Shown piece after piece: positions 1 through 29,904 of a stretch of 29,904 nucleotides of DNA (positions are counted from its first letter, which is position 1; each line of letters opens with the position of its first letter). Below the pieces are notes generated by a model. That model was not told where the DNA came from, searched no databases, and worked only from the letters and a program-made list of their open reading frames with translations. The DNA lies in the IMG/VR virus record IMGVR_UViG_3300021961_000426, positions 1 through 29,904 of that record. The stretch is one strand, 5' to 3'. The DNA comes from a virus. The position numbers and the translations under genes are program-made.

Positions 1-3000
1 TGCTATTGATAATGCTTGGATATAGGATACAGCACCACCTTGTTCAAGATAATCAAACATGTCTGCTGCAAATGAACCTTTACCTTGTTTTTTAGCATAC
101 TCTCTTGCACCTTCAATATTGTTATTAATAAACATTCTAATCATTTTATTAGTTTTAAACATGCCTCCGCCAGCAACCTGTTGAGCGATGTTACCTGTAT
201 ATCTAAATAATGTAGATGGTTTTTCTGCACCTAATACAAATGCGTTAGTTAATGTATCACGAACAAAGTTTAGTAAAGGGAATGCAGGATTATACCTAGT
301 ATGGGTTTGTCCTATAAAACTTGTTACATTGTTTAATACTTCTGTTGCCCAATGTGCATCTTCATATGTTCTTCTAATTGCTCTTAATAACTCTTCGTCT
401 TCAATTTTTATTATTTCTAAATCACCATTAGGTTTATAGTTAACTATTTGATTTTTACCCTGTAATAAATTATCTTTTATTTTGTTATTATATTTTTGAC
501 TAAAAGGTATTGTTTCTACTACTCTACCAATAGAAGGCATCTGTTTTACTAAATTAGATATTGCTTGGGTTATATCTCTACGGCCAGCTCTAGCTGAAGA
601 GGTTACTGCATCTATCATAGTTTGAATTAATGCATTATTAGATTCAGATTCACGACCTCCAAATGGGTTTTCTATTTGTCTAAAGTCACCCCCTAATCTT
701 TCTCCAGTTAAATCTAAATCTTCATCTTCTTTTGTTTGACCAGGTCTACCTTTTAATGGTATATAATTTTCCCACCCATAGAAGTTAATAATGTTTTCTG
801 CAACTTTTGGTAAATAGTTACCTTCTTTATTTAATACCTGAGTAGCATTTTGAATAGGTTTTAGCATGTAGCCTATCGCTCTAATTTCTTTTTCAAACGG
901 GTCGCGGGCTAATAAATCTCTAAAATCTTTTGCAGATTTAGCTTGAGAACTGGATTTAGGGTCTACTACCATGACATCATATAAATCTGAATTAGGGTCT
1001 AATGCTTCTGGGCCTGAGAAATCTCTAGGACTTTCTGTCATACCAGGCGTACCGTTCTTATATTTTTCTACTATCTCGTCTAGTTTTTTTCTATACTTCC
1101 TAGCCATTTCTGGTGTTATGTTTTCATCAGTAGTTAGCTTTTCTATAATTATTTCTCTAAACCTAGCAGGAGTTATCATATCTCCTTTATAATTAATAAC
1201 CTTGTCTTGGCTATTAAGAGGTACATTTTTAACATACTTAACTAATCTACGTTCTTGTTCATGAACAGCCTGTAAATATTTATGAGCCCTATCTAATGCA
1301 TCAGATATTTCTAAGTTAGCTGCCTGAGCATAATTATGTATAGCCATTTTTAAATTATTAATATTTTCTGCTAAATACTGTTTATATCTAAAATCAGCTT
1401 CTCCTAAAGCAACTTCAAATAAACTATTTATATTATTAAAACCTTCTTCACCTATAATTAATTTACCTGACAGTCTAAGTTGTTCTTCTAAAGATTTAAG
1501 AGGTTGTCTAGCATTTTGAAATTTAGTTTTTAAATATCTAGCAGTTTGTTGTTTTCTAGATAAAGACTTATTAATAGCGTCTAGTGGACCTCGTTTTTTA
1601 AACTCGTTAGTCCCAACTTTATCTTTAGCTTCTTCAAATGCTTGTTCAACAGTTCTTGTGTCTGCTTCTGGAGCTTTTGTAACAAACCTAGTTTTAGCTC
1701 CTCTAAACTCTTTTATAGGTGCTATGTACCCTTTACCTCTTAATAATGATTCTATTTCTAATGTAGCTTCTTGCAATAAAGAACCTTTAAATGTATCTCT
1801 GTTTGCCATGTATCCTAAAGCTTTTGTTAAAGCTTCTACAAATCTCTGTATTAGGTCTACAACTCTACCACCTACAGTAGATTTAGTTTCACCCATTGCC
1901 CTTTGTAGTTCTTGGTTAGAATATACTTCAGCAACAAACTCATTTAAATCTCCTATTCTTTTTTTAAATGCTGGTAAGCTTTTAATAGTTTGTTCTCTAA
2001 GTAATTTTAGTTGTTCTATACCAGCTGTTTGCTCTTCATTTAACTGATTAGGATTATCTATAATATGGTCTAATGCAGCATGCATTGTTTCGTGAACTAC
2101 AACTTGACCAGGGTTAATTGGCCCCATCTTGTTAAGGTCAATAGTAATTATATTATTTACTGGGTCAAACTGCCCTTGATTACCAGATTGAATAGTACCT
2201 GCCTGTATCTGTACATTATTATTAGTAGATTGAATAAATTTAGACAGGTGGTCAGCCATTCTTTCAAATGCATAATCTTTAAACTCGCCTTTTCTATTGG
2301 CTATAACATCTAATATTCTATTTAATGATACTGGTCCAGCTGCTAATTCATTAGCAATTAAATTAGCTATTTGTTGTGCTGCTTGCCGGTCTTTTACAAC
2401 GCTCATGTCAGGACCTATATAAGTTTTAGATGGTTCTTTAGTTTCCGTAATTTGAGATTTAACTACAGGTACTTTTTGAATTCTTTCGCCTTTTTCTTTT
2501 ACTACTTTTTGTATTGTAGTTACAGGTATTTCTCTAACATCTCCTGTTTCTTGATTAATTCTTAATTTAACTAAAGGAACTAAAGACTTACCCTTTCTTC
2601 TCATAACAGGCACTCTTTCATATCCTGTATTTTCTATAGGAGTTCTTTTGAATACATAATCGACTTCTTCTTGTTTTTTAGTAGGGTCTTGTTGAATAGG
2701 CGTTATACTATCAATGTCTTGTCTATGTTCACGTAACTTTCTAAAATACATTTCTCTTTGCAAATCGTTTAAGTTTTTAATAAAGTCATCTCTTAGTTCT
2801 TTATTACTTATTTCTGTTTCTGTAAGTTTAGGTTGTTTTTTATTTTCATACTTTTGTTTTATTGCAAGCGCTTCTTGTCCAAGAACTTCTTTTTCAAATC
2901 TTTTTTGAGAATAATATTTTACAGTGCCTTTAGTTTTATTTTGTTCTCTTTTTCCAAACGTTTTAGGGTTTTGTTTTCTTATTTCCTGTACAGTAAATCC

Positions 3001-4842
3001 CTGTTTCAATAAATCTTGATACTCCTCTTCTAATAATTTTTCTTCTTCTTTTATTAATGCTGATATTTCGTCGTTGTAACCCTTAGCATCAAAATTGTAT
3101 GCTTCTAAACTAGCGTCTTCGTAAGCTGCTTGGTCTATTGCATTTATAACGGCTTGTTGAGGAGAATCTATAGTTTTAACGCTTGTAGTAATAGGAATTT
3201 CATCTAGGCCCATTCTTTTAAATTTACCTTCTTTTAGTTTTATAGATTTATCTATTGAGGTATATTCAAGAGGACTGTGTGCAGAGTGAAGACCTCCAGT
3301 AACTACAAACGGATGTAAGTTTTGAAAGTCAGGATTTGACTGCGAAAGGTTTGTATATACAAAACTACGTCTATCTGATTCGGTTTGATAATTTAATGCT
3401 TCATCAGCATCTGTTTCTTCTATATCGTTTTTAGATTTATTTATTTTTTCTGTTTGGACAGATTGATTTAATGCAACTGGCTTGCTTCTCTTTCCTGTTG
3501 TAAATTGTCCCACATTAATTGGAGCGCCAGCCAGTCCAGCTCCGTAAGGTCCAGTTCCTCCAATTCCTTCGGCAGATATTCTGACGGGTTGTCCAAGAAG
3601 CGTAATGCTATCTCCAGTTGGTGTGTACTCAGTTTCTGAAATAGGCTGGGTAGGGATTGATTCATCTATTACCTCCTGTGCTTTAACTTTTTGTTCTATA
3701 GCTCCTAGTATATCATCACTAGATGCATCTTCTTCAGTTATTTCTGTTTCTATTTTTTGTTGTTTTATTTCTTCTTCTGTAGAGGCGTTCTGTGTATTTT
3801 CTTCTAAGGCAGCTTGTCTATTTCTAGTAGCTTGTGTAAGCAAAGAAGCCCCTCCACCCATAGCAGCCCCTGCTAAAAATCCTGTAGCTGCAGCTTCAGC
3901 AACGCCCTCCATAGGGTCTTTACCTAACGCAACGTTTTGTAATATTTGTTCTTGAAATGATTGAGGCAGTTCTTCAAATAAACCTTCAGATAAAGCACCA
4001 CCTATTGCGTTTCTTAATATACCTACTTTTGTAGCTTGAGTAGCTCCTCCGGCTAATAAAACATCTACATCAACAAGATTTAATTTTCTTGCTATATCAG
4101 CTCCAAAAGCTCCAAACACTCCTGTTAATCCACCACTTAATGTAGCTAACGCTGCTTGGCTTGGAGATAACGTGCCTGATTCAGTAGCTTGTCTAATACT
4201 TTCAGCTGATGCGCCAGCTGCTATAATTCCTTCACCTGCTCCTGCTGCTATTGCAAAATCTTTTCCAGATGGAGTATATTTTAATCCTTTAGCTGCGTTA
4301 TATGCGGCAGCCTTTTTTAAGGCATACTGAGCAATTTTACCACCACCATACATAGACGGTAGTGATTCTACAACAGTGCTTACTAAAGCTGATGGGTTCT
4401 TTAGAAGTTCTTTACCTGTACCTACAAAGCCCTCTGCCTCTGCTACTTTTTGTTCAGCTGCTCGTAGTTCTTCAGATTTGTATTCTTGAAGTTTTTCTTT
4501 TAAGTCTGCAGTAGTACCACCAAATAGAGCCTCTTCTGCGGCTTCAATACCTTTACCTGCATAACCCATAGTAGGTATATCTAATAAACCAACACCAGCT
4601 TCTTTTAAACCTAGTACACCTTGTGCTCCTGATACAAGTGTATCGCCAATAGCTCTTCTAAAAAATCCAGATGATTCTTCTGGTTCTGATATTTTATCAG
4701 TAGGAATTTTTTGTTGCGAGGGTTGTTGGTTAGGTATAATTTGACTAGCTACATACTCAATAGCTTGTTGTTGAGTAGCTCCTTCTGGAGCATCTACTTG
4801 GTACTTTTTACCATCAGGAGATGTTACTTCAAATATAGGCAT
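1..4842 (-). CDS. Giant internal virion / polyvalent-type protein with a HExxH metallopeptidase motif (3' end outside the window)
   Basis: The frame opens at the ATG at 4842 and runs without a stop to base 1, giving 1614 codons with the C-terminus missing. Residues 1-35 form a small N-terminal domain (MPIFEVTSPDGKKYQVDAPE). Residues 195-340 hold Ala/Gly-rich hydrophobic stretches and an EELPQSFQEQ segment that I remember from large phage internal proteins. Residues 340-880 are mostly charged and helical. H917-E918-T919-M920-H921 is a zinc-peptidase HExxH motif; NEFVAEVYSN (about 967-976) offers a glutamate as third ligand, as in gluzincins. Near residues 1510-1530 the RYNPAFPLLNFVRD segment resembles a C-terminal domain of phage polyvalent proteins (LPD38-like, from memory). 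It follows the other ejection-type genes. A role in DNA ejection or host-protein cleavage is inference; the motif and open frame are seen directly. Confidence 0.85.
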   Translation of the reverse strand, partial: MPIFEVTSPDGKKYQVDAPEGATQQQAIEYVASQIIPNQQPSQQKIPTDKISEPEESSGFFRRAIGDTLVSGAQGVLGLKEAGVGLLDIPTMGYAGKGIEAAEEALFGGTTADLKEKLQEYKSEELRAAEQKVAEAEGFVGTGKELLKNPSALVSTVVESLPSMYGGGKIAQYALKKAAAYNAAKGLKYTPSGKDFAIAAGAGEGIIAAGASAESIRQATESGTLSPSQAALATLSGGLTGVFGAFGADIARKLNLVDVDVLLAGGATQATKVGILRNAIGGALSEGLFEELPQSFQEQILQNVALGKDPMEGVAEAAATGFLAGAAMGGGASLLTQATRNRQAALEENTQNASTEEEIKQQKIETEITEEDASSDDILGAIEQKVKAQEVIDESIPTQPISETEYTPTGDSITLLGQPVRISAEGIGGTGPYGAGLAGAPINVGQFTTGKRSKPVALNQSVQTEKINKSKNDIEETDADEALNYQTESDRRSFVYTNLSQSNPDFQNLHPFVVTGGLHSAHSPLEYTSIDKSIKLKEGKFKRMGLDEIPITTSVKTIDSPQQAVINAIDQAAYEDASLEAYNFDAKGYNDEISALIKEEEKLLEEEYQDLLKQGFTVQEIRKQNPKTFGKREQNKTKGTVKYYSQKRFEKEVLGQEALAIKQKYENKKQPKLTETEISNKELRDDFIKNLNDLQREMYFRKLREHRQDIDSITPIQQDPTKKQEEVDYVFKRTPIENTGYERVPVMRRKGKSLVPLVKLRINQETGDVREIPVTTIQKVVKEKGERIQKVPVVKSQITETKEPSKTYIGPDMSVVKDRQAAQQIANLIANELAAGPVSLNRILDVIANRKGEFKDYAFERMADHLSKFIQSTNNNVQIQAGTIQSGNQGQFDPVNNIITIDLNKMGPINPGQVVVHETMHAALDHIIDNPNQLNEEQTAGIEQLKLLREQTIKSLPAFKKRIGDLNEFVAEVYSNQELQRAMGETKSTVGGRVVDLIQRFVEALTKALGYMANRDTFKGSLLQEATLEIESLLRGKGYIAPIKEFRGAKTRFVTKAPEADTRTVEQAFEEAKDKVGTNEFKKRGPLDAINKSLSRKQQTARYLKTKFQNARQPLKSLEEQLRLSGKLIIGEEGFNNINSLFEVALGEADFRYKQYLAENINNLKMAIHNYAQAANLEISDALDRAHKYLQAVHEQERRLVKYVKNVPLNSQDKVINYKGDMITPARFREIIIEKLTTDENITPEMARKYRKKLDEIVEKYKNGTPGMTESPRDFSGPEALDPNSDLYDVMVVDPKSSSQAKSAKDFRDLLARDPFEKEIRAIGYMLKPIQNATQVLNKEGNYLPKVAENIINFYGWENYIPLKGRPGQTKEDEDLDLTGERLGGDFRQIENPFGGRESESNNALIQTMIDAVTSSARAGRRDITQAISNLVKQMPSIGRVVETIPFSQKYNNKIKDNLLQGKNQIVNYKPNGDLEIIKIEDEELLRAIRRTYEDAHWATEVLNNVTSFIGQTHTRYNPAFPLLNFVRDTLTNAFVLGAEKPSTLFRYTGNIAQQVAGGGMFKTNKMIRMFINNNIEGAREYAKKQGKGSFAADMFDYLEQGGAVSYIQALSIA

Positions 4843-4850
4843 TTATATTC

Positions 4851-6530
4851 CTACGGTTTTATTAACTTTGATGAAAACCCTTCATATAAAGCAGGGTTAG
4901 ATAATCTATCTGTACCTATAGTATTGCCTACTAAAGATGGACCAATTAATTTTTCAGTTTCTTTTAGTTTTCTTTCATACATAGATTTTAAATCTAAGTA
5001 TTTATTATACCTTTTAATCTGCGCTTTTGATAACTTGCTAGGGTCTGATACATCAAGATTAGCAAATTCAGCTTCGCCTCTAACTAAATCTTCATATAAA
5101 TCCCCCATACTTTTACGAGCTTCATCTAATAGTTTTTGACCTCTAGTAGTTTCAGCATTAGTTAAGCCTCTAGCTCCTGCTCTATAGTATGAACCTATAT
5201 CTGAAGCTTTTTTGCCTTCTATTTCTAGTTGTATTGCAGTTAATGCATCTTTTTTCTGTTGTAGACCAACAGTTCTATTGTTAGCAATACGTGCTTGTTC
5301 TGACTCTTCTCCAAACTTAGCTATAGCTAAATCTTCTGAACGTTGAGATTTTGCTAGGTCTCTATTTACAGCTCTCATGTCTAATTCAAGTTTATCTTTT
5401 CTTGTTACATATTTGTCTCTTGCTTTTTCGTACCAATCAGCAGTTTTCATTCCGCTTTCACCTAAACCTGCAAGGAATCCTTTTCGTCTACCTGCAGCGT
5501 CTACTTCACCAGAAGATTGTAATACGCCCAAACCTAATCTTAATAAACCTTCCCCTTTTAAGTCAGGGTTATATTTTTCTACTTCAGCTAATTTTTTAGC
5601 TAAATAATCTTTTTCTTCTTGAGCAAGTTTAGAGTATGTATCTTCACCTAATCTTGATTTTAATGCATCAACGCGTTGTTGAGCATAATCTTCAGGTAAC
5701 CTCATGTCTTCATAAGATGTATCTAGCCCTTGTATTTTTTTGTTTATAGAAGCATAGTCTGATTCAGTAGAAGGAGGAGGAAGTACCTTATCTTTTCCAA
5801 GTTCTTCAGTAGGTAATATCACACCTTCTTTTTCAGCTAGTTCTTTTTGTCTAGCTTCCATTTTTTCAACATCTTCTTTCATTCCTTTTTTGTTATCTTT
5901 TATATCTTGAGCTATCAAAGCATTCTTTTGTCTTCTTTCTAAATCTTTAGCTTGTAAATATAAGTTTCTATCTTGTTCACTTAGCTTAGCTAAATCTTCT
6001 TCTGATAAATTAATTAGACCTATATTTTTTCTTTTTAAATCATTTCTTCCTGGTACAAATATTTCATCTTCTGCATTAAAGTATTCTAATGGATACCCTT
6101 GTCCTTTTGACCTAGAAGAATCTGCTAGTCCTAATCCACCAAATAATTTACTTTTTACTATATCACCTTCAGCATATCCTACAATACCACCCTCTGCCAT
6201 CTGTACTGGTGGGTTTAGTGCAGCGATGCCTGAGCCAGCTCTTTGTTCTGGAGCCATAGCAACTTGTTCAGGTGGCATAGCCATACCTTGAGGCATTTGT
6301 TGTCCGAGAGCCATGATTGCTTGGTCTTTTACTGTAGGTTGTTGTGGTTGAGCTTGCATTTGTTCTCTACGAACTTTTTCTGCTTGACGTCGTTCAATCT
6401 CAGCCAATACCATAAATGATGGGATAGTGCCAGGGTTTTGTAAGTAATTAGTTAGTTGTGCATCATTGACTACATAATCACCTAAATCACTTCTAGCTCT
6501 TAATTGACTACTAAATCTTTCTTCTAACAT
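4851..6530 (-). CDS. Internal virion / ejection-type structural protein, 559 aa
   Basis: This is a soluble, mostly helical protein rich in Gln, Lys and Glu. Residues 35-110 contain AEIERRQAEKVRREQ followed by a Gln/Met/Pro-rich stretch, then MAEGGIVGYAEGD at 111-123. I remember this arrangement (helix, low-complexity Q/P/M region, GGIV..a.GG motif) from many marine phage virion proteins; no function is known to me. Residues 170-260 and 380-550 look like long alpha helices, possibly coiled coils. The gene starts 4 bases after the 387-aa gene, and its stop is 8 bases before the giant gene, with an AGGA ribosome site overlapping the stop. Position between two other large virion-type genes suggests an internal core or ejection protein, which is inference. 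No catalytic motif is visible. Confidence 0.8.
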   Translation of the reverse strand: MLEERFSSQLRARSDLGDYVVNDAQLTNYLQNPGTIPSFMVLAEIERRQAEKVRREQMQAQPQQPTVKDQAIMALGQQMPQGMAMPPEQVAMAPEQRAGSGIAALNPPVQMAEGGIVGYAEGDIVKSKLFGGLGLADSSRSKGQGYPLEYFNAEDEIFVPGRNDLKRKNIGLINLSEEDLAKLSEQDRNLYLQAKDLERRQKNALIAQDIKDNKKGMKEDVEKMEARQKELAEKEGVILPTEELGKDKVLPPPSTESDYASINKKIQGLDTSYEDMRLPEDYAQQRVDALKSRLGEDTYSKLAQEEKDYLAKKLAEVEKYNPDLKGEGLLRLGLGVLQSSGEVDAAGRRKGFLAGLGESGMKTADWYEKARDKYVTRKDKLELDMRAVNRDLAKSQRSEDLAIAKFGEESEQARIANNRTVGLQQKKDALTAIQLEIEGKKASDIGSYYRAGARGLTNAETTRGQKLLDEARKSMGDLYEDLVRGEAEFANLDVSDPSKLSKAQIKRYNKYLDLKSMYERKLKETEKLIGPSLVGNTIGTDRLSNPALYEGFSSKLIKP

Positions 6531-6534
6531 AATC

Positions 6535-7698
6535 TTAACCCTTACCTAGAATGTTGTATAAACCTAGACCTGCTAGACCTAGACCACCTAGTTGTGATGC
6601 TAAACTTGGTGCTGGGGCATAAGCCACTTGAGTAGAACCAAGAGCACCTGCAGTACCACGTAGAATATTTGATTGATACTCCAATAGACCTCTTTGAAAA
6701 TCTTGTTGTTCTTTGAACTGTTGATATGCTAAGTTATCAATCTCTTGTTGCAATGCTTGCTTCTCTGCACCTGATGCTGCTTGAGCTTTTAATCTTTCTA
6801 AGTTTGCCATTTGCTCTGTAGCACCGAGTTGACCTGTTGCCTTACCTGTCTCTAGTCCTGTTGCTAATCCAGCTAGACCTATATCTTTACCTAATCCTGC
6901 TTGATATTGTTGAGCTTGTTGACCAAGTTGTGCCGCTTGCATTTGAGCTGCTTGGTTAGCTTGTGCTGCTTGTAATTGTCTTGCTTGGTCAGCTTGGAAT
7001 GTTTGTTGAGCTTGTTGGAACGCTCTTGAACCACCTTCAGCTTGTATCTTATTCATTAAATCTTGTGTCGCACGGTCTTGTTCTGATTGCATTAATGCTT
7101 GTCTACCACCACCAAATGTGCCACGACCTATAGATGCTTGAGCTGCTCTATTCTTTTGTATATCTGCAAGTCTTTGAGCTTCACGTTTTTGAACATCAAC
7201 AACAGCTTGTGTATATGGGTCCATATAACTTTGAGCAATACCAGGTTGAGTAAATTGACCTGTTTGTATTTGCTGTGGAGTAATCGTACCTGGCTGATAA
7301 CCCATAGCTTGAGTTAGTCCTGTTTGAGCTGCTGTACCTGCTTGTTGACCTACCGTACCTAGTGTACCTGCTGCTGTACCAAATGCACCTGGAGTTTGCA
7401 TACCCGCAACTTCTGTTTGTACAGCCTGTTGTTCTGTACTAAATGGAGCTACTCGTTGACCTGTGTATGGTTGGAATTGTTTGACACCAGTTACTGCTCC
7501 AGAAGAATCTGTTTGATAAATTTGTTTACCAGATTGTTTTAGTAACTCTTCATAGAATGGCTGTGCATATTCAGGCAAGTTAGTCGTAACTGATTTAGTT
7601 TCAGTTGTACCTCCACCTCCTCCACCGCCTTTATAGAACGTAAAGAAGTCTTGGTTTAAACCAATAATTGTACTTAATATTTTATGAAAGCTTATCAT
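6535..7698 (-). CDS. Gln/Ala-rich internal virion protein, 387 aa
   Basis: Residues 24-30 are seven glycines. Residues 41-56 hold LPEYAQPFYEELLK. Residues 159-205 carry a conserved-looking block (YMDPYTQAVVDVQKREAQR, then GRGTFGGGRQALMQSE). Residues 225-270 are almost pure Gln/Ala helix, and the C-terminus (366-387, LGGLGLAGLGLYNILG) is a glycine-zipper-like hydrophobic tail that could touch a membrane. I recognise the MDPY...QKRE...GGGRQAL pattern from phage virion proteins near the tail and ejection genes, but know no defined activity. The ATG overlaps the stop of the GNAT-like gene by 4 bases (ATGA), indicating coupled translation. A DNA-ejection or internal core role is inferred from composition and neighbours. 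Confidence 0.8.
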   Translation of the reverse strand: MISFHKILSTIIGLNQDFFTFYKGGGGGGGTTETKSVTTNLPEYAQPFYEELLKQSGKQIYQTDSSGAVTGVKQFQPYTGQRVAPFSTEQQAVQTEVAGMQTPGAFGTAAGTLGTVGQQAGTAAQTGLTQAMGYQPGTITPQQIQTGQFTQPGIAQSYMDPYTQAVVDVQKREAQRLADIQKNRAAQASIGRGTFGGGRQALMQSEQDRATQDLMNKIQAEGGSRAFQQAQQTFQADQARQLQAAQANQAAQMQAAQLGQQAQQYQAGLGKDIGLAGLATGLETGKATGQLGATEQMANLERLKAQAASGAEKQALQQEIDNLAYQQFKEQQDFQRGLLEYQSNILRGTAGALGSTQVAYAPAPSLASQLGGLGLAGLGLYNILGKG

Positions 7699-8102
7699 AA
7701 TCGTTTTTCCACCATAACATAGGTCTTTTCAAACCCATACTTTAATTTCCATAATCTTGCAACAGCCTCGAAAGCAGCTCCTCTAACTACTGTTGCTCCG
7801 TTTTCTTTTGCCCAGTCACATAAATCTTCTAGGTCTTGTTTTTTAGTTCTACCACCTATTGCTGTAATAAAAGCTACTCTGTCATCAGGAAAGTTAATAA
7901 ACTCTATAGTAGCAGCGCAATATATTTCATTGTCTTCATTAACTGCAACTAACAATGATTGTACACCTTGCACTAAAAACATTTTAAGGTGGTCTAACTT
8001 ATACTCACCACCCGAATGGTCCATAGCGTTTTGTAAATATTTTTCTACTTTGGGCCAAACATTCTGTATATGATTTAGCCCTACAACTCTTACATTACTC
8101 AA
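7695..8102 (-). CDS. Small GNAT-like virion-associated protein, TTG start
   Basis: The 135-residue protein has the alternating strand/helix order of a GNAT acyltransferase fold. LLVAVNEDNEIYCAATIEF (about 50-68) looks like the beta3-beta4 hairpin, AFITAIGGRTKKQDLEDL (77-94) like beta4-alpha3, and RLWKLKYGFEKTYVMVEK (116-133) like the C-terminal strand pair. The canonical acetyl-CoA motif (Q/RxxGxG/A) is not clear, so activity is uncertain. Some podovirus internal core proteins are GNAT-like, which fits its place between the 712-aa and 387-aa genes. The start is TTG at 8102, overlapping the upstream TGA as TTGA. The next in-frame Met is residue 27, too late to keep the fold. Translational coupling to the upstream gene is likely because the Shine-Dalgarno is weak. 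Confidence 0.7.
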   Translation of the reverse strand: MSNVRVVGLNHIQNVWPKVEKYLQNAMDHSGGEYKLDHLKMFLVQGVQSLLVAVNEDNEIYCAATIEFINFPDDRVAFITAIGGRTKKQDLEDLCDWAKENGATVVRGAAFEAVARLWKLKYGFEKTYVMVEKRL

Positions 8103-10237
8103 GTAGGTAAATACCTTTCTGCGTTTGTATCCTTCGCGTATTCTTTATTATCGCCCATAGTTTTACTACGAGCAGCCTGTATTCTATCTATCATAGCGTA
8201 TAATTTCTGTGCACCAGCATCTGATGAACCATTACCTAATTCAGATACAATTCTTGCCGGTACTATAAATTCACCATCTGATAATGCAGCTTCTTGCTCA
8301 CCTTCTATCATAGCAGGAATTTCATCACTTACGCCATCTCCATTACCGTTTAACATTTTACCATCATCTGGAGTTAAACCTGCAATACCGCCTTCTGCCA
8401 TACCCATTGTAGGCTCTTGTCTACCTGTATTTAAGTTTAAGGCTGTGAGCCCTTGAGGTGTAGTAGAAGTATTAGGTACTACTGTAAAAGCTTGAGGATT
8501 AGATTGCAATGCAACACCTAAAATTTTAGCCATATTATTGTTAGCATCACCTGGCACTACAGGTAGTTTAGAAAAAGTTTCTCCTGCTCTTTTTGCTAAA
8601 TCGTTGCCCATTTGTTGAGTAACTACAGTACCTGCTTCTTGTATAGCATCTCTACTTAAATTTTGTTCAGCTGTTGTTTGAGCTTGGTCACCATACATGC
8701 TTTGAATATTTTGTTTATTTTCTTCTGCAGTTGTACCACCCATTTGGAAACGTCTTACACTACCGCCTGTTTTTAGTGTGCCTAACCCTTGTTGATTTAA
8801 ATCAGATTGTTGTGTATCTGCATAGCCTTGAGCTGCTTGTAATGCTACGGCTGGATTTATTCCGCCTGCAGCTCCTTGTAAACCTGCTCTAGCCTCAAAG
8901 TCTCCGCCGCTACTATCTTCTTGTTTTTCAGGAGTGTAATCAGGGTCTTTAAATTTGTAAGTTTCAAAATAAGAAGTTTTAGACATTAAACCATCACCAG
9001 GTTTATCGCTAGTTTTTACAAAGTTGCCGCCTACATCTACAATACCGTACTCTTCTGGCGGAGCTCCTCCACCTTGAGGGAATTGATTGTATGGGCTACC
9101 CAAATTATAAGATGGGTTTGTATTACCCATTATATTACCACCCATTTGATATCTCTTAACTGACCCACCTTGTGCTAATAATCGTAGTCCTGTATCCATA
9201 CCAAGATTGAGTCGTCTTGTTGGGTCATATAATCCTGCAGTAGACTGTTCATATGTAGGCATATCTTCATACATACCTTTCATATATGTTTCAGCGCCTG
9301 CACCTAGCACAGGCATAGCTGTTTTAAACATACCATATGTTTCATTTCCACCACCTAAATCAGAGAAAAATTTACTTCTTGATTCTGAATCTGTAGCTAC
9401 ATTTTTAATACCTGAACCTAATTTACTAATTTGTCCTTGTCCATATTCAAATCCTTCTTGGAATGGTGATTTTGTTACTGTTTCAGTAAAATCAACTGGC
9501 TGAGGAAAACCTTGTCCACCCCTAGTAGTTAATGCAGAACTTCCTTGCCCTTGTAATGCATCATATCCGCCAGTATTTATAGCATCTTGTCTTACTCCAT
9601 CAGCATAAGTAGGATAATTGACTTTACCCATATCATATACTTGAGTAGGAGTAGATGCTGTTATACCTCTACCACCAGCAGAAGTTAGTGCAGGAGAACC
9701 TATATTACCAGCTGACCCTGCTGGAATTGCTTTAGGAGTATATACATTAGCACCACCAACAGCCTGCCCAGTAGACATGTTAATACCTTGAGTTGTATCT
9801 ACCGCTGCATTAGTTGGTTGAATAAGTGAGCTTTCAGCTGACCCTGCTGGCACTGCCGGTGCACCTTGTGCTACAAGACCTTGACCTATATTACCACCAC
9901 CATAACCACCAAGTGCACCCATAGCAATACCTAATGGGTCACGTTTACCTTGAGCATATGCAGTTAAACCGCCCGCACCTGCAGCTAAATATGGAGCATA
10001 AGCAGGGGGGAAAAAAGCACCTGCTGCAATACCTGCCGCAGTAGGAGCTAAAGCACTAAAAAAGTCACCTAAGAATGCTTCAGGCATCCCTGTATCTGGG
10101 TTAATTGTAATGTCACCACCGTTGGCTCTTGATATAGCCGTGAGTTGTGCTACCTCGTCAGGACGCATATGCATCAACGTAGTATCACCATATCTGCCTA
10201 ATGAGGCTATGCCTTGTGCTTGTTTTTTACTGTCCAT
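8099..10237 (-). CDS. Large Gly/Ala-rich internal virion protein, 712 aa, with conserved C-terminal LSDGEF domain
   Basis: The N-terminal part has MHMRPDEVAQLTAISRANGG (22-41) and ITINPDTGMPEA (43-54), followed by a Gly/Ala-rich hydrophobic region (60-125) that could be membrane-active. Low-complexity Gly/Ala/Ser sequence fills 125-250. GGSVKRYQMGG (357-367) and GGSVRRFQMGG (491-501) are near copies of one motif, and MAEGGIAG occurs at 613. The C-terminal domain (about 626-690) reads NGNGDGVSDEIPAMIEG, then AALSDGEFIVPARIVSELG and NGSSDAGAQKLY. I remember this domain from many phage structural proteins; its function is not known to me. NGNGDGVSD looks like a calcium-binding loop, which is inference. 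The gene follows a 56-base space and precedes the GNAT-like gene, suggesting an internal or ejection component. Confidence 0.8.
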   Translation of the reverse strand: MDSKKQAQGIASLGRYGDTTLMHMRPDEVAQLTAISRANGGDITINPDTGMPEAFLGDFFSALAPTAAGIAAGAFFPPAYAPYLAAGAGGLTAYAQGKRDPLGIAMGALGGYGGGNIGQGLVAQGAPAVPAGSAESSLIQPTNAAVDTTQGINMSTGQAVGGANVYTPKAIPAGSAGNIGSPALTSAGGRGITASTPTQVYDMGKVNYPTYADGVRQDAINTGGYDALQGQGSSALTTRGGQGFPQPVDFTETVTKSPFQEGFEYGQGQISKLGSGIKNVATDSESRSKFFSDLGGGNETYGMFKTAMPVLGAGAETYMKGMYEDMPTYEQSTAGLYDPTRRLNLGMDTGLRLLAQGGSVKRYQMGGNIMGNTNPSYNLGSPYNQFPQGGGAPPEEYGIVDVGGNFVKTSDKPGDGLMSKTSYFETYKFKDPDYTPEKQEDSSGGDFEARAGLQGAAGGINPAVALQAAQGYADTQQSDLNQQGLGTLKTGGSVRRFQMGGTTAEENKQNIQSMYGDQAQTTAEQNLSRDAIQEAGTVVTQQMGNDLAKRAGETFSKLPVVPGDANNNMAKILGVALQSNPQAFTVVPNTSTTPQGLTALNLNTGRQEPTMGMAEGGIAGLTPDDGKMLNGNGDGVSDEIPAMIEGEQEAALSDGEFIVPARIVSELGNGSSDAGAQKLYAMIDRIQAARSKTMGDNKEYAKDTNAERYLPT

Positions 10238-10293
10238 AAATTTAACCTGTTATTAAGTTGTATAATACCATTATTTGTGTTATGTATAAACCT

Positions 10294-10956
10294 TTATTCT
10301 CGTCCAATATACTGTATAACCCCATAAGATGAAGGTATCTCTGGATGAGCATAAGGGCTTGTTTGTGCTGCTGTTGCTTCTAAATAAATGCCGTCTTGTA
10401 TACCTGATTCATAAGCTTGTTCAGTTGCCCAGTATAATGCAAAGTTATCATTTTCTAAAGTCTCCCATGATACAAAGCTTGCTAATATATTGTAAGAATA
10501 TACTCCTGCACTTTTTCTAGCAGGAATAGTGTATTTAGTTGCTGAATCAGCAATATCTTGTCCATTAACTTGTAGCCAAACTACAGTATCTAGGGCTACG
10601 TTCGCTGTGTTAACTGCTTGTAATCTGTACTCAATTTTATAAGTTCCATCAAACAAAGCATTAGCTGTGCCATCAGTATTAAATGTAAATCCTACATTAT
10701 CAGGAGCATTATTAAAGGTAACTGTTGTAGGAGTGTCATCTCCACCAGCATACTGGTCTACGTCTGAATAAGCTGTAATATGTGGAAAACTAATTGCTGA
10801 CCCACCTGCAACATTTGATATTGTATTAATGTTAGCATTTAATCTATTAAAATAAAGTCTAAGTTCATTATTTAACTGTTCATTTCTTGTTCTTGAGTAT
10901 TCATTAGTAGCGGCAATTAAATTAGGAGGAGTTACAGGTTTTATTGAATGGGACAT
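10294..10956 (-). CDS. Virion structural protein with N-terminal helix and jelly-roll-like C-terminal domain, 220 aa
   Basis: Residues 15-48 form an amphipathic helix (NEQLNNELRLYFNRLNANIN), likely a trimeric coiled coil or attachment segment. From about residue 55 the protein is beta-rich: GTYKIEYRLQA (104-114), VWLQVNGQDI (126-135), then alternating strands to the end. This order of strands and the pattern of a helix followed by a receptor-type sandwich resembles C1q/TNF-like phage fibre tips or head fibres; I cannot assign a named family. Its ATG overlaps the TAA of the 713-aa gene (TAATG), so the two are probably made together and may be assembled near each other. The product may be a short fibre or decoration protein; confidence in the exact role is low. 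Confidence 0.75.
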   Translation of the reverse strand: MSHSIKPVTPPNLIAATNEYSRTRNEQLNNELRLYFNRLNANINTISNVAGGSAISFPHITAYSDVDQYAGGDDTPTTVTFNNAPDNVGFTFNTDGTANALFDGTYKIEYRLQAVNTANVALDTVVWLQVNGQDIADSATKYTIPARKSAGVYSYNILASFVSWETLENDNFALYWATEQAYESGIQDGIYLEATAAQTSPYAHPEIPSSYGVIQYIGRE

Positions 10957-13097
10957 TAGCCTCTCCTACCATCAGTTTTAAAGTCTATTCTTACGGAACC
11001 TAATTGCCATTGAGTTCCAACTTTATTAGACTGAATCTTAAAGTTCATTTGTCGACCACGAGCTCTTACAAATACTTGGTTTGTATATTGGTCAATTGTT
11101 GCTGTTGTAATAACATCGCGAGTTAAAGTATTACCTGCTACGTCATTAGTGTTTACTAATGCACCTGGGAAGTTACGTACACCAACAGTCATTTCTACTT
11201 CAGGAGTTGACGTTGCGTCTGATGTAGTAAAGTTAACATCAGGTATAACTCTCTTAGTTAATACAAATCTTTCACCATCTTCTATAGTTAAATCGGCTGA
11301 CTGAATGTATGCATTAATAGGTTGAGCCGCAGCATTTAATGGTTGACCATCATCAATGCCATCTTCATGTCTGTAAATATATCCATTAGATGCAGCAATA
11401 GGGTAATTAATAATTTGAGAATCAAACCATGCAGTTCTATTAAGTGTTCCATAATACCAGATTTGTTCTTGGTAATTATATATAACATATCTATCTATGT
11501 TTAATGCATTGTCAGAACAATAGAACCAAATTACTTCATCAAACTCTCTATTACTACCAGCAAAGAATAAGTTAGATTGACCTAAGTTTATATCATCAAA
11601 TACATATTGTTTTAGTGTGCAAGGTAGTGTTTGTACTCGACCATCATATAAGAAGAATTGGTCATGTCCCATCCACATAACAATATTATTAGCTTCAGTA
11701 ATTACATTAGGACCAGCAATATTAATATTTTCTGTAATACTTTGAATACCAAATACTTCATCTGTGCCTAAAAACTGTAAAGAATTTAAAGAAGTATCCG
11801 TAAATATAAGCGTTTCTTGTCTAGTGTTATACCCAGTAATAACTTTAGAACCACCTTTAACTCTTAAGAACCCTGCTGAATTAGTAGCCGTTGGTTTCCA
11901 TTCTTCTGGAACAGGACCTGTATCTGCATTAACATCAGCCCATCTAATTAATAGTGGGTCATAAGTACCTGTATAGTCTATAGAAACATAAGTTCCAACT
12001 ACAGAAGCGCTGCCTCCTGGGTCTGACAATAAAATTACTTTGAATGTAGTAGTTGATGGTACTTCAGTAACTTGAAACTCGCCTTGATAAGCTATTGGAG
12101 TTTGACCACTAAATTCTACCCAGTCTCCTACATCTAAACCGTGAGGTGATGCTGTTGTTACAGTAGCAGTCGTAGTTACATTAGTAATACTTGATATAGT
12201 TTGTCCTGCTGTTGTTGCTCTTGCATATTCTGTACAAGCTAAGGCTAATAGGTGTCCACTAGAGGTAAACATAATTTTGCCCACTTGTTGTGGTACAGCT
12301 CTAGCACCAGTCAATGAACTTAAAGCAACAGACCTATTTGTGAAAAGAGCATCATAGTCCCAATAGTATATTTCTCCATCTTGGATATTCCATATCATGT
12401 CATTGTTAAATTGTTCTAGGAATAAAAGTCTTTCTGGTAGTGATACAGGAGTTGCTGCACCTGAACCCCAAGTACCACGTCCCCAAGTACCTGCGCCCCA
12501 ACCATAACCATAAGTAGAACTACCATAACCGATAGATATTTGAAATACTGCTGTTATTGAAGTTCCACCACCCGCCGCTACAGTTGATGTTGCTGCCGTA
12601 GTTACCGTGACTTCAAATTCAGAACCTGATACAACACGAGTAACTTCATGTTCAGTATTTATCTCAACTGCTGGAATACCACCTACATCTGTTGAACCAC
12701 TAAAAGTAACAAAGTCTCCTGCTGAAGCTCCGTGTCCTGTTAAATTAATAATTAATGTAGTAGACCCACTTACAGTTTCAAACATATTGTCTGTGGCAGT
12801 GGTAGTAAATGTAGCTCTAATTGGGGTTATGTCATGGATAGTTGTACCAGACATTGCATACACTTTAGCATTAGTACCAAAGTTAATTAATTGCGCATTA
12901 TCTGTTGTACCGTAAGTTAAAATAGCACGGCAGTTACCTTTAAAAGCGTCGAAGTTTACAACTGTCCAACCACCTATTTTTTCAGGGTAACCTTTTCTAA
13001 ACCTAATTTTATCGCACGCATACCACCCACCTTCTTGTGAATAGTTAGTTATATCACGATTGATACCTGGTCTAAGTGTTATTTTCTTTAATGCCAT
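10956..13097 (-). CDS. Tail hub / packaged-DNA-stabilisation-like protein (P22 gp10-like), 713 aa
   Basis: The start is set at the ATG at 13097 (MALKKITLRPGINRD), one base after the endolysin stop. A longer reading to 13124 would run into the endolysin and lacks conserved sequence. The N-terminus GGWYACDKIRFRKGYPEKIG is characteristic of a large family of podovirus tail proteins that I associate with P22 gp10-like stabilisation proteins. Later blocks support this: RWADVN...PEEWKPTATNSAG, ETLIFTDTSLNSLQFLG and NIVMWMGHDQFFLYDGRVQ. Two similar beta inserts (about residues 106-171 and 303-356) share HGxxxGDxVxFSG. Known members sit below the portal and close the head after packaging; that role here is by family resemblance. 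A Gly/Trp/Tyr-rich loop (about 190-213) is unusual. Confidence 0.8.
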   Translation of the reverse strand: MALKKITLRPGINRDITNYSQEGGWYACDKIRFRKGYPEKIGGWTVVNFDAFKGNCRAILTYGTTDNAQLINFGTNAKVYAMSGTTIHDITPIRATFTTTATDNMFETVSGSTTLIINLTGHGASAGDFVTFSGSTDVGGIPAVEINTEHEVTRVVSGSEFEVTVTTAATSTVAAGGGTSITAVFQISIGYGSSTYGYGWGAGTWGRGTWGSGAATPVSLPERLLFLEQFNNDMIWNIQDGEIYYWDYDALFTNRSVALSSLTGARAVPQQVGKIMFTSSGHLLALACTEYARATTAGQTISSITNVTTTATVTTASPHGLDVGDWVEFSGQTPIAYQGEFQVTEVPSTTTFKVILLSDPGGSASVVGTYVSIDYTGTYDPLLIRWADVNADTGPVPEEWKPTATNSAGFLRVKGGSKVITGYNTRQETLIFTDTSLNSLQFLGTDEVFGIQSITENINIAGPNVITEANNIVMWMGHDQFFLYDGRVQTLPCTLKQYVFDDINLGQSNLFFAGSNREFDEVIWFYCSDNALNIDRYVIYNYQEQIWYYGTLNRTAWFDSQIINYPIAASNGYIYRHEDGIDDGQPLNAAAQPINAYIQSADLTIEDGERFVLTKRVIPDVNFTTSDATSTPEVEMTVGVRNFPGALVNTNDVAGNTLTRDVITTATIDQYTNQVFVRARGRQMNFKIQSNKVGTQWQLGSVRIDFKTDGRRG

Positions 13098-13098
13098 A

Positions 13099-13584
13099 TT
13101 AAGCTCCAGACATAAACATCGCATGTTCTGCGAGTCGTCTTCTTTGTAATCCTTTTAGTATGCGTCCACCGGCTCTACAATATTTTAAAAGAACTTCTCC
13201 AGCACGCGTTTTATCACCACGTAAAAATGCCGACCGAACTGTTGAGCGCTGAAATGTCCCCAAACCAAGATTAAAGCTAAAGCTGACAAGAGCATCAAAC
13301 TCAGACTGTTTTGGTTGCACAGTACCCAACAAACGAAGTACTCCCAGCTCGAAGCGTTGTAAGTCGTATTTAAGTAATCCATCCACTTCCTCTATTGTCC
13401 ATATTCTATTATCTTCTGGTTTTAATTTATATTGTTTTCTATCTGCTAAGTTCATTACTAATTGTCTAGGATATAAAGCATGACCACAACCGACCGTCCA
13501 TACATTGCCACTGCACATATACGGCTTATACTTAACCCCCTCGAAATACTTGATGAGGTGTATACCTGTCGGTGATGTTTTCAT
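13099..13584 (-). CDS. Endolysin, GH24 lysozyme (T4/P22 type)
   Basis: The protein hydrolyses the glycan chains of peptidoglycan at the end of infection. The catalytic triad pattern E-8 residues-D/C-5 residues-T is exact: E15 in KYFEG, C24 in YMCSG and T30 in WTVGCGH. Cys in the second position is found in some lysozymes of this family. FDALVSFSFNLGLGTFQRST (about 95-114) is the usual helical-lobe signature, and the length of 161 residues is normal. There is no signal peptide or signal-anchor, so release should depend on a holin. The gene follows the 3-TM holin with a TAATG overlap. The C-terminal tail is Arg-rich (KGLQRRRLAEH). Confidence 0.95.
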   Translation of the reverse strand: MKTSPTGIHLIKYFEGVKYKPYMCSGNVWTVGCGHALYPRQLVMNLADRKQYKLKPEDNRIWTIEEVDGLLKYDLQRFELGVLRLLGTVQPKQSEFDALVSFSFNLGLGTFQRSTVRSAFLRGDKTRAGEVLLKYCRAGGRILKGLQRRRLAEHAMFMSGA

Positions 13585-14072
13585 TATCTGCGTTTATCCC
13601 AATGTCTACTTCCAAACCAGAATCCTATAATTGATGCAAAAATTGCCATCTCTTCTTCAGAAAATATAATATTCAAAGCGGTTACAAAATCTTGACCTGA
13701 ACTAATAGCCCACCACATACCTACAATGTCAACAAATAATAGAATAAAAACAAAAATATAGGTGATAACGGGGCGAACACTAGCACGGAGATTAAGAACC
13801 CAAGGAGACGCGCCTTCCGAAAGTTTTTCATCATGCTTATAAAGCGCCATTCTTTCTTGTGCGTAGGTTTCCATTTCAACTTGGTCTGTTCTAAACTCTT
13901 CAATACGTTCTTGTGACGCATAACCTTTCTCGGCAAGAGCGAGAGCTCGCTCCATATCCAGTCTAGCCATCGATTGTTCATGTTTTTGGTCACCTTTTTG
14001 TTTAAAAAAATCTAATATACTTGGTAATCCTGATGTAGCAAAACCTAAAATTCCTGATAAGATACTTAACAT
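13584..14072 (-). CDS. Putative holin, 3-TM (GTA-type) family
   Basis: Three hydrophobic segments are visible: residues 2-22, 98-122 and about 130-154. Between the first two lies a charged helical region (25-88), and the C-terminus ends in FWFGSRHWDKRR. The LRASVRPVITYIF block followed by FWFGSR near the end is typical of the 3-TM holin family (Pfam GTA_holin_3TM, from memory). Holins form membrane lesions that let the endolysin reach the wall. It lies directly upstream of the endolysin (TAATG junction), and an AAGGAG ribosome site precedes the ATG in the 9-base space after the coiled-coil gene. A second candidate holin is encoded near 28.4 kb. Confidence 0.85.
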   Translation of the reverse strand: MLSILSGILGFATSGLPSILDFFKQKGDQKHEQSMARLDMERALALAEKGYASQERIEEFRTDQVEMETYAQERMALYKHDEKLSEGASPWVLNLRASVRPVITYIFVFILLFVDIVGMWWAISSGQDFVTALNIIFSEEEMAIFASIIGFWFGSRHWDKRR

Positions 14073-14081
14073 TAATGCTCC

Positions 14082-14495
14082 TTATTTAGCTAATGGGTTA
14101 GTTGTTGCTTTTTGTAATGCTCTCATTTTATCATTAACACCATCTATTTGCGACTTCACTTCACTTCTAATACTAGATAATGAAGCTTCTACTTCACGTG
14201 ATGTGCCTGAACTAACTGCTTTTGCTTCACGGGCTAGAGCTATAGCTTCGCTTGCTTTTTCTTGTAGTCTAATATTAGTGTGCATCAGCTCAACATATCT
14301 TTCACGTTGGTCATCTAATGCATCTTGTAATAGTTCTATTTTATTAGCATCAAACTTATTAATCACCGAAAGCATCTTGTTGTAGAGGGTTATCCCATAA
14401 TAAGCTCCTCCACCTATAATCGGCAATGCTGCCAAGACCAGCGTCAACATCGTCTTGGAAGACAAGGTCAAGGAGAATGTTTTGTTGTTGTCCAT
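14082..14495 (-). CDS. Membrane-anchored coiled-coil protein, possible inner-membrane spanin
   Basis: The 137 residues comprise a short N-terminal segment (DNNKTFSLTLSSK), one membrane helix (about 15-37) and a long charged helix with heptad-like spacing (42-130). The KTFSLTLSSKT start followed by a membrane helix is a pattern I remember from small marine phage proteins. Topology and position upstream of the holin and endolysin resemble an i-spanin, but no lipobox-bearing o-spanin partner is seen, so this is a guess. The start at 14495 lies 137 bases inside the 3' end of the exported Cys-rich gene. I keep it because an AGGA site stands 8 bases upstream and the N-terminus looks native. A later start (Met16) would cut into the membrane helix. 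Confidence 0.75.
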   Translation of the reverse strand: MDNNKTFSLTLSSKTMLTLVLAALPIIGGGAYYGITLYNKMLSVINKFDANKIELLQDALDDQRERYVELMHTNIRLQEKASEAIALAREAKAVSSGTSREVEASLSSIRSEVKSQIDGVNDKMRALQKATTNPLAK

Positions 14496-15468
14496 ATTCT
14501 TGTTCCTGTATAAGAGTTAAAACATCGTTTAACTGTATTTCTTGCAACTGAATGCCGTTGTTTAAAACATCCAGTGACATGGTGATGCCAAACCCTGGAA
14601 CTAATTCTTTGCCTTTTGGTACCTCAGGCGCTTTCTCTTTTACCTCTTCTTTCTGCTCTTCTTTTGGCTTTGAGCCTTGCTGCGACTCTGTCCCTTCTGA
14701 GCTGTTCGTAGTAACTTCTTTTTTGTCTTCTTTGGTCTGCTCTTGCTTCGGTTGGGTCTCTAAAGATTCCTCCTTCGGTTGCACCAAATCTGGCATAGTC
14801 GTCGTCAACACCTGCGCATTCTCCGGTGCAGTTACATTGTCTATGGCTGGAGGTTGTACACTCGTGTAGCTTTGGTTGACTGGGTCTGTTGAAGAACCAT
14901 CCGAAGTTGCTTGGGGTATAGTCGTTGATAGCGGCGATATTGGGTCCGTTACGCTCATCGTGCAGTTTTTGTTTGATTCTACCCAGTCTGTCCACTGTCC
15001 TTGTCCATAAGGGTCTGAACATTGATAACTTCTGACCTGAGTTATTGTTCCTTCGTAACCTGAATCGCATGCTATTTCCCTACTTTCTGCAGTATCAATA
15101 CAAGTCGCTGGTGCTGGGCTACAATTTTCTGAAGTAGTGACCCAAGGACCGAATGTATTGGTTTGACAATAATAATCCCTAACTTGGTTAACCACACCAA
15201 TAGTATTAGGCTCAGTACATGCAAGCGTTCTATACTCCACTGTGTCGCTACATGCAGGAATTGTTGCAAACGCTGAACAATATGGGTCACTAGGCGCGTG
15301 CCAGACGCAATAATGGTCTTCCAAAGCCACACTAACTTCAATGTCAGTGCAAACCATAGACCCATCAAGATACCAACCATCTTCTGTTTGACTGTACGAA
15401 CAATACCATGTATATCCATAATTACTCCACGTTGTCAGGATTATAAGGGTAAGTAGTAGCTTCTTCAT
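14359..15468 (-). CDS. Exported Cys-rich protein with two 4-Cys repeats and a charged linker, 369 aa
   Basis: A signal peptide is clear (MKKLLLTLIILTTWSNYGYT). Twelve cysteines lie between residues 23 and 169. The last eight form two similar repeats: C73-x10-C84-x16-C101-x14-C116 and C123-x10-C134-x15-C150-x18-C169, each starting C(S/I)DT and sharing QVRxYxC and a W before the last Cys. This suggests disulfide-bonded domains that fold in the periplasm, faintly like thrombospondin repeats. Residues 228-290 are a Lys/Glu/Gln/Pro linker, and the last 80 residues are acidic with no cysteine. I do not recognise the family. It begins 47 bases inside the preceding gene (AGGTGA site) and ends 137 bases inside the next. 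Lysis, host-envelope interaction or superinfection exclusion are possible; none is shown. Confidence 0.75.
   Translation of the reverse strand: MKKLLLTLIILTTWSNYGYTWYCSYSQTEDGWYLDGSMVCTDIEVSVALEDHYCVWHAPSDPYCSAFATIPACSDTVEYRTLACTEPNTIGVVNQVRDYYCQTNTFGPWVTTSENCSPAPATCIDTAESREIACDSGYEGTITQVRSYQCSDPYGQGQWTDWVESNKNCTMSVTDPISPLSTTIPQATSDGSSTDPVNQSYTSVQPPAIDNVTAPENAQVLTTTMPDLVQPKEESLETQPKQEQTKEDKKEVTTNSSEGTESQQGSKPKEEQKEEVKEKAPEVPKGKELVPGFGITMSLDVLNNGIQLQEIQLNDVLTLIQEQEYGQQQNILLDLVFQDDVDAGLGSIADYRWRSLLWDNPLQQDAFGD
14504..14507 (-). promoter_or_regulatory. Ribosome binding site inside the Cys-rich gene, for the coiled-coil protein
   Basis: AGGA lies 8 bases before the ATG at 14495, within the coding sequence of the 369-aa exported protein. 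It supports the long 137-base overlap being real. Confidence 0.55.
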
Positions 15469-15943
15469 TTGTCACCTGAGACTTTTTTACCTCATAGTTC
15501 TGACCATATAGTTTCTTAAATCGTGCTGGTTCTAATTCCCACCACGCCAATCTTGCAGCATCTCCTACTGAACCACCAACAGGGCATGGACTGCCAGACA
15601 TTTCCATAGCATCCCAGACATCTGGGTTTTTACAGAGCAACGACACTGCTGCTACTTTCAGGCCCATGTCATGGAGTGCCTTCGCATTTTTTAGTCTTAC
15701 GCAGTTATCGTCTGTCATAACAGTCCCCCCTGAAATTGCGAAGACACCTGTGTTGGCTCCTCCACTAACAGGAACAGCACAAACGTCCTGACTAAATGCT
15801 GACATACTTGGCGCCATCGCACTCGGTACGGGTTGGCCTTGATATTTTATAGTTGTTGTCCCACCGGCAAAAGCATACTCAGTTACGAGTAGAGCAAAAG
15901 CAACTCCTAAAGCGACGCTGAGATACCAAATAAAATCTTTCAT
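15422..15943 (-). CDS. Exported protein of unknown function, 173 aa
   Basis: The N-terminus has a signal sequence (hydrophobic residues 4-25) ending in EYAFAGG, a plausible signal peptidase I site after AFA. The mature part has four cysteines (C55, C81, C104, C120) and the blocks QPVPSAMAPSM and MGLKVAAVSLLCKNPDVWDA, followed by CPVGGSVGDAAR. I remember proteins with this plan (signal peptide, QPVP..A.P, SQDVC, VAAVSLMC, GDAARxxW) near fibre and lysis genes in other marine phages, but know no function. It begins at the TAATG overlap with the last glycine-rich gene and overlaps the Cys-rich gene by 47 bases. Two neighbouring exported proteins just before the lysis genes suggest a shared envelope-directed task. 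Confidence 0.8.
   Translation of the reverse strand: MKDFIWYLSVALGVAFALLVTEYAFAGGTTTIKYQGQPVPSAMAPSMSAFSQDVCAVPVSGGANTGVFAISGGTVMTDDNCVRLKNAKALHDMGLKVAAVSLLCKNPDVWDAMEMSGSPCPVGGSVGDAARLAWWELEPARFKKLYGQNYEVKKSQVTNEEATTYPYNPDNVE
15472..15477 (-). promoter_or_regulatory. Ribosome binding site inside the 173-aa gene, for the Cys-rich protein
   Basis: AGGTGA stands 3 bases before the ATG at 15468, inside the 3' end of the upstream exported-protein gene. It favours this start, which is also where the signal peptide begins. Confidence 0.55.
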
Positions 15944-17025
15944 TATCCTGTATAACTACCGCTAGAGGTAAATTTTAAAACTGTATAAGAACCATCAGTT
16001 GTAACAGTTGGGCTACCTGTTGTAGTGCCTGTGTAATTAGCTGTAAGCATCCGTAAGATAACTACACCTGAGCCTCCATCGCCACCAGAATAATATCCGC
16101 TATTAAAAGAACCTCCGCCGCCACCGCCTCCGGTATTAACAGTTGCATCACTACCAACTCCAGTTGATGACCCATTGCCGCCACCACCAGAGCCCCCTGT
16201 TCCAGCAGTTCCTGGTGAATAACTTGTAGAATTACCACCACCACCTCCACCGGCATAAGTTACTGATGAACCTGTAATAGATGAGGCTGAACCATTACCC
16301 CCATTACCAGATATACCAGTCTGACCTGTTGCACCTACAGCACCTGCACCTCCACCTCCACCTGCACCTGTGCTAACGGATGCTCCACCATTATTACCTT
16401 GACCAACAGTTCCTGAACCACCTGAAGTAGCAGTTCCTGACCAAGCAGAACCACCACCTGAACCACCGCTGGCGCCGTTTCTAATGCCATCACTATTTTC
16501 ATTAGAGCCACCGCCGCCACCGCCTATAGATGTGATTGTACTAAAACCTGTTCCACTTAAAACTGAATTTGAACCGTTCGACCCTCTTGAAAAAGTAGAG
16601 GTAGAACCTGCTCCACCACCACCTACTGTAACTGTACAAGTAGTTCCTACCTCAATAGTTATAGTGTCTGTAAGTAATCCTCCAGCTCCTCCGCCACCAG
16701 CTACTCCATCTCCACCACCAGCACCACCAGCGACTACAAGATAATCAATATCATAAGGATAGTTATCCATAGTTGTTGTTAGCCAATCGCTTCCATCATA
16801 TAGTTCGACTACAGATTCTGTTGTGTTATAGCGAATCATACCTTGAGCTGGGCTAGCGGGTCTTTGTGCAGTTGAGCCTGAAGGTATATTTATTCGGCTT
16901 ACGCCATCGTTGATAACAAGATTTCCTGTTTTAGCAGGTATAGAGATTGTATTAAGTCCAGATACAGCAGGTGATTCTACTGTTATTTCGCCTGAAGTAG
17001 ACCCTTTTAGTTTGAATGTTGCCAT
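15943..17025 (-). CDS. Glycine-rich fibre/adhesin protein 4, 360 aa
   Basis: The N-terminal domain (1-45) reads MATFKLKGSTSGEITVESPA and closely matches that of the paralogue at 19451-20551. A connector follows (STAQRPASPAQGMIRYNTTE at 51-70, then ELYDGSDW). From about residue 98 to 320 the protein is dominated by glycine runs separated by short Ser/Thr/Asn loops, and it ends with GVVILRM and FTSSGSYTG. Such sequences form polyglycine-II helix bundles in phage S16 gp38-type adhesins, where the loops bind the receptor; that comparison is from family knowledge. The likely role is host recognition at the fibre tip. It is the last of four paralogues in transcription order and starts 9 bases after the previous one. 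Confidence 0.85.
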   Translation of the reverse strand: MATFKLKGSTSGEITVESPAVSGLNTISIPAKTGNLVINDGVSRINIPSGSTAQRPASPAQGMIRYNTTESVVELYDGSDWLTTTMDNYPYDIDYLVVAGGAGGGDGVAGGGGAGGLLTDTITIEVGTTCTVTVGGGGAGSTSTFSRGSNGSNSVLSGTGFSTITSIGGGGGGSNENSDGIRNGASGGSGGGSAWSGTATSGGSGTVGQGNNGGASVSTGAGGGGGAGAVGATGQTGISGNGGNGSASSITGSSVTYAGGGGGGNSTSYSPGTAGTGGSGGGGNGSSTGVGSDATVNTGGGGGGGSFNSGYYSGGDGGSGVVILRMLTANYTGTTTGSPTVTTDGSYTVLKFTSSGSYTG

Positions 17026-17034
17026 TGAGTATCC

Positions 17035-18066
17035 TTATCCTGTATAACTTCCTGAGCTTGTATATGTTAGTATCGTGTCTGAACCATCTGTAGTTACTGT
17101 AGGTGAGCCTGTAGTTGTACCAGAGTATCTATCTGTAGGCATACGAAGTATTACCACACCTGAACCGCCTGAGCCACCAGTATTGTCACTTCTATTACCA
17201 CCGCCACCACCACCAGTATTAGCAGTTCCTGCAGTTCCACTACCAGAGCTACCTCCTGCTCCGCCACCACCAGAACCTCCAGCAGCTCCGCCATTTGCAT
17301 GGCATCCACCGCCACCTCCAGCACGAGTTACAGATGTGCCAGTAATTGATGAAGCTAAACCTGCACCACCAGCTCCAGCAGAGCTAGAGCTACCATTACC
17401 ACCAACTGCATTAGCGCCACCACCACCACCACCACCTGATAATGTTATAGTGCTTGTAGAAGTTCTAAAACCTAATCCACCATTATTTCCTTGACCTGCT
17501 GTTCCAGCACCACCAGCCGTTGTTCCATTTGCTTGAAAACTAATAGCTGTTCCGCCTCCACCAGAGCCTCCATTATAACCAGCATTACCATCAAGATTAT
17601 TTCCACCTCCACCACCACCTATTGATGTAACGCTTACAATTCCACCAGAGATTGAGCTATCACTTCCACTATAAGATGCAGCACCACCAGCACCTACAGT
17701 GATTGTATAATTATTACCTTGTGTAAAAGTTGTAGTGTTTGTTAAATACCCACCAGCGCCGCCGCCTCCGCCTTTATAGTATGTATTTGAAAATGTAATT
17801 CTTCCACCACCGCCACCACCTGCTACGGATAAATAAGTGACAGTATAATCATAAGAAGTTGTTAATATTTGTACCCAGTTAGACCCGTCGTAGCCTTCAT
17901 AAGTAGATTCAGTAGTATTGTATCGGACTGTTCCTGCTGTTGGACTTCCAGGTCTTTCAGCAGTTGTGCCTACAGGTACATCAAAACCACCAGAACCATT
18001 ACCACCACCTACGGTGACGTTGTCCTGTATTAAGCTAACACCATTTTCTGTTACGGTAACTGTCAT
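17035..18066 (-). CDS. Glycine-rich fibre/adhesin protein 3, 343 aa
   Basis: The N-terminus (MTVTVTENGVSLIQDNVTVG) resembles the next paralogue upstream (GIDKVQDNATV), so this pair forms a second N-terminal type. The connector is GTTAERPGSPTAGTVRYNTT near residue 33, followed by YDGSNWVQ. The glycine-rich body spans about residues 85-300 and ends in GVVILRMPTDRYSGTTTG and YTSSGSYTG. At 17416-17436 seven consecutive Gly codons are six GGT plus one GGC, a microsatellite that could slip in frame. The predicted fold is a polyglycine-II sandwich with variable loops; a receptor-binding role is inferred from the phage S16 gp38 family. Its start overlaps the upstream stop (TAATG). Confidence 0.85.
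   Translation of the reverse strand: MTVTVTENGVSLIQDNVTVGGGNGSGGFDVPVGTTAERPGSPTAGTVRYNTTESTYEGYDGSNWVQILTTSYDYTVTYLSVAGGGGGGRITFSNTYYKGGGGGAGGYLTNTTTFTQGNNYTITVGAGGAASYSGSDSSISGGIVSVTSIGGGGGGNNLDGNAGYNGGSGGGGTAISFQANGTTAGGAGTAGQGNNGGLGFRTSTSTITLSGGGGGGGANAVGGNGSSSSAGAGGAGLASSITGTSVTRAGGGGGCHANGGAAGGSGGGGAGGSSGSGTAGTANTGGGGGGNRSDNTGGSGGSGVVILRMPTDRYSGTTTGSPTVTTDGSDTILTYTSSGSYTG
17416..17436 (-). repeat. GGT trinucleotide microsatellite coding for seven glycines
   Basis: Six consecutive GGT codons plus one GGC on the minus strand lie inside glycine-rich adhesin 3. Loss or gain of units would keep the frame. Shorter GGN runs occur in the other three adhesin genes. Confidence 0.8.
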
Positions 18067-19052
18067 TATGCTGTGTATGAACCACTAGATGTAAATGTTA
18101 ATATTGTGTCTGTTCCGTCTGTAGTTACTGTTGGTGAACCTGTTGTAGTACCAGTATATCTTGCTGTAGGAACTCTTAATATAACTACGCCTGAACCACC
18201 TGCACCACCAGCAGTCTCACCACCACCGCCACCACCACCAGTATTAGCAGTTCCTGCAGTTCCAGTTCCAGTAACAGCACCACCACCACCACCACCTGTG
18301 CCACCAGAGCCTGCAACTGACGCAGCAGTACCACCACCACCTCCAGCACGAGTAACAGATGAACCAGTAATGCTGCTAGCTAAACCAACGCCTCCAGTGC
18401 CTCCAGTGCTTCCAGAGCCGTTGCCGCCAACAGCGCCCGCACCGCCACCACCTCCAGCTGCCCACGGACCTGGACCGCTTACATAGCCTGCGCTAGTGCC
18501 ACCAGCAAAACCTTGACCTGATGTGCCAGAGCCAGCTGTTCCTGGGCTAATACTTACTCCACCTCCCGAACCTCCTGAAGCTGGGTTTACACTAGGATAA
18601 CTTCCGCCGCCACCTCCACCTACAGCAGTTGTTAGCCCAGTTAATGTTGAGTTTGACCCATTAGTGCCTGGAACTGCCGAAGTAGCTGCGGCTGCTCCAC
18701 CAGCACCAACTGTTGCTGTATATACAGAACCGATAGTTAAGTTTGTAGTTCCTGTTAAATAACCACCAGCACCTCCACCGCCACTATAGTTATCTCCCGC
18801 GCCACCTCCACCTGCTACAATTAAGTAGTCAGCAGAGTATGTATAAACTGAAGTATCTACTTGAACCCAAGCACTTCCATTATAAGTTTCGTAACTAGAT
18901 TCTGTGGTGTTATATCTTAGTACACCTACAGTTGGACTTCCTGGTCTTTGAGCAGTCGTTCCTGACGGAACTGTAAAACCGCCTGTACCAGATACAGTCG
19001 CATTGTCTTGTACTTTATCTATCCCTGTGGTTCCGTCAATATTCGCTGTCAT
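18066..19052 (-). CDS. Glycine-rich fibre/adhesin protein 2, 328 aa
   Basis: The N-terminus is MTANIDGTTGIDKVQDN, then the connector SGTTAQRPGSPTVGVLRYNT and YNGSAWVQVDTSVYTYSADY. The body from about residue 78 to 285 alternates glycine runs with Ser/Thr/Ala loops. The end reads GVVILRVPTARYTGTTTG, then FTSSGSYTA. The general plan is the same as the three paralogues, but loops differ in length and sequence. The Gly runs are coded mostly by GGT and GGC, so the opposite strand shows long Pro-rich open frames that are not genes. It lies between the 128-aa fibre-associated gene and adhesin 3, with TAATG overlaps at both ends. A receptor-binding role is inferred. Confidence 0.85.
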   Translation of the reverse strand: MTANIDGTTGIDKVQDNATVSGTGGFTVPSGTTAQRPGSPTVGVLRYNTTESSYETYNGSAWVQVDTSVYTYSADYLIVAGGGGAGDNYSGGGGAGGYLTGTTNLTIGSVYTATVGAGGAAAATSAVPGTNGSNSTLTGLTTAVGGGGGGSYPSVNPASGGSGGGVSISPGTAGSGTSGQGFAGGTSAGYVSGPGPWAAGGGGGAGAVGGNGSGSTGGTGGVGLASSITGSSVTRAGGGGGTAASVAGSGGTGGGGGGAVTGTGTAGTANTGGGGGGGETAGGAGGSGVVILRVPTARYTGTTTGSPTVTTDGTDTILTFTSSGSYTA

Positions 19053-19438
19053 TATTCAGTTACCTCAACCCATCCTGTTGTGTTATCTGCTTGGTGTGCA
19101 TCTTCATCCCATACATATCTGTTACCATCTGTTGGATATGGTAATGGACAATCCCACTGACAAGTATCTTCATTTAGTGTCCATGAAGCATAGGGTTGTG
19201 GTGGAATAAATGCGTCTCTAGTTGCATCATAGGTAAAACCTATTCCTGCATAATTTTTTCTTAGCGCAACACCGCCATCTGGGTTGCCGTCTTGTCCATA
19301 ATGAACACCACCTCTTGTATTATAAGATGTTTGTATCCATGTACCTGGTGAGTCGTCAACAAAGGTGTCGAAGAAATCTGCTTCTGCGACTATAACCTTG
19401 GTAACAACTCCGTCTGCTACTTTTGCATAATGTGCCAT
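19052..19438 (-). CDS. Fibre-associated protein, 128 aa (possible fibre assembly or tip protein)
   Basis: The sequence starts MAHYAKVADGVVTKVIVAEA and contains GTWIQTSYNTRGGVHYG (32-48), KNYAGIGFTYDATRDAFIPP (61-80) and YASWTLNEDTCQWDCP (83-98). It ends in an acidic, aromatic tail. I recognise this as a family common in cyanophages and other marine phages, usually next to tail fibre genes, for which assembly-chaperone or structural roles have been suggested; I know no experimental proof. The gene is flanked by glycine-rich adhesins on both sides, with an AAGGAG ribosome site in the 12-base space upstream and a TAATG overlap downstream. That position supports a link to the adhesins. Confidence 0.85.
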   Translation of the reverse strand: MAHYAKVADGVVTKVIVAEADFFDTFVDDSPGTWIQTSYNTRGGVHYGQDGNPDGGVALRKNYAGIGFTYDATRDAFIPPQPYASWTLNEDTCQWDCPLPYPTDGNRYVWDEDAHQADNTTGWVEVTE

Positions 19439-19450
19439 AAATTGCTCCTT

Positions 19451-20551
19451 TTAAGCTGTATAAGTTCCTGAACTTTTAAATATTAGTATAGTGTCTGTTC
19501 CATCAGTAGTAACTGTAGGTGAACCTGTTGTAGTTCCTGAATAATTGACTGTAGGCATACGTAAGATAACAACACCTGAACCACCAGCACCAGAACTACC
19601 AACATTACCTACACCACCAGAACCGCCACCTGTGTTTGCTGCGGCAGAAGATGAACTAGCTCCAACTCCACCAGCAGTTCCACCACCAGAGCCACCAGCA
19701 CCAGTAGTTGCGCCTACATATCCAGCTCCTCCACCACCTCCAGCAAAATATACTGAGGTGCTTACTACTTCACCAACTGAGTTAGATGTAGCTTGTGCTG
19801 TTGTAATAATAGCAGTTGTTAGACCAACGCCACCTGCTCCTGCTACTGTAGTACTTGAATTGTTTGCACCTGCTGCACCAGCTCCTCCGCCACCAGCTGT
19901 AGCATAAGGACTTGCACTAGATGAACCATTACCACCTGCATTACCCTGACCAGCAGTACCTGCACCACCATTTGTTGGAGGAGAAGAACCGCCGCCTCCA
20001 CCTGAACCACCTGATAAACCTCCACCAGCGCCAGAAAAAGCTCCGCCTCCGCCGCCACCAACAGCAGTTAAACTTAATCCGGTTGAGTTGCTCCCAGAAA
20101 TACCTCTGCTAGCTCCAGCACTTTGACCTGCAGCACCAGCACCTACCGTAAATGAATATGTTGTGCCAGACCCCGATGTAAAAGTAGTTGAACCTGATAA
20201 AAGTCCCCCTGCACCGCCACCGCCGCCTGTATTTGTACCTCCTGAAGCTCCGCCAGCAACAATAAGATAATCAACAGAGTATGGATAACCTTCAGTACTT
20301 ACTATTTCCCAAAGAGTGCCATTGTATATTTCTAATTGTGACTCGGTTGTGTTATATCTTAAATCGCCTTGAGCGGGGCTTACAGGTCTTTGTGCTGTTG
20401 TACCCGCTGGGACTTCTATAGAACCTGTGCCATCATTGATTATCATAGTGCCCGTACTTGCAGGTATAGTAAGCGTGTTTGTTCCCGCAACTGCCGGAGC
20501 TGATATTGTTATTTCACCTGAAGTAGAGCCTTTTAGATTAATTGATGCCAT
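19451..20551 (-). CDS. Glycine-rich fibre/adhesin protein 1, 366 aa
   Basis: Residues 1-45 (MASINLKGSTSGEITISAPA) are of the same type as adhesin 4. The connector GTTAQRPVSPAQGDLRYNTT is followed by EIYNGTLWEIVSTEGYPYSV. The glycine-rich body (about 100-325) includes long Ser/Ala-rich loops and ends in GVVILRMPTVNYSGTTTG and FKSSGTYTA. The likely fold is a polyglycine-II bundle with receptor-binding loops, as in S16 gp38-like adhesins (family knowledge). It begins 14 bases inside the 3' end of the 56-aa XkdW-like gene. It is separated from the other three adhesins by the 128-aa gene, which suggests an older duplication followed by local tandem copying. Confidence 0.85.
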   Translation of the reverse strand: MASINLKGSTSGEITISAPAVAGTNTLTIPASTGTMIINDGTGSIEVPAGTTAQRPVSPAQGDLRYNTTESQLEIYNGTLWEIVSTEGYPYSVDYLIVAGGASGGTNTGGGGGAGGLLSGSTTFTSGSGTTYSFTVGAGAAGQSAGASRGISGSNSTGLSLTAVGGGGGGAFSGAGGGLSGGSGGGGGSSPPTNGGAGTAGQGNAGGNGSSSASPYATAGGGGAGAAGANNSSTTVAGAGGVGLTTAIITTAQATSNSVGEVVSTSVYFAGGGGGAGYVGATTGAGGSGGGTAGGVGASSSSAAANTGGGSGGVGNVGSSGAGGSGVVILRMPTVNYSGTTTGSPTVTTDGTDTILIFKSSGTYTA

Positions 20552-20708
20552 CTAGTTGCTCCTGTGTTGGTTTGGCAAGTGTTGGATGTTCCCATAACTT
20601 GATGTAATCACCTCTGCCATCGCTGTCGTTTTGTAAATAAATTACTGTTAAGAAATCATTATCAGTTAATTGTGGATAGATTGCTTTTATTTTTTCAGGT
20701 AATGTCAT
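20538..20708 (-). CDS. XkdW-like small protein, 56 aa
   Basis: This short gene starts at an ATG that shares one base with the TAA of the C1q-like gene (TAATG) and ends TAA, overlapping the next gene by 14 bases. The product begins MTLPEKIKAIYPQLTDNDF, continues VIYLQNDSDGRGDYIKLWEH and ends PTLAKPTQEQLDGIN. The pattern (L.P.L...DF, LQNDSDG.GDYI..W.HP, PT.EQL) resembles the phage XkdW family, whose members lie beside tail fibre genes; the match is from memory. Without this gene, the 156 bases between its neighbours would be empty in a region with no other such gap. A fibre-associated role is likely. Confidence 0.85.
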   Translation of the reverse strand: MTLPEKIKAIYPQLTDNDFLTVIYLQNDSDGRGDYIKLWEHPTLAKPTQEQLDGIN

Positions 20709-21310
20709 TATGCTCCCCTTATTAATGCACCAGAAAATACAGTAACAACACCATTGCCATCGCCACCAACAGATGGAGATGTTGCTATAATTTGAGCATA
20801 TACTTCAATGTAGTCAGTAGTGCCATTCATATATATAACTGCTCCTCCAGAAAGTCCTTCAAATGCAGATTGAGCAACTCCCTGACTTCCTGATAATCTA
20901 CTTAACTCTATTCCGTTTTTGAAAAAAGCACCGTGTGTAGAAGTCACTGATGTTCCTTTACATCTTACAGTAGCATTAACTTGGTAATATCCTTCTACTG
21001 TTGGAGTAAATGTAGATGATGCAAAATTAGAATTTGTGTCAAATCTTTCATTGTCAAAAGTAACTTTTGTATATACATCAGAAGTTACACTTTGGTCAGA
21101 TGATTTCCAAACACTAAATGTTGGACCAGCATTTTGTATAATATCACCAGTCAATGCTGATGCTGGTAATGTTTTGCCAGCTGCCATTGTAATACCACTG
21201 CTATCTACTGTAGCAATGTCTGCACCAGCACTCTGTAGTTTTATTTCACCGGACGTATCCGATGTCATTACTAAGCCACTAGATGTATCCGCGTTTAATG
21301 TTATTGACAT
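20708..21310 (-). CDS. Fibre protein with C1q-like (TNF-fold) C-terminal domain, 200 aa
   Basis: The N-terminal stretch (1-55) reads MSITLNADTSSGLVMTSD and GEIKLQSAGADIATVDSSGI, a repeat-like triple-strand attachment region related to the N-termini of two glycine-rich proteins. From residue 63 the C1q-like domain follows: FSVWKSSDQSVTSDVYTKVT, FDTNSNFASSTFTPTVEGYY, then GAFFKNGIELSRL and a final VTVFSGALIRGA. These blocks match C1q-like head or tail fibre proteins commonly seen in phages. Such domains trimerise and often bind surface glycans. It stands between the classic tail fibre and the XkdW-like gene, 9 bases after the former with an AGGA site. Confidence 0.88.
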   Translation of the reverse strand: MSITLNADTSSGLVMTSDTSGEIKLQSAGADIATVDSSGITMAAGKTLPASALTGDIIQNAGPTFSVWKSSDQSVTSDVYTKVTFDNERFDTNSNFASSTFTPTVEGYYQVNATVRCKGTSVTSTHGAFFKNGIELSRLSGSQGVAQSAFEGLSGGAVIYMNGTTDYIEVYAQIIATSPSVGGDGNGVVTVFSGALIRGA

Positions 21311-21319
21311 AATATATTC

Positions 21320-22321
21320 CTATAATATAACCCAGCGCTGTCCGCTTGGGATGGTTACTGTAACGCCTGAATTTACTGTTATAGGCCCTACACTCATTGC
21401 ACTTTTTCCTGTAGATAAGGTATAGCTTGTTGTTACTATTAATGCATTTTCTTGGAAGACTTCATCACCGCCTCCACCTGTAGCGCCTCCACCAATGCTA
21501 CCCCATGCTGTAGTATACCCTTCAAATTTATCTGTGTCACTATTATACCTCATCATGCCACCTAATGGTGAACCTGGTCTTTGAGCTGTTGTACCGGTTG
21601 GTAATTTTACACTTGCATTAGAAGAAAAAGTTAGTGTTGCTGGTGTTGTTAAGGTTCCACCAGAGATTGTGATTCCTGTAAATGTACCTGTTGTAAATGT
21701 ACCCGCCGCTGCCGCTGTACCACCGATTGCTGGGGGTGAAGCTAAATAATTACTAAATCCTACACCTGAAACTGTGCCTGATGCAGATAAATTTGCCGCA
21801 GTTAAATTGCCTGATGAAGTTAAGTTAGTAAATGTTCCTGCTGCAGCTGTACCTCCACCTATAACTGTACTATCTATAGTACCGCCATTAATATCTGCTG
21901 AAGTTACACTTAAAGAAGCTAAATCATTAATAACATTAACTACATTCGTTGCATCATTAAATACAAGAGTAGTCTTACCAGCTGGAACTGCAACGCCTGT
22001 GCCTGTAGAATTTTTAATAGTAACTGTATCAGCAAGTCCATTATTAACAATGTAGAACTTTTCTATGTTTGGTACAATTAAGTTTCTAGCACCACCTGAT
22101 GTGCCTGTTAGATTAAGTCTTAGATTACGAAAAGGTTGAGTAGCGTTAGAATCAGAGGCTGTTAAAGTAACATCTGCACTAGAAAAACTAACGTCGGCAG
22201 AGCCTGTAATGGCTTCTTCTATTGCCGTACCTAAATTGGTATTGGTAGTAATGCCCCATGTACCTGATTGGTCACCGGTACCAATTAACTCAATTTTTAA
22301 ATCTGAATATGTACTTGCCAT
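21320..22321 (-). CDS. Tail fibre protein with conserved N-terminal domain, 333 aa
   Basis: The N-terminus MASTYSDLKIELIGTGDQSG plus TWGITTNTNLGTAIEEAI is one of the best-conserved phage tail fibre starts; NLIVPNIEKFYIVNNG (about 82-97) belongs to the same domain. A Gly/Thr-rich repeat region follows (about 135-235, with GTFTxxTxSG units). Then comes the connector PTGTTAQRPGSPLGGMMRYN, shared with the glycine-rich proteins, and a C-terminal module (MSVGPITVNSGVTV, then PSGQRWVIL) shared with the 171-aa protein. The N-terminal domain should attach to the virion and the C-terminal parts should reach outward. The gene follows the zinc-ribbon gene after 25 bases containing an AAGGA site. Confidence 0.92.
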   Translation of the reverse strand: MASTYSDLKIELIGTGDQSGTWGITTNTNLGTAIEEAITGSADVSFSSADVTLTASDSNATQPFRNLRLNLTGTSGGARNLIVPNIEKFYIVNNGLADTVTIKNSTGTGVAVPAGKTTLVFNDATNVVNVINDLASLSVTSADINGGTIDSTVIGGGTAAAGTFTNLTSSGNLTAANLSASGTVSGVGFSNYLASPPAIGGTAAAAGTFTTGTFTGITISGGTLTTPATLTFSSNASVKLPTGTTAQRPGSPLGGMMRYNSDTDKFEGYTTAWGSIGGGATGGGGDEVFQENALIVTTSYTLSTGKSAMSVGPITVNSGVTVTIPSGQRWVIL

Positions 22322-22346
22322 AATTTATCCTTGATTTTATGCTATT

Positions 22347-22553
22347 TTAACTCGATTGTCCTTCCATTGGAATACTTGTAGCATGTACTTTAGTATGACG
22401 TTTTTCATTCCAAGCTTCTCCACAATCGGAACATGTACCTGAATTATATTCTTCAGCGTCTACTTTCATACCACAATGTGAACATTCAAGTTCTACTTCA
22501 TAAGCACATTCTACTGTGCCATCTGCTTTTTTAGTTGCATCTATTTTTATCAT
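22347..22553 (-). CDS. Small zinc-ribbon protein, 68 aa
   Basis: Two CxxC pairs (C24-x2-C27 in CSHC and C41-x2-C44 in CSDC) are spaced as in a zinc ribbon. The preceding beta hairpin (GTVECAYEVELE) carries an extra Cys16. The tail is hydrophilic and unstructured. No DNA-binding or enzymatic domain is attached. It overlaps the tandem-repeat gene by 4 bases (ATGA) and precedes the tail fibre gene. I do not know a function; it may be a structural clip in the virion or a small regulator of the host. Confidence 0.82.
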   Translation of the reverse strand: MIKIDATKKADGTVECAYEVELECSHCGMKVDAEEYNSGTCSDCGEAWNEKRHTKVHATSIPMEGQSS

Positions 22554-23575
22554 GCTGCTATCTCCGTCCAGTTAGGCGTTTGTGTTGTTGTTACATCTGT
22601 CCAGTTTGGTGTCTGATTAGTATCTATTTCACCCCATACAAGAGTAAATACATTAGTTTGTCCTTGTGCTTCTACTCCTGTTACATTTACAGTAGTTCCT
22701 GAACCTTCTACTACTGTTACATTTCCTAAATTAGTTATTAATCTAGATGTTAAAGATATAGGAACATTCGCGTCCGCTGTAACACTTTCACTTCCTAATC
22801 CGGTCGTACCTACATTGCCCGTGACATTAACGCTTACACCTGTACCTTCTATTACTGTTACAGAACCTAAAGCACTTGTACCTGCGTCTCCAGTTACTGA
22901 AACATTAACTCCTGTGCCTTCTATGACTGTTGCTGTTCCTAAAGCTGTTGTTCCAGCTAGCCCAGTCACTGTGACATTTGCATCTGCTGTTACTGAATAT
23001 CCACTATCAAGAACCCCAGTGCTTTCAACACCAGTAACATTTACTTCTATATCAAATTTAATTTCTACACTATTTAAAGCTGTTGTACCTTGTACACCTG
23101 TAACACTTACATTTGCATCACCTGTTGCATCAGCTGTACCTAATCCAGTTGTTCCTTGTACACCTGTAACACTCGCGTTTGCATCTGCGGTGATTGTTAC
23201 ATCACCTACTGTTGTAGTGCCTACTTCGCCTGTAACAGCTACACTTACTCCAGTTCCTTCTACTACTGTAACACTGCCTACTGTTGTAGTGCCTGCTTCA
23301 CCTGTAACACTTACATTTGCATCAGCTTCTACACTAGCTGTGCCTAAAGCTGTTATACCAGCTAATCCTGTAACACTTACATTTGCATCTGCGGTGATTG
23401 TTACATCACCTATATTACCTGTTGCATTTACTCCTGTTGGGAATACATTTGCGCCTGCAACAACAGTTTCATTTCCTAGTCCAGTAGTTCCTTGTACACC
23501 CGTAACAGCTACGGAAACACTTATGTTCCCTAACGCCGAAAAGGCGGAGGTGGCTAAAGGGCTATCGGAAAACAT
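22550..23575 (-). CDS. Tandem-repeat beta-rich virion surface protein, 341 aa
   Basis: After a short N-terminus (MFSDSPLATSAFSALGN) the protein consists of about 12-13 repeats of 22 or 24 residues, typified by ADANVSVTGxxGTTxLGxVT with variable linkers such as VVEGTGVSV. The C-terminus has a duplicated motif (QTPNWTDV, then QTPNWTEI) preceded by VWGEIDTN. I remember proteins with the FSDxPF start, VTG repeats and a W-containing end from marine phages, where they are annotated as structural. The repeats suggest a beta-solenoid or a chain of small beta modules forming a fibre whose length depends on repeat number. The gene abuts the 171-aa gene and overlaps the zinc-ribbon gene by 4 bases. Confidence 0.85.
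   Translation of the reverse strand: MFSDSPLATSAFSALGNISVSVAVTGVQGTTGLGNETVVAGANVFPTGVNATGNIGDVTITADANVSVTGLAGITALGTASVEADANVSVTGEAGTTTVGSVTVVEGTGVSVAVTGEVGTTTVGDVTITADANASVTGVQGTTGLGTADATGDANVSVTGVQGTTALNSVEIKFDIEVNVTGVESTGVLDSGYSVTADANVTVTGLAGTTALGTATVIEGTGVNVSVTGDAGTSALGSVTVIEGTGVSVNVTGNVGTTGLGSESVTADANVPISLTSRLITNLGNVTVVEGSGTTVNVTGVEAQGQTNVFTLVWGEIDTNQTPNWTDVTTTQTPNWTEIAA
22690..23515 (-). repeat. Intragenic tandem repeats, 66- and 72-base units
   Basis: About 12 degenerate in-frame units code for 22- or 24-residue repeats (ANVSVTGxxGTTxLGxVT). Some copies are nearly identical at DNA level: a 31-base stretch is exact at 23178-23208 and 23382-23412 (204 bases apart), and an 18-base stretch is exact at 23205-23222 and 23277-23294 (72 bases apart). 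Unit borders are approximate. Confidence 0.8.
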
Positions 23576-24091
23576 TTACAGTACTACCCAGCGTTGTCCT
23601 GACGGTACTGTTACTGTAACCCCACTACCAATAGTAATTGGTCCTACACTCATTCCATTATATCCTGTAGGAAAAGTATAATTAGCACCAACGGTTTCAT
23701 TGTTTGTAACTATACCATTTGATGCTTCTAAATTAGCTCCTGATAAATCACCAGAAACTGTAACGTCTCCATTTGCATCTCCGTATACTGCTTTACCCGC
23801 TGGATACACAACAAATACATCTTTAGTTCCTGCAGAAAAGTTTACAGCGCTCCCTGCATTAGAAGACGCAAGAATAGTATCACGAGATAAAGTTGTACCT
23901 GATGCAGTATATGTACCAAGACCTACTTCCCATTCATCAGCAGCACTTAACTGAATAGTGTAATACGTTGTATTACCATCGCCGATAGCAGAGAAAGCTT
24001 GATAATCAGTCACTGCTCCAGCTAGTGTTAAAGTACCTGTACCTGTCGTGGTAGTAGTTTCTTTTACCCTGTCTTTAACAACAAGAGCCAT
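23576..24091 (-). CDS. Virion/fibre protein, 171 aa, with the SGQRW C-terminal module
   Basis: The start MALVVKDRVKETTTTTGTGT followed by LTLAGAVTDYQAFSAIGDGN and TTYYTIQ is a pattern I remember from many phage structural proteins. The central DTILASSNAGSAVNFSAGTK and VFVVYPAGK also fit. Residues 135-171 end in NGMSVGPITIGSGVTVTVPS and GQRWVVL, the same module that ends the tail fibre at 21320-22321. The protein is beta-rich throughout. It probably forms part of a fibre or virion decoration. It is 12 bases downstream of the 148-aa gene and adjoins the tandem-repeat gene with no space. Confidence 0.85.
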   Translation of the reverse strand: MALVVKDRVKETTTTTGTGTLTLAGAVTDYQAFSAIGDGNTTYYTIQLSAADEWEVGLGTYTASGTTLSRDTILASSNAGSAVNFSAGTKDVFVVYPAGKAVYGDANGDVTVSGDLSGANLEASNGIVTNNETVGANYTFPTGYNGMSVGPITIGSGVTVTVPSGQRWVVL

Positions 24092-24103
24092 ATTAGCCCC
24101 CTA

Positions 24104-24550
24104 TTAAGCTATTCTAATAATAGCGTTAGAAGCGTCAGCTGTAGGAAATACTACAGTAAAGTCACCAGCTGTTGATGTTTTATCACTACCGAAGTCTAAT
24201 ACTGCTACAGATTTGTTTGATTGTGTTGAATTATAAATCAACGCACCACGTGCTGTAATAGTAGAAGATGTCCATGTCTCATCATTAAAGTCTAAGTACG
24301 CTGTTGTACCTGATGAAGTTGGGGCAACGGTTGTAAGTGCTTGTCCACCAGCAGAATATCCAGTACCTGATACTTCGTTAGTAGCTGTGTATGCTGTTGT
24401 TGTATCATCTAAAGTCGCTGATGATGTGTATAAAGCCATGTACATAGTGTCAGCAGTTGTTCCTGCACGAGCTACTGTAGTACCAAAAGCGTGAATACCA
24501 TTCAATAAGTCCACTTTAAATGACGTACACATTGCTTGAGTAATTGCCAT
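24104..24550 (-). CDS. Virion structural protein, 148 aa, beta-rich
   Basis: The protein begins MAITQAMCTSFKVDLLNGIH, continues with MYMALYTSSATLDDTTTAY and NEVSGTGYSAGGQALT, and ends ADASNAIIRIA. Blocks such as TITARGALIYNSTQSNKSVA are highly typical of a phage structural family common in marine and cyanobacterial phages; I recall it in fibre or head-decoration contexts but not its exact location. There is no signal peptide, membrane helix or catalytic motif. The ATG is one base after the stop of the 94-aa gene. Its position at the start of the fibre block supports a virion surface role. Confidence 0.85.
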   Translation of the reverse strand: MAITQAMCTSFKVDLLNGIHAFGTTVARAGTTADTMYMALYTSSATLDDTTTAYTATNEVSGTGYSAGGQALTTVAPTSSGTTAYLDFNDETWTSSTITARGALIYNSTQSNKSVAVLDFGSDKTSTAGDFTVVFPTADASNAIIRIA

Positions 24551-24551
24551 T

Positions 24552-24836
24552 TTATATCTCCAAAATTTTAATTAAATCTGAATGTCCTGCATCACGCAGT
24601 TTATTCGCTATTGTTGTATGATTAGACTTAATCGCCTTTTTCATATATTGCACTAGAACATGTCTAATGTTGTTTTTGTAAGCTTCTGCTTGCTCACGTA
24701 TTAACGGGTTAGCATCTTGAGCAACATATATAATCTTTGCTAATGCCATTTCCGCTACTTGTTCAGGCGTATGCCCGTGTCCTGGTTCAGAGGTAATTAC
24801 ATCAAACTGTAAATCCCCAAAGTTCATTTCTTTCAT
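24552..24836 (-). CDS. Small helical protein of unknown function, 94 aa
   Basis: The start is fixed by the TAATG overlap with the adaptor gene. After a short strand region (FGDLQFDVITSE) there is GHGHTPEQVAEMALAKII, then long amphipathic helices to residue 92. I recall similar proteins (PGHGHTPE, then A..Y..N...VL..YM..AI.SD..T) next to adaptor genes in other marine phages. No enzymatic motif is visible. It may be a connector-associated or assembly protein, by position only. Confidence 0.8.
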   Translation of the reverse strand: MKEMNFGDLQFDVITSEPGHGHTPEQVAEMALAKIIYVAQDANPLIREQAEAYKNNIRHVLVQYMKKAIKSNHTTIANKLRDAGHSDLIKILEI

Positions 24837-25471
24837 TATTTAACCGGTATCCTTTCTTGCCCACTTCTGTAAGCATCCCGTCTATTTTTACCTTCACCTA
24901 AATTTTGTAATAATCCCATAGCCTCATTATATTTATTCATATATTGAGTTACTGTATCTGCCTCATCTTTCATAAAGACAGCCGCTTCCAACAAACTTCC
25001 ATAGAATAAAGCACTATCAAAATTATCACCCAACCAAGTGTTACCAGCTGTAACAATAGACTCAGGATAATAATAGTAATGAAGCTCAGAACTGTAATTA
25101 GCGTCTGGTGTAGGTCCAAGCAACATTGTTGTATCATTGAATATAGCATAATATTCTGGTTTCCCATAAAACGGAGTATCAGTATCAGGGAAAGATTCTC
25201 TAATAAAATTTACGTCTTTGTTCAAAAGATAAGTATACTCGTTATTAGCATTAATTACAGCTATACTAAAAGTAGATAACCAATCACTAGGTAAACTAAA
25301 ATATTTATTACCGCTTGTCATGTTACCTGTCATATTTTTACGTAAGTCAGGCAGTTGAACTGAATTATATATTCTTTGTTCAGCTTGTTGTATAAATGTA
25401 TTTACATCAGTAGTGCTATACTGGTTTTCTGTATACGATTGTATAGCTGCTACAAGTTCTGTATAGTTCAT
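24836..25471 (-). CDS. Head-tail adaptor protein (SU10 adaptor-like), 211 aa
   Basis: The sequence MNYTELVAAIQSYTENQYST, IQQAEQRIYNSVQLPDLRKN and YFSLPSDWLS matches the phage adaptor family that I associate with SU10-type head-tail adaptors. Further blocks are YLLNKDVNFIRESFPD, GPTPDANYSSELHYYYYPES and LLEAAVFMKDEADTV. Adaptors form a ring below the portal and connect it to the tail. The protein is soluble, with mixed helices and strands and a helical C-terminus. It follows the 55-aa gene after 9 bases (AAGGA site) and precedes the 94-aa gene. The family call is from recognised motifs; no search was run. Confidence 0.88.
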   Translation of the reverse strand: MNYTELVAAIQSYTENQYSTTDVNTFIQQAEQRIYNSVQLPDLRKNMTGNMTSGNKYFSLPSDWLSTFSIAVINANNEYTYLLNKDVNFIRESFPDTDTPFYGKPEYYAIFNDTTMLLGPTPDANYSSELHYYYYPESIVTAGNTWLGDNFDSALFYGSLLEAAVFMKDEADTVTQYMNKYNEAMGLLQNLGEGKNRRDAYRSGQERIPVK

Positions 25472-25480
25472 TACCTATCC

Positions 25481-25648
25481 TTATGCCATTGGACCGCGTG
25501 CTTTTGTACCTTTAGTCGCTGCGCCATTACCACGTGTGACTACACCTTCAGTCTTAACATCCTTTTCAGGATAGCCAGCTACGTTTGGTGTTGCAACCAT
25601 CTCTGGTTGCTTGTAAGTGTGGTTACAGCCTTTTCTATCTTTATTCAT
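25481..25648 (-). CDS. Small basic protein, 55 aa, with RGNGAATKG C-terminal motif
   Basis: This short gene fills the space between the zinc-ribbon and adaptor genes. A TAGGAG ribosome site stands 6 bases before the ATG and overlaps the upstream stop. The product begins MNKDRKGCNHTYKQPEM and ends TRGNGAATKGTKARGPMA. I remember this C-terminal pattern (RGxGAAxKGxxxRGPMA) from small proteins in marine phage structural regions. It resembles in style the DGCAxRGKTKGRMV tails of the basic proteins around 27-28 kb. Function is unknown; a virion-binding peptide is possible. Confidence 0.85.
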   Translation of the reverse strand: MNKDRKGCNHTYKQPEMVATPNVAGYPEKDVKTEGVVTRGNGAATKGTKARGPMA

Positions 25649-25654
25649 ATTATA

Positions 25655-25660
25655 CTCCTA
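25655..25660 (-). promoter_or_regulatory. Ribosome binding site of the 55-aa gene at 25481-25648
   Basis: TAGGAG overlaps the upstream TAG stop and is 6 bases from the ATG. It is the main support that this short frame is translated. Confidence 0.7.
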
Positions 25661-26011
25661 AGTTGTTGTTACAGTAACCGTGCCAACTCCGCCGGTTGCT
25701 TCCAAATTATCTTCAATACCAGGTATAGCTAGCCCGTTATTTAAACCAACAGGATTCCATCCATATTGATAATCTCTTTGCACTGCCAAGTTTGTATCTG
25801 GTCTTGGGTCTCTTACTGCCTGTGGGTCATCAACAGGATACATACCTTGCATATTCTGTGGGTGGTCTGGTTCCCAACATTCTTTGCAGACTTTAATATT
25901 TGTTTCTGTAGTCTTTATAAATAAGTCTTTTAGTTCTTTTAGCTTATATTGAAAACCACATCTATCGCATTCTGCTATGGCATGTTTACCAGACGTATAC
26001 TTTCGTCCCAT
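25658..26011 (-). CDS. Zinc-ribbon virion-region protein, 117 aa
   Basis: The N-terminal half is MGRKYTSGKHAIAECDRCGF, then QYKLKELKDLFIK and IKVCKECWEPDHPQ. The cysteines C15-x2-C18 and C42-x2-C45 form a zinc ribbon. The middle (YPVDDPQAVRDPRPD, 59-72) is a Pro/Asp-rich tract, and the C-terminus ends in a Thr/Val run. I recognise the family as very common beside adaptor genes in marine phages, without a known function. The ATG is preceded by an AAGGAA site, 9 bases after the 226-aa gene stop. It is the second of two small zinc-ribbon proteins here (the other at 22347-22553); they are not obviously homologous outside the Cys pairs. Confidence 0.85.
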   Translation of the reverse strand: MGRKYTSGKHAIAECDRCGFQYKLKELKDLFIKTTETNIKVCKECWEPDHPQNMQGMYPVDDPQAVRDPRPDTNLAVQRDYQYGWNPVGLNNGLAIPGIEDNLEATGGVGTVTVTTT

Positions 26012-26020
26012 AGCGTTTCC

Positions 26021-26701
26021 TTATAAATACTGCCGACGGGGTGCAAGTCTTAAATCGGCTTTTTCTCTATCTTCTGTTGAAGCTAACATCCATTGTTCTT
26101 CATATTCATTTTTTAACATCTGAGTTCTCATATCAGCACCAGGTAATTTCATACTTAAATAAAAAGCTAAACCTGCTACTAAACATGGTAAGAATCTAAA
26201 TGGTATATCTTGAGTGTTAACGCCGTTCCCTGCGTCCTCAATTCGCTTCAATCTCCAATAAACAAATGTGTAATTATTTGTATCGGGTGCGGGCCATACA
26301 TTAATTTGTGGTTGACTTGCTTGTCTATTTATCCACACTTGTATTGGTCTACCTGTTGCATTTTTATTTGGTATAGTACCGTATGTAGGAGCAGATATTC
26401 TGGTTATATTTATATCTTGTTGATTCTGCCCTGTGCCTGTTCTAATTACTTGTTCAATCAAATCTATTGTGTCGGCTGGAAGATTATAGTTAATAGTTCC
26501 GCTTGTTAAAGATACATTACCTTCTTCAATCGTCCAAAGGTTAATTCCTCTATTTGCCCATTCTGCAGTCAATAAATTTAAACTGCGTCTTGCAGTTCTT
26601 AAATCATAACCTGTACGTAGTTCAGCACCGCATCGCTCAAACGCCTCTTCGACTATTTGATTTAAGTCCATATTAAATGTTGCTGTTCCTGAAGTTGCCA
26701 T
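26021..26701 (-). CDS. Head-to-tail connector / tail accessory structural protein, 226 aa
   Basis: Conserved blocks are FNMDLNQIVEEAFERCGAEL (9-28), GYDLRTARRSLNLLTAEWAN (31-50) and RGINLWTIEEG. Later come NYNLPADTIDLIEQVI and a C-terminal helical part with AFYLSMKLPGADM. I recognise this as a widespread podovirus-type connector protein comparable to P22 gp4-like or tail tubular A-like proteins; which is closer cannot be decided by eye. Such proteins bind the portal and complete the head-tail joint. The ATG overlaps the stop of the upstream basic gene (TAATG). Together with the 211-aa adaptor and the 713-aa stabiliser it makes a plausible short-tail neck. Confidence 0.85.
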   Translation of the reverse strand: MATSGTATFNMDLNQIVEEAFERCGAELRTGYDLRTARRSLNLLTAEWANRGINLWTIEEGNVSLTSGTINYNLPADTIDLIEQVIRTGTGQNQQDINITRISAPTYGTIPNKNATGRPIQVWINRQASQPQINVWPAPDTNNYTFVYWRLKRIEDAGNGVNTQDIPFRFLPCLVAGLAFYLSMKLPGADMRTQMLKNEYEEQWMLASTEDREKADLRLAPRRQYL

Positions 26702-27054
26702 TATTTTTTCCTTGCTCTAACTTTTTTAGCTTGCTTCAACCGACGTACTCCTGATGAAGCGACTGCACCACCGTTTTGCATTTTCTTACGTTTTAAGGGT
26801 GCTACTCTTCTTGGTTTACCTGCTGGCTGACCAAGGCTTTTCTTCTGTGCTATACGAGACTTTTTCTCAGTAGCTGTCATCTCTGACGAAGTTTTTGGGG
26901 TCTTACTTGATACTCGTTTGCTAGGTCTACAATACGGAGTACCTCGTTTTTCCCCTTCCTGTCTACCACACGCTTTGCCGGTTCTAACATCTTTCCAATC
27001 TTCTTTAAACCAGCGTTTAAGTGCAGCACCTTTAGCTGTCTTTCTGACTGCCAT
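26701..27054 (-). CDS. Basic protein with LKRWFKEDW / CGRQ...YCRPSKRV domain, 117 aa
   Basis: Residues 10-57 read ALKRWFKEDWKDVRTGKACG and RQEGEKRGTPYCRPSKRVSS, a compact domain with two Cys (C29, C42). I remember it from marine phages and some large eukaryotic viruses as a domain of unknown function (possibly DUF5872; not checked). Residues 60-117 are a Lys/Arg-rich tail containing KMQNGGAVASSGVRR, a variant of the xxGG motif of its neighbours. The high charge suggests nucleic-acid or capsid-interior contact, which is inference. It overlaps genes on both sides by one base (TAATG). Confidence 0.82.
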   Translation of the reverse strand: MAVRKTAKGAALKRWFKEDWKDVRTGKACGRQEGEKRGTPYCRPSKRVSSKTPKTSSEMTATEKKSRIAQKKSLGQPAGKPRRVAPLKRKKMQNGGAVASSGVRRLKQAKKVRARKK

Positions 27055-27455
27055 TAAACCATTCTACCTTTTGTTTTACCTCTAACAGCACAGCCATCGC
27101 CTCTATGCTTTTTAACCATACCACCTTTTTTCATATTTTTCTTTTTAGCTTCAGCCATATCTTTACGCCCTTTATTTCTACCTTGAGCACCAGTATTATT
27201 TTTTAGTCTAGGGTCATCGTCTTTTAAAGTTGGTAATTCATCTTTATCACTAAATCCAGCAGCATAAAGTTCACCTAAATATTTTCTAGCTTTAGAGCCT
27301 TCCATAAAGTCTTTTTGCTCTTTTAAACCTTTAGCATACTTTTTTTGAAATGCGGTTGGTTGGTTAGATGAATCTAAATGTTTAGCCCCTTTTTCTTTTT
27401 TACCCTCGGTAATTCTGGACTCCATATAGTTTTTTCTTTTAGTTTTATCTACCAT
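27054..27455 (-). CDS. Basic protein, 133 aa, ending in the DGCAVRGKTKGRMV tail
   Basis: I set the start at 27455 (MVDKTKRKNYMESRITEG), one base after the upstream stop. A longer reading back to 27509 would only re-read the upstream gene in another frame. The middle is charged and helical (QKKYAKGLKEQKDFMEGSKA), followed by AGFSDKDELPTLKDDDPRLK and NTGAQGRNKGRKDM. The C-terminus is MKKGGMVKKHRGDGCAVRGK plus TKGRMV. The same ending occurs at 27621-27821 and 27832-28263, suggesting a targeting or binding peptide. No enzymatic motif is visible. Confidence 0.82.
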   Translation of the reverse strand: MVDKTKRKNYMESRITEGKKEKGAKHLDSSNQPTAFQKKYAKGLKEQKDFMEGSKARKYLGELYAAGFSDKDELPTLKDDDPRLKNNTGAQGRNKGRKDMAEAKKKNMKKGGMVKKHRGDGCAVRGKTKGRMV

Positions 27456-27456
27456 T

Positions 27457-27624
27457 TTATTTACCTTTATTTTTACGGCATTTAGCAATAGCACCTGATG
27501 CATATGCACTAGGAAATACTTTATAGCTTGCTTTTACTTTTCTGTAACAAGCATCTTTAACCGAGCCACCTTTTTTCATAGCAACTGGTTTCATCGCTTT
27601 GCCCATACCGCGACACTTCATCAT
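27457..27624 (-). CDS. Small Cys/Lys-rich protein with KVKxxYKVFPSAYASG motif, 55 aa
   Basis: The start is the ATG at 27624, which overlaps the upstream TGA as ATGA. A longer reading to 27660 only re-reads the upstream tail out of frame. The protein is MMKCRGMGKAMKPVAMKKGG, then SVKDACYRKVKASYKVFPSA and YASGAIAKCRKNKGK. The C-terminal block (C-x-KVK-x-YKV-x-PSAYASGA-x-KCRK) is a motif I remember from marine phages and some large viruses as an uncharacterised short domain. It carries the MKKGG motif but lacks the GKTKGRM tail of its neighbours. Function is unknown. Confidence 0.82.
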   Translation of the reverse strand: MMKCRGMGKAMKPVAMKKGGSVKDACYRKVKASYKVFPSAYASGAIAKCRKNKGK

Positions 27625-27821
27625 ACCATGCGACCCTTTGTTTTGCCTTTTGTAGCACATCCGTCACGTTTAACCATACCGCCAGATTTCATTTTCTTTT
27701 TAGCTGGTTTCTTCATATTTTTGTGCTCAGAGTCTTTCATCATGGTACCGTCAGGCATCATGTGCATACCTTTTTTAGCCATACCGCCTTTTTTCATTTT
27801 TTTACCACCACATCCAGCCAT
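27621..27821 (-). CDS. Small Lys/Met-rich protein, 66 aa, ending in GKTKGRMV
   Basis: The product starts MAGCGGKKMKKGGMAKKG and includes MHMMPDGTMMKDSEH, then MKKPAKKKMKSGGMVK and RDGCATKGKTKGRMV. It carries two copies of the MKxGGMxK motif and the shared C-terminal peptide. More than a quarter of the residues are lysine. A strong AAGGAG ribosome site (27828-27833) lies 6 bases before the ATG and overlaps the upstream stop, so it should be well translated. The size, charge and tail suggest a virion-packaged or nucleic-acid-binding peptide, but there is no direct evidence. Confidence 0.8.
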   Translation of the reverse strand: MAGCGGKKMKKGGMAKKGMHMMPDGTMMKDSEHKNMKKPAKKKMKSGGMVKRDGCATKGKTKGRMV

Positions 27822-27827
27822 AATATT

Positions 27828-27833
27828 CTCCTT
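27828..27833 (-). promoter_or_regulatory. Strong ribosome binding site of the 66-aa Lys-rich gene
   Basis: AAGGAG overlaps the TAA stop of the 143-aa gene and stands 6 bases before the ATG at 27821. Confidence 0.7.
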
Positions 27834-28263
27834 AAATCATACGACCTTTAGTTTTACCACGAACGACACAGCCATCAGCTCGTTTAGAACATGATGAAAC
27901 TTTGCCACCTTTTTTATAATTATTTTTAGTCATGCCCTTACCAACTTTACCACCTTTTTTCATATAGCCCATTTTGTTACGAACATCTTTAGGTAATTTA
28001 CCTAAGCTATCTTTTTTATCAGCAGGTACAGGTTTTTTATCATCAGACTTTTTAAATCCTTCTGGTGGGGGTAAATCTGTTTCTTTTTCACCAAACATTT
28101 TTTTGTCTTCTTCTGACATACCGCCTTCTCTATACTTCTTCACTTTAGTCTCCTTAGTAAATTCTTTTCCTACTTTCGTAGGTACACCCACTTTCTTTGC
28201 AAACTTAGGGTTATTAGCCACAGCTTGCATAAATCTTTCTTGTTTCTTACTCTTTGGAGGCAT
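27832..28263 (-). CDS. Basic protein, 143 aa, ending in DGCVVRGKTKGRMI
   Basis: The N-terminus PPKSKKQERFMQAVANNPKF, then AKKVGVPTKVGKEFTK, is a conserved block I remember from phage and plasmid small proteins (SKKQxRFM..V.NNP.FAKKVGVP..V..EF). An acidic/Pro stretch follows (KETDLPPPEGFKKSDDKK). The C-terminal part has MKKGGKVGKGMTKNNYKKGG and KVSSCSKRADGCVVRGKTKG. The C-terminal peptide is shared with two downstream neighbours. The gene begins 17 bases inside the 3' end of the membrane protein gene, with GGAG 7 bases before its ATG. Function is unknown. Confidence 0.82.
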   Translation of the reverse strand: MPPKSKKQERFMQAVANNPKFAKKVGVPTKVGKEFTKETKVKKYREGGMSEEDKKMFGEKETDLPPPEGFKKSDDKKPVPADKKDSLGKLPKDVRNKMGYMKKGGKVGKGMTKNNYKKGGKVSSCSKRADGCVVRGKTKGRMI

Positions 28264-28576
28264 CGTTTTGCTCCATAGCTTTTATTTTTTCTCTGTGAGC
28301 TTTAGCATCAAATGCTTCTGGCTTTACAGGTTTTTCTTTTTTAGTTTCTTTTTCATCCACTAGAAAAGGTTTTAGCGTAGCCATGTTACGACGTCTAGCT
28401 TTCCAGTTTTGAACAGTTTTAGTTTCGTTAATACGAATGCCTGTCCATATGATTGTAAATAAAGCTGCTACTTCCGGTAACCATTGTAGGACTGAGCCTA
28501 CAGCAGTAAAAACAGAAGCTGCATCTAATGCGTGTTTCGTTGGTTCGTCCATATGATTCATCACCTTTGTTAACAT
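28247..28576 (-). CDS. Small membrane protein, possible holin, 109 aa
   Basis: I choose the second of two nearby ATGs (28576, MLTKVMNHMDEPTKHA). The AAGGAG site at 28583-28588 touches the first ATG directly but is 6 bases from the second. Residues 18-50 form one or two hydrophobic segments (SVFTAVGSVLQWLPEVAALF, TIIWTGIRINE), and the remaining 60 residues are a charged cytoplasmic-type tail. The ALDAASV....PEVAALFTIIWTGIR pattern resembles class II-type small holins in marine podoviruses, from memory. It is far from the endolysin and sits among basic virion-region genes, so a structural membrane role is also possible. It overlaps the upstream stop by 7 bases. Confidence 0.75.
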   Translation of the reverse strand: MLTKVMNHMDEPTKHALDAASVFTAVGSVLQWLPEVAALFTIIWTGIRINETKTVQNWKARRRNMATLKPFLVDEKETKKEKPVKPEAFDAKAHREKIKAMEQNDASKE

Positions 28577-28866
28577 TTCCATCTCCTTCTTGCTTGACGC
28601 AATCTAGAGTTAGGGTCTTTAGCTGCTTTTGGAAAATCTTTCATTTGCCCTGCACTTCTTGCACAAAATGACTTACGTCGCTTTGCATCTTTAGAACCGG
28701 GTTTAACTTTTCCAGTAACAGCGGTTTTTAATTTAGAACCAGGATTAGCTTTTCTGTAGGCTTTGACACCTTTCTTCGTCATGCCAGCACCCTGCTTGGT
28801 CGGGCGAAAGTTACCCGACTTCACAGAAGTTTTAATCCCCATTCCTTTTTTCTTAGTCGTTGCCAT
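28570..28866 (-). CDS. Basic protein with PGSKxAKRRKSFCARSAG motif (DUF6321-like), 98 aa
   Basis: Residues 29-75 contain MTKKGVKAYRKANPGSKLKT, AVTGKVKPGSKDAKRRKSFC and ARSAGQM. This GVKAYR..NPGS.LK..VT....PGSK...RRKSFCAR pattern matches, from memory, a phage/plasmid domain of unknown function (DUF6321). The C-terminus (SRLRQARRRWKC) is Arg-rich and ends in Cys98. The protein has almost no acidic residues, which favours nucleic-acid contact; this is inference. It starts two bases after the 198-aa structural gene and heads the cluster of small basic genes. Confidence 0.83.
   Translation of the reverse strand: MATTKKKGMGIKTSVKSGNFRPTKQGAGMTKKGVKAYRKANPGSKLKTAVTGKVKPGSKDAKRRKSFCARSAGQMKDFPKAAKDPNSRLRQARRRWKC
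28583..28588 (-). promoter_or_regulatory. Ribosome binding site deciding the start of the 109-aa membrane protein
   Basis: AAGGAG lies with zero spacing to the first ATG (28582) and 6 bases from the second (28576), so the second ATG is the more likely start. Confidence 0.7.
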
Positions 28867-28868
28867 TT

Positions 28869-29465
28869 CTAGCCACAGAATAAAGTCACGTCAGTAACGT
28901 TAGTTACAGTCAATATTGAAAAGTCTGTGTTGTTACTACGTGTGGTTAAAATACCCATACCAGGTAAGAACATATCTTGTGTACCAGTCGAACTCGCTGG
29001 AGTAGATAGGTTTAATAGTTCTGCACCGGATGTACTATTTAAGTTTAATTTAATACTACCTGCTGTACCACTAGCTAAATAATAAAACCCTTTTAATCGA
29101 GTTCTAGGTAAAGCAATTGAACCAGTTGTACCAATACTTACGTTTCCTGCTGATGCTCCTGAAGCAGTAATACTTTCAATATAAGCATAGAAGTTTGTTG
29201 AATCAGCAGTTGAAGCGTTAGCTCCTGTTACAACCTCAGTTGTAAACTTACCTGTTAAATCACCAACTTTAATACCTACGATTGTGAAAGTAATACCTCT
29301 GTCATCTGCTGCAGATGTAAAGCGTACTTTGTAGCCCACGCCGTTAGGACCTGCATCTTGAGTAAGTAGAGTTACTGCACCGGCACCTGCAATAGATGCC
29401 GCTGCTCTATAATAGGTAGCACTTGTGGAAGGGGTCACTGCCCATATATCTCCGTTCATGCCCAT
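28869..29465 (-). CDS. Beta-rich virion protein, 198 aa
   Basis: The sequence begins MGMNGDIWAVTPSTSATYYR, continues AAASIAGAGAVTLLTQDAGP and GVGYKVRFTSAADDRGITFT, and ends ILTVTNVTDVTLFCG. It is rich in Thr, Ser, Gly and Val with alternating strands and no membrane helix. I remember proteins of this type immediately downstream of capsid genes in marine phages. A decoration or minor capsid role is plausible by position. An AGGAG site stands 7 bases before the ATG, 13 bases after the preceding gene. Confidence 0.8.
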   Translation of the reverse strand: MGMNGDIWAVTPSTSATYYRAAASIAGAGAVTLLTQDAGPNGVGYKVRFTSAADDRGITFTIVGIKVGDLTGKFTTEVVTGANASTADSTNFYAYIESITASGASAGNVSIGTTGSIALPRTRLKGFYYLASGTAGSIKLNLNSTSGAELLNLSTPASSTGTQDMFLPGMGILTTRSNNTDFSILTVTNVTDVTLFCG

Positions 29466-29478
29466 GAGTTATCTCCTA

Positions 29479-29904
29479 TTAAGCTACTGTTGCTATTGGT
29501 GATGAAATTGCGTCAGCTTGCCATGTAGAGTTTGTACCGTCGTCTGATACACAAACTACTTTAATTCTAGAACCAACAACTGTTGAGTTAGGTAATGTTA
29601 ATGTATCACCTGCAACATCAAATACATATCCAGCAGCACCGTCAGCGTCTGCTAATGCTGCGAACCAATTAGATACACCAGCACCAGGTAAAACTAAAGT
29701 TACAGTTTTAGCTGCGCCAACTGCAGTAGTTACTAAAAATTCATAAGATGTACCAACGTTAGCTGTAGATAAAGCAGGCATGTTAACAACGATGTCACCT
29801 GTACCGTCTACTTCAAATAAAGTACCTGATTGAGCTGTTGTTAAAGTTGTTGTAACATCAGCGCCTGTGTTTAATGTAGCGTTGTCAATTGTTTGTCTAA
29901 AGTT
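29479..29904 (-). CDS. Beta-rich virion protein, 5' end outside the window
   Basis: The frame is open to base 29904 without a stop. Upstream of the first in-window Met (29781) it continues through at least 41 codons (NFRQTIDNATLNTGADVTTT, then LTTAQSGTLFEVDGTGDIVV), so the true start is beyond the edge. The visible part has at least 141 residues, including LSTANVGTSYEFLVTTAVGA and DTLTLPNSTVVGSRIKVVCV. The repeated short strands resemble a phage decoration or head-fibre domain. It is followed by the 198-aa protein of similar composition. Function is inferred only from composition and neighbourhood. Confidence 0.8.
   Translation of the reverse strand, partial: NFRQTIDNATLNTGADVTTTLTTAQSGTLFEVDGTGDIVVNMPALSTANVGTSYEFLVTTAVGAAKTVTLVLPGAGVSNWFAALADADGAAGYVFDVAGDTLTLPNSTVVGSRIKVVCVSDDGTNSTWQADAISSPIATVA

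Follow-up and report, generated by a model that had tools for sequence, protein, structure and literature searches.

Organisation of the fibre locus

The window, by which we mean the whole stretch of 29,904 bases analysed here, is the complete IMG/VR virus record IMGVR_UViG_3300021961_000426 and probably represents a fragment of a phage genome. All genes of its fibre region are encoded on the minus strand, and those of the adhesin array are transcribed in the order A2, a 128-aa phrog_7759-like gene, B2, B1 and A1 (Table 1). Adjacent array genes share 1 base or sit about 10 bases apart, in an operon-like arrangement.

The initial annotation described four paralogous glycine-rich adhesins in one fibre locus, and this description held. 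The four ORFs run from ATG to stop at the positions given there, and each has the common connector (GTTAQRPxSPxxGxxRYNTTESxxExYxGSxW), a glycine-rich body and the common ending (GGSGVVILR...GTTTGSPTVTTDG...SSGxYT). The proteins contain 27-30% Gly overall and show pairwise identities of 56-63%; PF21722 (Gly_rich_2) was matched by all four at 62.8-90.2 bits, far over its curated cut-off of 24.3 bits. Used as a query, A1 recovered the other three with E values of 1e-59 to 1e-72, which, together with the recurrence of the four slots in a second contig (see below), excludes chance likeness. As to the two proposed types of N-terminus, the type A pair was clearly alike (65% aa identity across 40 residues) but the type B pair only loosely so (~40% across ~20 residues).

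Table 1. Features of the fibre locus (positions in the window; limits of bodies approximate)
Feature	Position	Strand	Basis or remark
Fibre-like protein, upstream edge of exchange hotspot	21320..22321	-	Connector of adhesin type at ~residues 228-276
Fibre-like protein upstream of array	20708..21310	-	L181 retains only the first 41 aa, remainder different
Adhesin A2, 366 aa, type A anchor; first array gene of transcript	19451..20551	-	ORF; PF21722 64.5 bits; orthologous anchor in L181
A2 anchor + connector, retained in L181	20327..20551	-	High nt identity until ~codon 75-100
A2 glycine-rich body, different in L181	19568..20284	-	DNA comparison with L181
phrog_7759-like protein, 128 aa	19052..19438	-	PHROG match 6e-34; adjacency; model and fold search
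Adhesin B2, 328 aa, type B anchor	18066..19052	-	ORF; PF21722 62.8 bits
B2 anchor + connector	18843..19052	-	98-100% nt identity to L181
B2 glycine-rich body; L181 has instead one common to L114	18177..18830	-	DNA comparison
Adhesin B1, 343 aa, type B anchor	17035..18066	-	ORF; PF21722 65.2 bits
B1 anchor + connector, retained in L181	17857..18066	-	nt identity
B1 glycine-rich body; closest relative L388, unrelated anchor there	17152..17844	-	Body comparison
Adhesin A1, 360 aa, type A anchor; last array gene	15943..17025	-	ORF; PF21722 90.2 bits; AlphaFold2 model
A1 anchor + connector, retained in L181	16771..17025	-	nt identity
A1 glycine-rich body; closest relative L393, unrelated anchor there	16066..16758	-	Body comparison
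phrog_20531 protein, 173 aa, downstream edge of exchange hotspot	15422..15943	-	83-97% identity in relatives with differing cassettes

Further neighbours are two SU10-adaptor-family proteins (24836-25471 and 26021-26701), a phage lysozyme (13099-13584) and a virion protein (10956-13124), for which tblastn matched 'stabilization' and similar proteins of DSL-LC04, HTVC023P and HTVC027P at 30-34%; its nearest relatives are uncultivated contigs, several of them of ~60 kb. Adjoining the lysozyme gene, 14359-15468 (minus strand) encodes 369 aa with cysteine-rich repeats; the protein matched no family and is conserved in relatives (80-86%). The protein encoded at 22550-23575 (minus) is built of units like VSVTGVQGTTGLG, and its length differs among close relatives (e.g. 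213, 274, 331, 341 and 373 aa), which suggests that the repeat number changes between them. A C-terminal module of ~40 residues, ~64-76% alike, is common to the proteins of 23576-24091 and 21320-22321 (both minus) and also caps a longer protein (3790-5637) of contig L156; the last ~16 residues are common to the adjoining proteins 27832-28263 and 27054-27509 (minus), and this tail recurs in relatives. The L181 homologue of 20708-21310 (L181:5859-6596) ends, after the 41 kept residues, in an intramolecular-chaperone-like domain (S74-like, by eye), and L156:7585-8439 has a similar ending.

The initial annotation also supposed that known phages typically have one such adhesin. One copy per known phage was ruled out: four copies occur in the cultured Pelagibacter phage HTVC023P and as many as nine in uncultivated contigs, hence four are not exceptional. 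Among 167 non-redundant loci with Gly-rich genes, at least two genes occurred in 76, at least three in 33, at least four in 16 and nine in one, proportions that are not an unbiased survey as the loci were gathered mostly by similarity to these genes. The largest array found, L137 (IMG/VR 3300002144_000284), has nine Gly-rich-domain genes in ~15 kb. DSL-LC04 has one Gly-rich gene with two domains, and none was found within the 27.8-kb stretch of HTVC027P examined.

Predicted fold of the adhesins and the probable partner gene

The AlphaFold2 model of A1, based on an alignment of 82 sequences solely from the window and the related loci collected, had a mean pLDDT of 92 and a pTM of 0.83. It was weakest at residues 21-40 (pLDDT 59-68), and the anchor end lies partly in such lower-confidence regions. 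All fold matches in the PDB were partial, with TM-scores of 0.29-0.48. The best was the Bxb1 tail tip (9d93_Qa; E 7.9e-5; TM-score 0.34 by query and 0.48 by target), followed by the Pam3 tail fibre (7ypx_A; E 0.012, probability 0.99, TM-score 0.29/0.40), also found with a sequence profile (E 0.024); partial overlaps with the glycine-rich domains of ALK and LTK were non-significant. S16 gp38 was neither a sequence match among solved structures nor, at E<=10, a fold match of A1. The predicted viral structures gave 124 matches to A1 at E<=0.001, and most of the top ones were named 'glycine-rich domain-containing protein'. Altogether, the confident model and the matches to the Bxb1 tail tip and the Pam3 fibre agree with the adhesin-like glycine-rich fold predicted at the outset. 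The glycine-rich parts of the model are mostly neither helix nor strand, which fits polyglycine-II without proving it, and polyglycine-II is the likely conformation of the modelled bodies. In the 82-sequence alignment, invariant glycines with variable stretches between them form a conserved glycine-rich frame as in T-even gp38/S16-type adhesins.

Short, well-superposed matches of A1 (~40 residues) to the CBA120 tailspike and the Major Tropism Determinant probably involve the connector of the model, hence our guess that the connector is a trimeric stalk. Against the PDB, the connector by itself had a single weak match, gp49 (9d83; E 0.012). Whole-adhesin searches matched mainly the connector because the low-complexity filter masks the glycine-rich part; tblastn of the 47-aa ending against phage records returned no match.

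The four proteins probably grip host cells by binding receptors, and they may be displayed together on one virion. Alternatively, they could be structural or decorative, e.g. providing general surface stickiness, and PHROG 2295 has no assigned function. However, the genes sit among fibre genes, the modelled fold is like tail-tip and fibre domains, and the body is swapped while base and anchor are retained (see below), as expected were the body meeting changing hosts. A structural or decorative role is unlikely.

The gene between A2 and B2 points to a function for phrog_7759, a companion of these adhesins in many uncultivated phages. Such proteins were present in 130 of the 167 loci, and 134 of their 140 copies lay within 60 bp of a Gly-rich gene, compared with 129 of 969 other same-strand small genes, counts to which the same ascertainment by Gly-rich similarity applies. 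Pfam and NCBIfam have no family for them. The model of the window's protein (pLDDT 95) had as its top PDB match the Pam3 chaperone gp25 (7ypx_a; E 0.38, probability 0.84), not significant alone; entry 7ypx was matched independently by the adhesin model and by this one. We infer that the phrog_7759-like protein is probably a folding or capping partner of the adhesins.

Retained anchors and replaced heads

The contig L181 belongs to the same species as the window by its flanks, most flanking proteins being 95-100% identical, and it was the only same-species contig covering all four slots. The four slots of the window recur in it, together with the neighbour gene (97%). In each orthologous pair, the DNA of anchor and connector was 94-100% identical; past codons 70-100 the identity dropped to that between paralogues (mostly 30-70% per step of ten codons) in 4/4 genes, with a partial recovery at the 3' end. 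The swap of the heads, i.e. the glycine-rich bodies, is directly visible between same-species genomes.

Relatives of three of these bodies were found in other phages. L181 B2 joins a window-type anchor to a body mostly 73-98% DNA-identical to that of a gene in L114, where the 44-aa anchor is unrelated and the neighbours are those of another phage. The closest body to that of window A1 was in L393 (70% aa, with one run of more than 20 identical residues), and for B1 it was in L388 (74% aa), compared with only 52-57% for their L181 orthologues. Both L388 and L393 are different phages judged by their other genes, L388 having a related cassette. Direct donors were not found, the donor relatives being at 70-86% aa, and the A2 body yielded no donor relative.

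Fast mutation of receptor loops could in principle have made the bodies diverge in place, without exchange: loops are where fast evolution is expected, and bodies of anchor-matched pairs were slightly above random (median 59% vs. 51%). Such divergence does not account for a fall from near 100% identity to background within ~10-20 codons in all four genes, nor for the nearest bodies sitting on unrelated anchors in other phages. It is contradicted for three bodies (window A1 and B1, L181 B2) and could still hold for A2; as a general explanation it is very improbable.

Anchors, bodies and ends were compared across 198 genes from 117 loci. In 33 pairs the anchors were at least 80% identical; these pairs, which form eight contig clusters and not 33 independent events, had median anchor, body and end identities of 87, 56 and 91%, with bodies below 65% in 28 pairs. 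Where bodies were at least 70% identical (17 pairs), anchors were below 50% in 10. Random body pairs were 51% identical (43-60%) and composition-shuffled ones 38%, both normalised to the shorter sequence, whereas the 198-gene comparison was normalised to the longer. Judged from these alignments, anchors and bodies are uncoupled. The type A anchor was also joined to non-glycine-rich C-termini (L155:14002-14922 and L388:1191-1730), which makes it look like a general docking module.

Relatives with a close copy of the 173-aa phrog_20531 protein (Table 1) had very different gene sets between it and the homologue of 21320-22321: small genes that are not glycine-rich in L016, L010, L173 and L175, other sets of glycine-rich genes in L163, L170 and L172, and mixed sets in L164 and L176. 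This region is an exchange hotspot.

Since anchors are kept and bodies swapped in L181, three bodies have foreign relatives, and anchors and bodies are uncoupled, the sequence comparisons indicate that heads have been replaced by exchange between phages. The initial annotation named loop-level diversity or mosaic copies as support for recombination; body-level diversity and mosaic copies were present in relatives.

The four copies had also been proposed as a possible store for recombination that changes host range. Replacement of the variable part was borne out; a store within the genome, with the copies recombining mainly with each other by gene conversion to give new combinations, was not. 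Ends were more alike within arrays than between them (78% vs. 55%), the L337 array has two bodies 71-77% alike, and one body occupies different slots in the related phages L339 and L342. Nevertheless, median body identity was 54% within arrays vs. 51% for unrelated arrays, barely above background, the window has no near-identical bodies, and the three swapped bodies have their relatives in other phages. Ends that are alike next to bodies that barely are favour outside heads on a shared base over reshuffling, and we consider intragenomic exchange an improbable main source.

Diversity-generating retroelements, DNA inversion and poly-G slippage are programmed switching systems that diversify receptor-binding proteins in other phages. 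In this locus the changes are whole blocks, and programmed switching of the heads is scarcely credible. Retroelement-, inversion- or integrase-driven switching was discarded for lack of such enzymes in relatives: reverse transcriptase, resolvase and integrase occurred in 0/11 related records, the window's own record being a fragment where absence is not proven. Poly-G phase variation was rejected too, the longest G run in the adhesin genes being 5. ERF was found in 1 of the 11 related records and RecT in none. By default, homologous or illegitimate recombination during co-infection would move the heads.

Proposed model and comparison with known systems

The reading that we consider likely is that of four co-transcribed, modular host-recognition fibres whose slot anchors are kept and whose heads are swapped between phages. 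The carrier would be an aquatic phage, kin to podovirus-like phages with ~60 kb genomes. Its slot-specific N-terminal anchors probably dock to the virion, the connector probably forms a trimeric stalk, and the conserved end would close the base of the glycine-rich head. Loops of the head probably meet the receptor, and the 128-aa phrog_7759 protein probably assists in folding or capping the heads. Anchors would be inherited with the phage species; for heads, recombination would exchange whole blocks for those circulating in other phages. With four slots, a virion can probably hold four different heads and have one replaced without loss of the others, which may bring a fitness benefit; several receptors might be used at once.

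A bolder hypothesis is a population-wide cassette system: connector and end would serve as shared crossover regions, heads would keep moving between the tandem slots of many unrelated aquatic phages, each virion would bear several unrelated heads, and phrog_7759 would be the common folding partner making any head usable. We regard it as rather doubtful. For the host range of uncultivated aquatic phages, the locus suggests a testable rule: anchor kept, head swapped, several heads carried.

Glycine-rich adhesins, mosaic fibres and fibre chaperones are each already known; their combination here, in which anchors are conserved by slot, heads are swapped as blocks, copies stand in tandem and a partner gene is consistently present, was undescribed in the limited literature searched. 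HTVC023P (MN698239, 36241-41937) likewise has a cluster of four glycine-rich-domain proteins and a stabilisation-like protein ~30% identical to that of the window, but its array proteins are longer (443-491 aa) and annotated merely as hypothetical; a paper on HTVC023P-type phages makes no mention of tail fibres, adhesins or glycine-rich genes. Mycobacteriophage Bxb1, whose tail-tip glycine-rich protein (9d93_Qa) was the best solved match of A1, is a long-tailed phage. T-even gp38 adhesins (S16, T2, PP01; PMC12892980) similarly combine conserved glycine-rich motifs with hypervariable segments that set host range, but gp38 is a single copy at the gp37 tip, whereas each of the four adhesins here has its own anchor.

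In cyanophage Pam3 (7ypx, 7yfw; PMC9608196), the fibre gp24 has a glycine-rich domain for receptor recognition whose stem is conserved and whose tip is hypervariable, and its chaperone gp25 is a small dedicated partner encoded with the fibre; the locus may be of similar design. Pam3 differs in having one copy, with an alpha-helical N-terminal shaft and a TNF-like domain instead of anchors and connector. The haloarchaeal hafunavirus locus (PMC8651126) also places a glycine-rich adhesin in a hypervariable region, and same-species viruses differ in adhesins and host ranges; unlike here, one adhesin gene is followed by one small gene, and the hosts are archaeal. Alteromonas phages A5 and V22 (PMC10579305) offer a fibre-chaperone module common to unrelated phages, but there the entire fibre and chaperone are shared, in contrast to the glycine-rich heads on retained anchors described here.
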